Assembly: GCF_000153285.1 (NCBI RefSeq)
Contig: NZ_CH724168.1
Span: 951,854 to 1,015,853, forward strand
Direction: 5' to 3'
Source of the DNA: Synechococcus sp. WH 7805
Lineage (GTDB): Bacteria; Cyanobacteriota; Cyanobacteriia; PCC-6307; Cyanobiaceae
Length of the DNA stretch: 64,000 nucleotides
Shown here in pieces: positions 1 through 64,000 of this stretch. Under the pieces are notes generated by a model, which saw only the letters and a list, made by a program, of their open reading frames with translations, was not told where the DNA came from and searched no databases. Positions within the stretch are counted from its first letter, which is position 1; every line of letters starts with the position of its first letter. A program made the position numbers and the translations under genes.

Positions 1-127
1 GCTTGCTGGCCTCGTCGCCCGAGGCAGCAGCCAGGTGCGTGGCCTCAACCATCTGGATCGGGGCTACGCCGGTATCGAAGCCAAACTGCGCGCCTGTGGT
101 GCCGTGCTTGAAAGGCTCCTCTCCTGA
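1..127 (+). CDS. murA: UDP-N-acetylglucosamine 1-carboxyvinyltransferase, C-terminal end (partial)
   Basis: Only the last 41 codons are in the window, read in the frame starting at base 2 and ending with TGA at 125-127. The tail contains [20 protein letters not shown], which matches the end of MurA, where the last inside-out alpha/beta repeat closes the barrel. MurA transfers enolpyruvate from PEP to UDP-GlcNAc, the first committed step of peptidoglycan synthesis in the cytoplasm. The catalytic cysteine region lies upstream of the window and cannot be checked. The stop is 39 bp before tRNA-Leu. The call rests on family recognition of a short tail, so it is good but not certain. Confidence 0.8.
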
Positions 128-166
128 GCGGGGGTTTGGGGTTGGTCGCTTAGGATCAATCACTAG

Positions 167-248
167 GGGAGCGTGCCGGAATTGGTAGACGGACTCGACT
201 CAAAATCGAGCGCCTTCGGGCATGTGGGTTCAAGTCCCACCGCTCCTA
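167..248 (+). tRNA. tRNA-Leu (CAA)
   Basis: The acceptor GGGAGCG pairs with CGCTCCT (one G-U) and is followed by discriminator A. The anticodon stem CTCGA/TCGAG holds the loop CTCAAAA, so the anticodon is CAA. A long class II variable arm (GCCTTCGGGC) and the T arm GTGGG-TTCAAGT-CCCAC confirm tRNA-Leu. No CCA is encoded. Confidence 0.95.
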
Positions 249-370
249 CTTCACTTCCAGCGTGTGAGTACCCAGCCAGTGAATGCACGTCAGCTGGCGA
301 AGACTCTCTATTAACCCCTAAAACACTGACCCGTTAACGCTCCCCTAGGGAGTATCAATGCCACAGCGTC

Positions 371-1591
371 ATGGTGGAGCCCAAGGCTGATTCAATGTCC
401 TCAGCGGTGATGGGCACCTACAACCGCTTTCCTTTGACGCTTGTGAGGGGTCGCGGTTGCTGGGTGTGGGATGACCAGAACCGACGACACCTTGACGCCG
501 TTGCAGGAATCGCCACCTGCACCCTCGGGCACAGCGATCGCATCCTGCGGCGAGCCCTTTCCCGCCAGTTGAAAACGCTTCAGCACGTTTCCAACCTTTA
601 CAAAATCCCCGAACAAGAACAACTCGCTCAATGGCTGGTGGTCAACAGCTGCGCTGACAGCGTGTTCTTCTGCAATTCAGGAGCTGAAGCCAACGAAGCC
701 GCGATCAAACTGGCACGAAAGCATGGCCACAGGCGCCGTGGGATCGAACGCCCGGTCATCATCACGGCCGCAGCCAGTTTTCATGGCCGGACGCTGGCAG
801 CGGTGAGTGCCACCGGTCAACCGCGATACCACCAAGGGTTCGAGCCCATGGTGGAAGGATTCGAATTCTTTCCTTACAACGACGGCGACGCTTTCGAGCA
901 GCTGCTGATACAGCTGGAACAGAACGGCCCCAGGGTGGCTGCTGTTCTGATTGAACCGCTTCAGGGCGAAGGCGGTGTGAATCCTGGCGATCCCGCTGTG
1001 ATGCAGCGCATCCGCAAGCTCTGCAGCGAGCGCGACATCCTGCTGATCTTTGATGAAGTCCAGGTGGGCATGGGCCGCACGGGCACGCTCTGGGGATATC
1101 AACAACTCGGCGTCACACCGGATGCCATCACCCTGGCCAAAGGCCTTGGAGGAGGCCACGTGATCGGAGCCCTGCTAGTCAGTCAGCACGCCGACGTGTT
1201 TGAACCTGGTGATCACGCCAGCACCTTCGGCGGCAATCCCTTCGCCTGCCGTGCGGGGCTCACCGTGGCCAACGAATTGCTGCGACGCGATCTACTCAAA
1301 AACGTCCAGACGCGGGGAAAGCAATTGCATAAAGGACTGACCCACCTCGTGGAGCGCTATCCCGACCACCTAGCGGGGAGCCGCGGCTGGGGACTACTGC
1401 AGGGTCTGGTTCTCCAAGACAACTGCGGATTTTCAGCTGCTGATGTTGTGAAGGCCGCCCTTGAAGAGCAGCTGCTGCTGGTGCCTGCCGGCGCTGCGGT
1501 GGTGCGCATGGTGCCTCCCCTGGTGATTGGTCCCCGGGAAATCCAAACCCTGCTCACCCGACTGGATCGGGCTCTGCAGCACCTGATGTGA
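371..1591 (+). CDS. argD: Acetylornithine aminotransferase
   Basis: A class III PLP aminotransferase of 406 residues, the usual ArgD length. It interconverts N-acetylglutamate semialdehyde and N-acetylornithine in arginine synthesis. Landmarks are NSGAEANEAAIK near residue 103, FHGRT, the cofactor-aspartate motif IFDEVQVGMGRTG near 230, the Schiff-base lysine in TLAKGLGGG and STFGGNP. The first ATG is at 371; a second in-frame ATG at 395 is an alternative because the N-terminus is not conserved. The stop overlaps the GTG start of folC, implying coupled translation. ArgD and ornithine aminotransferase are hard to separate by motif, but the length and core-genome setting favour ArgD. Confidence 0.93.
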   Translation: MVEPKADSMSSAVMGTYNRFPLTLVRGRGCWVWDDQNRRHLDAVAGIATCTLGHSDRILRRALSRQLKTLQHVSNLYKIPEQEQLAQWLVVNSCADSVFFCNSGAEANEAAIKLARKHGHRRRGIERPVIITAAASFHGRTLAAVSATGQPRYHQGFEPMVEGFEFFPYNDGDAFEQLLIQLEQNGPRVAAVLIEPLQGEGGVNPGDPAVMQRIRKLCSERDILLIFDEVQVGMGRTGTLWGYQQLGVTPDAITLAKGLGGGHVIGALLVSQHADVFEPGDHASTFGGNPFACRAGLTVANELLRRDLLKNVQTRGKQLHKGLTHLVERYPDHLAGSRGWGLLQGLVLQDNCGFSAADVVKAALEEQLLLVPAGAAVVRMVPPLVIGPREIQTLLTRLDRALQHLM

Positions 1592-2829
1592 ATCCCCTCC
1601 CCTCTGGATCCGGCAGAGATGATCTGAGTGATCTGCTGCCGCGCTTCGATCTCAGGGGGATGGACCTCTCCCTCGATCGCGTGCAGGAGGCCCTGGGGGA
1701 ACTGCAGCAGCCGGCTGCCACGATCCCCGCGGTGCAGGTGGTGGGGACCAATGGCAAGGGATCCATCGCCTGCTTCATTCACCATGCACTGATGGCCGCG
1801 GGACTGCGCTCCGGCCTCACCATCTCGCCCCACCTCGTGAGCTGGTGCGAGCGCATCCGCGTGAACGAGCGTCTGATCACGATCGAAGAGCTTCGCTGCC
1901 TGCTCCAGACCCTGCAGTCGGTGGTGACCACCTACCGGCTCACCCCATTCGAGCAGCTGATCTGTGCAGCCCTGGTGCATTTTGAGGCCCAGCGCCCCGA
2001 CTGGTTAGTCCTGGAGGCTGGCTTGGGAGGCCGGTTGGACGCCACCACAGCCCATCCACGTCGACGGCTGATTGCGGTGGGCTCGATCGGCCTGGACCAC
2101 CGGGAACATCTCGGGGCGACCCTGGAAGCGATTGCCACTGAGAAAGCCGCGGCCATTCCACCAGGGAGCCATGTGGTGAGTGGGGCGCAGCTTCCGGAGG
2201 TGCAGCGGGTGCTGGAGCGCGCTGTTTCAGCCATGGACGCCAGCCTTCGCTGGGTGGAACCGCTTGCCAATGATTGGACGCTCGGCTTAACCGGAGATCT
2301 GCAGCGAAGCAATGCAGGCGTGGCCAGAGCTGCCCTGGAATGGATGGCTCGCGACGGCAAAGAAATCACGGTCGATGCCATGCGCGATGGCTTTGCGGCA
2401 GCCCGCTGGCCAGGCCGGCTGCAGTGGATGCAGTGGGAAGGACGACGCGTGCGCGTTGATGGAGCCCACAACCCACCGGCTGCAGAGGCATTAGCCAACG
2501 AACGTTGTCGCTGGATGGCCGCCGATCAACCGCAGATTTGGGTGCTGGCGATCCAGGCGCATAAACAGGCTCCGGCCATGCTGAAGCACCTGCTGCAGCC
2601 CAACGATCTGGCCTGGATCATTCCCGTTCCAGAGCACCGCAGCTGGAGCGTGGAGCAACTGCAGCATGACGCGCCGGAGTTCGCCCACCAGCTCAGGGGC
2701 GCCGGAGATGCAGCTGAGGCGCTCAACCAGCTCGAGAACAACGGATGGCCGCAGGCAGCCCCCGTCGTGGCCGGTTCGTTGTATCTGATCGGTCATCTGC
2801 TGGAGACGCATCAGTTGCAGGCAGAGTGA
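1588..2829 (+). CDS. folC: Folylpolyglutamate synthase / dihydrofolate synthase
   Basis: A 413-residue Mur-ligase-like enzyme that adds glutamate to folates (and possibly to dihydropteroate), using ATP in the cytoplasm. The N-terminal P-loop VVGTNGKGS is at about residues 50-58. SPHLVSWCERIRVN is the FolC signature and LEAGLGGRLDATT follows near residue 145. RVDGAHNP marks the C-terminal ligase domain. The GTG start at 1588 overlaps the argD stop by 4 bases. The pentapeptide protein gene begins 5 bases after the stop, so the three genes are probably one transcription unit. Confidence 0.93.
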   Translation: MNPLPSGSGRDDLSDLLPRFDLRGMDLSLDRVQEALGELQQPAATIPAVQVVGTNGKGSIACFIHHALMAAGLRSGLTISPHLVSWCERIRVNERLITIEELRCLLQTLQSVVTTYRLTPFEQLICAALVHFEAQRPDWLVLEAGLGGRLDATTAHPRRRLIAVGSIGLDHREHLGATLEAIATEKAAAIPPGSHVVSGAQLPEVQRVLERAVSAMDASLRWVEPLANDWTLGLTGDLQRSNAGVARAALEWMARDGKEITVDAMRDGFAAARWPGRLQWMQWEGRRVRVDGAHNPPAAEALANERCRWMAADQPQIWVLAIQAHKQAPAMLKHLLQPNDLAWIIPVPEHRSWSVEQLQHDAPEFAHQLRGAGDAAEALNQLENNGWPQAAPVVAGSLYLIGHLLETHQLQAE

Positions 2830-2833
2830 TTCG

Positions 2834-3376
2834 ATGCTGTGCCCGTCGTTCATGCCTCCGCTGCTGAAAGTCATCACCGCCATCACCCTGGTGATCGGCT
2901 TCCTATGTGATCCCGCCGTTGCACTCGACACCTCGGCAGGGGTGGGCCTCCAGGACAGGGCCTTGTTTCAGGAACGGGTGGATTACACCTTGACCAATCA
3001 AAACGGCGCTGATTTTCATGATCAGGCCCTCAGCAACACCTCCTTTGCCGGCGCGGCGGCCAAAGGAGCTGATTTCAGCGGGGCCAATCTGCAAGGGGCG
3101 ATCTTCACGCAGGGTGCGTTTGCCGATGCCAACTTCCGGGGCGCCGACCTCAGTGATGCCCTCATGGATCGTGCAGATTTCACAGGAACGGATCTGCGGG
3201 ACGCCGTTTTGATCGGCGTGATCGCCTCCGGAAGCAGCTTCGCCAGGGCTCAGGTGGATGGCGCCGATTTCAGCGATGCCCTGCTGGACCGAGATGACCA
3301 GCGCAAACTCTGCCAGGAGGCCGAAGGCCTGAACCCCACCACTGGAGTGCTGACCCGCGACAGCCTCAGCTGCTGA
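2834..3376 (+). CDS. Pentapeptide-repeat protein, probably thylakoid lumenal
   Basis: A 180-residue protein with a hydrophobic N-terminal segment (about residues 8-24) ending near AVALD, a plausible signal peptide cleavage site. About 20 pentapeptides of the A(D/N)LXX type follow, such as ADFSGANLQGAIF, spanning roughly residues 60-150; these would form a right-handed quadrilateral beta-helix. A short tail has two cysteines (C155, C180) that could form a disulfide. Comparable lumenal pentapeptide proteins occur in cyanobacteria, with no settled enzymatic role. It lies just downstream of folC and converges with the FAD oxidase, overlapping its 3' end by 11 bases. Confidence 0.8.
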   Translation: MLCPSFMPPLLKVITAITLVIGFLCDPAVALDTSAGVGLQDRALFQERVDYTLTNQNGADFHDQALSNTSFAGAAAKGADFSGANLQGAIFTQGAFADANFRGADLSDALMDRADFTGTDLRDAVLIGVIASGSSFARAQVDGADFSDALLDRDDQRKLCQEAEGLNPTTGVLTRDSLSC

Positions 3377-4706
3377 AACCGCCAAGCTTCCCGGGGTTCA
3401 GCAGACCAGCCGGGTCCAAACGCCGCTTGGCGGCCACCTGATCACCATCCACGACGCCAAGTCCTCCGCCCTCAACGGTCAACACATGAGGGTTAAAGAT
3501 CAGAGCCCCGAGTTCGCGACACTGCTGCATCAAACGCTCCAGCTCTTCAGCCCCGCGCCAGCGTACGAGCGGCAAGGCTGCAAGCCGCTGTACACCCTGC
3601 TGGCGCACGGCTTCCAGGTGAATGAGCACATCCCCGCCCCAGGTCTGCTTCAGCGCTTGCAGGCAGTCCAGTTCAGGTTGCGGAAGCAGCATCTGCAAGT
3701 ACGTCCATTCAGGGTCGTGCTGGCGCAGATGCAGGGTGGTGTGGTTCCAGGTCAGTTCACGCAAGCCATGGCCGGCATGGTGCATCTCCTCACCGCGATA
3801 CACCACGTCAGCACCGCAGTCGGCCGCCAACCGCTCCAACGTGCTGACCGCATCGGGGGCCGACAGCAAAAGCACACGGTCAGCCTTTGTGTCCGGGAAG
3901 TCCCAGACCGGTAACTGAGCCACCACTTCGGCCTCCAGCACAGTGCAGAGATGCAGGTCCAACGCCGATCCGCAGCAGCGTCGCGCCAGCTCGACAGCGG
4001 ATGGCCAGTCAACGCAGTCGATCACCACTTCCTGCCAATCCACTGTTGGCGCTGTGGCGAGCGTCAATGCGGTGATGATCCCGTTGGTCCCGTAGGCATG
4101 ATTCAGCGCCTCCGCGTCAGAGGCCTCCAACTGGAGCCGCTTTGGCTCCGGCTCCATCGTGACCACCTCAAGACCGAGAAGATGGCCCGGATCGCGCAGA
4201 AAGCCCCAGCGCACCGAACCGATGCCACCGGAGCCGCCGGCAATGAAGCCGCCGATCGTGGCGCTGCGCCACGTACTGGGCAGCAGGCGCAGCTGACGAC
4301 CGTGGCCACGCAGCACCTGATCGAGATCTTTCAGAAGGCAACCGCATTCAACCGTGACGACACCGGTGGTCGCCTCGATCGTGCGAACGGCACGCAGGCG
4401 ACCCATCAGCATCACCACCCCTCCATCAAGGGGGACGCTCTGTCCGTAATTGCCCGTCCCTGCGCCCCGCAGGGTGAGCGCAATGCCATGACGGCAGCAG
4501 GCCGCAGCCACACAGGCCACGGCATCCACCGTTTCCGGACGCACCACCAGCGCTGCCCGACAGAACCTCAAACGCTCCCGCAACACCGGTGAGTAGTCGT
4601 AGGCATCCTTCGAGTACCGATCAAGATCCTCCGGACGTTCCAGCACGGTGAGGTCAGGCACCGCCTCGAGTTCCTCACGCAACGTCTCAAGAACCACGGG
4701 AGCCAC
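3366..4706 (-). CDS. FAD-linked oxidase, glycolate oxidase (GlcD)-like
   Basis: A 446-residue flavoprotein of the FAD_binding_4 (PCMH) type with a C-terminal FAD-oxidase domain. The N-terminal half carries LTLRGAGTGNYGQSVPLDGG (about residues 75-95), the pyrophosphate-binding loop, followed by GGFIAGGSGGIGS. The C-terminus ends with LDPAGLLNPGK, typical of GlcD/D-lactate dehydrogenase relatives. It likely oxidises a 2-hydroxy acid, but the substrate cannot be read from sequence, and no GlcE/GlcF partners are adjacent. It follows the amidohydrolase with a 15-bp gap in the same direction, so the two may share a catabolic transcript. Confidence 0.8.
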   Translation of the reverse strand: MAPVVLETLREELEAVPDLTVLERPEDLDRYSKDAYDYSPVLRERLRFCRAALVVRPETVDAVACVAAACCRHGIALTLRGAGTGNYGQSVPLDGGVVMLMGRLRAVRTIEATTGVVTVECGCLLKDLDQVLRGHGRQLRLLPSTWRSATIGGFIAGGSGGIGSVRWGFLRDPGHLLGLEVVTMEPEPKRLQLEASDAEALNHAYGTNGIITALTLATAPTVDWQEVVIDCVDWPSAVELARRCCGSALDLHLCTVLEAEVVAQLPVWDFPDTKADRVLLLSAPDAVSTLERLAADCGADVVYRGEEMHHAGHGLRELTWNHTTLHLRQHDPEWTYLQMLLPQPELDCLQALKQTWGGDVLIHLEAVRQQGVQRLAALPLVRWRGAEELERLMQQCRELGALIFNPHVLTVEGGGLGVVDGDQVAAKRRLDPAGLLNPGKLGGFSS

Positions 4707-4721
4707 GATCAGGACAACCTT

Positions 4722-5951
4722 TCAATCCTGAACCCAGACGCCACCAACCAGCACCTTGCGGCGCGGAGGGGCCGACAACAGCTCGGGCCAGCCGCCATTG
4801 TGCAGATGGATCAGATCTGCGGGAGCACCAAGGCGCAGCACCCCATCCCAAGCAAGGCCCAGCAAACGAGCGGCATCCTTGCTGAATGGTGCGATCCCCG
4901 CCTCATCCCAGGGAGCGAGCTGAGCCAGTGGGATGCTCATCGCCATCAGAGCCAGGGGATCCAGGTTTCCGCCAGGGAACCAAGGATCCTGCACGTTGTC
5001 TCCCCCCACAGCAACACATACACCGCAGTCCTGCAGCTGTCGGATCGGTGCAAGAGGTCGTTGCACCGGCGTGGCCTGCCCTCGACGCCCCAGCAGCCAT
5101 CCGTTGGTGAGAGGCAAAGCCACCACCTGCAGCTGGTGCTCCGCCATCCGCTCCCCCAGTCGCCGTAGCGAGGCTGAATTCAGCAGCGAAAGGCTGCTGG
5201 CATGGCTGCAGGTGATCGGCACCGACACGGTCATCGTGCTGAGAACCCTGAGCAGTTGGCGAACCCCGGCAGCAGGATGCTCCGACGCCTCATCGATGTG
5301 CAGATCAACCGAGCATCCGAGGTCCTCCGCCAGCTCCAGCAGGCGTCGCAACGCTCGACGTGGAGCCCGCCCAGGACAAGGAGGTTCGATCACGCCACCG
5401 ATCACCCCTTCGGCCGCTGCTACCTGGGCCGCCAGATGCTTTCCCTCAGGAGTGGACCAATGCTCGACTGGCACGAGAGCTACCAACTGGAGTTCGAGGC
5501 GCTCCCGCCAGCGCTGACGGGTCTCCGTCAACACCTCCCAGCTGCAGGCAGCCCCTGGTCCAAGACTGTCAATATGCGATCGAACGGCTCGCACTCCGTG
5601 GCGCCAGGCCAGTTCCAGAGCTCGCTCACTGCGTTCATGCACCCGATCTGCGGTGCGGGTGCGATGTTCTCGCATGTTGGCCTCCATCGCTCCGGCGTAG
5701 GTCCCCGAAAGATTGGGGTGGTCTGGCCAAGAGAAGGCTTTATCAAGGTGAGCATGGGGCTCGGCCAACCGCGGCATCACCAGGCCCTGGGCGTCCTCAG
5801 CAGGTAACACGGACGTGAGCTCGCCATCTTTCCAACGCAGCTCAACGGAGAGCAAGCCATCTGCAGATGGCTCCAGCGCAACCCCTGAAGGCAACTCCAG
5901 AAGGCTCGCCGGGCATCGGCTTCGCAAAGATCCCGCACCCTTCGGCTTCAT
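4722..5951 (-). CDS. Amidohydrolase, cytosine deaminase-like
   Basis: The ATG at 5951 gives 409 residues and a 4-base ATGA overlap with the gene upstream; a longer reading to 6170 would run across that gene and is not preferred. EPHAHLDKAF near residue 70 supplies the first metal-binding HxH pair. HIDEASEH and ITCSHASSL give the later histidines, and VAVGGDNVQDPW the terminal aspartate. This set matches the cytosine deaminase/CodA-type branch of the amidohydrolase superfamily, which removes amino groups from heterocycles. The actual substrate is unknown. The gene sits between a DUF4359 protein and an FAD oxidase. Confidence 0.75.
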   Translation of the reverse strand: MKPKGAGSLRSRCPASLLELPSGVALEPSADGLLSVELRWKDGELTSVLPAEDAQGLVMPRLAEPHAHLDKAFSWPDHPNLSGTYAGAMEANMREHRTRTADRVHERSERALELAWRHGVRAVRSHIDSLGPGAACSWEVLTETRQRWRERLELQLVALVPVEHWSTPEGKHLAAQVAAAEGVIGGVIEPPCPGRAPRRALRRLLELAEDLGCSVDLHIDEASEHPAAGVRQLLRVLSTMTVSVPITCSHASSLSLLNSASLRRLGERMAEHQLQVVALPLTNGWLLGRRGQATPVQRPLAPIRQLQDCGVCVAVGGDNVQDPWFPGGNLDPLALMAMSIPLAQLAPWDEAGIAPFSKDAARLLGLAWDGVLRLGAPADLIHLHNGGWPELLSAPPRRKVLVGGVWVQD

Positions 5952-6331
5952 TCCATCCGACCGGCATCGGACTGGGTTTTCAGGACCAAAAATCGACCCG
6001 CAACCCCCAAGGTGGTGACGGAGTAGCGGGGGAGACGCAAGGTAGGGAGCAGATCCTGCCCCCCCACAGTGGTCAGGTAAATACTGGCCAATCCTAAATT
6101 CCACCGTCGTGTGAACTGGCTGGCGAGAGAGGCAAGCGTCACTTCCTGGTCCGCGATCAGGCGGGGACAATCCTTAATCCAGATCTGCAACACCAGAGGC
6201 AGTGTGCGCTGGTAGCAGAGCTCGTTCGTGGCCAGGCTCACAAGTTGTGTTCCGGCATGGGCGGTGTAGTCCTCCTTGGTGGGATTGGTGATCACGAGAG
6301 CGGCGACACTCCCTCCGAGCAGGAGCGACAT
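5948..6331 (-). CDS. DUF4359-like membrane-anchored protein
   Basis: About 127 residues if begun at the ATG at 6331; a start at 6433 would overlap tRNA-His on the other strand and is less likely. It opens with one transmembrane segment (SLLLGGSVAALVI) followed by TNPTKEDYTAHAGTQLV, which matches the pattern of the cyanobacterial DUF4359 family. The remainder has two cysteines and no enzyme motif. Most of the protein would lie outside the cytoplasmic membrane or in the lumen. The function is unknown. Its stop overlaps the start of the amidohydrolase gene. Confidence 0.6.
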   Translation of the reverse strand: MSLLLGGSVAALVITNPTKEDYTAHAGTQLVSLATNELCYQRTLPLVLQIWIKDCPRLIADQEVTLASLASQFTRRWNLGLASIYLTTVGGQDLLPTLRLPRYSVTTLGVAGRFLVLKTQSDAGRME

Positions 6332-6418
6332 GGCGATCGCTGTCGCCGGAGGCCAGCGCCAATGTGCAGGTGACGTACGCAGGGCCTGGAGGGCGGATTG
6401 GTAGATTCTTACCGACGC

Positions 6419-6493
6419 GGCGGGCGTCGCCAAGTGGTTAAGGCAGCGGCTTGTGGCGCCGCTATTCGGGGGTTCGAATCCCCTCGCTCGCCC
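6419..6493 (+). tRNA. tRNA-His (GTG)
   Basis: The acceptor GGCGGGC pairs with GCTCGCC, followed by C73. The anticodon loop CTTGTGG-type sequence carries GTG, and the T arm contains GGGGTTCGAATCCCC. The base before position 1 is C, so the G-1 typical of tRNA-His appears not to be encoded and would need to be added. Confidence 0.93.
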
Positions 6494-6515
6494 TACACAT
6501 CTTTCTTTGTGAGAT

Positions 6516-7577
6516 TCACGGAGCGATCAATCCCCTCGTGAGGGAATCTGCACCTTGTCTGATCGGATCAGAGCAGGGGAGGGAAAGTTTTTGGCTGAGT
6601 TCTGCTGTTTCGCGCTCGCATTCCTCATCAGTCAGGCCTGCGGTGTTCAGCGCCACAGCTTTCACCAGAGGTGGCGGGCCGGCTCCTCGCGGTCGGCCGA
6701 TGGAGGCAAGTCCTTCACACAGCTGAATCACATCCTCAAGTGGTGGCAGAGCAATATCGGGCAAGCGATGGATCTGCGTCTGCCGGGCACGATGAACCAT
6801 CAGCAACGCCGTTGGCTGGCTGCCGCGCATCAAGGGCAGTGTGGCTGTCGAGCCTGGATGGCAAAGCGATCCCTGTCCCTCCACGAGAAGAAGAGCATCT
6901 CCAGGTACTGAAGACGCTGCGCTGAGCACAGCCGCCTCTACAGCACCAGCGGCGTAATCAACCCGCACCGCATCCAGGGGCACTCCCTGGCCACTGATGA
7001 GGATTCCCGCCTGTCCTGTCCCCACAAAAACGGCCGGCACATCAAGGCAGCGGGCTGAGTCCTGAATGGCCAGACAGGCACTCATTTTGCCGACAGCCAT
7101 ATCGGTTCCGACAGCCAGAACGCGCTTGCAAGGCAGAGCGGCAGCCCTGGCCTGGCCAACCCTGAGTCCCTCGGGCTCGCAGCGGAGATCCCAGATCCAG
7201 CATCCAGGCTGAACCGCCGCGCTGAGCTCCGGATCATCCGCCAGATGGGTGTGAAGACCACTGGCCACCGACAGCCCCGCACGGAGTGCAGACAACACAT
7301 CCGAGCGCAGGGCCGCAGGCAGCACACCACCAGATGGAGCAAGGCCGACCACGGCCACGGACGGTCGATAGGGAAGCGCATCGTCCAGATCCTTGACGAC
7401 AGGCACAGGCCTGGGAATACCCGTGATGCTCTCCAGCGTTCGACCGGCATGCTCAGGGTCAATCACAGCCACGATCGGCCCACGCCGATGACGCAACATC
7501 GCCAGGCCGGTCTTGCCCATGAGATTGTCCAGCCCACCGTGCTGAAGAAGCACCACAGGATCCTGGTCAGCAAGCAT
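6516..7577 (-). CDS. DUF1611 P-loop protein, DgcN-like
   Basis: A 353-residue protein with an N-terminal Rossmann-like domain (VVGLAPSGGVLP near residue 75) and a C-terminal P-loop domain (LAVGTDMAVGKMS near residue 155), the layout of the DUF1611 family. In some marine bacteria a DUF1611 protein (DgcN) N-acetylates D-glutamate, and the partner DgcA racemises the product. Here the gene directly follows a DgcA/muconate-cycloisomerase-like gene, with stop and start sharing base 7577, which supports the same pairing by context. The exact substrate, D-glutamate or a cell-wall-derived compound, is inference. The gene ends 22 bp from tRNA-His on the opposite strand. Confidence 0.75.
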   Translation of the reverse strand: MLADQDPVVLLQHGGLDNLMGKTGLAMLRHRRGPIVAVIDPEHAGRTLESITGIPRPVPVVKDLDDALPYRPSVAVVGLAPSGGVLPAALRSDVLSALRAGLSVASGLHTHLADDPELSAAVQPGCWIWDLRCEPEGLRVGQARAAALPCKRVLAVGTDMAVGKMSACLAIQDSARCLDVPAVFVGTGQAGILISGQGVPLDAVRVDYAAGAVEAAVLSAASSVPGDALLLVEGQGSLCHPGSTATLPLMRGSQPTALLMVHRARQTQIHRLPDIALPPLEDVIQLCEGLASIGRPRGAGPPPLVKAVALNTAGLTDEECERETAELSQKLSLPCSDPIRQGADSLTRGLIAP

Positions 7578-8659
7578 CAGGAGGCCTCCACCGGCGTAAC
7601 GCCCAAGCCGCTTCCCTGCGGTGGCAGAAGTTGATCCCCTTTGAGCGGCAAACCCTTGTAAGGATCGTCCACCAAATTGAGGTGGCTGTCCAAGTCAGGC
7701 CAGCGGATCAGAGACAGCAATTGAGCCGCTGCCGCATTAAGCAGTGTGCTGTCGGAATAGCAGCCCACCATCAGATCTAGGTCAAGCCGCTCAGCTACCT
7801 GGGCCATCAGCCAGGCCTCAGTCAGACCTCCAGTCTTCAGCAGCTTGAGATTCACGCCGTCCACGTGTGGCGCAAGCCTGAGTAGGTCCTTCAGATCCCA
7901 ACAGCTCTCATCAGCCACCAAGGGCAGATTGCAATCTGGGCGTAGCGCTGCAAATCCCTCCAGATCCTCCTCCAGATCAACGCGAGCGGGCAGCGGCTGC
8001 TCCAGCAACACCACCCCCGCCTGCTCCAACGGTGCTTGCATCGCCTTGGCTTGCTCGAGAGTCCAGCCGCCGTTGGCATCCACCTGAAGTTCATGCGCCA
8101 CCGCCATTCGCTGGGAGCGCTCCTGAAGGGCGATAGCCACCGCCTGCAACAGGGCACGGTCATGATCCAGTCCCTCGGGACTGCCGAGTTTGAGCTTGAT
8201 GCGGGTGGCTGGCATCTGCCTCCACCAGCGATCAAGACGCTCAAGAACCTTCTCAACAGAGGCGAGACCCAAGGTGACGCTCGTGGCCACCTCGCTGGTT
8301 CCATCCAACGCCAACAGCCTCCAGATCGGTTGCCCCAGCTGCCGCCCCCACCAGTCCCAGAGGGCCAGATCCACCGCACACCGAGCCGGCGGAGACAGGG
8401 TGGCCAGCCACGGTGCCAGGCCATGACGGTCCTGAGGATTCAGGCACTCCAAAGTCGGCAACAGGGCCTGGAGTTCAGCCTCGATGCCCTCCAGCGCATA
8501 GGCGCGATGGCCCGTATCCAGCCCGCCGGTTTCCCCTAACCCCACAGTCCCGCCATGGTCCAGGCGAAGTTCCAGGCGTTCCACAACGGACGTGGTTCCC
8601 CTGCTGATTGCCAGAGGCACCGCCTTCGTGAGCGGAAATCGACGCAGACTCCAACCCAT
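7577..8659 (-). CDS. Mandelate racemase/muconate-lactonizing-family epimerase, DgcA-like
   Basis: An enolase-superfamily enzyme; the ATG at 8659 gives 360 residues and matches the usual N-terminus ([16 protein letters not shown]). The capping domain is followed by a barrel carrying the Lys motif RIKLKLG, the metal ligands in [10 protein letters not shown] and [14 protein letters not shown], and a second catalytic lysine in [10 protein letters not shown]. These fit the L-Ala-D/L-Glu epimerase and N-acetyl-D-glutamate racemase branch. It overlaps the DUF1611 gene by one base, so the two are translated together. A role in recycling D-amino acids or murein peptides is inferred. Divergent from miaB. 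Confidence 0.8.
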
Positions 8660-8786
8660 GGCCCGCGAGCACCAGTCCACAAGCTGGCACAGCACCGCCG
8701 TATCCGACACTGAAAGCAGCGTTCGACGCCGCCGATCCCTCGGACGGCTCTTTGCCTTGACCGTAACCGCTTCACCTACCACCGAA

Positions 8787-10151
8787 ATGCTGCCGAACCG
8801 GGAGCGTGGCAGCTACTGGATCACCACGTTCGGCTGCCAGATGAACAAGGCCGACTCCGAGCGCATGGCGGGGATTCTCGAATCCATGGGCTATCGGGAA
8901 GCGAGCGGCGAACTGGATGCCGATCTAGTGCTCTACAACACCTGCACCATTCGCGATAACGCAGAGCAAAAGGTTTATAGCTATTTGGGACGTCAGGCCC
9001 AACGCAAACGCACGAACCCAAATCTCACCTTGGTAGTGGCGGGCTGTGTGGCGCAGCAGGAAGGCGAATCCTTGTTGCGACGGGTGCCGGAGCTCGACCT
9101 GGTGATGGGACCTCAGCACGCCAACCGGCTCGAAACGCTGCTTCAGCAGGTGGACAGCGGGCAGCAAGTGGTTGCCACCGAAGAGCACCACATCCTTGAA
9201 GACATCACCACCGCCAGACGCGACAGCAGCATCTGCGGCTGGGTGAATGTGATTTACGGCTGCAACGAGCGCTGCACCTATTGTGTGGTTCCCTCGGTAC
9301 GGGGCAAGGAGCAGTCACGGCTCCCGGATGCCATCAGGCTTGAGATGGAGGGACTCGCGGCCCAAGGCTTCAAAGAGATCACCCTGCTGGGGCAGAACAT
9401 CGACGCCTACGGACGTGACCTGCCGGGAATCACGCCCGAGGGCCGCCGGCAGCACACCCTCACCGATCTGCTCCATCACGTCCACTCCGTGGAGGGCCTT
9501 GAGCGGATCCGCTTCGCCACCAGTCACCCCCGCTATTTCACCGAGCGCCTGATTGATGCCTGCGCCGACCTTCCCAAACTCTGCGAGCACTTCCACATCC
9601 CGTTCCAAAGCGGTGACAACGACGTGCTGCGGGCCATGGCTCGGGGCTACACCGTGGAGCGCTACAGGCGCATCATCGACAGAATTCGGGATCGAATGCC
9701 CGATGCCTCTCTGAGTGCAGATGTGATCGTGGCCTTCCCGGGTGAGACCGATGCCCAATACCGGCGCACCCTGGCGCTGATCGAGGAGATCGGTTTCGAC
9801 CAGGTGAACACAGCCGCTTACTCACCACGCCCGAACACCCCAGCCGCCAACTGGGACAACCAGCTTTCTGAAGACACCAAAGTGGAGCGACTCAGAGAAA
9901 TCAATGCGCTGGTGGAGCGCTGCGCGCGGGAACGCAACGAGCGCTACTCCGGCCGCGTGGAAGAGGTGCTGGCTGAAGGCATCAATCCCAAGGATCCGTC
10001 CCAGTTGATGGGGCGCACCCGCACCAACAGATTGACATTTTTCCGTTCTGAGAATGGGAATGGCCGCCGCTTCAGTGCCGGTGATCTGGTTCAGGTGCGC
10101 ATCGATGCCGTTCGATCCTTCTCGCTTAGTGGCACTCCTCTGAACAGCTGA
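8787..10151 (+). CDS. miaB: tRNA-2-methylthio-N6-dimethylallyladenosine synthase
   Basis: A radical-SAM methylthiotransferase of about 454 residues. The N-terminal MTTase domain has [12 protein letters not shown] and [11 protein letters not shown], which with VVAGCVAQ provide the auxiliary cluster cysteines. The radical SAM motif [11 protein letters not shown] follows. PSRNT-like PRPNTPAA and a TRAM domain close the protein. It methylthiolates i6A37 in tRNA anticodon loops. The ATG at 8787 is chosen because upstream starts either overlap the divergent dgcA-like gene or lack homology; a TTG at 8757 ([11 protein letters not shown]) is possible. Confidence 0.93.
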
Positions 10152-10189
10152 TACGTTGCGGGTTAACCCGAACTGCCAACTCCGAGCCC

Positions 10190-11251
10190 ATGCCGACTTC
10201 CCTTCTCCGCGTTGGCGTGGTGTTCGGAGGTGAGTCCGGAGAGCATGCCGTATCGATCCAATCGGCCCTCACGGTGATCAAGGCATTAATCGCCCCGGAC
10301 AATCAAGATCGGTTCGAGGTGATTCCGGTTTACATCGATCGCGAGGGTCGCTGGTGGGGCCCGACAGTGGCCCAGCGCGTTCTCGACCAGAACCACGCCA
10401 TCAACTCCGAAGACCTGCCCCAACCTCTGCCCGCTCCAGGGCTGCGTCAGTGGCCGGTGGATCCCGACACGGTGGACATCTGGTATCCGGTTTTGCATGG
10501 TCCCAACGGTGAAGACGGCACGGTGCAAGGTCTGTTCACGCTGATGAACAAACCCTTCGTGGGCTCCGGGGTGCTCGGATCCGCAGTGGGAATGGACAAA
10601 CTCGCGATGAAAGCCGCATTCGCGGCAGCAGGACTCTCCCAGGTTCCCTATCTGGGATTGAATGCGATCGACCTGGAGGAACCGGAGCGGCTTGAGCAGC
10701 TTCTGACCAGGTTGGAGAAGGAGTTGGGATACCCCTGTTTCGTTAAACCCGCCAACCTTGGGTCATCTGTGGGCATCACGAAGGCCCGAACGAGAGATGA
10801 GCTACTGGATGGCTTGCACCAGGCTGCTGTGCTCGACACCAGATTGCTTGTGGAGCAAGGTGTCAAAGCCAGAGAGCTCGAATGCGCCGTATTAGGGCGT
10901 CGTCATTTGCGGGCCTCTGTGGTGGGTGAGATCCGCTTTGACGCCGACTGGTATGACTACGAAACCAAGTACACCGAGGGGCGCAGTCAAACGCTGATTC
11001 CCGCTCCACTTCCAGCATCAGTGAGCCAGCAGATTCAAGCCATGGCGATCCGGGCTTGCCAGGCCGTCCATGCCTATGGCCAGGCGCGCGTGGATGTGTT
11101 CTACGACGAAACATCGGGCCAGATCTGGCTCAATGAAATCAACACCCTCCCAGGCTTCACCTCCCAAAGCATGTATCCCACACTCTGGGAGGCCACAGGT
11201 ATCCCATTACCGCAATTGGTGGCGCAGCTGGTAGACACAGCGCGAGAATGA
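10190..11251 (+). CDS. ddl: D-alanine--D-alanine ligase
   Basis: An ATP-grasp ligase of 353 residues, the standard Ddl length, which makes D-Ala-D-Ala for the peptidoglycan stem peptide. [17 protein letters not shown] at the N-terminus is the family signature. Other landmarks are [29 protein letters not shown] (ATP-binding), DYETKYTEG and the C-terminal [17 protein letters not shown] with the Mg ligands. It opens a division/cell-wall block: a small membrane protein, ftsQ and ftsZ follow in the same direction with tiny gaps. Confidence 0.95.
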
Positions 11252-11276
11252 GTCGAGTGATTCAGGGAAAGCGGCA

Positions 11277-11687
11277 ATGATGCACGGACTTCTCTGGCTA
11301 CCACTGCTCCTAATGTTTGTGCTGCTTGCAGCACTCGGTTGGCTCGAGCGGCGCAGACAGAACCTCTTCAGGCAGTGGAGTCTGTCGGCCGAACTCGCCA
11401 AACTCGACGGGTGTGGGGCGGCTCGTTTGAAGGATGGGGAACTCACTTGGAGCAGTTTTCATGCCGGGAGTTTCCGAGAAGAGGGTCGATTTGTGATTAA
11501 GACCCTGGAGCTCGTTGAGCTGATGTCCCTTGCCTCTGGAGACACCCCACTGTCTGAGGAATCCCAGGGACAGTGCCGTCTTCGACTGATCGGCGAGGGA
11601 CAGCAGATGGACGTGCCCTTCTCGGATGCGGAACGGGCCCGTCGCTGGATGGAGCAGCTGATGACCAAGGCCCGATGTGACCTGTGA
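11277..11687 (+). CDS. Conserved small membrane-anchored protein in the ddl-ftsQ-ftsZ block
   Basis: A 136-residue protein with one N-terminal membrane span (LLWLPLLLMFVLLAALGWL, residues 5-23), then a basic stretch and a soluble beta-rich domain without recognised motifs. It sits between ddl and ftsQ; its TGA shares one base with the ftsQ ATG, so translation is coupled. The topology would place the soluble domain in the cytoplasm. The position suggests a link to cell wall or division, but no function can be assigned from sequence. Confidence 0.7.
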   Translation: MMHGLLWLPLLLMFVLLAALGWLERRRQNLFRQWSLSAELAKLDGCGAARLKDGELTWSSFHAGSFREEGRFVIKTLELVELMSLASGDTPLSEESQGQCRLRLIGEGQQMDVPFSDAERARRWMEQLMTKARCDL

Positions 11688-12538
11688 TGGCCAGCATTCA
11701 GACCCCGTCAACACCCTCTCCAACGCCGAACCCTTCGGCCCCACTGCCTCCAAACATCGAGCGCCGCCGAAGGCTTCGGCAAGAGAAACTGCGCGAACGG
11801 ATCATTCAGGCATGGCGGATCCTGTTCTTTGCCGGTTCAACCACTGCGCTGGCCTGGATTTTGCTGAGTTCCGGCTGGAACCTCCGCTCAATCGATCAAA
11901 TTCGAGTCAGCGGAAGCGACCGGGTGGGGGCGGAGAGCGTTGTCGAAGCAGGGGACCTACGTTTCCCAATACCACTTCTGTCACTCCAGCCGGGCAACCT
12001 CGAGCGACTCTTGATGGACGAACTGCCGGTGCAGTCTGTCTCTATCCATCGCCGGCTCCTGCCACCTGGCCTGGAGATCAAACTGATGGATCGACGTCCG
12101 ATCGCGGCAGCCACGCGAAACGCAGCTGGCGGCATCGAGAGAGGGATGGTCGATCGTGAAGGGTTTTGGATGCCTATGACAGCAGCCCTTGCAGAAGAAA
12201 CCCCTGAAAGCGATGTCCGCGTTCAGGGCTGGACTTTGACTCGTCGCGCAACCATCGCAAAACTCCTCGAGAAACGGGATCAACTTGGCAGCCCTCTGCA
12301 GGTGGTTCTTGTGGCTCCCGATGGAGATCTCAGTGTGCGCATGGCCTCTCTCGGCCTCGTGAAACTCGGGTCTAACGCGGCCTTGCTGGACCAGCAGATC
12401 AACACCGTGATTGAGCTGACACGCAGCCTGCCTCCACAGCTGCGAGGTCAGAACAACAGCACAATTGATTTATCGGATCCCAGCAAACCTGAACTGCAGT
12501 TGCCTCCACCTCCCCCGAAGAAAGCGAGCAAATCCTGA
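11687..12538 (+). CDS. ftsQ: Cell division protein FtsQ (POTRA domain)
   Basis: About 283 residues from the ATG at 11687; a GTG one codon earlier also fits. A proline-rich, basic cytoplasmic tail is followed by one membrane span (ILFFAGSTTALAWILLSS, around residue 45). A POTRA domain begins IDQIRVSGSDRVGAESVVEA, and a periplasmic beta domain follows. FtsQ/DivIB scaffolds the divisome through FtsB/FtsL. The Pro- and Lys-rich C-terminus (PPPPPKKASKS) looks disordered. The gene is directly upstream of ftsZ, the classical dcw order. Confidence 0.88.
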   Translation: MASIQTPSTPSPTPNPSAPLPPNIERRRRLRQEKLRERIIQAWRILFFAGSTTALAWILLSSGWNLRSIDQIRVSGSDRVGAESVVEAGDLRFPIPLLSLQPGNLERLLMDELPVQSVSIHRRLLPPGLEIKLMDRRPIAAATRNAAGGIERGMVDREGFWMPMTAALAEETPESDVRVQGWTLTRRATIAKLLEKRDQLGSPLQVVLVAPDGDLSVRMASLGLVKLGSNAALLDQQINTVIELTRSLPPQLRGQNNSTIDLSDPSKPELQLPPPPPKKASKS

Positions 12539-12611
12539 CCACCGGTTGCGCTCTTCCTGAAGAAAACCGAGTGTGTCGGCACTGTCGGCGATCGTCACTC
12601 GCAGGGACATA

Positions 12612-13766
12612 ATGCAAACGCAGCACAACGGCTCAAAAGTAACGATGGAGATAGTGAACGGTCAGCAGTCGTCGTCTCCAGCTGAAGAAGGAATTCTTCC
12701 AAGTCAGTCAGCGCGCATTGAAGTCATCGGCGTTGGTGGTGGTGGAAGCAATGCTGTCAATCGCATGATCATCAGCGATCTCGAGGGAGTGACCTATCGG
12801 GTGCTGAACACCGATGCCCAAGCCCTGATCCAGTCCGCGGCCGTTCATCGTGTTCAACTCGGTCAAACCCTCACCCGGGGGCTCGGCGCTGGTGGCAATC
12901 CCAGCATCGGCCAGAAAGCAGCAGAAGAATCCAGAGCTGATCTTCAGCAAGCCATTCAGGGTTCTGATCTGGTCTTTATCGCCGCAGGCATGGGCGGCGG
13001 AACCGGAACTGGCGCAGCCCCCGTTGTCGCTGAGGTCGCCAAGGAAAGTGGTGCGCTCACAGTCGGCATCGTCACCAAACCCTTTGGATTTGAAGGTCGC
13101 CGCCGGATGCGTCAAGCCGATGAAGGGATCGCACGTCTTGCTGAACATGTGGACACGCTGATCGTGATTCCCAATGACAGGCTCAGAGATGCCATTGCAG
13201 CAGCTCCTCTTCAGGAAGCATTCCGCAGTGCCGATGACGTGTTGCGAATGGGTGTGAAGGGAATTTGCGACATCATCACTTGCCCAGGCCTTGTCAATGT
13301 TGATTTTGCCGACGTGCGTTCGGTGATGACCGAAGCCGGTACAGCTCTGCTTGGTATCGGCGTCGGATCCGGTCGCTCTCGTGCCATCGAAGCGGCTCAG
13401 ACTGCGATCAACAGTCCACTCCTCGAGGCGGCTCGGATCGATGGTGCCAAGGGATGTGTGATCAACATCAGTGGTGGTCGTGACATGACCCTCGAAGACA
13501 TGACCAGCGCTTCAGAAGTGATCTACGACGTGGTGGATCCTGAAGCGAACATCATCGTGGGAGCCGTGGTGGACGAAGCTCTCGAAGGGGAAATTCACGT
13601 CACTGTGATTGCCACGGGTTTTGAAAGCGGCCAGCCCTATCGCAGTGAGCGAAGCATTCCAAAACCGGCAGCCATGCCTTATGTGTCCCCTGAACCCATG
13701 GATGCTGGAGCAAGGATTCCCGAGTTTTTGCGTCAGCGTCAATCCCGCACTGATCAATCAGAATGA
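12612..13766 (+). CDS. ftsZ: Cell division protein FtsZ
   Basis: Tubulin-like GTPase that forms the Z ring at midcell. [15 protein letters not shown] and the tubulin signature [13 protein letters not shown] bind GTP; NFDADVRSVM-like [11 protein letters not shown] carries the T7-region residues. The C-terminus ends IPEFLRQRQ, the conserved peptide that binds FtsA/SepF-type partners. The ATG at 12612 has a weak AGGGA upstream and gives 384 residues; an ATG at 12645 (MEIVNGQQ) gives 373 and may be the true start. An ftsZ monocistronic promoter could lie in 12539-12611. Confidence 0.95.
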
Positions 13767-13812
13767 TGCGGGCATCCCTGTGAGCGTCCCACGATGCCGT
13801 CGGCTTTATAAG

Positions 13813-13911
13813 GGGTGACCCGGAATCCACGCCTGTCCCGAGCATCCCGTGTGGCTGCTGCCTTCCGGATCTGACCAGGTTTGGGCGTCTGAACCGCATG
13901 GGTCCGAGTCG
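13813..13911 (-). ncRNA. ffs: Signal recognition particle RNA (4.5S-like)
   Basis: On the minus strand the apical hairpin reads GGTCAGATCCGGAAGGCAGC, the universally conserved SRP RNA tip with its symmetric and asymmetric internal loops. The flanking arms ACTCGGACCCATGCG and CGTGGATTCCGGGT pair to close a rod of about 99 nt. This is the short bacterial form that binds Ffh. It lies between ftsZ and panB, antisense to both. The ends are estimated from pairing. Confidence 0.92.
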
Positions 13912-13954
13912 TTCAAGATGTTAGCAATGGACTTCTCCTGAACCGAGGAAGGGG

Positions 13955-14773
13955 TTGCGAACCTCTGATCTGATCCGCTTCAAACAATCCGGTCGCACCA
14001 TCGCCATGCTCACGGCTTGGGATGCCCTCAGTGCCTCTGTCGTTGAAGAAGCAGGAGCTGACATCGTGCTGGTCGGGGACTCCCTAGCCATGGTGAGCCT
14101 TGGTCACGCCACCACGTTGCCTGTGACCCTTGAGCAGATGCTGCAGCACACCCAGGCGGTCTGCAGAGGGTTGCGCAAGCCTCCATCCGATCAACCTTTG
14201 GTAATTACGGATCTGCCCTTTCTGAGCTACCAGTGCGGTCTTGATCGTGCCGTGGCTGCTGCAGGGCACCTGCTGAAGCACTCCTCTGCAGCCGGCGTGA
14301 AGCTGGAAGGCGCCGAACCGGAGGTGGTGAAAGTGATCGAGCGGCTGGTGCGCATGGGCATTCCAGTCATGGGCCACTTAGGACTGACACCCCAATCAGT
14401 GCATCAGCTGGGGTACCGCCGCCAAGCGAAGGATCCAGTTAGCCAGGAGCGCTTACTGCGCCACGCCAGCCACCTCGAGACGGCCGGCTGCTTTGCGTTG
14501 GTTCTGGAACACATTCCGGAAGGGCTGGCGGGTCAGGTGCGGCGAAACCTTCAAATCCCTGTGATTGGAATCGGCGCTGGGCAGGACTGCGATGGCCAGG
14601 TGAGCGTGACAGCTGATCTGCTGGGGCTGACTCCAACGCAGCCACCCTTCAGCCCTGCACTCCTGGAGGGGAGGACTCTGGGCGTCGAAGCACTCCGGTC
14701 CTGGTTGGAGGGTCAGCGTGGATCGGCAACGACTCCCACCACTGCACCACCTCCACCAGGATCTGATTGCTGA
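13955..14773 (+). CDS. panB: 3-methyl-2-oxobutanoate hydroxymethyltransferase
   Basis: TIM-barrel enzyme of 272 residues that adds the hydroxymethyl group from 5,10-methylene-THF to ketoisovalerate in pantothenate synthesis. Landmarks are [28 protein letters not shown] (Mg ligand), [30 protein letters not shown] and [16 protein letters not shown]. The start is a TTG at 13955 with a strong GAGGAAGG 5 bases upstream; no in-frame ATG precedes it. Its 3' end overlaps the convergent hemW by 125 bp, longer than usual, so both C-termini are unconserved tails. Confidence 0.93.
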
Positions 14774-15950
14774 GGGCCATGCCAAGGGGGTCTGTGAGTC
14801 GCCAGCGTCCCCCTCGTCTCTCCATCAAGCCCTGGTTCAGGAACTGCTCCCAGCGTTCTGCCAGCTGGGGAAGATGCAAAGAACAGCGATGGGCAGTCCA
14901 CCCACAGTGTTGAGCCTGCTGCTGCAGATCCACCCCTTCTCGGCAACGCAGCCCCACCAATAGTCGGTCTTCCAACGAGAGCGGAGTGGCACTCTGTGAC
15001 AACAGAGAGGAATGGGGCCCATCCAGTTCTTGCCGGTTAAGCCACTCGGCATAAGCCTCCCGGGTGCGCGGCCTGGCGAAACGCTCTCCCCAGGGTGCAC
15101 TGGTAGCGCCAAGGCCAAAAGCCCACCATCCGGCACCGCTCCAGTACACACGGTTATGGCGGGAGGCGTGCCCCGGTCTGGAGAAATTGGAAATCTCGTA
15201 GCGGCAATAGCCCGCGTCAGAGAGATACTGCGTCGTGAAAGCGATCCGATCGGCCGCACCGTCCTCATCGGGAAGCATGAGCACCCCCTGCTGCTCGCGC
15301 CTGGCAAACACGGTGCCGGGTTCAACGCTGAGGTCGTAAATGGATAAATGCGGAGGCTGCAGCTCCACAGCCTGCGTCAGCACATCAGCCCAGGCCTCAT
15401 CATCTTGATTCGGGAGATTTCGAATCAGATCAAGGCTCCAGCTCCGAAGACGTCCGTCTTGCAGAAACCGCTGCATCCAGTGGCAGGCCTCAAGCACATC
15501 CTTGCGGCGATGCCGGCGTCCCAGCCCAGCGAGAACAACGTCATCAAAGCTCTGCCCACCAAGGCTCACCCGATTCACGCCGTGGCGGACCAGCGCCCTG
15601 AGTTCCTCAAGAGAGAAGCTGGCTGGATCCATCTCCAACGTGATTTCAGCCCCTCTCTGCACGCCAAACCGATCAGCGAGAGCGTCGAGCAAACATCGCA
15701 CCTGATCAGGCGTGAGCAGAGATGGCGTGCCGCCGCCGATGTAGATCGTCGCCAAGGGAGGACCTGGTGGCGACGAGCGGATCTCCTTAAGAATCAGCTC
15801 CAGATAAGCCTTGATGGTGAGACTGCCGGGACCGTTCTGGGCATTGACGCGATCGCCAAGAGGAACCACTGCGAAATCGCAGTAAAAGCAGCGGCGATGG
15901 CAGAAGGGAATATGGAGATACGCACTTCTGGGCGCAAGTGCGGACATCAT
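14649..15950 (-). CDS. hemW: Radical SAM coproporphyrinogen oxidase-like protein, heme chaperone HemW
   Basis: A 433-residue HemN-superfamily protein. The N-terminal [19 protein letters not shown] holds the CxxxCxxC cluster motif, here with an F after the last C as in HemW rather than Hem[20 protein letters not shown] and [10 protein letters not shown] are the further family motifs. HemW proteins bind heme and are thought to deliver it, whereas true HemN decarboxylates coproporphyrinogen. The C-terminus overlaps the end of panB. It diverges from the PIN-TRAM gene at 16019. Confidence 0.87.
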
Positions 15951-16018
15951 CCCGGGCCAAACGATCGACGATGATGCATGCTGCCTTCAAACGGGGTGAG
16001 CAGCCGGGATCCAACACG

Positions 16019-17173
16019 ATGGTGGAAGCGCTCATTCTCATTCTGTTTCTGATCTCCGGTTCAGCCACAGGCTGGATGGGGGTCCACCTCCTGCCACAGG
16101 AGCTACTCGATGACGTGAATGCCCAGTGGGTGCGTCTCGGGCTCACAGCCACGGGCGCGGGCATTGGCATCGTGGCCGGCCTGGTGTTCCGGAGACTGCG
16201 TCAACAGCTGATGCAGCAAGTGCGGACCATGCCGACCGACCTGCTCGTAAGCCGAGCTGTTGGCCTCATCCTGGGGCTTCTGGTGGCCAACTTGCTGCTG
16301 GCACCAATCCTGTTGCTCCCCCTGGCAGGGGCTAGCTCCCTGGTGAAACCCCTCGCAGCCATTCTCAGCAACGGATTCTTCGGCGTGCTTGGGTACAACC
16401 TGGCCGAAGTGCACGGACGCACCCTGCTTCGGCTCTTCAATCCAACCTCAACGGAAGCACTGTTGGTGGCCGACGGAGTTCTCACACCGGCGACAGCCAA
16501 GATTCTTGATACCAGCGTGATCATCGATGGTCGTATCCGCGGAATGATCGGCTGCGGCCTGCTCGAAGGGAAAGTCATCGTGGCGCAGACCGTGATCGAT
16601 GAGATGCAGCAGCTTTCAGACTCCAACAACCTCGAAAAACGCGGCAAAGGGCGTCGTGGACTCAAGCTGCTCAATGAACTGCGCGAAGCCTATGAGCGCC
16701 GCTTGGTCATCAACACCACCCGCTACGACGGTGCCGGAACTGATGATCGTCTACTCCAGTTGACCGAGGACACCGGTGGCACCCTGGTGACCGCTGACTT
16801 CAATTTGGCCCAGGTGGCACGGCTGAAGAGCCTGAAGGTGATGAACCTCAGCGAACTGGTCATTGCGCTGCGTCCAGAAGTACAACCTGGGGATGAACTC
16901 AATCTGAAAATCGTGCGTGAGGGAAAGGAGGATCACCAGGGCGTGGCCTACCTCGAGGACGGCACGATGGTGGTCGTGGAAAACGCCCGTTCGGCGATTG
17001 GAGAACGCCGTCCGATCGTGATTACTGGCGCCCTACAGAACCCAAGTGGTCGCATGGTTTTTGCCCGTTTAAACAAGGACAGTGCGCCGGTGGGTGGAGG
17101 CAAAGAGAGCCGAAACGCTCAGCCAGCACGCAAGAGCAAAAACAACGAACGTCCGACACCGGAATCCCGCTAA
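16019..17173 (+). CDS. PIN-TRAM domain integral membrane protein (YacL-like)
   Basis: From ATG 16019 the protein has about 384 residues. Four hydrophobic spans fill the first 130 residues (for example ALILILFLISGSATGWMGV). A PIN nuclease domain follows, beginning KILDTSVIIDGRI with the first acidic residue and including GRRGLKLLNEL and DDRLLQLTE. A TRAM domain starts near LNLKIVREGKEDHQGVAYLEDG. The tail is rich in Lys, Asn and Arg. It resembles the YacL/PilT-N family of membrane RNases. The start at 16019 avoids overlap with hemW; a longer start at 15974 is possible. Confidence 0.85.
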   Translation: MVEALILILFLISGSATGWMGVHLLPQELLDDVNAQWVRLGLTATGAGIGIVAGLVFRRLRQQLMQQVRTMPTDLLVSRAVGLILGLLVANLLLAPILLLPLAGASSLVKPLAAILSNGFFGVLGYNLAEVHGRTLLRLFNPTSTEALLVADGVLTPATAKILDTSVIIDGRIRGMIGCGLLEGKVIVAQTVIDEMQQLSDSNNLEKRGKGRRGLKLLNELREAYERRLVINTTRYDGAGTDDRLLQLTEDTGGTLVTADFNLAQVARLKSLKVMNLSELVIALRPEVQPGDELNLKIVREGKEDHQGVAYLEDGTMVVVENARSAIGERRPIVITGALQNPSGRMVFARLNKDSAPVGGGKESRNAQPARKSKNNERPTPESR

Positions 17174-17204
17174 GCTCCCTCTCACGACAGTTGATGAGAA
17201 GCGG

Positions 17205-17876
17205 ATGACCACATCAGCCCCTTATTACGGAGACTCGTCGGTGATGAGAACACCACCGCCGGATCTTCCTTCATTGCTACTGAAGGAGCGAATCGTCTAT
17301 CTGGGTCTTCCACTCTTTTCCGACGATGACACCAAGCGTCAAGTGGGTATCGATGTCACTGAGCTGATCATCGCCCAGCTCCTTTATCTGGAATTTGATG
17401 ATCCCGACAAGCCAATTTATTTCTACATCAATTCCACAGGAACGACCTGGTACACCGGAGATGCCATCGGCTTCGAAACAGAAGCGTTCGCGATCTGCGA
17501 CACCCTCCGCTACGTAAAACCTCCTGTCCACACCATCTGCATCGGTCAGGCCATGGGCACAGCGGCCGTGATCCTTTCTGCCGGTACCAAAGGGCAGCGC
17601 GCAGCGCTTCCGCATTCCTCGATCGTGTTGCACCAACCTCGTAGCGGTGCCCGCGGCCAAGCCACGGACATTCAGATCCGAGCGAAAGAGGTTCTTCACA
17701 ACAAGCGCGCCATGCTTGAAATCCTCGCCGCCAACACAGGGCGTTCTGTGGAAGAACTCTCAAAGGATTCCGACCGCATGAGCTACCTCACTCCGGATCA
17801 AGCCAAGGACTATGGACTGATCGACCGGGTTCTTACCAGTCGCAAAGATCTTCCATCTCCGGTTCCCGCGGCCTAA
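17205..17876 (+). CDS. clpR: ClpR, ClpP-like subunit lacking the nucleophile
   Basis: A 223-residue ClpP-fold protein. Where ClpP has the catalytic serine in AASMG, this protein has GQAMGTA, so the nucleophile is replaced by glycine near residue 118; a loop insertion, TGTTWYTGDAIGF, is also typical of ClpR. The histidine in VLHQP is kept. In cyanobacteria ClpR forms the mixed ClpP3/R core that works with ClpC. The neighbouring active clpP, 45 bp downstream, is the expected partner, so the pair probably forms one operon. The ATG at 17205 gives the usual N-terminus. Confidence 0.92.
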   Translation: MTTSAPYYGDSSVMRTPPPDLPSLLLKERIVYLGLPLFSDDDTKRQVGIDVTELIIAQLLYLEFDDPDKPIYFYINSTGTTWYTGDAIGFETEAFAICDTLRYVKPPVHTICIGQAMGTAAVILSAGTKGQRAALPHSSIVLHQPRSGARGQATDIQIRAKEVLHNKRAMLEILAANTGRSVEELSKDSDRMSYLTPDQAKDYGLIDRVLTSRKDLPSPVPAA

Positions 17877-17921
17877 CACCCTTCTTCCTCCACTCTTCCC
17901 ACTCTTCATCCCCCAGGATCC

Positions 17922-18524
17922 ATGCCCATCGGAACCCCGAGCGTCCCTTACCGCCTTCCCGGCAGCCAAATGGAGCGCTGGGTCGACATCTACACCCGTC
18001 TGGGAGTTGAGAGGATTTTGTTTCTTGGCTCAGAAGTCAATGACGCCGTCGCCAATAGCTTGGTGGCTCAGATGCTGTACCTCGACTCTGAAGACAGCGG
18101 CAAGCCGATCTACCTCTACATCAATTCTCCAGGTGGCTCGGTAACGGCTGGCTTAGCCATCTACGACACCATTCAGTACGTGAAGAGTGACGTTGTCACG
18201 ATCTGCGTCGGCCTCGCCGCCTCCATGGGCGCTTTTCTTCTTGCAGCGGGTACCAAGGGCAAGCGATTGGCTCTCCCTCACAGCCGAATCATGATCCACC
18301 AGCCCCTAGGCGGGACAGCGCAACGGCAGGCCAGCGACATCGAAATCGAAGCCCGGGAAATCCTGCGCATGAAGGAGATGCTCAACCGCTCCATGGCGGA
18401 GATGAGCGGCCAGAGCTTTGAGAAAATCGAAAAGGACACTGATCGTGATTATTTCCTCAGCAGCCAGGAAGCCATGGATTACGGCCTCATCGATCGTGTG
18501 ATCGCTCATCCGAACGAGGCCTGA
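17922..18524 (+). CDS. clpP: ATP-dependent Clp protease proteolytic subunit (ClpP3-type)
   Basis: A 200-residue serine protease subunit with a complete triad: Ser101 in LAASMGAF, His126 in MIHQP and Asp176 in [16 protein letters not shown] marks the oxyanion loop. It would associate with ClpR, encoded immediately upstream, and with ClpC. A purine-rich stretch (CCCCAGGATCC) precedes the ATG at 17922. The 3' end overlaps a convergent gene by 38 bp. Assignment as the ClpP3 paralogue rests on the clpR linkage. Confidence 0.93.
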
Positions 18525-19050
18525 GTGAGCTGTCATTCATGAGCGCAAGCAGGCGCTCGCCTGTACTGGGATCAATGGGCAATCCGGTCCCATCGAGCAA
18601 TCCGAGCTGAACCAACAGTCCGGCTTGATCCCAGTAAATGTGTTCGAACGACACTTTGCCCTCGGACAACCCAACCACAACCACTAAAGCAAGGGTTACT
18701 CGTCGTCCTGTTGGCTGGACCCCTGGCAGCAGATGACTGATGATTTGAGAATGGGTGAAGCGGATCACCACTTCATCCACCAAACGGTTCGCATCGGTCG
18801 TGCGCGAGATCGGAATGAATTCAGCATCCGGCGGAAAAAACTGACCGATCAGCTGCTCGGCATAAAAACGTCGGACTGCCTCAGCACCCTGTCCACCAGT
18901 CCCTGAACCCAAGTTGAGCAGATGGGGATGTTTCACCATCGTTGCCATGGTCCCGTCAAGGTCCGAGTCCATTTCTGCACGCATATGTGCATCGAACAGA
19001 GATGAAGCAGCCGCAGCGGCGGGATCCAGGCAACTAAGGACAGGATCCAT
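18487..19050 (-). CDS. SnoaL-like / ester-cyclase-family protein
   Basis: About 187 residues from the ATG at 19050 ([10 protein letters not shown]); the preceding in-frame start adds seven hydrophobic residues. The pattern [20 protein letters not shown], then [32 protein letters not shown] and the repeat of acidic and aromatic residues fits the NTF2-like SnoaL fold seen in carboxymethylenebutenolidase-like and ester cyclase proteins. No catalytic residue can be confirmed. The 3' end runs 38 bp into clpP on the opposite strand. Function unknown. Confidence 0.65.
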
Positions 19051-19146
19051 AACGATCGCAATTAAAACCAAAACTAGGGCTTCAAACGTTGCGCGTCAGA
19101 CAAGTCCCGACGCTCCCTCAAAGGTTTAAACACGGTGCTTGCGTAA

Positions 19147-20178
<1,032 letters not shown>

Positions 20179-20206
20179 GCTCAGGACCATTCAGCCCGTT
20201 GTCCTG

Positions 20207-21202
20207 GTGATCGCCGCTGCCGGTCTCGACTGGTTGATCGGCGATCCCCTCTGGTCTCCCCATCCCGTTGTTGGGATGGGCCTGGGCATCGAACGTCTCA
20301 GGCAACAGATGGAACACTGGGCAGGAGACCGTCCCAGGGAACTCCGGTTGAGCGGTTATCTGATCACCTCTGTGCTGGTTTTAACCAGCGTTGCCGCTGG
20401 TTGGCTGATTGAGCGCCTTTGGCTGCAGTCCAGCGGACATTGGCGGTGGGCCGCTGGTCTGCTCCTGGTTGTGGCGCTAGCGAGTGCTCTTGCAGCACGC
20501 AGCCTCCACGATGGTGTCATGGCCGTCGTCAAAGCCCTCCCAGCCAAGGACGATGAAGAGCCGTCCCTTGCACGAGAACGTCTCAGCTGGATTGTGGGCC
20601 GCGATACGAAGCAGCTGAGCCGCGAGGAAATTCTGCGAGCAGCTGCGGAAACAGCCAGTGAAAATGCCGTTGATGGCGTTTTCGCGCCCTTGTTCTGGAT
20701 GCTCGTTGGCGTTGTTCTATGGAGCGCAGGCTTGCTCCAAAGTCCTGGCCCTCTCGCACTGGCCTGGGGATTCAAGGCCAGCAGCACCCTTGACTCAATG
20801 CTGGGCTACAAACGCGGGAGGTTGCGCTGGTTAGGAACAGCAGGCGCCCGTTTGGACGATGCCCTCACCTGGGTGCCATGCCGGCTGGTGATGTTGACAC
20901 TGCCGCTGATCAGCCGCAGCTGGCGATTATGGCTTGCTCTAGTGCTGGCAGCAGAACGAGATGGAGCTCTGGATCCTTCACCCAATGCGGGACGGTCTGA
21001 AGCGATCTACGCCCATTGCGCCGGGGTTCAGTTGGGAGGCAGAAACCGTTATGGAGACACCTGGATCACAAAACCACTCCTTAAGGCTGGAGGGAATGAA
21101 GCCAACCCGCACGGAGTAAGAACCATCCTGAGCCTGTCGGCACGACTTCAATGGGGGTGGCTGGTTGCAGCGGGGGGACTGAGCCTGCTCACGCAGCAAT
21201 GA
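20207..21202 (+). CDS. cbiB: Adenosylcobinamide-phosphate synthase
   Basis: A 331-residue integral membrane protein of the CbiB/CobD family, which attaches aminopropanol (phosphate) to the corrin ring late in cobalamin synthesis. The N-terminal AAAGLDWLIGDPLWSPHPVVGMG is diagnostic. WIVGRDTKQLSREEILRAAAETASENAVDGVFAPLFW and GFKASSTLDSMLGYK follow in their usual order, with several membrane spans. The start is a GTG at 20207, 28 bp after ilvC; no upstream in-frame ATG exists. Its presence shows that the host makes cobamides, which matters for the B12-riboswitch gene at 27 kb. Confidence 0.92.
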   Translation: MIAAAGLDWLIGDPLWSPHPVVGMGLGIERLRQQMEHWAGDRPRELRLSGYLITSVLVLTSVAAGWLIERLWLQSSGHWRWAAGLLLVVALASALAARSLHDGVMAVVKALPAKDDEEPSLARERLSWIVGRDTKQLSREEILRAAAETASENAVDGVFAPLFWMLVGVVLWSAGLLQSPGPLALAWGFKASSTLDSMLGYKRGRLRWLGTAGARLDDALTWVPCRLVMLTLPLISRSWRLWLALVLAAERDGALDPSPNAGRSEAIYAHCAGVQLGGRNRYGDTWITKPLLKAGGNEANPHGVRTILSLSARLQWGWLVAAGGLSLLTQQ

Positions 21203-21217
21203 CTGAACGGAGAAGGA

Positions 21218-22006
21218 TCAATAAGCCCCCCGGTCCATCGGCAGCAGAAGAACTCCAAACGTGCGCAGGATGATGGCGAAATCAAGCCGGAATGAACGGC
21301 CTCTGGCATAGGCCAGGTCCAATCGAACCCTTTTGGCGTAGCTGAGATTATTGCGACCACTCACTTGCCAAAGCCCAGTCAATCCTGGGCGAACGGCCAG
21401 CACCTCATCCATGTAGTCGGAGTAGCGCTCAATTTCCTTGTCCACAATCGGCCTAGGACCCACCACGCTCATCTCTCCACGCAACACATTGAGAAACTGT
21501 GGAAGTTCATCAAGACTTGATCGCCTGAGGAAACGACCAATCGGAGTAATCCGCGGATCGTCCCGCAGCTTGAAATCACGCTCAAATTCAGCACGCATGG
21601 CTGGCGATCGCTCCAACACCTGAGCCAACACGGAGTCCGCATCAGCCCGCATGGTGCGGAATTTGATGCAGCCGAAGCGCCGGTATCCCCGACCAACACG
21701 TTTCTGCACGTAAAACACAGGCCCAGGAGAGCTGAGTTTCACGAGTGCTGCCAACAATCCGAACAGCGGGGCACCCAACGTGAGAACAGCCAGTGAAAAC
21801 AAAACATCACCACTGCGCTTGATGGTTCGCCCGACTCGGCTTTGCCGGCGAACGAGGGTAAGCGCCGTCAGGCTTGAGGGAGGAGCGGCAATCAGCTGAA
21901 GATGCCGTCGCGATGCGCGACGCCTGAGCCCTGAGGCCGAAGACTTCAAGACAGATCGCCCTGATGCGCTGAGCAATCCCTGTCCCCTGTGTCTCATCCC
22001 AATCAA
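21218..22006 (-). CDS. Undecaprenyl-phosphate sugar phosphotransferase (bacterial sugar transferase)
   Basis: A 262-residue polyisoprenyl-phosphate hexose-1-phosphate transferase. The sequence has a basic N-terminus, one membrane span (FSLAVLTLGAPLFGLLAALVK) and the family block: FYVQKRVGRGYRRFGCIKFRTM, RRSSLDELPQFLNVLRGEMSVVGPRP and PGLTGLWQVSGRNNL. It starts assembly of a lipid-linked glycan by loading the first sugar phosphate. It lacks the long N-terminal membrane domain of WcaJ-type enzymes. It sits at the edge of the AT-rich island with glycan-type genes. An ATG at 21997 is an alternative start. Confidence 0.9.
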   Translation of the reverse strand: MIGMRHRGQGLLSASGRSVLKSSASGLRRRASRRHLQLIAAPPSSLTALTLVRRQSRVGRTIKRSGDVLFSLAVLTLGAPLFGLLAALVKLSSPGPVFYVQKRVGRGYRRFGCIKFRTMRADADSVLAQVLERSPAMRAEFERDFKLRDDPRITPIGRFLRRSSLDELPQFLNVLRGEMSVVGPRPIVDKEIERYSDYMDEVLAVRPGLTGLWQVSGRNNLSYAKRVRLDLAYARGRSFRLDFAIILRTFGVLLLPMDRGAY

Positions 22007-22171
22007 CCGTAGTGCAGGCGATCCGTCAGCGCTGAAGTGCCAGTAACTGCAACGGCACAGAGCGAATGCTGCAACGCTTTACCAGCATCAAGGCGTCTCA
22101 CAGCGCGACAGCTTCATCACGAAGTTTCTCAGGAAATTGCCGACTGCGCGTCCCGTCCCGAAGCTTGGGTC

Positions 22172-22429
22172 ATGCCAATGACCAGCACTTCTCTCAACAG
22201 CCTGCTCGAGGAGTCCCTCGAGGAGCCCTCAATCGGGGAAACCGGCCACTTTCGATGGCATGCCACACCTGTGGGCATCGCCGCGGTCTGGCAATCCAAC
22301 GTTCAGCCTCTGACGCCCCCTTTTGAAGATGCGTTGAAAGAGGGATTGGAAGTCGGACTGGACCTCAGTCGCGAAGAAAGAGAATTTCACCAGGTCAGCG
22401 TGGGGCTTGTTCTGCTGTTCCACTCCTGA
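22172..22429 (+). CDS. Hypothetical protein
   Basis: An open frame reading from 22037; the more likely start is the ATG at 22172 (MPMTSTSLNSLLEESLEEP), giving 85 residues. The protein is acidic, with a WHATPVGIAAVWQSN core and no signal peptide, membrane span or known motif. Its codon usage looks like that of the core genome rather than the AT-rich DNA that follows. It diverges from the sugar transferase. It could be a real lineage-specific gene; the evidence is only an intact frame. Confidence 0.4.
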   Translation: MPMTSTSLNSLLEESLEEPSIGETGHFRWHATPVGIAAVWQSNVQPLTPPFEDALKEGLEVGLDLSREEREFHQVSVGLVLLFHS

Positions 22430-22922
22430 TCAGGCACTGGACGCCAAGACGATTCAGGAGAAGTGGAAGCAGACATCACACCGGATTCTTGACAGGCTCA
22501 AGAGTTACCAGAGGCTCAAAACCATTCTGGAACCTTCAACAAGGATACTTCTCATGGGATGTCAAGGCGGTGATCGTTCGCCTCTTGGAGAGCAAAGCTG
22601 TGAATCACCGATGTGCAGTGGACTCCCTAATCTTCAAGACAATGCATTCCCACAATACTCATAACCTTGACATCAAAAATACGGATACTAACAATCATCA
22701 AACGGTATCATTAAGTTCGCTGCATTCATAGCGATAACAAACGTCGCCGGCCAGATGCTCTCGCCACTTCCCGACCGACTCAAATTGGAATCCGGGAAGA
22801 ACTCAATTAATTACCGGACAACTCAACGTTAGAATTTTCGAAGGCAATTGACATACGTCACCAAGCCAAAAACCACAATAATGGCTCAAGCACATTGATG
22901 AGCAATCGTAAAAAACTTGTCC
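22430..22922. other. Gene-poor spacer at the edge of the AT-rich island
   Basis: No convincing gene. Short overlapping frames (for example 22407-22664 and 22489-22731) lack motifs and switch composition midway. From about 22640 the DNA becomes clearly AT-rich, marking the junction with the island genes. Confidence 0.5.
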
Positions 22923-23828
22923 TCATGGAGTGTGATTCTCATAGATGGACAGGAAGGGGAAGCGCTGCATGCGCTCCAAGATTTCATCAACTTCAGCCAT
23001 GGTCCACTCAATCGACGACCTACTGTTACTCGGCCGTCTGTAAAGAAGCCGATCAACATTTTTAAGATGCTGATGGTCCAAGGGAAGCATCAGAGCGCGC
23101 AAAATCCGCGAGATCTCCTCATCTGGGCAATCAATTAATTGCTCATGGTAACTGATTAAAAAGCTCGATTTCGTCTTTTTTGCTTCTATAGCAGCCAAGG
23201 CATCACAGTGCATGAAAAACCATCGAATGCGATCTTCAATTGGTGCTTTGCTGCGTTTATGCATCGTGGCAATCGTATCAAAAGGATTACGGATTGAGGC
23301 AATTAAAACAACTTTCGCTTCTAATGTTCTCTCCAAACCAGAAATCAGGTCATAGTCTCCATGCAGCAGCAATGTTGCTGGATTCCATATCTTGTCACCA
23401 TAAACACTGACAGCAGACTTTGAACCAGGTGCCGCACCAATTTGATATTGATACTCTTCAGACTGACGCCCAGACTGAAAGTTAGCAGAAGAATTCTCAA
23501 TGATCTCCCCAAGAATGTCACTCTTACTAAGTCCTCTCCAGAAGACTTGAGACGCCATGGTTTCATTGGCGATAATGGCATTCGGATGCGCATCCACAAT
23601 TGAGCCAAGGATTGTCGAACCACTTCGAGAATTGCCGATAATCAAACAAAACGACTTAAAATCACAAAAATGCTGCTGATTATCGTTCACTACTTCCATC
23701 GCTGTCGGAAAATATTTAACCAAGCCACCGATTTTTCGGCCCGAGTTCACGGCACCCCCTAGAGCAGACTTGAAAAGTTTAGAAATAAGCTTTTGAAACC
23801 ATGCAAGAACTTTTGATTGACCCCTCAT
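22923..23828 (-). CDS. Sulfotransferase-family protein
   Basis: A 301-residue protein with the 5'-PAPS-binding loop IIGNSRSGSTILGSIVDAHP at residues 63-82 and a second, 3'-phosphate-binding-like segment ASIRNPFDTIATMHKRS near residue 190. Both are in the usual order for the Sulfotransfer_3 family. It probably sulfates a carbohydrate or lipid, but the acceptor is unknown. Codon usage is AT-rich, unlike the core genes on either side. Neighbours are a glycan-initiating sugar transferase and a methyltransferase-glycosyltransferase-like protein, pointing to cell-surface polysaccharide decoration. About 300 bp of AT-rich non-coding DNA precedes its start. Confidence 0.72.
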   Translation of the reverse strand: MRGQSKVLAWFQKLISKLFKSALGGAVNSGRKIGGLVKYFPTAMEVVNDNQQHFCDFKSFCLIIGNSRSGSTILGSIVDAHPNAIIANETMASQVFWRGLSKSDILGEIIENSSANFQSGRQSEEYQYQIGAAPGSKSAVSVYGDKIWNPATLLLHGDYDLISGLERTLEAKVVLIASIRNPFDTIATMHKRSKAPIEDRIRWFFMHCDALAAIEAKKTKSSFLISYHEQLIDCPDEEISRILRALMLPLDHQHLKNVDRLLYRRPSNSRSSIEWTMAEVDEILERMQRFPFLSIYENHTP

Positions 23829-24124
23829 GAAAAATTACAGCACTAATTGCGATACTATCATGCTCAAGCATTATCAATTCTCTTCAGCACTCTTGTCGAA
23901 GACATTTCCATTCACATTAGCTGCACAGGAAATATTTTGGATCACTGATCTGAATGCATCTACGCAATCGCGCGAGTCTGCGACATAATCAATACACATT
24001 CAAAAATGGAAAGAAATCATCACTCACAGAAGCAATAAGCTTGCGACCAAGAGACGCCTTCAAGGAGAGAGAAAACCAATCACGAATAAACGAGTTTAAT
24101 TAACAATGAAATTGCTGTAATCCT

Positions 24125-25867
24125 TCACTCTAGGCTTAGTTCTGGGACACGTTGAAGAAGTGCTTTTGTCAACTCATCTCTTCTCTGGTATAAATCCTTA
24201 TACCAATCAAGCCTAGCGACAGACTGCTGAGATTGAAGACGATTAGAACGAATCCAGTTTCTTGCATTGCTTGCACATGCTTTTGCCAAATCTGGACACT
24301 CTCCCCACAACTTCAAGATCTCGGCAACTCGTTTACCATCCACTGCTATTTCACCGTTAAAACCTGGCTCGATCACTTCGGCATAGACTGTTGGACTCGC
24401 AATGGATGCAACTTCGTACCCTGAGGCCTCGACAAACTTCAGATCTGATTTCATTTTATTGAACTTAGTATCCCTAAGAGGCATAAGTGCAACGTGACTA
24501 TCACTTAAGAGTTGTCTGTATTTCGCATAGTCACAGATTGGCGTAAAGCGTTTATTGTTGGTCATAAGAGAATGAAAGAACTTTTTATCATGTACAACTT
24601 CGAATTCAAAAAGATCTTCATGTTCAAGCAGCAAGTCATTGATGCAGGGCAGCCATGCCTCCCAGTCAGCCTCACGATTTAAAGCACCAAAGAATACCCT
24701 TAGCCTTGAATTTGAAGACTTAACTATCCATTTATCAAGCTTTGATGCTGGCAAAAAGTCCAGGCAATTCTTAAATATTTTCACTTCAGGGTTATACTTT
24801 TTCATCGAGGATGAAAGACTATCTGTACTCACCTGAACAGCATGCACTGCCCGGAAACTTAAATACTTGTTGTCAATTATGCTCTGAAAATGATCCGGAT
24901 CATCGTCAAACTCACTAATCAAGATATAACCAGCTTTGATTATTTTTTTAAGCTGCGTCAAAGAGCTCTCATAGGTTAATGTCTGCCTTTGCCAAATCAT
25001 TATTTTTGGCACGCTAGGATCCAGTGATCTTAACTGAAGACCCGTACTGCTTAATTCTATGTTTACCCCGGGAAAGCTAGCGACACTTTTTAATGGTTGA
25101 ATCATTCTCACCTCGTTCATTCCTGCTTGAGGTTTTAACATTAATCCACTTATGTATACTGGCTTGATCAACTTTTTTGTTGCCGTAACAATATACTGCA
25201 GAGGAGCTGAACCTTCTAAAAACTTTTGGGGAGTCTGGCCCATCTTTTCTAGACATGGCTCCAAAATTTTCGCGAAATTTTTTGCCTGCTCTAGATTTAA
25301 AAATCTCGGCTGAAGTGAAGTTATCTTCAGCTCTAAACTAGCAAACAGTTCAACAATGCTGTTTCGTGTGAACCAGCGCAAATGAGTTTTGTTGAAAATC
25401 CCTGTGTCATCTTGTGGCCAATTTCCTTGTATCAGATTGTAGATCACACTCCAATGCTGCACGTTGGGAATAGATGCAACCACGACACCATCAGGACTCA
25501 GCCAGGACACGTGCTCTCGAAGTATTTTTTGTGGATCTTTCAGACGCTCTAGAACATCTCCATAAATAAGAGCATCGATTGAAGGATACTTCTCTGGAAG
25601 CTCAAACTGAATTTTCATATCTTCAATATCAATACACCACACTTGATCGAGTCTCTCTTTCGCAAGTTTTGCCGGTGTTTCCATCAGCTCAATTCCAAGA
25701 TATTGAGCTGATGGATTAATCATCTTATAAGCATGACCAAGTGCCCCGCCACCACAGCCAACCTCTAAGACAGTCAAAGAATTTGTCGGGATTCGGCTAA
25801 GAAGATCTGGATTAGCGTGATCGTAATAGGACTTTTCGACAGCCATACGCAGAACCGCGATATTCAC
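24125..25867 (-). CDS. Two-domain protein: SAM methyltransferase plus glycosyltransferase-like C-terminus
   Basis: A 580-residue protein. Residues 30-220 form a class I methyltransferase: TVLEVGCGGGALG (SAM loop), the acidic IDIED and DALIYGDVLERLKDP, then SPDGVVVASIPNVQHWSV. From about residue 300 a second domain reads like the end of a GT-B glycosyltransferase (MPLRDTKFNKMKSDLKFVEASGYEV, then EPGFNGEIAVDGKRV), with the acidic E in KFVEASGYEV near the expected sugar-nucleotide site. Comparable fusions occur in surface-glycan clusters. Composition is AT-rich, indicating transfer. The acceptor and sugar are unknown. Confidence 0.7.
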   Translation of the reverse strand: MNIAVLRMAVEKSYYDHANPDLLSRIPTNSLTVLEVGCGGGALGHAYKMINPSAQYLGIELMETPAKLAKERLDQVWCIDIEDMKIQFELPEKYPSIDALIYGDVLERLKDPQKILREHVSWLSPDGVVVASIPNVQHWSVIYNLIQGNWPQDDTGIFNKTHLRWFTRNSIVELFASLELKITSLQPRFLNLEQAKNFAKILEPCLEKMGQTPQKFLEGSAPLQYIVTATKKLIKPVYISGLMLKPQAGMNEVRMIQPLKSVASFPGVNIELSSTGLQLRSLDPSVPKIMIWQRQTLTYESSLTQLKKIIKAGYILISEFDDDPDHFQSIIDNKYLSFRAVHAVQVSTDSLSSSMKKYNPEVKIFKNCLDFLPASKLDKWIVKSSNSRLRVFFGALNREADWEAWLPCINDLLLEHEDLFEFEVVHDKKFFHSLMTNNKRFTPICDYAKYRQLLSDSHVALMPLRDTKFNKMKSDLKFVEASGYEVASIASPTVYAEVIEPGFNGEIAVDGKRVAEILKLWGECPDLAKACASNARNWIRSNRLQSQQSVARLDWYKDLYQRRDELTKALLQRVPELSLE

Positions 25868-26340
25868 CTAATCGTAAGCTTTTGTTGACATCCTTGCAAC
25901 CAAAGATTTTGCATTTTGTTTTGCACGAATGTCAGCACCTTAGCCAGAGGTGAAACATTCGGGAATCTACTTTGTCTTCAGTATCTAGCGAAAAAATGAT
26001 GAACTTAGTCAAGACGACGAAGGGTGCAATGGCTCCTAGCCCTGAAATGATCGTCTTGAATTCATGACTACAGCGTCAACCTCGCGTCGGTTAGTTGTCA
26101 AAAGAACGAGCTGATTGATTGCAGGAAATGACGTCGACACAACGTCTCTATGCCTTAACCCCTGATGCAACCAACTTATCTGACCCTGGCAATGGAGAAC
26201 AAGTGCTTCTGAACAAGAGCAGAAAACCCAACTAAATCAATAAATGATCGAAATTATTCAGGCGTAGTTAATGTCACAGCCCTGCTCAATCAAAGCATCG
26301 GAGTCAATCCGGCACATTTGCGAACCTTGTTGAGCATTGA
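25868..26340. other. Non-coding stretch before the tRNA-Ser integration zone
   Basis: About 470 bp with no supported gene. If the integrated elements were absent, this DNA would lie directly downstream of tRNA-Ser(CGA). It is AT-rich up to about 25.98 kb and mixed after that. Frames such as 26258-26443 cross the att repeat and have no motif. Confidence 0.5.
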
Positions 26341-26353
26341 AACGGAGAGGGTG
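26341..26353. repeat. att core copy 1 (left end of element A)
   Basis: AACGGAGAGGGTG, identical over 13 bp to the 3' end of tRNA-Ser (41704-41716) and to 28843-28855. It marks the chromosome/element A junction. Confidence 0.75.
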
Positions 26354-26424
26354 CTTGTTGATTAGAGGTCTCAGACCCCTGTCACCACTGCCCTTGAGAC
26401 CTAACAACGGACTCGTCGAGGCGC

Positions 26425-26448
26425 TCCTCACAACACCCCTCACAACAC
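26425..26448. repeat. Left arm-type sites of element A (two tandem 12-mers)
   Basis: Two copies of a 12-mer ending CCTCACAACAC, at 26425-26436 and 26437-26448. The first begins 84 bp from the start of the att core. The same motif occurs four times at the other end of the element. Confidence 0.7.
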
Positions 26449-26495
26449 AAGTTCGGGACTGCCTGGAACCTTGTGGGACGACCAGACCTACAGGG

Positions 26496-26711
26496 TCACA
26501 AGTCGATCAAGCGACCATCCCCATCAACGATCCTGAAACGCTTCCCTGTCGCTTTGCTCGCGCCTTGGCAGTCCTGTAGCATCGCCCTCGTTGTGCTTCT
26601 CCTGGTAGCGATGCCATTTGCCGACTGATCCTGGTATTGGAGGACGAACTTCATCTGAGCGAGTGCTGGAGCGGTAAGGGGCAAGAGCAATAGAGGTAGA
26701 AGCAGAAACCT
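26496..26711 (-). CDS. Small secreted protein with EDG-type domain
   Basis: A 71-residue protein from the ATG at 26711. The first 20 residues (MRFLLLPLLLLPLTAPALAQ) are a textbook signal peptide. The mature part of about 50 residues resembles two other small proteins in the window, at 26725-26919 and 37978-38205: an aromatic/polar strand, a serine- and alanine-rich helix (RSTTRAMLQDCQGASKATGK) and a closing RIVDGDGRLIDL. It begins 13 bp after the stop of the related cytoplasmic-type gene, so the two are probably cotranscribed. Function unknown. Confidence 0.6.
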   Translation of the reverse strand, partial: RFLLLPLLLLPLTAPALAQMKFVLQYQDQSANGIATRRSTTRAMLQDCQGASKATGKRFRIVDGDGRLIDL

Positions 26712-26724
26712 CATCAGTCGTCCG

Positions 26725-26919
26725 TCAAGGACTTGATTTTGGTGGATCCACCTCATGGAGGACTTCTCCGTCCTCGCCCAGGACTCGGGTCTTCCTACCA
26801 ATCATCCTGGCGATCCTGTTCGCTTCTTTTGAGGCGACCTCTAACGACGGCGCTGAGGCGTGGAGGTGCCATTCCATGAAGGGATTCAGTTCTTGGACGC
26901 GGAACTGGTCTCCTGCCAT
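26725..26919 (-). CDS. Small protein with EDG-type domain, no signal peptide
   Basis: A 64-residue protein with the same pattern as its secreted neighbours: FRVQELNPFMEWHLHASA, a helix with spaced alanines (SLEVASKEANRIARMIG) and RVLGEDGEVLHEVDP. It has no signal peptide, so it would stay in the cytoplasm unless exported with a partner. It follows a truncated copy of the 60-residue membrane protein gene (26923-27016). A second copy of its first 19 codons exists at 27940-28056. Function unknown; called real because the domain is conserved across three genes. Confidence 0.55.
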   Translation of the reverse strand: MAGDQFRVQELNPFMEWHLHASAPSLEVASKEANRIARMIGRKTRVLGEDGEVLHEVDPPKSSP

Positions 26920-26922
26920 CCC

Positions 26923-27016
26923 TTAGTCGCCCTCCACAACTGTCTCCACCACTGCGTCCTTCACCCTGTCCTGAAAGGTCTTGCCGTCTTGCTCAGGGGC
27001 AATCGCATTGGCAGTC
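26923..27016 (-). pseudogene. Truncated copy of the 60-residue small membrane protein gene
   Basis: Reads ANAIAPEQDGKTFQDRVKDA and onward to VEGD and TAA at 26923-26925, matching the second half of the genes at 28060-28242 and 36979-37161. The N-terminal membrane half is missing: similarity stops abruptly near 27016, where the riboswitch/HupE cassette begins. Together with the next gene it forms one arm of an imperfect direct repeat of about 150 bp whose other arm is near 27998-28160. Confidence 0.7.
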
Positions 27017-27034
27017 GGCAAGGGGCGGTAGAAA

Positions 27035-27175
27035 AGTTATACGTGGGTATGACGGATCCACCTCCTAAGAGGTTGGCAAAACGAGGAAAGTGCGGTGAGG
27101 GAGTCCCCAAGTCCGCCGCTGTCCCGCAACTGTGATGGGGTTCGCCCCTCAGTCAGAACACTCGCCGTCCAATCC
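27035..27175 (+). promoter_or_regulatory. Cobalamin (B12) riboswitch upstream of hupE-like gene
   Basis: Contains GCCGCTGTCCCGCAACTGTG, a clear B12-box core, preceded by GGAAAGTGCGGTGAGGGAGTCC-type P3/P4 sequence and followed by a GGGGTTCGCCCC hairpin and AGTCAGAACACTCGCC, the usual downstream conserved segment. It ends about 30 bp before the ATG at 27207. Binding of adenosylcobalamin would be expected to turn expression off. The 5' boundary is approximate. Confidence 0.88.
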
Positions 27176-27206
27176 CATTCGTTCTCGGCGAGGACCGAGG
27201 TATTCC

Positions 27207-27818
27207 ATGAAACGTTCCCTTTTCCCCCTGGTTGCCCTGACCGCTGGATCCACTGTGGTCCTTGGCACCCATCCCGCTCTTGCTCATGGCACTGCTGGTG
27301 GTGGTGCTCTTAGCGGTCTGACCCACCCACTGCTGGGGTTAGATCACCTGCTAATGCTGATGGCAGTTGGCACTGCTGCGTCCTTCATCTCCTCCCAACT
27401 GCTGCTGTGGGCACTGGGCGGGGCAGTAATCGGTGCTGTTTTGGGATTCACAGGATTCACCGTCACCTCTGCGGAAGTGCTGGCAGCACTGGCGATCTCA
27501 GCGGTAGGTGCGTTGATCCTGGTAGCGGGCAAAGTCGCCAAGACCTCCAACCTCACCACCATCAGCGGGGTGGTGGTCGCAGGAGGGATCGCTATTCACG
27601 CCATGCTCCATGGACTGGAGGCACCCAAGGACAGCAGCACCCTGATCTGGTGGAGCGGTGCTCTGCTGAGTTCAGTGCTGGTGTGTGGTGGCACCTACCT
27701 GCTGCAGAAGAAACTGCCCACATCGGTCAGCAAGGCGGCAGCAGTTGCCTTCCTTGCCATCGGTGGGTTGCTTGCCTTTGGTCCGTTGGGTCTGCTTGCG
27801 GGTGGCGCTGGGGCATGA
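27207..27818 (+). CDS. HupE/UreJ-family metal transporter, predicted cobalt (or nickel) uptake
   Basis: About 203 residues from the ATG at 27207. A signal-like first helix ends at HPALAHGTAGG; the mature N-terminus is therefore AHG, placing a histidine where the family coordinates metal. GLTHPLLGLDHLLMLMAVG is the HupE/UreJ signature with HP and DHL. About six membrane spans follow, plus HAMLHGLEAP in a later helix. Family members move nickel or cobalt; those behind B12 riboswitches are predicted cobalt transporters. The riboswitch directly upstream and the cobamide-making host support cobalt. It is cargo of element A and ends at a strong terminator. Confidence 0.85.
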   Translation: MKRSLFPLVALTAGSTVVLGTHPALAHGTAGGGALSGLTHPLLGLDHLLMLMAVGTAASFISSQLLLWALGGAVIGAVLGFTGFTVTSAEVLAALAISAVGALILVAGKVAKTSNLTTISGVVVAGGIAIHAMLHGLEAPKDSSTLIWWSGALLSSVLVCGGTYLLQKKLPTSVSKAAAVAFLAIGGLLAFGPLGLLAGGAGA

Positions 27819-27878
27819 CCCTGAACTGCTGAGATCGGCAGTGCCGCCAGCACTTTCGACGCATTAGTCCCCTTCAGT

Positions 27879-27906
27879 GGCGGCATTCCCTGCCGCCTTT
27901 TTTATT
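27879..27906 (+). terminator. Rho-independent terminator of the hupE-like gene
   Basis: GGCGGCA-TTCCC-TGCCGCC followed by TTTTTTATT, 61 bp after the hupE stop. The T-tract runs into the 24-bp inverted motif at 27902. Confidence 0.9.
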
Positions 27907-27925
27907 GCTTACGGGCAACCGAACC
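27902..27925. repeat. 24-bp motif, copy 1 (inverted relative to 29216)
   Basis: Perfect 24-bp inverted match to 29216-29239, containing GCAACCGAAC. It begins inside the T-tract of the hupE terminator. The other copy also directly follows a terminator hairpin, on the opposite strand. Confidence 0.75.
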
Positions 27926-27939
27926 CTGATAGGTGCCCA

Positions 27940-28056
27940 CTACCTCTCCCGACGGTTCTCCTGTTCCTGACAGCGGAACACTTGGAAGAGGTTGGTTGGG
28001 AGGTGCCATTCCATAAAGGGATTCAGTTCTTGGACGCGGAACTGGTCTCCTGCCAT
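27940..28056 (-). pseudogene. Truncated copy of the small EDG-domain gene
   Basis: Starts MAGDQFRVQELNPFMEWHL, identical to the first 19 residues of the gene at 26725-26919, then diverges (PTNLFQVF) and stops at TAG (27940-27942), 38 residues in all. The homology break near 27998 marks the right edge of the hupE cassette. It lies just after the intact copy of the small membrane protein gene. Confidence 0.6.
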
Positions 28057-28059
28057 CTC

Positions 28060-28242
28060 TTAATCGCCCTCCATGACTTTCTCCACCACGACATCCTTCA
28101 ACCTGTTCTGAAAGGTCTTGCCGTCTTGTTCTGGAGCAATTGCATTGGCAGTCGCCCTCAGGAGGTCTGCGGTGATCTGCCTTGCTTCTTGGTTACTGAA
28201 GAGGAGGAACCCCAGTCCAACTCCAATGAGGATTTTCAGCAC
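28060..28242 (-). CDS. Small membrane protein, 60 residues (family 1, copy in element A)
   Basis: Reads MLKILIGVGLGFLLFSNQEA, a short hydrophobic N-terminal helix, then an amphipathic stretch ITADLLRATANAIAPEQDGK ending VEKVMEGD. It is about 80% identical to the 60-residue gene at 36979-37161. Both overlap the end of a gene that closes with the same recombinase HTH, by 7 bases through a GTG start inside the final codons. Similar short proteins with a one-span helix are frequent in picocyanobacteria. The role is unknown; the linkage suggests it travels with the recombinase. Confidence 0.6.
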   Translation of the reverse strand: MLKILIGVGLGFLLFSNQEARQITADLLRATANAIAPEQDGKTFQNRLKDVVVEKVMEGD

Positions 28243-28682
28243 GACACTGCCTCCTGTTCGGCAATGATCCGACGAATCGTTGAGAGCGCCAACCCTGTCT
28301 GTTCCCTAATGGAGCGATAGGAGCAACCCTCTTCTCTTAAGCGCAGCACCAGGCGCTCCTTCTTCTTTCGGTCATTGGGGTCCTCGCCTGGGTTCTCCAA
28401 CATCCAGACACGCTCTTTCTCCCAGAGGTCCTTCGCTTGTTTGAGGGTGAGGTTCCGAGCACCTTTGCCATAGGTGCCTAGCGCCAGTTCCTTTTGCTTT
28501 CCGTCTCGTCCTGGTGGGAAGCGATATCGACCAACGAATCGCTTGCTGCCCCCTTTTTTGACGCCTTCCACGACTAGAAACAGAGAGTTCCCAAGGGAAT
28601 GAACAACCCGTCTAGGACCTGGCGTGAGTGCTCTGACTTCGCTGTCTGTCAGTGCTTTCTTACCGCTCCTCACAACACGCAT
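28236..28682 (-). CDS. Chimeric gene: tyrosine-integrase arm-binding domain fused to serine-recombinase HTH
   Basis: 148 residues. Residues 1-108 match the N-terminus of the integrase at 40219-41520: LTDSEVRAL, LFLVVEGVKKGGSKRFVGRY, RFPP, LGTYGKG and LKQAKDLWEKERVWM. From ERLVLRLREEGCSYRSIREQ onward it is nearly identical to the last 39 residues of the serine recombinase at 36401-36985. The join is in frame. The integrase core and catalytic domain (R...K...HxxR...H...Y) and the recombinase catalytic domain are both absent, so it should bind DNA but not cut it. It could act as an arm-site binding regulator, or simply be a deletion relic. Confidence 0.75.
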   Translation of the reverse strand: MRVVRSGKKALTDSEVRALTPGPRRVVHSLGNSLFLVVEGVKKGGSKRFVGRYRFPPGRDGKQKELALGTYGKGARNLTLKQAKDLWEKERVWMLENPGEDPNDRKKKERLVLRLREEGCSYRSIREQTGLALSTIRRIIAEQEAVSC

Positions 28683-28730
28683 TTTTCCTCACAACACGAC
28701 CCTATTACCTCACAACACTCCTCACAACAC
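28667..28730. repeat. Right arm-type sites of element A (four 12-mers)
   Basis: Copies of (T/A)CCTCACAACAC begin at 28667, 28686, 28707 and 28719, a spacing of 19, 21 and 12 bp. The first overlaps the start codon region of the chimeric gene. The last begins 124 bp before the att core at 28843. The same spacing occurs at 41528-41591 with another sequence. Confidence 0.75.
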
Positions 28731-28842
28731 AAAAGCAGCATCTAGTGAGATTTTCTGGGACGACTTAAGACCCCAAAAACGCTGATAGCGCCACTGCCAC
28801 AAGGAAAGTTACGCTTTTGAAGACCTGCTAGGACTTATTCAG

Positions 28843-28855
28843 AACGGAGAGGGTG
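28843..28855. repeat. att core copy 2 (junction of elements A and B)
   Basis: AACGGAGAGGGTG, the same 13 bp as at 26341 and 41704. The flanking sequence to the left (GACTTATTCAG) resembles that left of the tRNA copy (GAACTTACTCC), as expected if both are right ends of related elements. Confidence 0.78.
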
Positions 28856-28925
28856 TTCTTTCAGTTGAGGTCTAAATAGGACTACTGGAGACCACATGGG
28901 ACGAACTCTCCACCTGAGACAGAGA

Positions 28926-28949
28926 TTCCCCCAACATTTCCCCCAACAC
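28926..28949. repeat. Left arm-type sites of element B (two tandem 12-mers)
   Basis: TTCCCCCAACAT at 28926-28937 and TTCCCCCAACAC at 28938-28949, beginning 83 bp from the att core. No gene is supported in 28856-29238; this 380-bp stretch looks like the left attachment arm. Confidence 0.75.
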
Positions 28950-29215
28950 TTCTGATGGGACCTCCTGGAACCACTCAGAACGACCCAGTACAACCCTTCC
29001 CACGACGGATCAGGACCGAAACGATTTCGGGTCGGGACGATTTCAGGGTTCTGCGTCAGGACCCCACACAACTGATGGGACCTCAAAAAAAGACCCCCGA
29101 GGTGCCCACACCTCAGAGGTCCCGTCCTCTCGTTCTGACGCCCCATCACCTTCCTCCTGGTCTCTGGCGATGAGGAGTGGGAGAACCGTCAGGAGAAGTC
29201 GTGAGGACCGCTCCT

Positions 29216-29239
29216 GGTTCGGTTGCCCGTAAGCAATAA
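29216..29239. repeat. 24-bp motif, copy 2
   Basis: Perfect inverted match to 27902-27925, containing GTTCGGTTGC at 29217-29226. The decamer recurs in the same orientation at 36361-36370, just upstream of the serine recombinase gene, so the restriction-modification block lies between direct copies. Confidence 0.75.
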
Positions 29240-29264
29240 GAAGGGGGGCGCGGGATGCCCCCCC
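29239..29264 (-). terminator. Rho-independent terminator of the hsd operon
   Basis: On the minus strand GGGGGGC-ATCCCGC-GCCCCCC is followed by TTCTTATT. It lies about 150 bp after the last gene of the operon (stop at 29412). Confidence 0.75.
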
Positions 29265-29411
29265 TAAAGGTCGTTGAGACCTGGTTTTACTGCTTCAGCG
29301 GTCTCTGACCTCATCCCTGTTCTAAGGCGGGTCAGAAGACCAGGGCATGAGCGGAACTACTGCTTCAAACCTCCGCAGAAGCGCCCCAAGCGGGTTCTTT
29401 CAACAGAAACA

Positions 29412-30119
29412 TCAGAGCAAAGACCTTCCCATGCGTTTCAACCAATCTCTGTGCTCCTGAAACTCCGCATCAAACCGCCCTACCAACGCCCAAAAGTCCC
29501 TGGAGTGATTGGGATGGACCAGATGGCACAACTCATGGACCACCACATAGTCAGCGACGGCATGAGGTGCCTTGATGATGTTCCAGTTGAAGAGCAACTG
29601 ACCTCGGGAATCGCACGACCCCCAGCGGGACTTGAAGTTGCGAACGCTGATCCCTGAAGGCGACACGCCGATCTGCTCGGCATAGCGGTTTGTCTTGTCT
29701 GTGAGTCGCTCCAGTGCTCGGGACTTGTACCAAGAGTCCAGATACTGCTGGATTCGCTGCTGGCGCTGCTCTCCCTGCTCAGTGGGGCGAACAGTTGCCT
29801 GGAGGTATCCCCCCGTAAGGCATACGCCAACCTGATGCCCGTCCTGCACCTTCAAGCGGTAATTACGACCCAGGTACGGGAATGACTCGCCACTGACCAG
29901 TTCCTTGGTCTTCTGGGGTGGCATTCGCTTGAGTTCAGCGACCTTGCTGACGATCCAAGGGCGCTTCTGCTGAAGGATTGCTGCCACCCGCTCATCGCCA
30001 AGATCCTCAGGGACACGCACCTGGAGGTCGCTGCCAACGATATGGAGAGCAGCAGTTCGTCTCGGGGAACGAACCACCTCAACCTTCAGACCCAGCACCT
30101 CCTCAGGGATGGCGTTCAT
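29412..30119 (-). CDS. DUF45 (YgjP/SprT-like) zinc metallopeptidase
   Basis: A 235-residue protein of the DUF45/WLM-like metallopeptidase family. The zinc site HELCHLVHPNHSRDFW has HExxH at residues 195-199 and a third histidine eight residues later. FKSRWGSCDSRGQLLFNWNIIKAP just before it is the family signature. The start overlaps the hsdR stop by 4 bases, making it the last gene of the hsdM-hsdS-hsdR operon. DUF45 genes are often found with type I restriction loci; their role there is not established. Possible jobs are turnover of the restriction complex or of a target protein. Confidence 0.85.
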   Translation of the reverse strand: MNAIPEEVLGLKVEVVRSPRRTAALHIVGSDLQVRVPEDLGDERVAAILQQKRPWIVSKVAELKRMPPQKTKELVSGESFPYLGRNYRLKVQDGHQVGVCLTGGYLQATVRPTEQGEQRQQRIQQYLDSWYKSRALERLTDKTNRYAEQIGVSPSGISVRNFKSRWGSCDSRGQLLFNWNIIKAPHAVADYVVVHELCHLVHPNHSRDFWALVGRFDAEFQEHRDWLKRMGRSLL

Positions 30120-33088
30120 TTGAACCTGACCTTGGCGAGGTCCATAAAGCGATCAGTGACCTCAGCAACGAGTTCTCTGGTCCCAAAGGGGCGATCAAGG
30201 ATGGAGCGCTTGATCTGGCGCTTGATGGTTCTCATCTCGTCGTCCTTCTGGAAGAACCCCACGATCTGCGTTGCTTCCTGGAACTCGGCGACCAACTCCT
30301 TCGTTAGGTCCAGTACTTGCTGATGGGTTTCCTCATCCATCGCTCCATCGCCGACTGCCTCTGTGACCTCCTTCATCAGCACCCGATAGAAGGCACCCTC
30401 CTCATCTGAGAGACCAAGGTCTGTGTCCTGCTGGGTCTTCTCCTGCTCCATGCCGTCACGGAACAGCAGCAGTTGCTGAACCAACTCTTCCCAGCGGTTC
30501 TCACACTTCTGGATGATCTCCTGGAGGCGCAGCGAGAGGGACTGGTAATACTCGGGGTCTTCGTCCAACTTGACCTTGATGTGCGCCTTGATGGCGTTCT
30601 CCACCTCTGACGCTTTTGCCCTGTCATTGGTTTGAGCAGCAAGGACCTGCTCAAACTCCACGTCAAAAAGTTTGGTGGGAGGAACACGGGGATCAACTCC
30701 CGTGGCACGGACATGCTCCTCAATCAGGTCCCGGACCTTTTCACCGCACCCAACGATGTCCAACTGCTCGTCCCGATAGCGATTGCGGCATCCGATGACG
30801 ACCTTGCCCAGTGACTTGAGATCAGCAAGGAAGGGGTTGGCAGCAGCGTCAGGCAGGACGATCTCGACCTGTTTGGCAAAGGTCCTGAAGTCCGCCTCAA
30901 ACTGCTGACGCTTGAGTTCGTCTGCCAGGGCGGCGATGCAGGCATCAATGTCCTGAAGGTCAACTCCCTTGAGGTGCTGTTTGACCCTGGTGTGTGCTGC
31001 TTGAAGTTTGGGGATCTCGTCCTTGAGGTTCTTGAGGGCACCTTGGACATCGGTGTTGGAGAAGACCTCCAACGCCTCAGCGAGATAGTCGGTCAATCCG
31101 AAGTAATCAACGATGTACCCGCTGAATTTGTTCGCTTTTGTCCGATTCACCCTGGCGATTGCCTGCAGCAGGGTGTGGTCGGTGAGTTTGCGGTCCAGGT
31201 ACATGACCTGACAGATGGGGGCATCAAACCCCGTCAGGAGCATGTCTTTGACGATCAGGATTGAGAGGGGATGTTCGCTGATTGGTTTTTTGAAGTTCTC
31301 AACTGCTGCCTTGTGGTCTGCAGGGTTGGTCCATTTGGCGATGCGCTGCTTGTCGTTGTGGTCTCCCGAGATGATCACCGCTGATTCAGGAGCGTTTGGG
31401 ATGGCATCCAGTTTTTCCTTGTAGGTGACTGCTGCTTCTCTGCTGGCAGTGACAACCATTGCCTTGAACCCATTGGGGAGGATCGTCTTGCGGTAGTGCT
31501 CCACCAGATCCAGTGCGACCCACTCAATGCGTTGGGGTGCCTCAAGGACTGCTCGCTCGGTGCCGTACTTCTTCTTGATCGCCTCTTTTTCCTCGGGGGA
31601 CTTGTCCTGGAAATAGCGATCAAAGAGAGCGTCCAAGGAGTCGCCCGTGACCTTGGTCTCTGCCTCTCTGCCCTCGTAAAGGATCTGCGTGGTGGCACCA
31701 TCTGCCACCGCCTGCTCAATCGTGTAGGTGTCTATGTAGGAACCAAACTCGCCAGCGGTCTTCTGGTTGGCGATCAGCGGGGTGCCTGTGAAGGCGATCT
31801 TCGGGGCATTGGGCAGTGCAGCGTTGATGCCACTGCCAAGGGTTCCGTACTGAGTGCGGTGTGCCTCATCTGCCAAAACGATGATGCGATCTGAGTCGTT
31901 GAGGCAGGCAAACCCGAAGTCCTCGTCCTCCTGAAGTTTCTGGATGGTGGCGGTAACTAGATCAGAGGCGTCCTTTGCCAGCAGTTCCTTGAGATGACCG
32001 ACTGACTTGGCATTGAGCACTGACTCGCCCTGTGCCCTGCGGAAGGTCGCCGTCAGTTGCTCGTCTAACTGGGTGCGGTCCGTGAGGAAGACGAGTTTGT
32101 AGTCCCTCAGCAGAGGATCCCGACGGATCTTCTGAGTGAGGAAGACCATCGTCAGGGACTTGCCTGAACCCTGGGTGTGCCAGATGACGCCACCTTTGCG
32201 CTTGCGATCGCCTGGTGCTTTGAGGCGCTCAATCGTTTTCTGAACTGCCCTGAACTGCTGGTAGCGGGCGATCTTCTTGATCAGGCGACCGCTGTCGGGT
32301 TCGTAGATGGTGAAGTTCTGAACGATGTCCAGGAAGTTCTTGGGTGTAAGCAGTCCCTGGATCAGCAGTTGCTGAGCAGTTGGTGACTCGCCAAGGTCTT
32401 TGCTCTCAAGTGGGTAGGGATCCTTCCACTCCAGGTAATACTCAACAGGCGAGGAGATCGTTCCGACCCGTGCTCCATCCCGATGGGTGGAGATCATCAC
32501 TTGGTTGTAGTGGAAGAGTTTTTCGCACCCCTCTGAATCACCTGGGTTGCGGAGGTTGGCGTAGCGACGGAGTTGGTTGATCCCCTCTGCCATGGGATCA
32601 GTCACGAAGGGCGACTTGCACTCAATGACGCCCAACGGCATCCCATTCACGAAGAGCGTGATGTCGGGAATGATGTTCTGGTTTGGACCCTGGACCTTGA
32701 ACTGATCAACGCAGAGGAACTCGTTGTTCTCTGGATGGTCAAAGTCAATGAGTTTCAGCGTCTGACCCCGACGACCACTGCCCAGGTCCTGATCAACGCT
32801 GAAGTATTGGGTGAGGCGTTCCCAGAACCATTGGTTTGCCTCCATCAGGGTGGAGGTCTGGATCAGGGTGACTTCACGAACGACCTTGCGAAGGTTGTCT
32901 TCGCTAATCCATGGGTTGATGCGTTGGATCGCTTGCTCAAGGTTGGGCGTGAGGAGCACATCCTTGGGAGATGAGCGTTTATCTGTCTGCTCTGGATGAA
33001 GCGTTGTGCCATCAAGGTGTTGCCACCCAAGACCCTTGAGTTGCTCAAGGGCAGGTGCTTCTACGAGTTGGCGCTCATCTCCTGCCAT
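30116..33088 (-). CDS. hsdR: Type I restriction endonuclease subunit R
   Basis: A 990-residue motor-nuclease. The PD-(D/E)xK nuclease is at the N-terminus (PDITLFVNGMPLGVIECK; D142, E156, K158). Superfamily 2 helicase motifs follow: HTQGSGKS (307-311), the DEAH box in VLADEAHRTQYG, FTGTPL, and later LLTGFDAPICQVMYLD and QAIARVNR. The C-terminal region has long helices for binding HsdM. It translocates DNA and cuts when unmethylated sites are met. Start and stop overlap hsdS and the DUF45 gene by 1 and 4 bases. All key residues look intact, so the subunit should be active. Confidence 0.95.
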   Translation of the reverse strand: MAGDERQLVEAPALEQLKGLGWQHLDGTTLHPEQTDKRSSPKDVLLTPNLEQAIQRINPWISEDNLRKVVREVTLIQTSTLMEANQWFWERLTQYFSVDQDLGSGRRGQTLKLIDFDHPENNEFLCVDQFKVQGPNQNIIPDITLFVNGMPLGVIECKSPFVTDPMAEGINQLRRYANLRNPGDSEGCEKLFHYNQVMISTHRDGARVGTISSPVEYYLEWKDPYPLESKDLGESPTAQQLLIQGLLTPKNFLDIVQNFTIYEPDSGRLIKKIARYQQFRAVQKTIERLKAPGDRKRKGGVIWHTQGSGKSLTMVFLTQKIRRDPLLRDYKLVFLTDRTQLDEQLTATFRRAQGESVLNAKSVGHLKELLAKDASDLVTATIQKLQEDEDFGFACLNDSDRIIVLADEAHRTQYGTLGSGINAALPNAPKIAFTGTPLIANQKTAGEFGSYIDTYTIEQAVADGATTQILYEGREAETKVTGDSLDALFDRYFQDKSPEEKEAIKKKYGTERAVLEAPQRIEWVALDLVEHYRKTILPNGFKAMVVTASREAAVTYKEKLDAIPNAPESAVIISGDHNDKQRIAKWTNPADHKAAVENFKKPISEHPLSILIVKDMLLTGFDAPICQVMYLDRKLTDHTLLQAIARVNRTKANKFSGYIVDYFGLTDYLAEALEVFSNTDVQGALKNLKDEIPKLQAAHTRVKQHLKGVDLQDIDACIAALADELKRQQFEADFRTFAKQVEIVLPDAAANPFLADLKSLGKVVIGCRNRYRDEQLDIVGCGEKVRDLIEEHVRATGVDPRVPPTKLFDVEFEQVLAAQTNDRAKASEVENAIKAHIKVKLDEDPEYYQSLSLRLQEIIQKCENRWEELVQQLLLFRDGMEQEKTQQDTDLGLSDEEGAFYRVLMKEVTEAVGDGAMDEETHQQVLDLTKELVAEFQEATQIVGFFQKDDEMRTIKRQIKRSILDRPFGTRELVAEVTDRFMDLAKVRFK

Positions 33089-34305
33089 TAGACGCTCACC
33101 CTCTTGCGACCTGAGAGCAGATCAGATGCGAGGGCACTTTTCTGAATCTCTAGTTTCTCTTTCTTCCTCGTCACCCCTTCAAGGAATGTCTCTATGGAAG
33201 AAAAGACAGATGCGATGCGCAGTTGTTTTTCTTTAGGGACAATAGGAATGAGGAGATCTCTTACATCCGCAACCCTTGCATGCCCAACCGTGGTCCCGCC
33301 CTTGCTTTTTAGGAGTTGGTCTTGAACAAAGGGTGACATGAGCGAGAAAAGGAGATACCGAGGATCTATCAATGACTTGTCTGCCCTAAAAAGCATCATT
33401 CTTTGACCCAAGCAACACTTGAAGTTTTCTGGGACAAGACATACTTCGCCTAGTGGTGCTTCACGGGTAAAGAGCACATCCATGGGTCTTGGTACCGATC
33501 GTGCTGTCCATATCTCGTAAGAGGAGATATCTGTATATTTCAGATCATTCCTAACTAATTTCCCGTTTCTTACATTGGGAGTTCTAACAACAGGATGCCC
33601 GCTTTCCGTGTAAGGAGGAGTTCGGTTTTTGCAGTCAATAACTGCTTCACATACAGATTCCAGAGGCATGATTTTTGTATCACTTTCCTTCTTGCAAACT
33701 CCATTCCCGCCTAATTCGTCAAAGCAGGAAAATAGATCTCTGAAGATCTCCGTCTTAGTAGAAATAAGTTTAGAGATCTTGTTTTCTAAGGCATAGATCT
33801 GTTTGTCAACACCTGAGAGTATCTCGGCGATTTTCTTCTGCTCGGGGAGTGGGGGGAGTGAAATCTCCACATCGGAAAGAATGGATAAATTCAGACCTGC
33901 CCTTCCGCTGCCTCCCGACAAGGTCCTAAGTTCTTCATATCTAGAGTCAAGATTGTAAAAAAGAAAATCCGGTTCGCAAACTCCTTTATCTGCAATGATT
34001 GCCGCTATTGACTGATTTGTAGTCAATTCAATTTCGCTTATGGCAACTTTGCCTCTCGTTTTGCCTTGTCCTGCAAGGGCGACCAGTACGGAACCTATTG
34101 GGAAGAATTTTGCGCTTGAATCTTGTAAACCCCTCTCGGTAATGTGCGATCTAGTACGCCTTATGCGTTGATCGTGTACTTCTCCAGATGACATCCAAGG
34201 GATATCTCCCCCCTCCCAGTAATCGGGGTTATTGGTGTCTGGTGTTCCACCAGCAGAGAGATTGCAAAAATCACCAACTCTCAATTTGGACCAGGACTCA
34301 CTCAT
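33088..34305 (-). CDS. hsdS: Type I restriction-modification specificity subunit S
   Basis: A 405-residue protein with two target-recognition domains separated by conserved helices. TRD1 runs from [19 protein letters not shown] to [25 protein letters not shown], a typical TRD-to-spacer join. TRD2 follows [19 protein letters not shown], ending with [20 protein letters not shown] and a terminal helix. The two variable domains read two half-sites of a bipartite DNA target, which cannot be predicted by eye. The DNA is more AT-rich than hsdR and hsdM on each side, as expected for a swapped specificity gene. It overlaps hsdM by 8 bases. Confidence 0.93.
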
Positions 34306-36181
34306 ATCCCAACTCCTTCAGGAATCCATGCATCACCTCTTCTGCTTCTTTGACCTCAGCATCAATCTGAGCGAGTGAGACGCCGTACTTCTCCCACCAC
34401 CGCTCAACCTGCTGAATCACGGCATCAGATGCATTGCCAAGATGCTGGCGAATCTGGGACTTCTCCTTGATTTCATCCTTGAACCTCAGGTACTCGGCGT
34501 CTTTCTGAACCAGAACGGCACTGACATCAAACCCAGCAAGGATTTCCTGGATGTACTCGTCCTGGGTTTCCTTGATCGGAATTCCTCCATGAAGGATCCC
34601 TCTCACATCAAAAGGTTCTGGTGGTGGTGAGGTATCTGCATAGCGGCGGATATTGAGGTTGTGATCGTTCTCTCGGATCTCCTCAATCGGCACCACCCTT
34701 GAGAACCGCTTGATGTCGTTGTACGAGTCAAAGCATCCAACGACCTTCTCAATGTCCTCATCCCTAAGGATGTTCTGGTTCTTTCCCTCCTGGTAGTCCA
34801 GTTCGGCATTGATGAAGAGCACCTTGCCCTTTCGCTCAACGCTCTTGGTCTTGTTGAGGATCAGGAGTGCTGCGGGGATACCCGTTCCGTAGAACAACCC
34901 TGATGGCAGACCGATCACTGCCTCAATCAGGTCGTCTTCCAAGATCCCCTTCCTGATCTCGCCTTCTTGTCCGCCTCGGAACAGGACGCCATGGGGCACG
35001 ACGACACCCATGACTCCCTCTTGGTTCAGCGACGAGATCATGTGCTGAACGAATGCCAGGTCGCCAGCATCCTTAGGAGGCACCCCATAGCGGTAGCGCC
35101 CATACCCGTCGTTCTCAGCGAGGTCCCGCCCCCAGTTCTTCAGTGAGAACGGAGGGTTAGCGATCACCCGATCAAAACGATTGATCTCTCCGTTCTCCAC
35201 ATGCTGCGGGTCACCAAGGGTGTCGCCCTTCCTGATGTCGGCACTGATGACGCCGTGCAGGAACATGTTCAACTTGCAGATCGCCCAGGTGCTCAGGTTC
35301 ATCTCCTGCCCGAACAACTGCAGGTTCGCTGGGTTCTCGCCGTGACTTGCCAGGTAGTTCCTGGTCTGGATCAACATGCCGCCTGATCCGCAGGTGGGGT
35401 CATAAACCCTCATCCCTGCATGAGGTTTCAGCAGTGCCACCAGGAGTTTGACTACCTCATTGGGCGTGTAGAACTCCCCGCCCTTTTTGCCTGCTGAGTC
35501 GGCAAACATCTTGATCAGGTACTCGTAGGCAGCACCCAGCAGGTCGTCCCGCTCAAAGTCCTCGTTCCTCAACCTGAAGGTGGAGTAGTGGGAGAGCAGG
35601 TCCCTGAGTTTGCGGTCGTTGAGTTTGTTCTTGATGTTGAAGTCAATGGACACCAGCACCCCTTCCAGAGTTCTGTTGTGCTCTTCAATCGCTTCGGTCG
35701 CCTTGTTCAGTTCGGCACCGATGTCGTGTTTGAGGTCCTTGAGGTTCTGCCACCTCGCCTTCTCAGGCACATAGAAGGTCTTGTCATATTCGTCCTGGTC
35801 ATCTGCCAGGTCTTCCGCCTCTGACTGGGATTTTCCCTTGCCCAGGTAGTAGGCGATCACCCCTTCTCTTGCTTCCTCAAAGGCATCGGACAGACGCTTC
35901 AGGAACAGCATCCCGAAGATGTAGTCCTTGAATTCCGAGGCATCCATGCTTCCCCGCAGGATGTCTGCGCTCTTCCAGAGGAACGACTCCAGTTGGGAGA
36001 GAGTCAGTTTCTGACCGATCTGGAAGGTTGGTTCGGGTTCAGCAGCAGCGACCTTCTTCTTGCGCCCTCGCTTTTTGGGTTGCTCGTCTTCGCCTGAGAT
36101 GACAGATGCCAGCAGGTCATCCAAACCAGCAGGTGCCTGATCTGCACCTTGGGCAAGAGGGTTATTCGCCGAGTCCGTCAC
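34298..36181 (-). CDS. hsdM: Type I restriction-modification DNA methyltransferase subunit M
   Basis: A 627-residue N6-adenine methyltransferase. SAM-binding [10 protein letters not shown] is at residues 261-270 and the catalytic NPPF at 342-345. An N-terminal helical domain begins near [18 protein letters not shown] charged linker rich in lysine ([16 protein letters not shown]) precedes it, a common tail in this subfamily. The complex HsdM2S methylates host DNA and, with HsdR, restricts. It is the first gene of the four-gene minus-strand operon; its promoter should lie in 36182-36400, which it shares with the divergent serine recombinase. Confidence 0.95.
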
Positions 36182-36282
36182 GGAGGTCTTCTACCTCCCC
36201 CGATTTTGGATCCATCTAGGCAAGTACGCCTCCCCCAGTTGAGGGATCTCAGCAGTCATTGCCGAAGACGCATGGACTGGAA

Positions 36283-36316
36283 GGTGTTCCAACAACCGAA
36301 CGGTTGCGATAACACC
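36283..36316. promoter_or_regulatory. 34-bp dyad, candidate serine-recombinase crossover site or operator
   Basis: GGTGTT-CCAA-CAACCG-AA-CGGTTG-CGAT-AACACC. The outer hexamers and the inner CAACCG/CGGTTG are perfectly inverted about a central AA. Serine recombinases of the invertase/resolvase type cut at a central dinucleotide inside such dyads, and the recombinase gene begins 85 bp away. It could instead be an operator between two divergent promoters. Confidence 0.55.
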
Positions 36317-36343
36317 AACAAAATCAATAGGCACTGGAATCAG

Positions 36344-36388
36344 GGCGTTCCAATAAGGGTGTTCGGTTGCTATAGTTTCGCTAACGCC
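36344..36388. promoter_or_regulatory. Second GGYGTT dyad with GTTCGGTTGC and promoter-like box
   Basis: GGCGTTCCAA (36344) and an inverted GGCGTTAGCG (36388) frame a third half-site GGTGTT (36358), the GTTCGGTTGC decamer (36361-36370) and TATAGT (36371-36376), a plausible -10 for the recombinase gene. With the dyad at 36283 there are five GGYGTT hexamers in 106 bp, similar in scale to a res site with accessory subsites. Confidence 0.5.
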
Positions 36389-36400
36389 CTTTTTGGAACG

Positions 36401-36985
36401 ATGACTGCCCGCAGCGTTGGATATGCCCGCTGTTCCACGGCATCCCAGAAGACAGACGCTCAAGTTGCAGCGTTGAAGGAAGCAGGTTGTGCGGTCGTCT
36501 TTGAGGAGACCATCAGCACGAGGGTCAAAGAGAAAGACCGACCTCAACTACAGGCAGCACTGAATGCCGTAGTTAAAGGCGATGAACTGGTGGTGGCGAA
36601 GTTGGATCGCCTCGGCAGAACTCAAGTGGAAGTGGTTTCCCGTCTGCACCAACTGCAGGAGCAAGGGATCCATGTCCGAACGCTGGATGGATTGGTCAAC
36701 ACCAAAGGACTAGGGAAGTTCGCCCCCGTCCTTATTGGTCTGCTTTCTGGTTTGGCGGAAGTGGAACGCTCACTGATCCAAGAGCGAACCCTGGAGAGCA
36801 TTCAGCACCGCAGATCAACAGGCGGGAACTTGGGAGGTCGCCCGAAGACCAATCAGGCAAAGGAACGCCTGGTGCTGCGACTCAGGGACGAAGGGTGCTC
36901 CTATCGCTCCATTCGCGAGCAGACAGGACTGGCGCTTTCAACGATCCGTCGGATCATTGCTGAACAGGAGGCGGTGTCGTGCTGA
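36401..36985 (+). CDS. Serine recombinase (resolvase/invertase family)
   Basis: 194 residues from the ATG at 36401, which has GGAA a few bases upstream; longer readings would cross the dyads and hsdM. VGYARCSTASQ places the nucleophile at Ser12; DRLGRT at residues 69-74 is the conserved Arg motif, and the long E helix (VLIGLLSGLAEVERSLIQER) follows. A glycine-rich link (GGNLGGRPKTNQ) leads to an HTH_7-like DNA-binding domain, CSYRSIREQTGLALSTIRRI. Size and layout are those of resolvases and invertases, not large serine integrases. Its HTH segment is reused in the chimeric gene of element A. Confidence 0.9.
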   Translation: MTARSVGYARCSTASQKTDAQVAALKEAGCAVVFEETISTRVKEKDRPQLQAALNAVVKGDELVVAKLDRLGRTQVEVVSRLHQLQEQGIHVRTLDGLVNTKGLGKFAPVLIGLLSGLAEVERSLIQERTLESIQHRRSTGGNLGGRPKTNQAKERLVLRLRDEGCSYRSIREQTGLALSTIRRIIAEQEAVSC

Positions 36986-37161
36986 AAATCCTTGTCGGAG
37001 TTGGACTGGGGTTCCTACTCTTCACCAACCCAGAAGCAAGACAAATCACCGCAGACCTGCTGAGATCAACTGCAAATGCGATTGCTCCTGAGCAAGACGG
37101 CAAGACCTTTCAGGACAGGGTGAAGGATGCCGTGGTGAAGAAAGTTATGGAAGAGCAATGA
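36979..37161 (+). CDS. Small membrane protein, 60 residues (family 1, copy in element B)
   Basis: MLKILVGVGLGFLLFTNPEA is a short membrane helix, followed by QITADLLRSTANAIAPEQDG and a lysine-rich end. It starts with GTG seven bases inside the recombinase gene and its own stop overlaps the next start, so five genes from 36401 to 38205 form one overlapping run. It is closely related to the copy at 28060-28242 and the fragment at 26923-27016. The function is not known. Confidence 0.65.
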   Translation: MLKILVGVGLGFLLFTNPEARQITADLLRSTANAIAPEQDGKTFQDRVKDAVVKKVMEEQ

Positions 37162-37472
37162 GAGCACTGCTCCTCCTGCTGTTCTTCCCACTGGTGCAGG
37201 TGCAAGCAAGGGAACCTGAGATCCAATGCCCTGGAGAGAACACCATTGAAATGAGGTTCTGTGCCTCCCAAAATTGGGAGGAGTCCAACCAGGCACTCAA
37301 GGAACAACTGCCCCAAGCGACCTTGGAGAAGTGGAAAGCAGCAACACAGGAGGTCTGTGCTGCTGCTTATGCCCCATACCGACAGGGAACGATTTATCCC
37401 CAGATGGTCGTTGGATGCGATGACCGACTGAACCGAGTTCTATTGGAAGAACTCAAGGGTTTGGGCAGATGA
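37158..37472 (+). CDS. Secreted LprI-like (DUF1311) protein
   Basis: A 104-residue protein with a signal peptide (MRALLLLLFFPLVQVQAREP). The mature part has four cysteines in the LprI/DUF1311 order: IQCPG, RFCASQNWEESNQALKEQL, EVCAAAYAPYRQGTIYP and VGCDDRLNR. In other bacteria this domain occurs in lysozyme-inhibitor-like lipoproteins and related envelope proteins. No lipobox is seen. Overlapping stop/start on both sides shows cotranscription. A protective role at the envelope is possible but inferred from family only. Confidence 0.65.
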   Translation: MRALLLLLFFPLVQVQAREPEIQCPGENTIEMRFCASQNWEESNQALKEQLPQATLEKWKAATQEVCAAAYAPYRQGTIYPQMVVGCDDRLNRVLLEELKGLGR

Positions 37473-37981
37473 ATCCGCTCCTGCTCTCCCTGGTCCTAAG
37501 CAACCCTCACGTCATCTCAGTACCTCAGGACCATGTCCTTCCTGTCTTTGGGTGTGGCACTGGGTGCCGCGTAGAGACAGAGCAGTTGTCGCTTCCACAG
37601 CGAATGCCTGATGGGTGGTTAAGGGTCAAGGTCAGACAACGCACCTGGGTTCAGAAATGCGACTGGAAATCCACGCCAGTCACCTGCGTTGATGAACCCG
37701 CTTCGGGAAGAGCAGGTCCCCCAGTCCAGGACCTTTGGTTGTTTGCCAACTGCTCTGGGGAGAGGTTTGCCACCAGCAAGAACCCTAACCGCACCAATTC
37801 GTGGGAACAGGACGTGTTCTATCGGGAGGGACCATCAGCAGGAGAACCAAAGTTCCAGACCGTTGCTGGGAATCCCTTTATGCGATGGGCGAAGTTATGT
37901 CCTGCCGAAGCAGTCGAAGGACAGCAGCAGATACGAGACATGTTCCATGGATTACGCGAAGCACTTGAGAACAAGCAATGA
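37469..37981 (+). CDS. Hypothetical protein with cysteine pairs
   Basis: A 170-residue protein with a weak hydrophobic start (MNPLLLSLVLSNPHVISVP) that may be a signal peptide. It has FGCGTGC, KCDWKSTPVTC, ANCSGERF and KLCPAEAVEG, seven or eight cysteines compatible with disulfides outside the cytoplasm. No known domain is recognised. It overlaps its neighbours by 4 bases at both ends and belongs to the recombinase-led run. Cargo of unknown purpose. Confidence 0.55.
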   Translation: MNPLLLSLVLSNPHVISVPQDHVLPVFGCGTGCRVETEQLSLPQRMPDGWLRVKVRQRTWVQKCDWKSTPVTCVDEPASGRAGPPVQDLWLFANCSGERFATSKNPNRTNSWEQDVFYREGPSAGEPKFQTVAGNPFMRWAKLCPAEAVEGQQQIRDMFHGLREALENKQ

Positions 37982-38205
37982 AACAACTCCTCCTTCTGAC
38001 CCTGCTCCTTCTTTCCGTTCCCGCCATGGCAGCACCTAAGTACCGCGTACAAGTCAGAAACCAATTCGGTGGATGGCAGCAGTATCAGACGGTTCATCAC
38101 CTCCCCTCTGCCTCTAGAAGTGCCCAGAAGAGAGCAGAGCAGACGGGGAAGCAGCACCGAATCATTGATGAGGACGGGAACCTGGTGGATCTTCTCTATC
38201 CCTGA
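37978..38205 (+). CDS. Small secreted protein with EDG-type domain (element B copy)
   Basis: A 75-residue protein: signal peptide to AMAA (residue 19), then YRVQVRNQFGGWQQYQTVHH, a helix with spaced alanines and HRIIDEDGNLVDLLYP. It aligns by pattern with the two small proteins of element A (26496-26711 and 26725-26919). It is the last gene of the run that starts with the serine recombinase and converges with the zinc-ribbon gene, 9 bp away. A new small-domain family is suggested by three divergent copies within 12 kb. Confidence 0.62.
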   Translation: MKQLLLLTLLLLSVPAMAAPKYRVQVRNQFGGWQQYQTVHHLPSASRSAQKRAEQTGKQHRIIDEDGNLVDLLYP

Positions 38206-38214
38206 ATCAACGCC

Positions 38215-38562
38215 TCAATCCCCCTTGCGGTACTTGATGGGCAACCAGTCCTCTGTGTAAGTGGTCTTCCACCTTGCTTTCCTCCACCTATTAAACATGG
38301 ACTCTCCCCCATACCTCTTGATGAGGTCGTGGAGTGTCATACCCCCCAAGTCACAACCATCAACGGGACAAGCAAGGATGAAGGTGTCACCTGATCTGGC
38401 ATATCCCATAACTGCTTTGTGCTTCCCGCACCTGGGGCAGACACACCTGAATGTCTCCTTCCCGTTAAAGTTGTCTCTTCGTTTTACTCCATTCAGTTTG
38501 CGAGACATTTCCACAAAGAATGGATACTCGATGTGTAGATCTGTTCTAAACTTGTATCCCAT
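38215..38562 (-). CDS. Zinc-ribbon protein, primase-finger-like
   Basis: 115 residues from the ATG at 38562, which has AGGAG eight bases upstream; a longer frame to 38700 has no such site. A CPRCGKHKAVMGY...CPVDGC zinc ribbon sits in the centre, the spacing and strand pattern of DnaG-type CHC2/zinc-ribbon fingers. The ends are basic and aromatic (FNRWRKARWKTTYTEDWLP). It has no TOPRIM domain, so it is not a full primase. Small proteins of this kind are typical of phages and satellites. It could bind single-stranded DNA or RNA. Confidence 0.6.
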   Translation of the reverse strand: MGYKFRTDLHIEYPFFVEMSRKLNGVKRRDNFNGKETFRCVCPRCGKHKAVMGYARSGDTFILACPVDGCDLGGMTLHDLIKRYGGESMFNRWRKARWKTTYTEDWLPIKYRKGD

Positions 38563-38609
38563 AAAAATTACTCCTATTGTTACCAATTGCTTACATTTAT
38601 CTGTACTTA

Positions 38610-38640
38610 ATACCCAAACTCTTATAGATAGAGTGGGTAT
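38610..38640. promoter_or_regulatory. Imperfect dyad upstream of the zinc-ribbon gene
   Basis: ATACCCAAACTC and GAGTGGGTAT are inverted around TTATAGATA. It lies 48 bp upstream of the 38562 start in an AT-rich control region (38563-38829), which also holds several TATA-like boxes. A repressor site is possible. Confidence 0.4.
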
Positions 38641-38829
38641 GAGATTTTGGACTCTTAGAGAACTTAGAGACCCACAAGGGTCAAAACAAAGCACTTCCAA
38701 TAGTCCAAAAGGTATAAATATAAGAAAGAATGTTATTTAAAATATAGGTGTCTTGTATACCTAAGAGACCCTTCTATAAGAATAACACTTTTCCTCATTA
38801 TTGTCCATACTGAATCTACTACCTAAACC

Positions 38830-39003
38830 ATGACCATTAAAACACCAACTAAGCAAGATACTTTTACTATCTCCTATCAAAGACAAGAAGCAAAGAAGGT
38901 GATAGGAATGGAATATGAGTTAATGGAGCACTTTGGTTTTAACCGATCACAACTTCATAAGAGTCTGGTTAGAGACGCATACAGACAACTACGAATGTTC
39001 TGA
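38830..39003 (+). CDS. 57-residue hypothetical, possible small DNA-binding protein
   Basis: An ATG at 38830 opens 57 codons ending in TGA at 39001-39003. The product starts MTIKTPTKQDTFTISYQRQE and continues with an acidic/aromatic helix and FGFNRSQLHKSLVRDAYRQL, a helix-turn-helix or ribbon-helix-helix-like pattern. It is very AT-rich DNA. It is followed 49 bp later by another tiny gene in the same direction. Neither is long enough for ordinary gene finding. No firm family can be named. Confidence 0.5.
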   Translation: MTIKTPTKQDTFTISYQRQEAKKVIGMEYELMEHFGFNRSQLHKSLVRDAYRQLRMF

Positions 39004-39052
39004 GCACTAAGAGGTTTATCCATGAAGGTACATACAAATACAAGGGTTGAAA

Positions 39053-39187
39053 ATGAAGCAAATAAAAATTGATGATGTCCATTACTCAATGCTCAAGGAC
39101 ATTGGCAAGAAATGGAGAATGTCTCCTGAGGACTTAGTAGCAGAACTGATTCAAGAGACCTATTCCAACAAAAAGAAAAGAGGATAG
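39053..39187 (+). CDS. 44-residue hypothetical, possible ribbon-helix-helix-type protein
   Basis: ATG at 39053, stop TAG at 39185-39187. The product begins MKQIKIDDVHYSMLKDIGKK and ends with MSPEDLVAELIQETYSNKKK, a short strand plus two helices as in many cyanobacterial and phage mini-proteins of the CopG/Arc type. It sits next to the 57-residue gene and convergent to the terminator at 39259. A regulatory role for element genes is plausible but unproven. Confidence 0.5.
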   Translation: MKQIKIDDVHYSMLKDIGKKWRMSPEDLVAELIQETYSNKKKRG

Positions 39188-39258
39188 GAATATTCTGCCT
39201 GGGTCCCTTTAACCTTCAGAGGCAACCAAATCCAAGAGAAATAAAGAATCTATTTTCT

Positions 39259-39296
39259 CAAAAAAATCCCCTGGGATTTTTGGGATCCCAGGGGGA
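39259..39296 (-). terminator. Rho-independent terminator after the 116-residue gene
   Basis: On the minus strand the stem TCCCCCTGGGAT / ATCCCAGGGGA closes a short loop and is followed by TTTTTTTGAG. It lies 14 bp beyond the stop at 39310. Confidence 0.85.
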
Positions 39297-39309
39297 CAGG
39301 CAATCAAGT

Positions 39310-39660
39310 TCAATAGTCCCAGCAATGCAATGCTGCTGCCGATTCAAGGGCAGGTTCAATCTCCTCGATAAGACGTTCGTCCTCTAAAGTATGACCGCGA
39401 TAAAAAATAATTTGGACGCCCGCGCAACCTTTAACAAGTTGGATAAAGTCCAAATTTCTCATGCGTTTAATCTGGTCGTCTGAATAACCCAACATGTCTT
39501 GGATATCTTTAATTACGTCCTCTCGATCATAATCCATATCGTCCAAGAAATCTCCGTCGCTATCAACCAATGAATGGGTCTCCCAAATTGTTGGTCCGAA
39601 GTCCGACAAAAGTTGAGGTTGGCGCAGAGTCTTAAGGGTCGGTTTTGCAAGAGTAGTCAT
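39310..39660 (-). CDS. Hypothetical acidic protein
   Basis: 116 residues from the ATG at 39660 (MTTLAKPTLKTLRQPQLL); longer in-frame starts add unlikely sequence. The centre is strongly acidic (VDSDGDFLDDMDYDREDVIKDIQDMLG) and the end contains IIFYRGHTLEDERLIEEIEP. It has no signal peptide and no recognised motif. The acid-rich, phage-like character suggests a protein-binding or anti-host-protein role, which is only a guess. It is downstream of the alpA-like gene and ends at a clear terminator. Confidence 0.55.
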   Translation of the reverse strand: MTTLAKPTLKTLRQPQLLSDFGPTIWETHSLVDSDGDFLDDMDYDREDVIKDIQDMLGYSDDQIKRMRNLDFIQLVKGCAGVQIIFYRGHTLEDERLIEEIEPALESAAALHCWDY

Positions 39661-39745
39661 AATGAAAAAAAGTAGATATGGAGTTATCCCGTGCGTTTTC
39701 ACGTTGGGTTTAAAGACGGTCGGGATTCGTCTAGGAGGTAAATGC

Positions 39746-39940
39746 TCAACCGAGAGCAGTAGCAACCTTTTCAGCACACCAATCTTCGATCTGGGACTTA
39801 ACCCAGACAACAGATCGAGCACCCAAAGCAACTTGCTTCGGGAAATCTCCGACTTCCATAAGTCGATAAATGGAAGATTTAGAAAGAGAAGTAATCTCTT
39901 TAACTTGAGGGAGACGAATAAACTGAGTAGAAGTGAGCAT
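39746..39940 (-). CDS. AlpA-family excisionase/transcriptional regulator
   Basis: About 64 residues from the ATG at 39940. FIRLPQVKEITSLSKSSIYRLMEVGDFPKQV is the winged-helix HTH of the AlpA/MerR-like family, with SVVWVKSQIEDWCAE as the conserved W-containing wing and final helix. AlpA proteins activate integrase genes or act as directionality factors for element excision. It is located in the same direction and 278 bp downstream of the integrase stop, with its own control region containing the dyad at 40057-40101. Confidence 0.85.
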   Translation of the reverse strand: MLTSTQFIRLPQVKEITSLSKSSIYRLMEVGDFPKQVALGARSVVWVKSQIEDWCAEKVATALG

Positions 39941-40030
39941 TAGGGCAAAAAGCAAAGGACAAAGAAGTCGGGTTATTTGCTTTTTGTCTTGTTAGACAGA
40001 GGAACCAGGGTGGGGATGTCTGGCAATAAA

Positions 40031-40042
40031 GACCCTTTCGGG
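40031..40042 (-). terminator. Short hairpin, possible terminator after integrase
   Basis: ACCC-GAAA-GGGT followed by CTTTATT on the minus strand, about 180 bp beyond the integrase stop. A weak stem, so only a candidate. Confidence 0.4.
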
Positions 40043-40056
40043 TAGGTGTTTATTTG

Positions 40057-40101
40057 ATTTGTATCGAGGAGGGGAAGTGCTCCCTTTGTTTCGATACAAA
40101 T
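40057..40101. promoter_or_regulatory. Inverted repeat with TATAAT box upstream of alpA-like gene
   Basis: ATTTGTATCGA (40057-40067) and TCGATACAAAT (40091-40101), a perfect 11-bp inverted repeat separated by 23 bp. TATAAT follows on the plus strand at 40104. It could be an operator for the alpA-like gene or an excisionase site. The rest of 39941-40218 has no gene. Confidence 0.5.
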
Positions 40102-40218
40102 AGTATAATCCCGGGAACCCGACCCGACCGTTCTCCTTGTGCCACTTTGACCCTTGACCTTCCAGTTGTCCCAGTTGGTCTCAGGGAATCCGACTAACTC
40201 AAATCACCCTCTAAATCG

Positions 40219-41520
40219 TCAGACCTTCATGCCGAGGGACAGCATGAGGTCGCACCACTGAATAAGAAAAGATTTTCTCTCCTCAATGAAGTCATGCCTG
40301 TCATATATCCCCCGAATCTTGTCTTTAACCTTATGACCGATCTGGAGTTGGATGATGTCCGATGAGAACCCCAGTTTCTTCTGCCCATAAGTAAGGATCG
40401 TCGTCCGCACTCCATGACCCACAAAGTCCCCCTTGTATCCGAGGTCGATGAAGTGGTTGTTGATGGAGGAGGGGTTGATGTGCCTGGACTGAGTGCGTGG
40501 AGACGCAAAGACGAACTCGGTGTCCCCATTCACCTTCTCCATTTCCTTGAGGAGGTCCTTCATGGGTGCGGTCAGTGGGACCAGGTGGTTCTTCTCCCCC
40601 TCGTCCCAGGTCTTCATGCGAGTCGCAGGAACCCTCCACATGTCCTCCTCCAAATCGACCTCCTCCCACTTCATGCCTGAGATCGCACCGACCCTCAGAC
40701 CACACATGAAGGTGAGAAGACACGCACCACGGGTCGAGATCTGCCCATTGGGTTCATTGCGGTCAAAGACCTCCCAGAACCCAGGAAGTTGCTCAATGAA
40801 GAGATAGGGGTGGTGCTTGACCTTGCTCTCTGCCTTCTTGTCCTTGGGACTGGTGATGGAGACCGCAGGGTTCTGGTCCCTCTTGACCCACCCCTTACGG
40901 ATCGCATTCTCAAAGACCCCCTTGAGGATGAAGGTCTGCTTCCTTGCTGATGAGGGTGCTCTTCTCCTGACTCTGCCCAGATAGTCCGTGATGAGTTCCC
41001 GTGAGGTTCTTCCACCTGGGTGTTCGTAGTCCCAGGACAAGTGCTCAACAGGTGTGTCTGCTCCGAACTGAGGAAGGATCTGATTCCAGATGAGGTTCCT
41101 GTATTCGGTTTTGCCCTCCTCTCTGACTGAGGTCCATTCGTCCAAATAGGACTGACATGCCTGCTCCAAGGTCGGAGAGGTCGTCTTCTGGACCAGTTCT
41201 GCCTGCTCCTTCTTCTTCTTCTCCCTGGGGTCCTTGCCGTTCTCCTTGCTCCAGGTCTTGATCAGGTCCCACTCGTCAGATGCTTCCTTCAGAGACCACT
41301 TGCCAGGACCTTTGCCATAAGGACCGATGCGGAACTCAATCCACTTCCCCCCGTTCTTGGGACTGCGTGGTGGGAACCGACTGATGCCGATGAAGGACTT
41401 GCCACCCCCCTTACTGGTGGGTTCGACCACCACATACAACCCAGACGAACTGCCACACCTTTGCTTCTGTCTCTTATCTCCTGCCTTTAGAGCACGGACC
41501 TGTGAGTCAGAGAGAGACAT
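40219..41520 (-). CDS. int: Tyrosine integrase of element B
   Basis: A 433-residue integrase. Residues 1-100 form a DUF4102-like arm-binding domain (LSDSQVRALKAG, FIGISRFPP, RIGPYGKGPGKWSLKEA). A SAM-like core-binding domain spans about 115-215. The catalytic set is complete: Arg276 in CGLRVGAI, Lys303, H369xxR372 in GHGVRTT, His396 in IGHKVKD and Tyr406 in GIYDRHD. It starts 8 bp from a group of four direct repeats, its likely arm sites, and 186 bp from tRNA-Ser, its inferred target. The N-terminal domain is the one preserved in the chimera of element A. Confidence 0.93.
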   Translation of the reverse strand: MSLSDSQVRALKAGDKRQKQRCGSSSGLYVVVEPTSKGGGKSFIGISRFPPRSPKNGGKWIEFRIGPYGKGPGKWSLKEASDEWDLIKTWSKENGKDPREKKKKEQAELVQKTTSPTLEQACQSYLDEWTSVREEGKTEYRNLIWNQILPQFGADTPVEHLSWDYEHPGGRTSRELITDYLGRVRRRAPSSARKQTFILKGVFENAIRKGWVKRDQNPAVSITSPKDKKAESKVKHHPYLFIEQLPGFWEVFDRNEPNGQISTRGACLLTFMCGLRVGAISGMKWEEVDLEEDMWRVPATRMKTWDEGEKNHLVPLTAPMKDLLKEMEKVNGDTEFVFASPRTQSRHINPSSINNHFIDLGYKGDFVGHGVRTTILTYGQKKLGFSSDIIQLQIGHKVKDKIRGIYDRHDFIEERKSFLIQWCDLMLSLGMKV

Positions 41521-41527
41521 TTCAGGA

Positions 41528-41591
41528 TTCCCCCAACACAGATATTTTCCCCCAACACACCCCCTTTTTTCCCCAACATTTCCCCCAACAC
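41528..41591. repeat. Right arm-type sites of element B (four 12-mers)
   Basis: TTCCCCCAACAC-type copies begin at 41528, 41547, 41568 and 41580, a spacing of 19, 21 and 12 bp. The third is TTTCCCCAACAT. The last begins 124 bp before the att core. They lie between the integrase start and the tRNA. Confidence 0.8.
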
Positions 41592-41703
41592 TTTTTCAGG
41601 ACACCCTGGTTTCTCATGGGACGAAGCAAGACGACCAAGCACTAAAAAAGTCCCTCACCGCAGTGGGTTTGGGACGATCTAAGACCTTTCAGAACTTACT
41701 CCG

Positions 41704-41716
41704 AACGGAGAGGGTG
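41704..41716. repeat. att core copy 3 (at tRNA-Ser 3' end)
   Basis: AACGGAGAGGGTG; on the minus strand it comprises the last ten tRNA nucleotides, the discriminator and a few bases beyond. Same 13 bp at 26341 and 28843. Confidence 0.8.
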
Positions 41717-41792
41717 GGATTCGAACCCACGAGGGTGTGACCCCTACACGATTTCGAGTCGTGCGCAATCAACCGGACTCTGCCACCTCTCC
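41706..41792 (-). tRNA. tRNA-Ser (CGA)
   Basis: Minus strand: acceptor GGAGAGG/CCTCTCC with discriminator G, D arm GGCAGAGTCCGGTTGATTGC, anticodon loop CTCGAAA giving CGA, a long variable arm and T arm GTGGGTTCGAATCCCAC. The 3' end is the integration site of the two elements; its 5' end contains the comEC stop codon. Confidence 0.95.
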
Positions 41793-43772
41793 CTGCGCAG
41801 TCGTGCGCTCGGTCACTTTAGTGCTATGCCCTACGCCCCACCGAGGCAACCTCCCCGCGTGATGTGACAAATCCCTGCGACGCAAGGGAAACAACCGCTG
41901 TCCCACCTGCACCTGCAAGTGACGACCTCTGACACCGGCCACGCGCAGACCGAGGCCTGCACTCCTCAACGTCTGCCCAGAACGCAGGGGCAACTGCCCC
42001 TGGTGTTCCGCCACAACGGTATGAGCCAGGGAACTCCAACACCCGGACTGGTCCATGGCCACAGGATCCATCACCGCCACCCAATCGAAACGGGCATGGC
42101 CAAGCCCCTCTCCCAGTTGCCTGGCCACATGGCAACTCAGGCCATCACCATGGCTGCTCAACAGAGCCGCACGACCGCGATGCCGCAGCACCAGCCAATG
42201 GCGTCCCCACTGTTCAACCCTGATCAGGTCATCACTGAACTGCACCCACCCCTGCACCACCACGGCCAACAAGGCCAGGGGAGCGGCATGGCAACGCCAA
42301 CGGCGAAGCGTGGGTAACCACCAGGGGATCAAGGCGAGGGCAAGCAAGAGCACTACCAGCGGTTGGGGACGGCCGGTGAGCAGCTGGGCCCAAGGCCAGC
42401 CACTGATCCAGTACACAAGGGCGATCAGCAGACCTGCCAGCTGCTGAATGGGCCAGATCAACCAGGGCAGAACGAAGGTGGTGAAAGTTCCCGGCAGCAC
42501 CAGCACAAGCAGGGCCAACGCCATCGCCGACAGGGTGAGCGGAGCGAGCAACGGAGCCGCAAGCAGATTGCTGACAAGGGCGTAAAGGGGGGCCGAGCCG
42601 AAGTGGAGCAACTGCAACGGCAGGGTCCAGGCCAGGGCAGCCAGGGGAACGGACAGGGCAGGGGCGAGAGGGCGTAGCCACCTCAGGCCATGGGTGCAGA
42701 GCCACTGTTCCAGGGGGGCGGCCGACAACACCAAACCAGCGGTTGCTGCAGCGCTGAGTTGAAATCCGACTGAACGGGCCCAGGATGGATGGAGGAGAAG
42801 CATCAGCAGCAGGGTGAACACCAGCACGCCGAGAGGGCGACTGCGCTGGCCCCTTTCGCGAATCAACAGAGCCGCTGCTCCCATCAGCACGGCCCGCACC
42901 ACCGAAGGCTGGGCGCCAGTCAGCGCAAGAAACAACGCCATGGCGCTTCCTGCAGCCACGAGGCGCAGCGCAGACGGAAGTGAACGGGTGCCGGCCAGGG
43001 TGGTGCCAAGCAGCACGGAAAGATGAAAACCCGATGCAGCCAGCGCATGGGATAAGCCCGCCACCCGGAAGGCCTCACGCAGATCCGCCAATAAATTCAC
43101 CTGTGCACTGCCGAGCACGAGGGCAGCCAGTAAACCACCGCACGATGGTCCGGCTGCCTCAGTGAAGGTCTCCGCAATGCGCCGGCGGCCATCGGCCAAC
43201 GGCGTCCAGGAATGGCGCAAAACCCGGATGGATTCAGTGCGGATCTGACTCCAACTGCCTCGGGCGACCAACCGCTCCGCTCCGCCACGAAGCAAAGGGT
43301 GGGCGGCAGGCCGAGGCCGGCGCAGCGGCCCGGACGCTTCAATCCAATCGCCCAGACGCAAAGGCTCCTGACAAGGATCGACAGTGAGTTCCATGCGCCC
43401 CCTGCGCCGCTCACCATCGAGATGGTTCACCTCCACAAGAGCCCGGCAACGCCCATTGCGGACCTGACCATCGCTCAGCAGCCGCCCCTGCAGGGTCACC
43501 ACCTCAGCCGGGCCCCTCATCGGAATCCGGTGACTGGGATCCAGGGGATGGGGGCGCGGCTCAGCGGCCAGACCGCAGCGGGCGATCACGAGCGTCAGCA
43601 AAAGGGTAATCAGGCCCAGCGATTGCCCAGAAAGCCGCAGCCATCGACGCAGAACGGCAAGACCGAGACCCAGCACCACCAGCAACGTGCACCAGTGGTG
43701 CCAGGTCTGGGACAGCGCGGCTCCCAAAGCTCCCAGCAGCAAAAGCAACGCCGTGGCCAGGGCCGAATTCAT
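41769..43772 (-). CDS. comEC: ComEC/Rec2-family DNA uptake channel
   Basis: A 667-residue membrane protein. An N-terminal DUF4131-like region with OB-type strands (VVTLQGRLLSDGQVRNGRCRA) is followed by the competence domain with GLLAALVLGSAQVNLLADLREAFRVAGLSHALAASGFHLSVLLG, the ComEC signature, and about ten spans. The C-terminal beta-lactamase-like part is short and seems degenerate. ComEC conducts single-stranded DNA across the inner membrane in natural transformation. The stop codon lies inside tRNA-Ser, 24 bases past the tRNA 5' end on the same strand. Confidence 0.88.
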   Translation of the reverse strand: MNSALATALLLLLGALGAALSQTWHHWCTLLVVLGLGLAVLRRWLRLSGQSLGLITLLLTLVIARCGLAAEPRPHPLDPSHRIPMRGPAEVVTLQGRLLSDGQVRNGRCRALVEVNHLDGERRRGRMELTVDPCQEPLRLGDWIEASGPLRRPRPAAHPLLRGGAERLVARGSWSQIRTESIRVLRHSWTPLADGRRRIAETFTEAAGPSCGGLLAALVLGSAQVNLLADLREAFRVAGLSHALAASGFHLSVLLGTTLAGTRSLPSALRLVAAGSAMALFLALTGAQPSVVRAVLMGAAALLIRERGQRSRPLGVLVFTLLLMLLLHPSWARSVGFQLSAAATAGLVLSAAPLEQWLCTHGLRWLRPLAPALSVPLAALAWTLPLQLLHFGSAPLYALVSNLLAAPLLAPLTLSAMALALLVLVLPGTFTTFVLPWLIWPIQQLAGLLIALVYWISGWPWAQLLTGRPQPLVVLLLALALIPWWLPTLRRWRCHAAPLALLAVVVQGWVQFSDDLIRVEQWGRHWLVLRHRGRAALLSSHGDGLSCHVARQLGEGLGHARFDWVAVMDPVAMDQSGCWSSLAHTVVAEHQGQLPLRSGQTLRSAGLGLRVAGVRGRHLQVQVGQRLFPLRRRDLSHHAGRLPRWGVGHSTKVTERTTAQGEVAESG

Positions 43773-43825
43773 GGCGCACCCGTATCAGAGATGCACCGAG
43801 GATTCCACGGTTGGACGCAAGCGGA

Positions 43826-44734
43826 TCAGACCGCTGCAGCTGCCGCACTGGACTCCAGCAAGGGAAATCCGAGCGCCTCTCGCTCAGCCAGCCAGGCTTC
43901 TGCCACCTTGCGGGCCAGCGTGCGGATCCGGCCGATGGTGGCCGTGCGCTCGGTCACTGAGATCACGCCACGGGCCTCCAGAAGATTGAAGGTGTGCGAG
44001 CACTTGAGCACAAAATCCAAGGCCGGAGCGGGCAGGTTCTGGGCGATCAAATCCGTGGCCTCGGCTTCATAGATCGCGAACAGCTGCTTCAGGCGCTCTG
44101 AATTGGAAGCCTCAAAGTTGAAATGACACTGACCCTTCTCGAAAGGAAGCCAGATGTCGCCGTAACTGCGCGATTCATTCCAGCGCAGATCCCAGATGCT
44201 CTCCACATCCTGGAGATACATCGCCAGACGCTCCAGTCCATAAGTGATTTCAATCGAAACAGGCTTGCAATCCAGCCCACCGCACTGTTGGAAATAGGTG
44301 AACTGCGTCACCTCCATGCCATCCAGCCACACTTCCCAGCCCACACCCCAGGCACCGAGGGTGGGGGACTCCCAATTGTCCTCCACAAAGCGGATGTCGT
44401 GATCAGCCGCCTTGATGCCGAGAGCGTCGAGGGAGGCAAGGTAGATCTCCTGAATGCCGTCAGGGGATGGCTTGATCAGCACCTGGTATTGGAAATAGTG
44501 CTGGGCTCGATTGGGGTTATCGCCGTAGCGTCCATCGGTGGGCCGGCGACAGGGCTCTGGATAGGCCACAGCCCAGGGCTCGGGTCCAATGGCACGCAGC
44601 ACCGTATGGGGACTCATGGTTCCAGCCCCCTTCTCGGTGTCATAGGGCTGGAGCAACAGACATCCCTGCTCAGACCAGAAACGGTTAAGGGTGGAGATGA
44701 TGTCCTGGAAGAACATGCCCGGCTTGCCTGCCAT
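43826..44734 (-). CDS. glyQ: Glycyl-tRNA synthetase alpha subunit
   Basis: A 302-residue class II synthetase subunit. [36 protein letters not shown] is the conserved start; [28 protein letters not shown] and [33 protein letters not shown] follow, with [10 protein letters not shown] as motif 3. It acts with the GlyS beta subunit (not in the window) to charge tRNA-Gly. It precedes comEC by 53 bp in the same direction. Confidence 0.96.
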
Positions 44735-45175
44735 CGAAGAATGAACCTAGAACTGCTGGTATGACTAGCCCTCGCAAGGGAAGTCGGGAAATGGTCAAGG
44801 AAGAGACTGCTGCAATAACTTTGTGATGACAAAGCCAATCAACAACCACCTGACCAACGGGCAGCGTAGTCCAGCACTATGTTCTTGCGAGGTGGCCGAT
44901 TCGCTTAAGCAATCAGAAAAGTGATTGGCACTGCCAAGAAGTGCCAGAAGCACAATGAATAAACAATTTTCAAAAAGTGCACTGTGCCCCATACGCAGGG
45001 CTTACTCACTTCGCCAAGGACCATATTCAGCGATGACATGCCTGACCAATCTCACTGGCACGAGCAGTTCAACTGTTATGACGCCCCTTACCTAGTGGTC
45101 CTTCATTATCACTTGGACAACCCAGAATGACCAAAAGAAGAATCATGCAATAATAACTCAGTTTACCCAACAGAC
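44735..45175. other. Intergenic region
   Basis: About 440 bp with no supported gene. It should contain the glyQ promoter and the promoter of the TPR-DUF1796 gene; the second half is AT-rich. A weak minus-strand frame (44795-44992) has no motif. Confidence 0.5.
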
Positions 45176-46450
45176 ATGGGAAGCTGGCGATCATTCGCAT
45201 CGAAATCGGAAGCACTTCTCAAATCGAATAATATTGCCAAAGCACAGAAAAAAGTTAGAGCAGGCTTAGAAAAGCATCCCAATCAAGCCAACCTCCTCTG
45301 CATTGCGATCCAAGCTTTCCGTGCATCAGACAAGCGCCAAGAGTCTCTAGAATTCGCGGAACTTTTGATCACGCATCATCCAACAAACTGGGAGGGATAT
45401 GGACGCTCAGCACAAGACCTCGTTGCACTCAAGCGCTTTGAAGAAGCACAGCAACACATTCAAGCAGGCCTAAAAAAACTTCCCAATCATCCCACTCTCC
45501 TCAACATTGCGAATGCTGTCTTCCTTGCATCAGGCAATCGCGAGAAGGCGCTGGAGTACGCCAAACTTCTAATCACTCATCATCCAGGCATCTGGGATGG
45601 CTATGAGCACACCGCCAAAGATCTAATTGCACTGAAGCAGTTCGAAGATCTTGAACGATTCGGCGAGTGGCTGAAAGCGAAACCAATCAAAGAAACTTTC
45701 TTAGAGTCTATCAACGATTGGATTTTCACCGCGAATCTGGGCCAGCGCGCACTTAAAGATCTTGACGAAAGCTGCCTACCCAGGAAATTACAAGAGTTTT
45801 CAGAAGGCAGAGAAATCTTTATCCCCATAGGCGATTGCTGTTTGGGCGCTCAATTTATTAGTGACTCAGGAGGCAGAAAGTTCGCACTTCCATTTGACTG
45901 GCTTTTTATCGAACCAAAGCAAATCAAAAGAATCATCAAGGATGACTTTCAAAACTTCATCAATCCAGAGAATCTGCAATCTCAATACCCACGAAGGCAG
46001 TGTGGCCACACGCTCTACGGAAATACAAACTTCTTTAATCATCATGACCCATCGCGAGAGCCGGACAGATCAGCATTTTTAAGAAGAATTGAACGATTCA
46101 AAAAACTAGTCTCGACCTTCAATTCAGACATTGTGTATTTCAATGTCCGACTAGAAGAGAGGCACAGGGATCTTGTCGATCTCCTAGACGTCCTTCCAAG
46201 CAGAAGCAAAATACTGTCATTTGTTTTCTTGGGCAATGGCAGCCACGAGAAGCCAACGATCAACGATCTCGGACAAGACCTTCTCCAGATAGTTTTTCAA
46301 TGCGACAATAAAAACACAAAGTTTGCAAAGAAAGATCTACACCCAAGTGGATATACCGATGGAAGTTTCATTCACTGCCCCTATTCCAGCGCTTACGCAG
46401 GGTCCATTTTGAATCATATTCTCTCCCACTCACAGCGCCATCACCGCTAA
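45176..46450 (+). CDS. TPR-repeat protein with DUF1796 putative cysteine peptidase domain
   Basis: A 424-residue protein. Residues 1-180 are about four TPR-like helical pairs (for example LKKLPNHPTLLNIANAVFLA and EKALEYAKLLITHHPGIWDGY), with one nearly repeated unit. From about residue 200 a DUF1796-like domain begins: IPIGDCCLGAQFISDSGGRKFALPFDWL, with the candidate nucleophile Cys, then NHHDPSRE and later HPSGYTDGS. DUF1796 is predicted to be a papain-like fold. In surface-glycan loci such proteins may modify or recognise glycans; the actual role is unknown. Composition is AT-richer than the core, hinting at transfer. Confidence 0.65.
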   Translation: MGSWRSFASKSEALLKSNNIAKAQKKVRAGLEKHPNQANLLCIAIQAFRASDKRQESLEFAELLITHHPTNWEGYGRSAQDLVALKRFEEAQQHIQAGLKKLPNHPTLLNIANAVFLASGNREKALEYAKLLITHHPGIWDGYEHTAKDLIALKQFEDLERFGEWLKAKPIKETFLESINDWIFTANLGQRALKDLDESCLPRKLQEFSEGREIFIPIGDCCLGAQFISDSGGRKFALPFDWLFIEPKQIKRIIKDDFQNFINPENLQSQYPRRQCGHTLYGNTNFFNHHDPSREPDRSAFLRRIERFKKLVSTFNSDIVYFNVRLEERHRDLVDLLDVLPSRSKILSFVFLGNGSHEKPTINDLGQDLLQIVFQCDNKNTKFAKKDLHPSGYTDGSFIHCPYSSAYAGSILNHILSHSQRHHR

Positions 46451-46702
46451 TCAAGCAACAGGCTGTTAAATCTTTATCAGCAGCCATATTTTGACCTCGA
46501 TCAAAATATCAACAACACCATCGATTCGCAGCTTGCCACCAAAGCCACTCTTGAAATTATCAAGAACTAACTGGAGAAAGAATCTGAATCAATGGTTATC
46601 AAATTCTCCACAATGGGATCAACTTGTTATCAAACCCATCACTTCGATCAGCGGAGAAGACGGATCAGTTCCTAGAACTGTCTTCTCTTAAAGCCCCCGA
46701 GC

Positions 46703-47050
46703 TCAACTCAACGAGAGGCACCGGTGGAGATGGGCAATGGCATGGTGACGATGGGGATGACCTTTGCCAGGCCCCATCATGCCCAGCCAGAAACTGCCAT
46801 CTCCCTGGAACACGAGCACCGGCTTGGACGCCCCCTTCCCATGGGTCTCAAGCAGAGACATACAGAGCTGTTCAGCGACCTCCGCTCCCCTTGGACGGGA
46901 ACGCAGTCGGCGTAACACAGGATCCACCTGCGAAAAGGACACAAACGTGGCTTTCTGAGAGTTGGTCACCAGGATCATCCCGTCCAGCCACTGGACTTCT
47001 TCCAAGAGGTCTTCGATCGACGGCAGAAGCGACGGCAGCGGAAAAGCCAA
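46703..47050 (-). CDS. Conserved hypothetical protein
   Basis: A 115-residue protein with no signal peptide. It contains WLDGMILVTNSQKATFVSFSQVDPVLRRLRSRP, PVLVFQGDGSFWLGMMG and a C-terminal histidine-rich stretch (GHPHRHHAIAHLHRC). The histidine cluster could bind a metal. The protein reads like a compact beta-alpha domain, and codon usage is core-like. No family is recognised. It lies between the TPR-DUF1796 gene and menG and is read in the menG direction. Confidence 0.55.
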   Translation of the reverse strand: MAFPLPSLLPSIEDLLEEVQWLDGMILVTNSQKATFVSFSQVDPVLRRLRSRPRGAEVAEQLCMSLLETHGKGASKPVLVFQGDGSFWLGMMGPGKGHPHRHHAIAHLHRCLSLS

Positions 47051-47138
47051 CGTGAATACCCCCGTTTCTTAATCATTTCTTTCATAAGCCATTGGTCTCA
47101 CTTGTCGCAACCGATACAGGATGAGGAGTTATAGCTCT

Positions 47139-47840
47139 TCAACAACGCAGGGTCAGAAGCCCCATCAGCCCTCCGGCCATGGCGCGATGACGGGCACGAG
47201 CGAACCCTGCGCCTTTCGCCAGCTCTTCTTGGGCTGTGCCATCGGGAAAGCGCAGCAAACTGGCTTCGAGGTACGTGTAGTGGTCTTTGAGGCCAAGCCC
47301 CTTAGCCACAGGCACCACCACACGGCGCAAGTACGCACGCTGGAAGCGCGCCGCCCCTGACGCAGCAGGCAAGCGATTGAAATCAAGTAGGCCTGCCCGT
47401 CCTCCAGGCCGCAGCACCCTTTTGACCTCCCTGAGGCCAGCCGCCGGATCGGCAAGGTTACGAAGCCCATAGGCCATCACCACCCCATCAACTGAAGCGG
47501 TGTCGCAGTCCAGGGCCAGGGCATCGCCCTGCTGGAAATCAAGAGGCAACCAGGGCTCGCGCGCTGCACGTCGACGCGCAACGTCAAGCGGCGCCTCAGC
47601 CGCATCCACCCCGACCACCTGTCCTCCAGGACGAACACGACGGGCCAACGCGAGGGCCAGATCTCCGGTGCCGCAGCACAGATCAAGCCAGACCTCTCCC
47701 CGTTGCGGAGCCAAGGTGAGGAGAAGCTGGCGTTTCCATTGGCGATGCAAGCCGAGACTGAGCAGGTCGTTCAGCCGGTCGTAGGTGGGGGCTGCGTCAT
47801 TGAACAGCCTCTCAACAGCTTCAGGATCTCCTGGTCTCAA
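47139..47840 (-). CDS. menG: Demethylphylloquinone/menaquinone methyltransferase (UbiE/MenG family)
   Basis: A 233-residue SAM methyltransferase. FNDAAPTYDRLNDLLSLGLHRQWKRQ is the UbiE signature start; VWLDLCCGTGDLALALARR is the SAM loop, and GVVMAYGLRNLADPAAGLREVKRVLRPGG the later motif. In cyanobacteria this enzyme adds the final methyl of phylloquinone, the photosystem I cofactor. Its start overlaps a small membrane gene by 4 bases, suggesting coupling. Confidence 0.9.
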   Translation of the reverse strand: MRPGDPEAVERLFNDAAPTYDRLNDLLSLGLHRQWKRQLLLTLAPQRGEVWLDLCCGTGDLALALARRVRPGGQVVGVDAAEAPLDVARRRAAREPWLPLDFQQGDALALDCDTASVDGVVMAYGLRNLADPAAGLREVKRVLRPGGRAGLLDFNRLPAASGAARFQRAYLRRVVVPVAKGLGLKDHYTYLEASLLRFPDGTAQEELAKGAGFARARHRAMAGGLMGLLTLRC

Positions 47841-48043
47841 AGCAAAAAGTCATTCAGGGTCATCACCATCACCGTGGCCAATCCAACAGCTGCTGAACAC
47901 ACCAAACACCCTGCGAGCATCAACGAAAACTCCTGCTGATCAACAGCCGATTGCATGAGCTGTAGCCCCCATGCAACGAGAGCAATCACGACGCTCGTCA
48001 GGGCAAGGCCAATCCAGGGAGCTGGCGACCATGCAACATCCAT
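47837..48043 (-). CDS. Small membrane protein upstream of menG
   Basis: 68 residues from the ATG at 48043 (MDVAWSPAPWIGLAL); an earlier start at 48106 would add 21 hydrophobic residues. Two membrane spans (WIGLALTSVVIALVAWGLQLM and LMLAGCLVCSAAVGLATVMVM) flank a short polar loop, and the tail is MTLNDFLL. Its stop overlaps the menG start. Proteins of this shape sit beside menG in related genomes as uncharacterised DUF genes. No function can be inferred beyond membrane location. Confidence 0.6.
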   Translation of the reverse strand: MDVAWSPAPWIGLALTSVVIALVAWGLQLMQSAVDQQEFSLMLAGCLVCSAAVGLATVMVMTLNDFLL

Positions 48044-48139
48044 GGGCAGCAACAGTGCGCTCAGGGACAAAGGTTTGGATCCTGAGACCAGCACTAAGCC
48101 TGCCAATTCGCACTATGTTTCAAAATTTTAATAATCCAG

Positions 48140-48919
48140 CTAGCCCTCAAGGGGTCGAATCGCCAAACCACGACGCAGCAAGTCTTGCTTGATCTCTTGA
48201 ACAGACAGCAGTCCGTCGTGAAGCAGGGACGCCAGCAATGCCGCAGATGCGTGTCCACCGTTCGGGCCCTGGTCGAGGGCCGCAGCAATGTGATCGAGCG
48301 TCCCGGCTCCGCCAGAGGCGATCACTGGAACCGGAACCGCTTGCGCGACAGCACGGGTGAGGTCGAGGTCGTACCCCGCCTGGGTGCCATCACCATCCAT
48401 GGATGTGAGCAGGATTTCTCCGGCTCCGAACCTCGCCACTTCACACGCCCAATCAACAGCGTCAAGACCGGTGTTCTCGCGACCACCCTTCACGAACACA
48501 TCCCATCCGCCACCATCACGGCGACGGGCATCGATCGCCACAACGATGCACTGGCAACCGAATCGCTCTGCCCCCTCTGTCACCAGCTCCGGACGCCGGA
48601 CAGCTGAAGAATTGAGGCTGACCTTGTCGGCTCCGGCACGCAACAGCTCTGTGATCCCCTCCACAGAGCTGATCCCTCCACCCACGGTGAATGGAATCGT
48701 GACCTGCTCGGACGTGCGCCTTACCAGGTCAACGAGGGTGGCACGCCCCTCATGACTGGCCGCAATATCCAGAAACACCAGCTCGTCGGCTCCAGCCTGG
48801 CTGTACCGACATGCAAGCTCAACGGGATCCCCAGCATCGCGCAGTCCTACAAAATTGATGCCCTTCACCACCCGGCCAGCGGCGACATCGAGGCAGGGAA
48901 TCAGGCGGAGAGCGACCAT
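48140..48919 (-). CDS. hisF: Imidazole glycerol phosphate synthase cyclase subunit
   Basis: 259 residues from the ATG at 48919 ([12 protein letters not shown]), a start that fits the family; a longer frame to 48961 is unlikely. [15 protein letters not shown] includes the catalytic Asp11, and [23 protein letters not shown] the second catalytic Asp. [13 protein letters not shown] is the phosphate loop. With HisH it makes IGP and AICAR in histidine synthesis. It diverges from petP, 54 bp away. Confidence 0.95.
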
Positions 48920-48973
48920 TGCGTTTGAGTTGCGGCTGTTAAGGTTGCGGCCACTTTCCAAGCCTCGCAGGCC

Positions 48974-49192
48974 ATGTCACAGCAGGCAGTCACCATCGAC
49001 ATCGGCTCCAAGGTGCGTGTCACCCGCGTTCGTGATCGAATCCCCAAGGCTCTTGTTGAGCTGCTGAAGTCCGACTCCAATGGCACCGTGACTGATTTCC
49101 GGACCGTGGATGGCAAAGGCATCGGCGTTGTTGTTGAGCTCAGTGATGGGTCCACCAACTGGTTCTTCGACGATGAAATTGCTCCCGCCTGA
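48974..49192 (+). CDS. petP: PetP-like protein (DUF2862), cytochrome b6f-associated
   Basis: A 72-residue protein with an SH3-like fold pattern: [55 protein letters not shown]. This matches the cyanobacterial DUF2862 family, whose member PetP (Ssr2998 in Synechocystis) associates with the cytochrome b6f complex on the stromal side and affects electron transport. It is followed 11 bp later by chlG, so photosynthetic genes cluster here. Confidence 0.8.
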
Positions 49193-49203
49193 GGACCCAA
49201 CGC

Positions 49204-50157
49204 GTGAGTGACGCCCGTCAGCTGCTCGGCATGAAAGGTGCCAGCGGCACCACCAACATTTGGAAGCTGCGCCTGCAGCTGATGAAACCCGTGACCTGGA
49301 TCCCACTGATCTGGGGTGTTGTCTGTGGTGCAGCGGCCAGCGGTCATTACGAATGGCGCCTGGATCACTTCGCAGCGGCCCTTGCCTGCATGGTGATGAG
49401 TGGACCGCTACTGGCTGGCTACACCCAAACCATCAACGACTACTACGACCGCGAGATCGACGCGATCAACGAGCCTTACAGGCCAATTCCCTCAGGAGCC
49501 ATCCCCCTGAGCCAGGTAAAACTGCAGATCTGGGTTCTACTGGTCTCAGGCCTCGCCGTGGCCTACTCCCTTGATGTCTGGGCAGGACATTCCACCCCAG
49601 TGCTGTTGCTGCTTGCACTGGGTGGTTCCTTCGTGAGCTTCATCTATTCCGCTCCCCCTTTGAAGCTCAAGCAGAACGGCTGGCTTGGCAACTATGCCCT
49701 TGGAGCGAGCTACATCGCACTTCCCTGGTGGGCTGGTCAAGCGCTGTTCGGTCAGCTCACCTGGGCGACAGCACTTCTCACACTGGCTTACAGCCTTGCC
49801 GGACTCGGCATCGCTGTTGTCAACGATTTCAAAAGCGTGGAGGGCGATCGTGCACTCGGGCTCCAGTCACTTCCAGTTGCATTCGGAATTCGGCCAGCAA
49901 GCTGGATCAGCGCTGGGATGATCGACATCTTTCAGCTGTTGATGGTTGCCGTACTGATCGCCATCGGGCAGCATTTTGCTGCTGTGCTTCTTGTACTGCT
50001 GATCGTGCCTCAGATCACTTTCCAGGACATCTGGCTGCTGCGAGATCCCGTGGCCTACGACGTGAAATACCAAGCCAGCGCACAGCCATTCCTGGTTCTC
50101 GGCATGCTGGTGACGGCCCTGGCGATTGGCCATAGCCCCCTGACCCCGGGGATGTGA
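49204..50157 (+). CDS. chlG: Chlorophyll synthase
   Basis: A 317-residue UbiA-family prenyltransferase that esterifies chlorophyllide with phytyl (or geranylgeranyl) diphosphate in the thylakoid membrane. The active site GYTQTINDYYDREIDAINEPYRPIPSGAI carries the first DxxxD-type aspartates; GIAVVNDFKSVEGDRALGLQSLPV carries the second. About eight spans are seen. The start is GTG at 49204, 11 bp after petP. The stop overlaps the next gene by four bases. Confidence 0.94.
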   Translation: MSDARQLLGMKGASGTTNIWKLRLQLMKPVTWIPLIWGVVCGAAASGHYEWRLDHFAAALACMVMSGPLLAGYTQTINDYYDREIDAINEPYRPIPSGAIPLSQVKLQIWVLLVSGLAVAYSLDVWAGHSTPVLLLLALGGSFVSFIYSAPPLKLKQNGWLGNYALGASYIALPWWAGQALFGQLTWATALLTLAYSLAGLGIAVVNDFKSVEGDRALGLQSLPVAFGIRPASWISAGMIDIFQLLMVAVLIAIGQHFAAVLLVLLIVPQITFQDIWLLRDPVAYDVKYQASAQPFLVLGMLVTALAIGHSPLTPGM

Positions 50158-52196
50158 TTCGCACTCGTCTTCACTGGTTTCTGATCGGTGGATGCGCCGC
50201 TGTGGTGGGAGGTGGTGTGGCCCTTGCCCAGGCCGCTATCACTCGTGCCTTTGACGCCACCCTTCCTGATGCCCGGGGCATCAGTCGCTTCAACCGTCCA
50301 GGCACGATCACACTGCTCTCCAGCAGCGGAGCTGTGATCCAGAAGCTTGGCCCTGCCACCCGGGAGAAGATCGAACCTGGACAGATGCCCCTGCTTGTGA
50401 AGCAGGCCTTCATCGCCGCTGAAGACCGTCGCTTCTACAACCATGACGGAGTCGATCTCTGGGGCATCGGCCGGGCCTTGGTGCGCAACGTTCGCCAAGG
50501 TGCTGTTCGAGAAGGAGCCAGCACGATCACCCAGCAGCTGGCCCGCACAGTGTTTCTGAGCCAGGACCGCACGCTCACCCGAAAGCTCAAAGAAGCGGCC
50601 CTGGCCTACAAACTCGAACGTCAGCTCAGCAAGGAGCAGATCCTCGAGCAGTACCTCAACTACGTGTATCTCGGCTCCAGCGCCTACGGACTTGCGGATG
50701 CCGCCTGGGTCTATTTCTCCAAGACACCCAATCAGCTCAACCTTCCTGAGGCCGCATTGATCGCCGGTCTGCCTCCGGCACCCTCGGTGTATTCGCCCCT
50801 GGTGAACCCAAAACTGGCATTGGAACGGCGCAGTCTGGTGCTCAGCCGCATGCTTCAGGCTGGGTTCATCACAGAGAGCGAAGCCGAGCAAGCCCGCAAC
50901 AGCCCCCTGGCGCTCACACCCGCCATTCCCAAATATTTCAACAGCGCTGCGCCCTTCTTCACCAGCTGGGTTGCCCAACAGCTACCCCGTCTTTTGACCC
51001 CTGAACAGCTGGAAGTTGGCGGCCTGAAAATCCGCACCAGCCTCAATCTGAAATGGCAAAAAAAAGCACAGGCCGTGGTGCGTGAATTCGCCCCGTTCGA
51101 CACCGAAGGCTCGATCGTCTCGATGGAACCCGGCACAGGCCTGGTGCGCGTGATGGTGGGAGGGAAGGACTTCAGCAGCAGTCAATTCAACCGCGCCACC
51201 CAGGCCCTGAGGTCACCAGGTTCCACCTTCAAGCTCTTCCCCTACGCCGCAGCGATCAATGCCGGTGTGAAACCGGAAAGTAAATTTGTGGACGCTCCCC
51301 GCTGCTGGGCGGGCTACTGCCCCAAGAATTTCGGCAATAAATACTTCGGCACGATTTCTCTGGCTGACGCCCTGAAGAACTCACTGAACACCGTGGCGGT
51401 CCAGCTGCAGGACAAGGTTGGGTTTGACGCAATCATCAGTACTGCCAACAAGTTGGGCATTGGCAACCAGCGCCCGTTGGGTAAGTACTACCCCATGGCG
51501 ATCGGGGCCTACGAGCAAACCATTCTTGACATGACAGCCGCCTATGCCGCTGTTGCCAATCGCGGTATTTATGTCAAACCCTCAGCTTTCGAAGAGATCC
51601 GTGGCCCCGATGGCAATGTGCTCTGGAGCCGACGTGTAGACGGAGACAAAGGACGGAGGGCCCTCGACAGCGATGTAGCCGACGCCATGAACTGGATGTT
51701 CCAGCGGGTGGTGAGTGGCGGAACCGGCGCAGCAGCCCGCCTGGATGATCGTCCCGTAGCCGGTAAAACCGGAACTTCGGAAGGAGCACGTGATCTGTGG
51801 TTCATCGGATCAATCCCACAACTCACCACAGCGGTGTGGTTCGGCTACGACAACAACAAGGAAACCAACAGCAACAGCGGAGAGGCAGCCTGGGCCTGGA
51901 AGCAGTTCATGGAGGATGTGAAGGACACCTACCAGGTGCAGAACTTTCCTCCTAAGCCCGTGCTCACCCGCACATTCCAGCCCCCTGGCAAAGCCAAAGG
52001 TTTAAACAAAAAGAAAGAAGCTCCTTTCCGGGGAGACGAAGACTCTCCTGACTCCGACCTCTGGGCCCCCGGCGAAGAACCGTTTCTTGGTGGGACTGAA
52101 CCACCCGCTACACCTGCTCCTGCGCCTCCCCGTTATGTAGCGCCACCGGGGGGACCTCCGGTGGATGAAAATTTCAGGCCGCTGCCGGTGCAGTGA
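50154..52196 (+). CDS. Class A penicillin-binding protein (PBP1A-like)
   Basis: A 680-residue bifunctional cell wall synthase. A cytoplasmic tail and span (IGGCAAVVGGGVALA) are followed by a GT51 glycosyltransferase with catalytic Glu90 in AAEDRRFYNHDGVD and EGASTITQQLARTVFL. The transpeptidase has SPGSTFK (Ser357, Lys360), SLN (410-412) and KTGTSE (538-540). The C-terminus is proline-rich and probably disordered. The GTG start overlaps the chlG stop, unusual company for a peptidoglycan gene. The 3' end overlaps rsmB by 23 bp on the other strand. Confidence 0.93.
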   Translation: MIRTRLHWFLIGGCAAVVGGGVALAQAAITRAFDATLPDARGISRFNRPGTITLLSSSGAVIQKLGPATREKIEPGQMPLLVKQAFIAAEDRRFYNHDGVDLWGIGRALVRNVRQGAVREGASTITQQLARTVFLSQDRTLTRKLKEAALAYKLERQLSKEQILEQYLNYVYLGSSAYGLADAAWVYFSKTPNQLNLPEAALIAGLPPAPSVYSPLVNPKLALERRSLVLSRMLQAGFITESEAEQARNSPLALTPAIPKYFNSAAPFFTSWVAQQLPRLLTPEQLEVGGLKIRTSLNLKWQKKAQAVVREFAPFDTEGSIVSMEPGTGLVRVMVGGKDFSSSQFNRATQALRSPGSTFKLFPYAAAINAGVKPESKFVDAPRCWAGYCPKNFGNKYFGTISLADALKNSLNTVAVQLQDKVGFDAIISTANKLGIGNQRPLGKYYPMAIGAYEQTILDMTAAYAAVANRGIYVKPSAFEEIRGPDGNVLWSRRVDGDKGRRALDSDVADAMNWMFQRVVSGGTGAAARLDDRPVAGKTGTSEGARDLWFIGSIPQLTTAVWFGYDNNKETNSNSGEAAWAWKQFMEDVKDTYQVQNFPPKPVLTRTFQPPGKAKGLNKKKEAPFRGDEDSPDSDLWAPGEEPFLGGTEPPATPAPAPPRYVAPPGGPPVDENFRPLPVQ

Positions 52197-53517
52197 TCAC
52201 AGCTGCATAAAACCCATCTCCCCCCTGGGGGTCAGGCCAGCGCTGCTGTTCAGACACCAGCACAAGTTGGGGATGACGCTGCAACCAGCCATGAATTTGA
52301 TCGGTGTTCTCGGCAGGGTGCACTGTGCAGGTGGCATACACGATGCGGCCGCCAGGCTTGAGCAACGGCAAGAGTGCATCAAGAAGACCAGCCTGAAGCT
52401 GCACCAAATCGGCAATCGAAGATTCACTGATGCGCCAGCGCGCATCAGGATGACGGGCCAAGGTACCCAGGCCTGAACAAGGGGCATCCAACAGGATCCG
52501 ATCGAAGGAGGCCATCCACTGCGGGCGTTGCTGAAGCAATTGCGATGCATCCGCCGCCAAGGCATGAATGCAATGACTGCCGAGCCGAGAGGCATTGGCT
52601 GCCACGCGTTGCAGGCGCCCGGGTGAACGATCCACAGCCCACACCTCACCTTGATCACCCATCAGTTCGGCCAGATGGGTGGCTTTACCGCCGGGCGCTG
52701 CACAGGCATCCAACACTCGCTGTCCTGCCTCAACCGCCAGCAACGGAGCCACCCACTGCGCCGCGCGATCCTGCACACACCAGTAACCTTCGTCAAAACC
52801 CGGCCACTGCCGAAGATCCCCAGCCGGATCCAACACCTGCAACCCATCCGGGCAGCCGGGGATCGGAGCCGTGGGCATGCAGTGTTCGGCAAAGCGTGAA
52901 GCCATCTCTGCTGGCGATGCGCGCAGACGATTGATGCGCAAATCCAAAGGCGGCACCTGATTGCAGGCCTGCGCCACCTGAGCGGCCTGCACTGGACCGC
53001 ACCAGCGCAGGAGATCGCGGGTGAACCAGAGCGGCAGCGACTGGTCCTGCGCCAGCTCCATCTCCGGTTCAGAAGGTCGCACCAAACCGTCGCCAGCATC
53101 ACGGGCCCGCAGGGCTGCGCGTAGCAAACCATTCACCACAGGTGCCAAGCGTGCCAACGGGCCGCCTTTGGCCAGTTCCACAGAGGTATTCACTGCCGCG
53201 GCTGGAGGGATCCGTTCCATACGCAGAACCTGGTACAACCCGAGATGAAGCAGCCAGCGCAGACGTGGAGGCTGTTTGCGGGCAGGCACTTTTCCGAGCT
53301 TGTCGAGCCAGGCGTCTAGCCACTGCCGCCAACGGATGGTGCCATAGGCCAATTCGGTGGCCAGGCCACGGTCAGCGGCTTGCAAGGGGTGCTGCCGCAG
53401 CGCCCGCTCAAGGGCCACATCGGCGTAAGCCCCCGCCGCCACCGCTTCAAGCACCTCCAACGCCACCCGGCGAGACGCCAGCCCAGGCTTGTCGGATCGA
53501 GACGGCGACTCACTCAC
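52174..53517 (-). CDS. rsmB: 16S rRNA (cytosine(967)-C(5))-methyltransferase
   Basis: A Sun/RsmB protein of about 447 residues: an N-terminal NusB-like helical domain (VALEVLEAVAAGAYADVALERAL) and a C-terminal methyltransferase with VLDACAAPGGKATHLAELM, DRILLDAPCSGLGTLARHPDARW and ATCTVHPAEN, which give the two catalytic cysteines of m5C enzymes. The start is uncertain; a GTG at 53517 (VSESPSR) is used, though the frame opens at 53535. Its 3' end overlaps the PBP gene by 23 bp. Confidence 0.92.
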   Translation of the reverse strand: MSESPSRSDKPGLASRRVALEVLEAVAAGAYADVALERALRQHPLQAADRGLATELAYGTIRWRQWLDAWLDKLGKVPARKQPPRLRWLLHLGLYQVLRMERIPPAAAVNTSVELAKGGPLARLAPVVNGLLRAALRARDAGDGLVRPSEPEMELAQDQSLPLWFTRDLLRWCGPVQAAQVAQACNQVPPLDLRINRLRASPAEMASRFAEHCMPTAPIPGCPDGLQVLDPAGDLRQWPGFDEGYWCVQDRAAQWVAPLLAVEAGQRVLDACAAPGGKATHLAELMGDQGEVWAVDRSPGRLQRVAANASRLGSHCIHALAADASQLLQQRPQWMASFDRILLDAPCSGLGTLARHPDARWRISESSIADLVQLQAGLLDALLPLLKPGGRIVYATCTVHPAENTDQIHGWLQRHPQLVLVSEQQRWPDPQGGDGFYAAVITAPAAA

Positions 53518-53598
53518 GCGTGACAGGCAACACACCCTCCAGAGCTAGCGCCGCGAGCTCAACACAACCAAATGCAACGCGCCTCTTGCACGGATTTC

Positions 53599-53617
53599 GA
53601 GAATGATTATCGTTCTC
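53599..53617. promoter_or_regulatory. Fur/Zur-type box upstream of beta-barrel gene
   Basis: GAGAATGATTATCGTTCTC, a 19-bp dyad with 2 mismatched positions that fits the 7-1-7 pattern of the Fur family (GATAATGATNATCATTATC-like). It ends 22 bp before the ATG at 53640, where repression would be effective. Sequence alone cannot tell Fur from Zur. Confidence 0.72.
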
Positions 53618-53639
53618 ACAACAACAAATTTTGTCCTCC

Positions 53640-54584
53640 ATGAATCCCGTCGTTCGGCGTCTTGCCGTTATCGCCTTGGTAGGCGCAACGCTCGGCATTA
53701 GCGAGATCGCTTACTCAAAAGGGCACGCCCACGGCGCTCATGGCGGAGCAACACAAGCGGAAGAGCTGGAAGCCGGTGAATTTCGAGCAATTCCCGTGCT
53801 GACCATCGAAGGCCATACGGGATTTGAAAACAACCTGGAAGGACAGCCTTACCACTCAGCCATTGATCTCCAATTCGGCGGCGTTTTCGAGTGGGGGCTT
53901 GGCGAAAACTCAAACTTCACCATCGAAGGGCAACTCGGCCCGGCCGTTGTTTACGGTGAGGCCGAACACTTCTACGGGCGTGTCGAGATTGAAGAAGAAG
54001 GAGAAGAAGAAGAAGAAGGAGAAGGAAGCCCTTACCGCCGCGTCGATGCGAAAGGTTACTTAGCAGCTCGCTATCAACCTAACGACAAGCTGTCGATCGC
54101 CGCAGACTGGAAACCCTATTGGGTCAGCGCAACACAAGCCGAAGATGTTCGTGGCTTCAAGCATGAAATCGGCACCGAAGTTGTTTACGCCTTTGGCGAT
54201 GGAGATGTCAATTTTGCGCTGGGAGATGGACTTGAGAGCGTTGTCGATGGACTGTTCGTCTCAGCAGAAAATCGTACCGGATGGGAAAGCGACGGAACCT
54301 ATCTGGGCAATTACACCGACACCTGGGTTGGCTTTGGCTTCAATTACGACCAATTGAATGTCACCATTTCTGGAGGTCCTCGCTTCTACATTCCCGGTAG
54401 CTATTCAGGTCTCGATCAGAGAACTGACTGGGGTGGTGAGATCGAACTCGAGTATCCCTTGAACGAGAAATTAACGCTCTTTGCTCACTGGGAACCTGTG
54501 TACAGCACTGACGAACGTGAAGCAGGCGGATGGGGCAAAGGATTTCAGCATCACGTCGGCCTGGGTTTAACCGTTGCCTACTAG
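53640..54584 (+). CDS. Outer membrane beta-barrel protein, probable metal-regulated
   Basis: About 314 residues from ATG 53640. A signal peptide ends at AYSKG, and the mature N-terminus is histidine-rich (HAHGAHGG). Alternating strands with aromatic ends (LQFGGVFEWGL, FTIEGQLGPAVVYG, LTLFAHWEPVYS) and a terminal aromatic residue (GLTVAY) fit a 12-14-strand barrel. A very acidic loop (EEEGEEEEEGEGS) could attract cations. The Fur/Zur-like box just upstream suggests iron or zinc control. Transport substrate unknown. Confidence 0.7.
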   Translation: MNPVVRRLAVIALVGATLGISEIAYSKGHAHGAHGGATQAEELEAGEFRAIPVLTIEGHTGFENNLEGQPYHSAIDLQFGGVFEWGLGENSNFTIEGQLGPAVVYGEAEHFYGRVEIEEEGEEEEEGEGSPYRRVDAKGYLAARYQPNDKLSIAADWKPYWVSATQAEDVRGFKHEIGTEVVYAFGDGDVNFALGDGLESVVDGLFVSAENRTGWESDGTYLGNYTDTWVGFGFNYDQLNVTISGGPRFYIPGSYSGLDQRTDWGGEIELEYPLNEKLTLFAHWEPVYSTDEREAGGWGKGFQHHVGLGLTVAY

Positions 54585-54681
54585 AAGCATCGATTAAAAA
54601 CTCAGTCAAAAACGATCTCACAATCGCGACAGAGTATCGAAGGCTAGTGATTCACTGAGCGGTTCAATACAAGCGCTGAAA

Positions 54682-54777
54682 ATGCCCCTGGTCGTGAGCT
54701 CCTTGGGGCTGATCACTCCTGTCGTTGCAGAGGCAACCGCCCAGAACATCTCTGAAGACAACTCGCACGGTCGTTAG
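54682..54777 (+). CDS. Possible 31-residue micro-protein
   Basis: ATG at 54682 to TAG at 54775-54777. The product begins MPLVVSSLGLITPVVAEATA, which looks like a signal peptide, leaving only about a dozen mature residues. No ribosome-binding site is evident. It may be the start of a decayed secreted gene in the 54585-54904 gap, in which nothing else was seen. Confidence 0.22.
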   Translation: MPLVVSSLGLITPVVAEATAQNISEDNSHGR

Positions 54778-54904
54778 GCCTCAAAAAGCAACCTTTAATC
54801 AATCACCAGCATCAAGCAGTTCTCAGATATGGTTTCTAACGACTGGCCTGGGAAGCCTGGACAGTGGAGAGGTAGGCGTTTTATCTCCACAGGGACTCGG
54901 TACA

Positions 54905-55306
54905 TCAATCAATAATCTGGGCGGCTTGATCAAGACGGGCTTTCGCTTCTGAACGATCACAGCGCGACAGGGCCTGTTCGAGAAGCTCAGATTGAGGCTC
55001 CCAGAGGAAACGACGTAGCGGAAGCCGCCCCTCGTCATCCACGGGAATGCCTTCGCTGATCAGCAGCTCCCGCTGCATCCAGTCAGATCCCTCACGGCTC
55101 AGGCTCATCGAAATCCGACCCTGGGCATTCACAACCCTTTGCCAGGGAATCGTCGATGGAAGGGTGAGCCGGCGCAAGGCCCAGCCCACCTGACGGGCAC
55201 AGCCATAGGCACCGATCCAGTCAGCCACCTGCCCATAGGTCGCCAGACGTCCATAAGGAATTAAAGCCACAACGGCATGAACACGAGAGTCAAACGTTGC
55301 CGTCAT
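54905..55306 (-). CDS. Alkyltransferase-like protein (ATL)
   Basis: About 133 residues from the ATG at 55306 (MTATFDSRVHAVV); a longer start at 55348 is possible. It has the MGMT DNA-binding HTH (IPYGRLATYGQVADWIG) and RQVGWALRRL. The active site reads PWQRVVN instead of PCHRV, so the alkyl-accepting cysteine is replaced by tryptophan, as in ATL proteins. ATLs bind O6-alkylguanine and flag it for nucleotide excision repair rather than repairing it directly. A C-terminal extension of about 25 residues is unusual and charged. Confidence 0.82.
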   Translation of the reverse strand: MTATFDSRVHAVVALIPYGRLATYGQVADWIGAYGCARQVGWALRRLTLPSTIPWQRVVNAQGRISMSLSREGSDWMQRELLISEGIPVDDEGRLPLRRFLWEPQSELLEQALSRCDRSEAKARLDQAAQIID

Positions 55307-55393
55307 CACACTCCTCTTGGTTCCGAAGCGGTTTCGGAATCCAAGCATTCACAGATCATTCTTTGAAAGGGACCAGTATTAGAGAGTGAGTTC

Positions 55394-56455
55394 ATGAATG
55401 GCATGCTGAACACATTATTGGCCGGACTTGGTTCAAGCCTCACCTTACTGACCCCTGCCATTCCATCTGAGAACAACAAGATCCTTGAACCATCGAAATC
55501 ATCACCATCCTCGATATTAATCAGCGGACTAGGGCAAGGTTTTTGCTGGGCTCATATTCCTGCACCCAATGGACCGGTGACCAAACTCACCAACTTCTGC
55601 GGCGGCGGTGGAGAAGGCGCGGGTGATACCAGCTGTTCTCCATTCTTTTATCGGCCATTCCAGTTCAATCTCGATCAAAATCCAGTCCTGCAATCAGTGT
55701 GCGGAGGCGGTCCCTATGAAAACATCGTGGCTGGAGCTCAATGGAATATGGGTGCTCGAACGTGGGCTAGTTTTCCGAAAAGCAATCGAAAAGACTATTG
55801 GGTCTTCCACAACTGCGACGGTGCGGGCATTCAACCCGATTGCCTTGGAGATATTAAATATATTGAGCGATTTGACGGAGGCAATACTCAACCAAGCTGC
55901 ACAAAAGGCCCCCATGGTCGCAATCACTGCACCTTTACCCACCCCAACTCCAAGACAACCTTTGGACAGATGCGTTACTGGGCTGGCTGGTATGGATCTG
56001 GTGACGACGTACGCAATGGGGCTATTTGCGGCGCTGGCGCAGGCAAGGCTCGCCCCTGGTACAAACCTGTCTGCGACAAGATCATGGCCATTCACAAGTC
56101 TGGCAATCCATACGACAACGTCAAAGGCAAAATCCATACCTTCAGCTTCGCCCTCTACCCATGGGTCTGCGAACAAGACTCCAGCATGCCGAACGCGAAT
56201 TTCACATCGCCAAGCATGGATTCCTATGGGGTGAAATCCGGCTGGAAATGCTATGCAGATAACGAGCCTGGGGTCAGCGGGAAAGGCTGGCCTCCTTTTG
56301 TAGAGATCTACTTCGCCGGACTCTTTCAAGAAAGCCCTAATAAATATGTTTTACGATTCGACAAATGGATGATTAACAACAGCAACACACCAACGCGTGT
56401 TGGAGAGGGTTACAAGATCTATCCCTGCAACTCCGGCGATGAATGCGAATGGTGA
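55394..56455 (+). CDS. Hypothetical secreted cysteine-rich protein
   Basis: A 353-residue protein with a likely signal peptide (MLNTLLAGLGSSLTLLTPAIP). The mature part has at least 12 cysteines, many near glycine runs (NFCGGGGEGAGDTSC, QSVCGGGPYENIV), plus repeated aromatic motifs (YWAGWYGSGDDVRNG, NCDGAGIQPDC). No catalytic motif is recognised. It ends PCNSGDECEW. Disulfide-rich secretion suggests a cell-surface or extracellular role. It is followed by a glycine-zipper gene on the opposite strand. Confidence 0.55.
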   Translation: MNGMLNTLLAGLGSSLTLLTPAIPSENNKILEPSKSSPSSILISGLGQGFCWAHIPAPNGPVTKLTNFCGGGGEGAGDTSCSPFFYRPFQFNLDQNPVLQSVCGGGPYENIVAGAQWNMGARTWASFPKSNRKDYWVFHNCDGAGIQPDCLGDIKYIERFDGGNTQPSCTKGPHGRNHCTFTHPNSKTTFGQMRYWAGWYGSGDDVRNGAICGAGAGKARPWYKPVCDKIMAIHKSGNPYDNVKGKIHTFSFALYPWVCEQDSSMPNANFTSPSMDSYGVKSGWKCYADNEPGVSGKGWPPFVEIYFAGLFQESPNKYVLRFDKWMINNSNTPTRVGEGYKIYPCNSGDECEW

Positions 56456-56512
56456 AAGTCAGCATCTGACTCCTTCTATTCATTTCAATGGTGCGATGCT
56501 TGGCATCACATT

Positions 56513-56875
56513 TCAACCACCATCCACCTGACAGCCGATCAGCGCGCCGGCAGCACCACCCACTGGCACTCCAACCCATCGACCACTCCCCCGCGAGAGG
56601 GCAGCACCGAGACCAGCACCCAACAAACCTCCAATCACACTGCCTTCGATACAACTGTTTGTATCAACATCTGGGTTATCTCGTGACGTCCGCCGAAGTC
56701 GATCATCCCGACCATAAGGATCATCATGATAGATATAATCGCCTTCCACTCGATGCATAGAGTCTCCTGCGATTCCCTGCAATGGTGAAATCACCAATCC
56801 AGAAACACAGAAACCAGCCAGCAAGATCCTTTTCACAATGTGATCGGTAGGAATCACCCCCATTCTTGAGGCCAT
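56513..56875 (-). CDS. Glycine-zipper (2TM) envelope protein
   Basis: About 120 residues from ATG 56875 (MASRMGVIPTDH). An N-terminal hydrophobic segment (RILLAGFCVSGLVISPLQGIAG) is probably a signal peptide. The C-terminal half is IGGLLGAGLGAALSRGSGRWVGVPVGGAAGALIGCQV, a glycine-zipper pair that inserts in or packs against membranes. The acidic/arginine-rich middle (YHDDPYGRDDRLRRTSRDN) is unstructured. Family members are often lipoproteins or outer-membrane proteins, but no lipobox is seen. Confidence 0.62.
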   Translation of the reverse strand: MASRMGVIPTDHIVKRILLAGFCVSGLVISPLQGIAGDSMHRVEGDYIYHDDPYGRDDRLRRTSRDNPDVDTNSCIEGSVIGGLLGAGLGAALSRGSGRWVGVPVGGAAGALIGCQVDGG

Positions 56876-56920
56876 TGGCTCATCATTGATGACCAGACCT
56901 CCATCCGATTGCAACCAGTT

Positions 56921-57389
56921 GTGACTCCTCGTTCACGACCACCCAAATGCCTTTCTGCTGGTGTCGTCGTCACGACCCTGGCTTTCGTCACACGCGTCCT
57001 CGGCAGCTTGAACTGACGGTCGGTTCAACAACCCCAGGTCAGCCAACTCTTTGCTGGATCTCATGAATGCTCGTCTCGCCTGGATGCCAGCAGTGGCCCA
57101 GAGCAAGTGGATTCTCGATCTGCCCGAAGTCAACAAACGATTTCAAATTTTTTATTCGGCACAAATCGAAGCCGCCTAAGCACTTCAACCTCAACAAGCT
57201 CGCGACCGTCTCTAGAACAAGATACGACCCAGTTTGCTCGCTCTCGGCAAGCAAATGGCATCACTCATTGTTCAACGATCGTCCAGCCCAAGACGTCCGA
57301 ATGCGCAGGCCATCGCGTCCTGCTTGCAACACCACGCCCTGCCACAAGAACAGATTCAAGGGCTGGTTCAAGCCCTATCAGTGCTTTGA
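56921..57389 (+). pseudogene. Decayed secreted chorismate mutase (AroQ-gamma-like)
   Basis: Not visible as one open frame. A GTG at 56921 opens a signal-peptide-like segment (CLSAGVVVTTLAFVTRVLG) that stops at 57014. In a shifted frame (57012 on) the sequence reads LLDLMNARLAWMPAVAQSKW, which resembles the first helix of secreted chorismate mutases, then FYSAQIEAA, TAA at 57177, ALQPQQARDRL, TAG at 57213, and RPSLLALGKQMASLIVQ to TGA at 57387. Two internal stops and a frame break mark a pseudogene. Helix pattern and order support the call, made without any database. Confidence 0.5.
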
Positions 57390-57494
57390 GCAATCGCAAG
57401 CCCGCTGATCAGGCCATGGTGCATGCAACTCTGAGGTGAGGATTCGTGGCGACTTCTGTGTGCACGCAATCCGGCACGCAGCCCCAGTCAGCCC

Positions 57495-58184
57495 ATGCCA
57501 TTGCTTCCCCGTCGATTCGAGCGCCTAAAGACGGTCTTGAACCAACGCATGTCCGATCTGACCGTCTTGGTGGAGCATGTCGAGAAACCCCACAACCTCT
57601 CGGCCATCCTGCGCAGCTGCGATGCCGTGGGTGTGCTCGAAGCCCATGCGGTGAGCTTCAGCGGCAGGCCGCGAACCTTCAACAGCACCGCCCAGGGCAG
57701 TCAACGCTGGGTGTCTCTTCGCGACCATGCCGATATCAGCACCGCTGTGCATCACCTCAAGGAGCGGAGTTTCCGTCTCTACGGCACCAACCTGGGCGTC
57801 GATGCCCGTGATTACCGCGACTGCGATTTCACCGGTCCCTGCGCCTTCGTGCTCGGCGCTGAGAAGTGGGGTTTAACGGAAGAGGCCACGGCCTTGATGG
57901 ACCAGGCCATCTTTATTCCGATGCGAGGAATGGTGCAGTCCCTCAATGTCTCGGTGGCCACGGCCACCCTGCTGTATGAGGCACTGCGTCAACGCCAGGC
58001 AGCAGGCCTGGCTCCTCTGAACGGTGAAGGAGTTCCAGCGGAGCACTACAGCGATCTGCTGTTCGAATGGGCCTATCCCCAAGTGGCCGCCTGGTGCCGC
58101 GAGCAGGGACGTTCCTATCCGGAGCTGAACGAACAAGGAGAAATCCTCGAAGACCTTCCGCGCACCGCCAAATTGCGCTGCTGA
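57495..58184 (+). CDS. trmH: tRNA (guanosine(18)-2'-O)-methyltransferase
   Basis: A SpoU-family protein of 229 residues. NLSAILRSCDAVGVLEAHAV is motif 1, FVLGAEKWGLTEEATALMD motif 2, and IPMRGMVQSLNVSVATATLLYEALRQ motif 3 of the knotted SPOUT fold. The N-terminal LVEHVEKPHN is also conserved. It methylates G18 in tRNA D loops. It is 50 bp upstream of the Grx-MauE gene. Confidence 0.9.
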   Translation: MPLLPRRFERLKTVLNQRMSDLTVLVEHVEKPHNLSAILRSCDAVGVLEAHAVSFSGRPRTFNSTAQGSQRWVSLRDHADISTAVHHLKERSFRLYGTNLGVDARDYRDCDFTGPCAFVLGAEKWGLTEEATALMDQAIFIPMRGMVQSLNVSVATATLLYEALRQRQAAGLAPLNGEGVPAEHYSDLLFEWAYPQVAAWCREQGRSYPELNEQGEILEDLPRTAKLRC

Positions 58185-58234
58185 CCTTCGAGCCGGCGGC
58201 TACGGTCCGAATAAGTGAATGCGACCGCCCCGCG

Positions 58235-58954
58235 ATGGCATACGAGCTGGGTGATGTGCATCTCTACCGCATGTCGATGCCTGAGCATGAATGTCCCTGG
58301 GGGCTGAAGGCCATCGCGCTGCTGCAACGCCGAGGTATCGCCTTTCAGGATCACCGTCTCAGCAGCCAGGAGCAGGTGAACGCCTTCAAGCAGCGTCACA
58401 ACGTGCCCACCACGCCGCAGATTTTCTCTGGCGACAGGCGCATCGGGGGCTACAGCGAACTGGCTGAGGTGCTTGGCGAGAAGGCTGAGAGCGCCGAGTA
58501 CTCGTATACCCCTGTGATCGCCGTGTTTGGCACGGCCCTGTTGATGGCCCTGGTGCTGGGAGACAGCATCATCCAGCACTTCATGGGCATCTCGATCTGC
58601 GCTCTGGCGATGCTCAAACTGATGGATGTGGAGTCGTTCGCAGCCAGCTTCTTGAAGTACGACCTCATCACCCAGCGCTGGCGGCCGTGGGGCAAGCTCT
58701 ATCCCGGAGTGGAGCTGCTGATCGGCCTTGGCTTTCTGCTCAGTCCTCCCTTGCCTCTGGCCGGTTGGGCTGCACTAGTCGTGGGGGTGCCGGGCATGGC
58801 GTCGATCATCAAGGCGGTCTACATCGACAAGCTCGCCCTCAACTGCGCCTGCGTGGGCGGCAACACCAAAACCCCTCTGGGGGTTATCAGTTTCATGGAG
58901 TACGCCATCCTCACCGTGATGGGCGTGCTTGTGGCATTCCAGCTGGCGTTTTAA
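58235..58954 (+). CDS. Glutaredoxin-MauE fusion membrane protein
   Basis: About 239 residues from ATG 58235. The N-terminal glutaredoxin-like domain has HECPWGLKAIALLQRRGI (CPWG instead of CPYC, one cysteine) and PTTPQIFSGDRRIGGYSEL, the GSH-binding parts. The C-terminal half has about four spans of the MauE/DoxX type ending with LNCACVGGNTKTPLG. MauE-like domains pass reducing power or help form disulfides across membranes. A fused thiol domain suggests transmembrane redox relay. Preceded by trmH. Confidence 0.78.
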   Translation: MAYELGDVHLYRMSMPEHECPWGLKAIALLQRRGIAFQDHRLSSQEQVNAFKQRHNVPTTPQIFSGDRRIGGYSELAEVLGEKAESAEYSYTPVIAVFGTALLMALVLGDSIIQHFMGISICALAMLKLMDVESFAASFLKYDLITQRWRPWGKLYPGVELLIGLGFLLSPPLPLAGWAALVVGVPGMASIIKAVYIDKLALNCACVGGNTKTPLGVISFMEYAILTVMGVLVAFQLAF

Positions 58955-58973
58955 GACTCCCCAGCAGGTTCGA

Positions 58974-59234
58974 TCAGAACGGCATCAATACATCTTTGCT
59001 GCCCTGAGTTCGTTCCTGCACGGGATGATTGCGACGGGCTGCGGGCAGACGTAGCGCAAACACCAAGGCCAACAGTTCCAGCATCAAACTGCGGCCGATA
59101 AAAAGGACCACCAGCCCCAGGGTGATCGCCAGCATCTGCTCCAGAAGGCCGATCACATCGTCTGGATTGCTGCGGCCAGACACCCAGAGAATCACCATTA
59201 ACGACAACAAAACGAGCGTGGCCCAAAACGGCAT
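58974..59234 (-). CDS. Hypothetical small membrane protein
   Basis: An 86-residue protein with two spans (FWATLVLLSLMVILWVSG and MLAITLGLVVLFIGRSLMLELLAL) and a charged tail (RNHPVQERTQGSKD). It is converging with the Grx-MauE gene 19 bp away and follows the ABC permease at a 20-bp gap. The DNA composition is core-like. No motif or family is recognised. Confidence 0.5.
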   Translation of the reverse strand: MPFWATLVLLSLMVILWVSGRSNPDDVIGLLEQMLAITLGLVVLFIGRSLMLELLALVFALRLPAARRNHPVQERTQGSKDVLMPF

Positions 59235-59254
59235 GGTGGGATCAAGCGCTTGTT

Positions 59255-60127
59255 TCAGTGTGCCGCGTCGCGACCGGTGCTGCTCACCCAGGCCTCCAGA
59301 CCTTCACCCAGAAAGGAGAGACCGAGAACCAGAATGAACATGGCCAACCCCGGATACAGGGCTGTCCACCAGATTCCAGTAGGGACAGCGGCCAAAGCCA
59401 GGTTCAGATCACTACCCCATTCCGGAATCGTTTCCGGCAAGCCGAGGCCGAGAAATCCCAGGCCTCCCAGAACCAGCACCGCATCAGCTGCGTTGAGGGT
59501 GAGCAGCACCGGAACGGAGGTGATCACATTGCGCAGCAAGTAGCGGCGAAGAATCCAGACCGGACCAGCCCCCAGGGTGCGGGCGGCTTCCACGAACAAC
59601 TCAGCCTTGACCTGGGCGGTTTGATTACGCACCACCCGGAAATACTGAGGCACGTACACCACGCAGAGAGCTGCGGCAGCGTTGGGGATGCCCCGACCCA
59701 GCAGAAAGGCCAATACCACTGACAGAAGCAGCACCGGCAGGGTGTAAAGGGTGTCCATCAGCAACACCAGAATCCGGTCAACACCGCCGCCGAGATATCC
59801 GCTCACCATGCCCAAGGGCACTCCGATCACAAGGGCGAGCGCCACAGCCAGAAGGACCACCTGCAACGCCACCCCACTGCCTTGCAGCGTGCGCACACAC
59901 ACATCCCGCCCGAGGCGGTCAGTTCCGCACCAGTGCTGGAGCGACGGCGGCGCATAGATGGGATTCTCAAGCCCTGCATTGGGATCGGGGAGCACTCCCG
60001 CAGCCAGCAGCAGGGGAGTGACCAAGGCGACCAACAGGTACATCGCCACAATCACCAATCCCCAACGCGCCATCCGGCCCGAGAGGCTCGGGCGGGCGGA
60101 GCCCAGAGGAGAAGACGCAAAGCTCAC
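59255..60127 (-). CDS. ABC transporter permease, DppC/OppC family
   Basis: A 290-residue inner-membrane permease. HWCGTDRLGRDVCVRTLQGSGVAL is the DppC/OppC start signature, with about six spans; EAARTLGAGPVWILRRYLLRNV is the EAA loop contacting the ATPase. LGLGLPETIPEWGSDLNLAL follows. It should pair with a DppB-type permease, ATPases and a binding protein for peptides or nickel, none of which is in the window. The divergent histidine kinase gene begins 65 bp upstream. Confidence 0.87.
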   Translation of the reverse strand: MSFASSPLGSARPSLSGRMARWGLVIVAMYLLVALVTPLLLAAGVLPDPNAGLENPIYAPPSLQHWCGTDRLGRDVCVRTLQGSGVALQVVLLAVALALVIGVPLGMVSGYLGGGVDRILVLLMDTLYTLPVLLLSVVLAFLLGRGIPNAAAALCVVYVPQYFRVVRNQTAQVKAELFVEAARTLGAGPVWILRRYLLRNVITSVPVLLTLNAADAVLVLGGLGFLGLGLPETIPEWGSDLNLALAAVPTGIWWTALYPGLAMFILVLGLSFLGEGLEAWVSSTGRDAAH

Positions 60128-60192
60128 GTCATTGCAGGTGTGTTGTGCCAGTCATTCTTGCCTGCCTGAACCGCAACGATCAGGATTAACGC

Positions 60193-61602
60193 ATGCACCG
60201 TTCGCGATTCTGGAAACACCGCCTCACAGGCAGCATGCTGGGCCAGTTGCAGCTGGCCACTTATGCCGCCGTGCTGCTGGGATTCACGGCGGCAACCAGT
60301 GCAGGCCTCTGGTTAAGCGAACGCACACGCCTGCAGATGGGAGAGGCGGAGCTGCGAGCTGTTTCTGATTTAGCGGCCAAACACCTGATGGATATTGAGA
60401 CTGAAGATGCTGACGAAGTCCTCAGGGAGTTGAGCTACCACTCGAATTCGCTCATTCAACACTGGCTAGAGAAGGCTGATGGAACGCTGGTCGTCCCCAA
60501 GAGTCTCCGGCGGCCTTCATTGCGTGGACTCGTGCAGTCCTCCATGGCTACCAATCGGCCACGAACTCCGGGGAAGGCGAACATGATCGAGGTGAGGGGA
60601 CGCGATCACCTCACCATTGTGGACCGAACGATTGACTCCGGCGATTGGCTCTGGAGCAGCATGGAGATCACCGAGCTGGGCCAATCGCAGACCGAATTCC
60701 TGGGCTGGATGATCGTGATCTGGGGTTGCTGCCTCGCAGGCTCCCTGATGCTGGTCACCCTGCTGGTGCGACGGATCACCAAGCCCCTGCAGGATCTGAG
60801 CGACCGCAGCGCAGAACTCACAGCCGAGGGGCTGAAAACGGCGGCCCTGCCCGTACCGAGGGGGCCCATCGAACTCGCCCGCCTCACGCGCACCTACAAC
60901 GACCTGATCGAAAGGCTGGCGTGGTCGTGGAGTCAGCAGCGACAATTCGTGAGCGCGGTGAGCCACGAGTTGCAGTCGCCGCTGATTCTCGTGTCAGGTT
61001 CGCTGAAACGGGTGATGCGCAAGGCACCGGATCTGGATCCGGCGTTGAAGCAATGCCTCCAGGATGCCCAGGACGAAACCGCCGAGATGCAGCAGCTGCT
61101 CAATGATCTGCTGGATCTCTCCAAGAGCGATTCCGGCCGGTTGCAGGTGAAGGAAGAAGCGGTGCCCTTGCAACCACTGCTGGACACCATCGTGCGCGTG
61201 CAGGGACCCGCCTACGGGCGCTTTCTAGAGCTCACCCGACCAGACGATGAGTGCTCCCTCGTTGCCCTTGGCGACGCATCCCGCCTGCATCAGGTGCTGG
61301 TCAACCTGGTGGAAAACGCTCACAAATACTCTCCTCCTGATCAACCGATCCAGTTGACCGTGGCGCGCGTTGCCGAGGGGCTCCAAGTGGAGGTAATCGA
61401 CCATGGCATCGGCATTCCCAGCACCGACCAACCCCACATCTTTAAACGCTTCCATCGAGGGTCGAACATCGGGGGCTACAGCGGCAGCGGCCTCGGTCTC
61501 TCCGTAGTGAAATTACTTGTTGAGGCGATGGGGGGATCGATCACTGTGGCCAGTGAACCCGGGATGGGCAGCCGCTTCCGCATCCTTCTGCAATCAGCTT
61601 GA
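60193..61602 (+). CDS. Sensor histidine kinase (orphan)
   Basis: A 469-residue membrane kinase. Spans at about residues 18-38 and 172-192 frame a periplasmic sensor region of about 130 residues without a named fold. HAMP follows (VRRITKPLQDLSDRSAEL). The H box is SAVSHELQSPL with His258; N, G1 and G2 boxes are VLVNLVENAHKYSPP, VIDHGIGIP and GSGLGLSVVKLL. No response regulator is adjacent, so its partner is elsewhere. The stop overlaps the next gene by one base. Confidence 0.9.
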   Translation: MHRSRFWKHRLTGSMLGQLQLATYAAVLLGFTAATSAGLWLSERTRLQMGEAELRAVSDLAAKHLMDIETEDADEVLRELSYHSNSLIQHWLEKADGTLVVPKSLRRPSLRGLVQSSMATNRPRTPGKANMIEVRGRDHLTIVDRTIDSGDWLWSSMEITELGQSQTEFLGWMIVIWGCCLAGSLMLVTLLVRRITKPLQDLSDRSAELTAEGLKTAALPVPRGPIELARLTRTYNDLIERLAWSWSQQRQFVSAVSHELQSPLILVSGSLKRVMRKAPDLDPALKQCLQDAQDETAEMQQLLNDLLDLSKSDSGRLQVKEEAVPLQPLLDTIVRVQGPAYGRFLELTRPDDECSLVALGDASRLHQVLVNLVENAHKYSPPDQPIQLTVARVAEGLQVEVIDHGIGIPSTDQPHIFKRFHRGSNIGGYSGSGLGLSVVKLLVEAMGGSITVASEPGMGSRFRILLQSA

Positions 61603-61973
61603 TGATCGCTTACCTCATTCTCTGCACATTGTTGGTTCCGGCCAACCTATGGGCCACGATCACCCCCCACCTTCACAGCGAGTTGAGCATGCGCCTGCTG
61701 CATGCGCTTTCAACCGCCGTGCTGATTCCGCCCCTGGTGAGCCTGTGGCATCAGCGCCGCAGCGTCCAGCCGCTGCCCGCCTTGCTGTTCGCTCCCTTCT
61801 CGATCGTGCTGATGGTGGTGAACACCCACATCGCGCTGAGGGGCATGGGCGTGCGCTTTGGCTGGATCGATCATTTGTTTCTCACCATCGCCTGCCTTGC
61901 CGTGATCGCGTTTTATCTCCTTAATGGCGGTGATGCCGAGGGCGTGGATCCGAGGGACGGGGGCATCGCCTGA
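61602..61973 (+). CDS. Small membrane protein coupled to histidine kinase
   Basis: About 123 residues from ATG 61602, sharing a base with the kinase stop. Three or four spans (MIAYLILCTLLVPANLW, LLHALSTAVLIPPLVSLW, LLFAPFSIVLMVVNTHIAL and HLFLTIACLAVIAFYLL). No family is recognised. Coupling to the kinase suggests an accessory or sensing role, which is inference. The last 53 bp overlap the second kinase gene on the other strand. Confidence 0.62.
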   Translation: MIAYLILCTLLVPANLWATITPHLHSELSMRLLHALSTAVLIPPLVSLWHQRRSVQPLPALLFAPFSIVLMVVNTHIALRGMGVRFGWIDHLFLTIACLAVIAFYLLNGGDAEGVDPRDGGIA

Positions 61974-63411
61974 GGCTGATCACGAACACGGCACCCCCGC
62001 CCTCGCCATCCTCCACCGACACTTCTCCTTCCATCTGGGAGACGAGGGTGGACACCACCGCCAGGCCAATGCCGCTGCCAGGAATGCCGGTGTTGTGTTG
62101 CCCGCGGCGGAAGCGCTCGAAGATCAAGCTCCTCTCCTCCGGCGGTATTCCGGGACCATGGTCGCGAACGCGCAGCTCCACCACAGACGGCGTGGTAGAG
62201 CAGCCGATCTCCACTGGTGACTGCTGGGGGCTGTACTTGCAGGCGTTCTCGATCAGATTCACAAGACACTGCACCACGCGGTCCCGGTCGGCCCAGGCCT
62301 GAAGTGTGTGAGGGTCAATGCCATCGTCAGGACGTAAAAGGAATCGGCGCTCACCCGCCCCACCGGCCAGGTCAATCGCCTGCTGCACGGCGTCGCAGAC
62401 GCTCAGAGGCTTGAGATCAAGCTGCAAGCTGCCGGTTTCCGCTCGAGTGAGAGCCAACAAATCGGTCACCAACCGCCCCAGACGACGGCTCTCTTCCTCC
62501 ACGATCCCCAACTGATGGCGCTGGTCGTCGGAGAGGTTGTCGGAACGCCGCAGCAAGCGGCGGCTGTAGCCGCCAATCAGCGTGATCGGATTGCGCAGCT
62601 CATGGCTCACGGTGCTGGCGAACTGGCGCTGGCGCTCAAAGGCCTCGGTCAGGCGATCCAGCAGCGCGTTGAACGCATGGGCGAGAGGCTGGAGTTCTTC
62701 TGGTTCCTGATCCGGCTCAAACCGTTTCTGTTGCAGAGAACTTGAACGCACAGCGCTGAGGGTGTCACCGAAGCGACGCAGGGGGAGCAGGCTGCGCTGA
62801 ATCCCGCGGCGATTAAGCATCAAGGTGACCAACGACGCCAGCAAGGCCGCCGCAGTAAGGATCAAATTGAGCTGTCGCTCCATTGCAACGTCCTGACTGA
62901 CATCAGTGAGCAGGTACAACCGCCAGGGCTCATCGCTGAGATTGACCGCGGCGGTACTCACCGTGTAAGTGCGTGCCTCGTGCGCAAAGGTCTGAGGACT
63001 GGAGGCGCTGCGGGCTAAGTCCTGCGCCCGTGCACGCAACTCGGGATTGGAAGCGATGAAATCGTTACTGCTGAGTTGCGGCATCACCATGCCGGCAGCA
63101 GAGCCGGTCGGTTGCCCCCAGATGGCGCGATCAAAGGTTGAGAAATGGTTGAAGCAGCGCTGCAACGCTCCGCCATCAGCCTGATCCGCCTTGCTGCGCA
63201 CAAGCAGACGCTCCGCCATGGCCATCGTGTCCAGTTGGCGCTGATCACGGTTGCGGCTGAACACCTGAAGGTTCACCAACAGCAGCAGGCCATACCCCAG
63301 AAGCACAGCACTCGCACTTGTGCGCTCCAGACGGCGCTGAATTCCCGACGAGGGCATCCTGCACGGGCGCAACAACCTCTTCAGTTGAGCACGAGTGTTC
63401 GAGGCTGCCAT
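61921..63411 (-). CDS. Second sensor histidine kinase
   Basis: A 496-residue kinase. The span at about residues 33-51 and another at 182-202 enclose a sensor region of about 130 residues. HAMP-like RSLLPLRRFGDTLSAV follows. The H box is STVSHELRNPITLIGGYSRR with His270. CLVNLIENACKYSP, RDHGPGIPPEE and GSGIGLAVVSTLV are N, G1 and G2. No regulator is adjacent. It is not a close copy of the first kinase: the H box and sensor differ. The C-terminal tail overlaps the small membrane gene by 53 bp. Confidence 0.9.
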   Translation of the reverse strand: MAASNTRAQLKRLLRPCRMPSSGIQRRLERTSASAVLLGYGLLLLVNLQVFSRNRDQRQLDTMAMAERLLVRSKADQADGGALQRCFNHFSTFDRAIWGQPTGSAAGMVMPQLSSNDFIASNPELRARAQDLARSASSPQTFAHEARTYTVSTAAVNLSDEPWRLYLLTDVSQDVAMERQLNLILTAAALLASLVTLMLNRRGIQRSLLPLRRFGDTLSAVRSSSLQQKRFEPDQEPEELQPLAHAFNALLDRLTEAFERQRQFASTVSHELRNPITLIGGYSRRLLRRSDNLSDDQRHQLGIVEEESRRLGRLVTDLLALTRAETGSLQLDLKPLSVCDAVQQAIDLAGGAGERRFLLRPDDGIDPHTLQAWADRDRVVQCLVNLIENACKYSPQQSPVEIGCSTTPSVVELRVRDHGPGIPPEERSLIFERFRRGQHNTGIPGSGIGLAVVSTLVSQMEGEVSVEDGEGGGAVFVISLRRCPRPSDPRPRHHRH

Positions 63412-63441
63412 CCCTCAATCGGGGGAGAGTGCAGGCGCAAC

Positions 63442-64000
63442 TCAGGCAGCGCGCCTGGTGCGCAGCCGCCGCTCACCCCCAGAGGCAGCCGGCAACACCT
63501 GCTCGATCTGCAGCTGCAGCACAGGCAGGTTTGAGTCGGGAACAGCCTCAAATCCTGCATCGGGCGCTGCCGGCAGCGCATCCAAGAGCACCCGGTTCTG
63601 AAACGCACCCTGGAGATTCAGCACTCCATCGAGCCCGTAGGACGGACCGCAGCGCATCAGCACCTGGCCATGCCAGATCGCAGACGGTGCCTGGCCTACG
63701 GAATAGACGATCACAGCGTCTCCGCGGGCATCGGGGTCGCCGGGGTCCATGGCGATGGCGAGCACCGGTCGCCGTCCGCTGAGGCGACAGGGCCAGGTGG
63801 ACGAAAGTGGTGGATCCACCATCCAGCCATGGCCAATCGCCACTTCATCGCGAATCAGCTCCAGGGTGCGGCGCTGCAGCCCTGAAGCCTGCAGATGCCT
63901 GGCCATGGCCGTGCCCAGCCGCAGGTCGGCTCCGATCAGGCGCAGCAACAGCACAAACAACGCGGTGCCCAGACTCAAGGCCAACAGCAGCTCCAACAGG
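63442..64000 (-). CDS. Prepilin-type protein, PilW-like (partial at window end)
   Basis: Runs off the right edge; the visible start reads LLELLLALSLGTALFVLLLRLIG, the hydrophobic helix of type IV prepilins with Glu5 (a G(F/Y)-type cleavage site would lie just outside). The remainder, about 165 residues, has a beta-rich globular domain with two cysteines (CRLSGRRPV and MRCGPSYGL) and ends LRTRRAA. It is a minor pilin or type II secretion pseudopilin candidate, possibly for DNA uptake, given comEC in the genome. Confidence 0.65.
   Translation of the reverse strand, partial: LLELLLALSLGTALFVLLLRLIGADLRLGTAMARHLQASGLQRRTLELIRDEVAIGHGWMVDPPLSSTWPCRLSGRRPVLAIAMDPGDPDARGDAVIVYSVGQAPSAIWHGQVLMRCGPSYGLDGVLNLQGAFQNRVLLDALPAAPDAGFEAVPDSNLPVLQLQIEQVLPAASGGERRLRTRRAA

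Follow-up and report, generated by a model that had tools for sequence, protein, structure and literature searches.

How a single open reading frame came to join the arm-binding domain of a tyrosine integrase to the helix-turn-helix (HTH) tail of a serine recombinase, and whether the product is a working protein or a relic, are the questions raised by this locus. The chimeric ORF lies at 28682..28236 on the minus strand of the window, i.e. the whole 64-kb stretch of DNA analysed here, and encodes 148 aa in an open frame; the plus strand has four stops across the same region. Residues 1-107 (28362..28682, minus strand) form the arm-binding part, with a Pfam match to PF13356 (Arm-DNA-bind_3) over residues 11-109 at 46.8 bits against a cut-off of 27 (E 3.3e-12), and residues 108-148 with the stop codon (28236..28361, minus strand) form the serine-recombinase tail. 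The HTH in this tail is recognised by identity, also at the nucleotide level, to recombinase tails; the HTH_7 match over residues 110-142 scores 16.5 bits, below the Pfam cut-off of 23.8, and the intact recombinase of the window likewise falls below it with 18.7 bits. In Pfam the chimera shows no match at E up to 1 to Phage_integrase, a domain matched in its neighbour at 40219-41520, and no Resolvase catalytic domain, and no NCBIfam family was matched at E up to 0.01. The in-frame chimera described in an earlier, sequence-only reading of this DNA is real, both catalytic domains are gone as had been claimed, and the frame itself is indeed open and shows no decay. The GGRPK motif, with which resolvases contact the minor groove and which stands ahead of the recombinase HTH, is also absent from the chimera.

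Intact genes of both kinds are present in the same window: a tyrosine integrase at 40219..41520 (minus strand; Phage_integrase 1.6e-13, Arm-DNA-bind_3 4.7e-8 with 33.5 bits) and a serine recombinase at 36401..36985 (plus strand; Resolvase 1.3e-31), whose tail is the closest one in this genome. Residues 9-113 of the chimera share 47% identity with this integrase (45-47% across comparisons), so the donor of the arm domain was a different integrase. Residues 97-148 are 83% identical to the recombinase, with identity at 40 of the 41 positions of residues 108-148; the near-identity of the shared tail therefore stands, and its length, previously given as 39 residues, is strictly 41 aa (108-148) with one substitution. 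In nucleotides the tail matches the G022 recombinase at 123/126 positions, that of MIT 0701 at 114/126 and that of the window at 109/126. Copying within the window was rejected as the origin of the chimera, given the 45-47% identity of the arm domains and a tail nearer to G022 and MIT 0701. The DNA match to the window recombinase runs on beyond the stop codon of the chimera (28057-28361 against 36860-37164, 305 nt, 85%), which indicates that the next gene came along with the tail. This gene is a 60-aa ORF (28060..28242, minus strand) whose start overlaps the end of the chimera, as at 36979-37161 behind the recombinase; it is 84% identical to that counterpart over 58 aa and matches no Pfam family at E up to 1. 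The closeness of the G022 tail suggests, from nucleotide identity, that the join may be young. Codon changes relative to G022 (2 synonymous, 1 non-synonymous) are too few to show selection after the join, and the synonymous excess relative to the window recombinase (14:1) and to MIT 0701 (11:0) is most simply attributed to selection on the recombinases before it.

Two islands are stacked at tRNA-Ser(CGA) (41706..41792, minus strand), the integration target. The attachment core, AACGGAGAGGGTG, is a 13-bp sequence made up of the tRNA 3' end and two further bases, and three exact copies are found in the 64-kb window against 0.0025 expected from base composition: one at the tRNA-distal end of island A (26341..26353), one between islands A and B (28843..28855) and one at the tRNA 3' end (41704..41716), all read on the plus strand. 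Island B extends from 28843 to 41704, between island A and the tRNA, with its intact integrase adjoining the tRNA, and the intact serine recombinase belongs to it as well. Island A (26341..28843) is 2.5 kb long, is bounded on either side by direct repeats of the tRNA 3' end, and contains no intact integrase that could be found among its ORFs, with Pfam or with the whole integrase of G136, a search that at E up to 1e-12 returned nothing from the window genome but the chimera and the integrase of island B. The chimera has the same place and direction relative to the core in island A as the integrase in island B, so that the chimeric gene stands at the position of an integrase gene, and the arm sites, its presumed targets in the DNA, have been kept. 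The cargo of island A (27036..27818, plus strand) is a cobalamin riboswitch (27036-27183) and a HupE/UreJ-family gene (27207-27818), the product of which has matches in 4 of 31 genomes of the genus, its own included; that of island B (29412-36181) includes the type I restriction genes hsdR, hsdS and hsdM and a YgjP-like metallopeptidase.

The arm sites of the two islands differ in type, CCTCACAACAC in island A and CCCCAACA[CT] in island B, and each island has four proximal and two distal copies. The arm sequence TCCTCACAACAC occurs six times in the window with up to one mismatch, against 0.49 expected. In island A the four proximal sites span 28667..28730 (starts 28667, 28686, 28707 and 28719) and the two distal ones 26425..26448 (26425 and 26437); in island B the proximal sites span 41531..41591 (41531, 41550, 41571 and 41583) and the distal pair is at 28929 and 28941, the two proximal sets and the distal set of island A being listed on the plus strand. 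Four sites had been assigned to the promoter region of the chimera; the four proximal sites do exist, but one of them (28667-28678) is inside the ORF, at codons 2-6, and another (28686-28697) ends 3 nt ahead of the start codon. At the alignment column of chimera residue 9 a methionine is found in several relatives; the start of the chimera lies farther upstream, within the arm-site array, and one site there contributes the AGGA ahead of the ATG. No sigma-70-like promoter match was obtained in 26300-29000, where 0.8 would be expected from shuffles. The paired array of island A, searched as an exact pattern of paired 11-mers, is confined to the window's own genome (1 of 400). One IMG/VR match to the array, L095, was rejected as a chance GTGTTGTGAGG repeat run in GC-rich DNA; no integrase was seen by eye among the ORFs in 4.6 kb of that 47-kb contig.

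The layout from which the chimera may derive can be recognised among ten loci (L085-L094) around relatives of its arm domain, in all of which tRNA-Ser(CGA) lies at most 0.7 kb from the integrase. In five of the ten, as in the window, the stretch around the integrase also contains a serine recombinase of this kind at full length, a count that is no rate since these five were picked for a recombinase tail near an integrase; the recombinase match in L090 is weak and partial. Where both genes are present, they converge in four of the five relatives, as they do in the window. In G136 (L085), tRNA-Ser(CGA) (3419-3507), the integrase (3679-4947) and the recombinase (5457-6086) are all on the plus strand. 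A tree of arm domains (36 rows, 105 columns) groups the chimera with G136 at a support of 88/93, with a long G136 branch (1.59) that the program flags. Among the 21 other arm-domain rows of alignment A1, G136 alone has the additional linker-helix residue of the chimera. The arm-domain identity between the two is 44-46%, which is not nearer than the 49% of G120. A G136-like element with both genes co-oriented is likelier to be the parent than the two genes of the window.

It is proposed that island A is what remains of an integrative element that inserted into the tRNA-Ser(CGA) 3' end, probably earlier than island B. The ancestor would have been arranged as in G136, with a single strand carrying the tRNA end, the arm sites and the genes for integrase and serine recombinase. 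An element of this type could be converted to the chimera in one deletion step, fusing integrase codon ~107, where the arm domain ends within an AAGGAG stretch rich in lysine, to recombinase codon ~154. Such a deletion would have removed the core-binding and catalytic domains of the integrase and the catalytic domain of the recombinase, with the frame retained by a one-in-three chance, and island A would have been left with its ends and arm sites and without an integrase of its own. The junction reads GACCGAAAGAAGAAGGAGCGCC in the chimera, GGCAAAGGAGCGCC in the G022 recombinase and AAGAAGAAGAAGGAGC at the corresponding place in the window integrase; judging from these reads rather than from the true parent, which was not found, a common stretch as short as AAGGAGC would be enough for illegitimate joining. 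A search for paired 11-mers without mismatch yielded no parent integrase with TCCTCACAACAC arms, so the deletion is not readable directly. The anatomy, the core copies, the arm sites of both islands and the G136 layout are read from sequence; the deletion, the order of events and the lack of function are inferred. As a whole, a relic without a selected function is the best explanation, and we consider it probable. The intact frame and two folds predicted with confidence would count against a decaying relic, which need not show these; a second open-frame fusion of an arm domain, in G094, speaks on the same side. The relic of a deletion between the two genes that the sequence-only reading had offered is supported in kind, but its donors were not the two window genes, which are convergent; their arm domain differs from that of the chimera at more than half of its positions, and the tail is nearer to those of other genomes.

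A relic might also have been formed by another route, in which illegitimate or short-homology recombination joined the integrase end of one element to the recombinase-small gene block of a second. This differs from the deletion in route alone, so that the chances of the two overlap, and it is a possibility to be taken seriously, if a lesser one. Islands stacked on one tRNA can give rise to such joins, the prevailing convergent gene order (four of five relatives and the window) fits with it, and the block is a mosaic relative to G022, with 123/126 identical nucleotides in the tail, 143/176 in the small gene and then 58/61. The 3' part of the small gene is present twice in island A, either side of the HupE cassette, as direct repeats of 156 nt with 90% identity (26862-27017 and 27999-28154), as if the cassette had arrived by recombination between small-gene copies. 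However, the co-oriented neighbours in G136 make a second element unnecessary, and the deletion route is regarded as roughly twice as likely.

Could the chimera be a working DNA-binding protein instead? Such a protein would repress its own gene through the four proximal sites and guard the ends of island A from a related integrase acting in trans, with the HTH tail providing a second contact or dimerisation. The arm domain is whole and outscores that of the intact neighbour (46.8 versus 33.5 bits), so that the chimera, if expressed, should still bind its own arm sites, which overlap its start. An AlphaFold2 model, built from a 35-row alignment of arm domains and recombinase tails, has a mean pLDDT of 88.2, with 137 of 148 residues at 70 or above and residues 1-7 as the sole stretch below 50; the predicted fold consists of the sheet and helix of the arm domain, a helix (102-117) spanning the join, and the HTH. 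Foldseek at E up to 0.001 retrieved only the arm-domain structures 3jtz (2.8e-4) and 3ju0 (4.3e-4), serine recombinase chains being weak matches. On this model a folded protein that binds arm sites is plausible. Integrases adjacent to tRNA genes can repress their own promoter (PMC2951348), and the reference list of that paper includes one on negative regulation of the P4 integrase by Int and Vis. Against this, two known domains account for the predicted fold, which is silent on expression, promoter-like matches are absent from 26300-29000, and the GGRPK motif is missing. Recombinase-type sites do not cluster near the chimera: 28000-29000 contains one GGYGTT and no AACRCC, and the 11-mer upstream of the recombinase, TTCCAATAAGG, has a single occurrence in the window (36348). 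The three codon changes relative to the G022 tail (two of them synonymous) are too few to speak for selection, and recurrence of the join was not met in genus, family, GTDB or IMG/VR searches. We consider a working protein unlikely, and the two-headed regulator suggested from the sequence finds no backing in a join without recurrence and without clustered recombinase-type sites nearby.

The search for the same join covered a family set of 400 genomes, 251 of which have a completeness of at least 90% and a contamination of at most 5%; 31 belong to the genus, and further genus sets of 25 and 14 genomes all fall within the 400. In protein searches the join was absent among the matches listed in the other 399 genomes, where at least 181 of the 400 have a match to some part of the chimera, and from the rest of the genus (31 genomes searched, 11 with a match to some part). 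Scans with short exact peptide patterns, which reach close relatives only, gave one locus with the tail only in GTDB and none in IMG/VR, and a phage search with the chimera gave no match. The join is thus met only in the window's genome among the 400, with no second instance in either scan, and uniqueness, one of three joint signs that the sequence-only reading had named as refuting, is borne out within these searches. Neither arm-domain fusions nor stand-alone arm domains are described in the titles and abstract openings of the literature searched.

Several candidate recurrences were rejected. L074/L075 (G248, 97 aa) reads, by eye, into a transposase-like gene; L043 (G289) is an integrase with its two parts in different frames; L023 and L076 run off their contigs, and L044 has its stop ~140 nt from a contig end. 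Short or truncated recombinase tails in L047-L055, L057 and L058 include several that by eye look frame-shifted or 5'-cut, and none is joined to an arm domain. A match in G094 spanned residues 9-142 of the chimera in the family search, and was rejected as the same join because its C-terminal partner is DUF218 and not an HTH.

Broken integrases are common: 19 of 62 six-frame PF13356 matches, the chimera included, have an open frame below 300 aa or a stop, some of them simply cut by contig ends, and these counts are low, the window integrase at 40219-41520 (above the cut-off by hmmscan) and relatives such as G120 having been missed, with the chimera as the sole match listed for the window's genome. 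The G094 protein is an in-frame fusion of 335 aa (L046 3241-4248, minus strand) with two CCCTACAAC repeats right before its start and tRNA-Ser(CGA) 1.9 kb away; its neighbours, by eye, resemble genes for surface-sugar synthesis. No second tRNA-end copy was found in 7.5 kb with up to 4 mismatches of 16, so no island is claimed there. The whole fusion is confined to G094 among 14 genomes of its genus, G143 having a 50-residue arm fragment, and in the tree its arm domain falls among other integrases than that of the chimera does, which makes it independent of the chimera. The existence of two unlike fusions suggests that arm domains are easily released, in keeping with deletion but without showing selection. 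A broader and still less likely reading is that arm domains at tRNA-Ser(CGA) are repeatedly freed by deletion and fused, operator included, to the next gene, some becoming self-regulated proteins that lock their islands; the chimera and the G094 fusion would then be two independent cases.

An assembly or copy-joining artefact, for which the repeat of the recombinase tail in the same genome might speak, is very improbable. The two tail copies differ at 17/126 nt, so that confusion with the window recombinase would have given another sequence; the genome is 99.99% complete and assembled into 3 contigs, with 2,621,166 of its 2,627,046 bases on the one that carries the window; and the cores and arm sites at either end are consistent with one element.

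Measured against known systems, the chimera is ordinary in kind, i.e. a defective integrase in a mini-island without an integrase of its own. It shares the arm domain, and in prediction its fold, with tyrosine integrases of the DUF4102/PF13356 type (the IntSXT subgroup of PMC8138268; arm domains of HPI and HAI7, 3jtz and 3ju0), and its gene likewise stands beside a tRNA-end copy with arm sites in front, but it lacks their core-binding and catalytic domains. With serine recombinases of the resolvase/invertase type (PF00239 and HTH_7) it has in common its C-terminal 41 residues and an end that overlaps the following gene; it differs in the absence of the catalytic domain and GGRPK and in a start and upstream region derived from an integrase. 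IntS of KplE1 represses itself from a promoter within attL (PMC2951348), and in the chimera, too, the arm sites overlap the gene start, with no promoter-like match around them (26300-29000); unlike IntS, the chimera is without a catalytic part, and self-repression by it is putative.

Tycheposons are tRNA-borne islands of marine picocyanobacteria. The likeness is in integration at tRNA 3' ends by a tyrosine integrase, in the cargo and in the stacking of islands; island A, as a candidate for this class, differs in being defective. The anatomy of two stacked islands accounts for what was a puzzling in-frame fusion, and island A offers a clean case of an integrative element minus its integrase with both ends and all six arm sites surviving. 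Arm domains freed in this way would, if expressed, be ready-made regulators arriving with their own binding sites.

The recombinase part of these islands has recurring features of its own. A cluster of the serine recombinase, the 60-aa gene and two to three small genes recurs at tRNA-Ser(CGA) islands (36401-38205 in the window; L088 and L089), and some of the small genes have signal-peptide-like starts as judged by eye. Upstream of the recombinase (36270-36400 in the window; L042, L077, L085 and L087), motifs like GTTCCAATAAGG and GTTC are kept, and in L086, L088 and L089 this region reads GTTCGGAAA instead; the GTTCCAATAAGG-like and GTTC motifs are possibly an operator or a recombination site of the recombinase.
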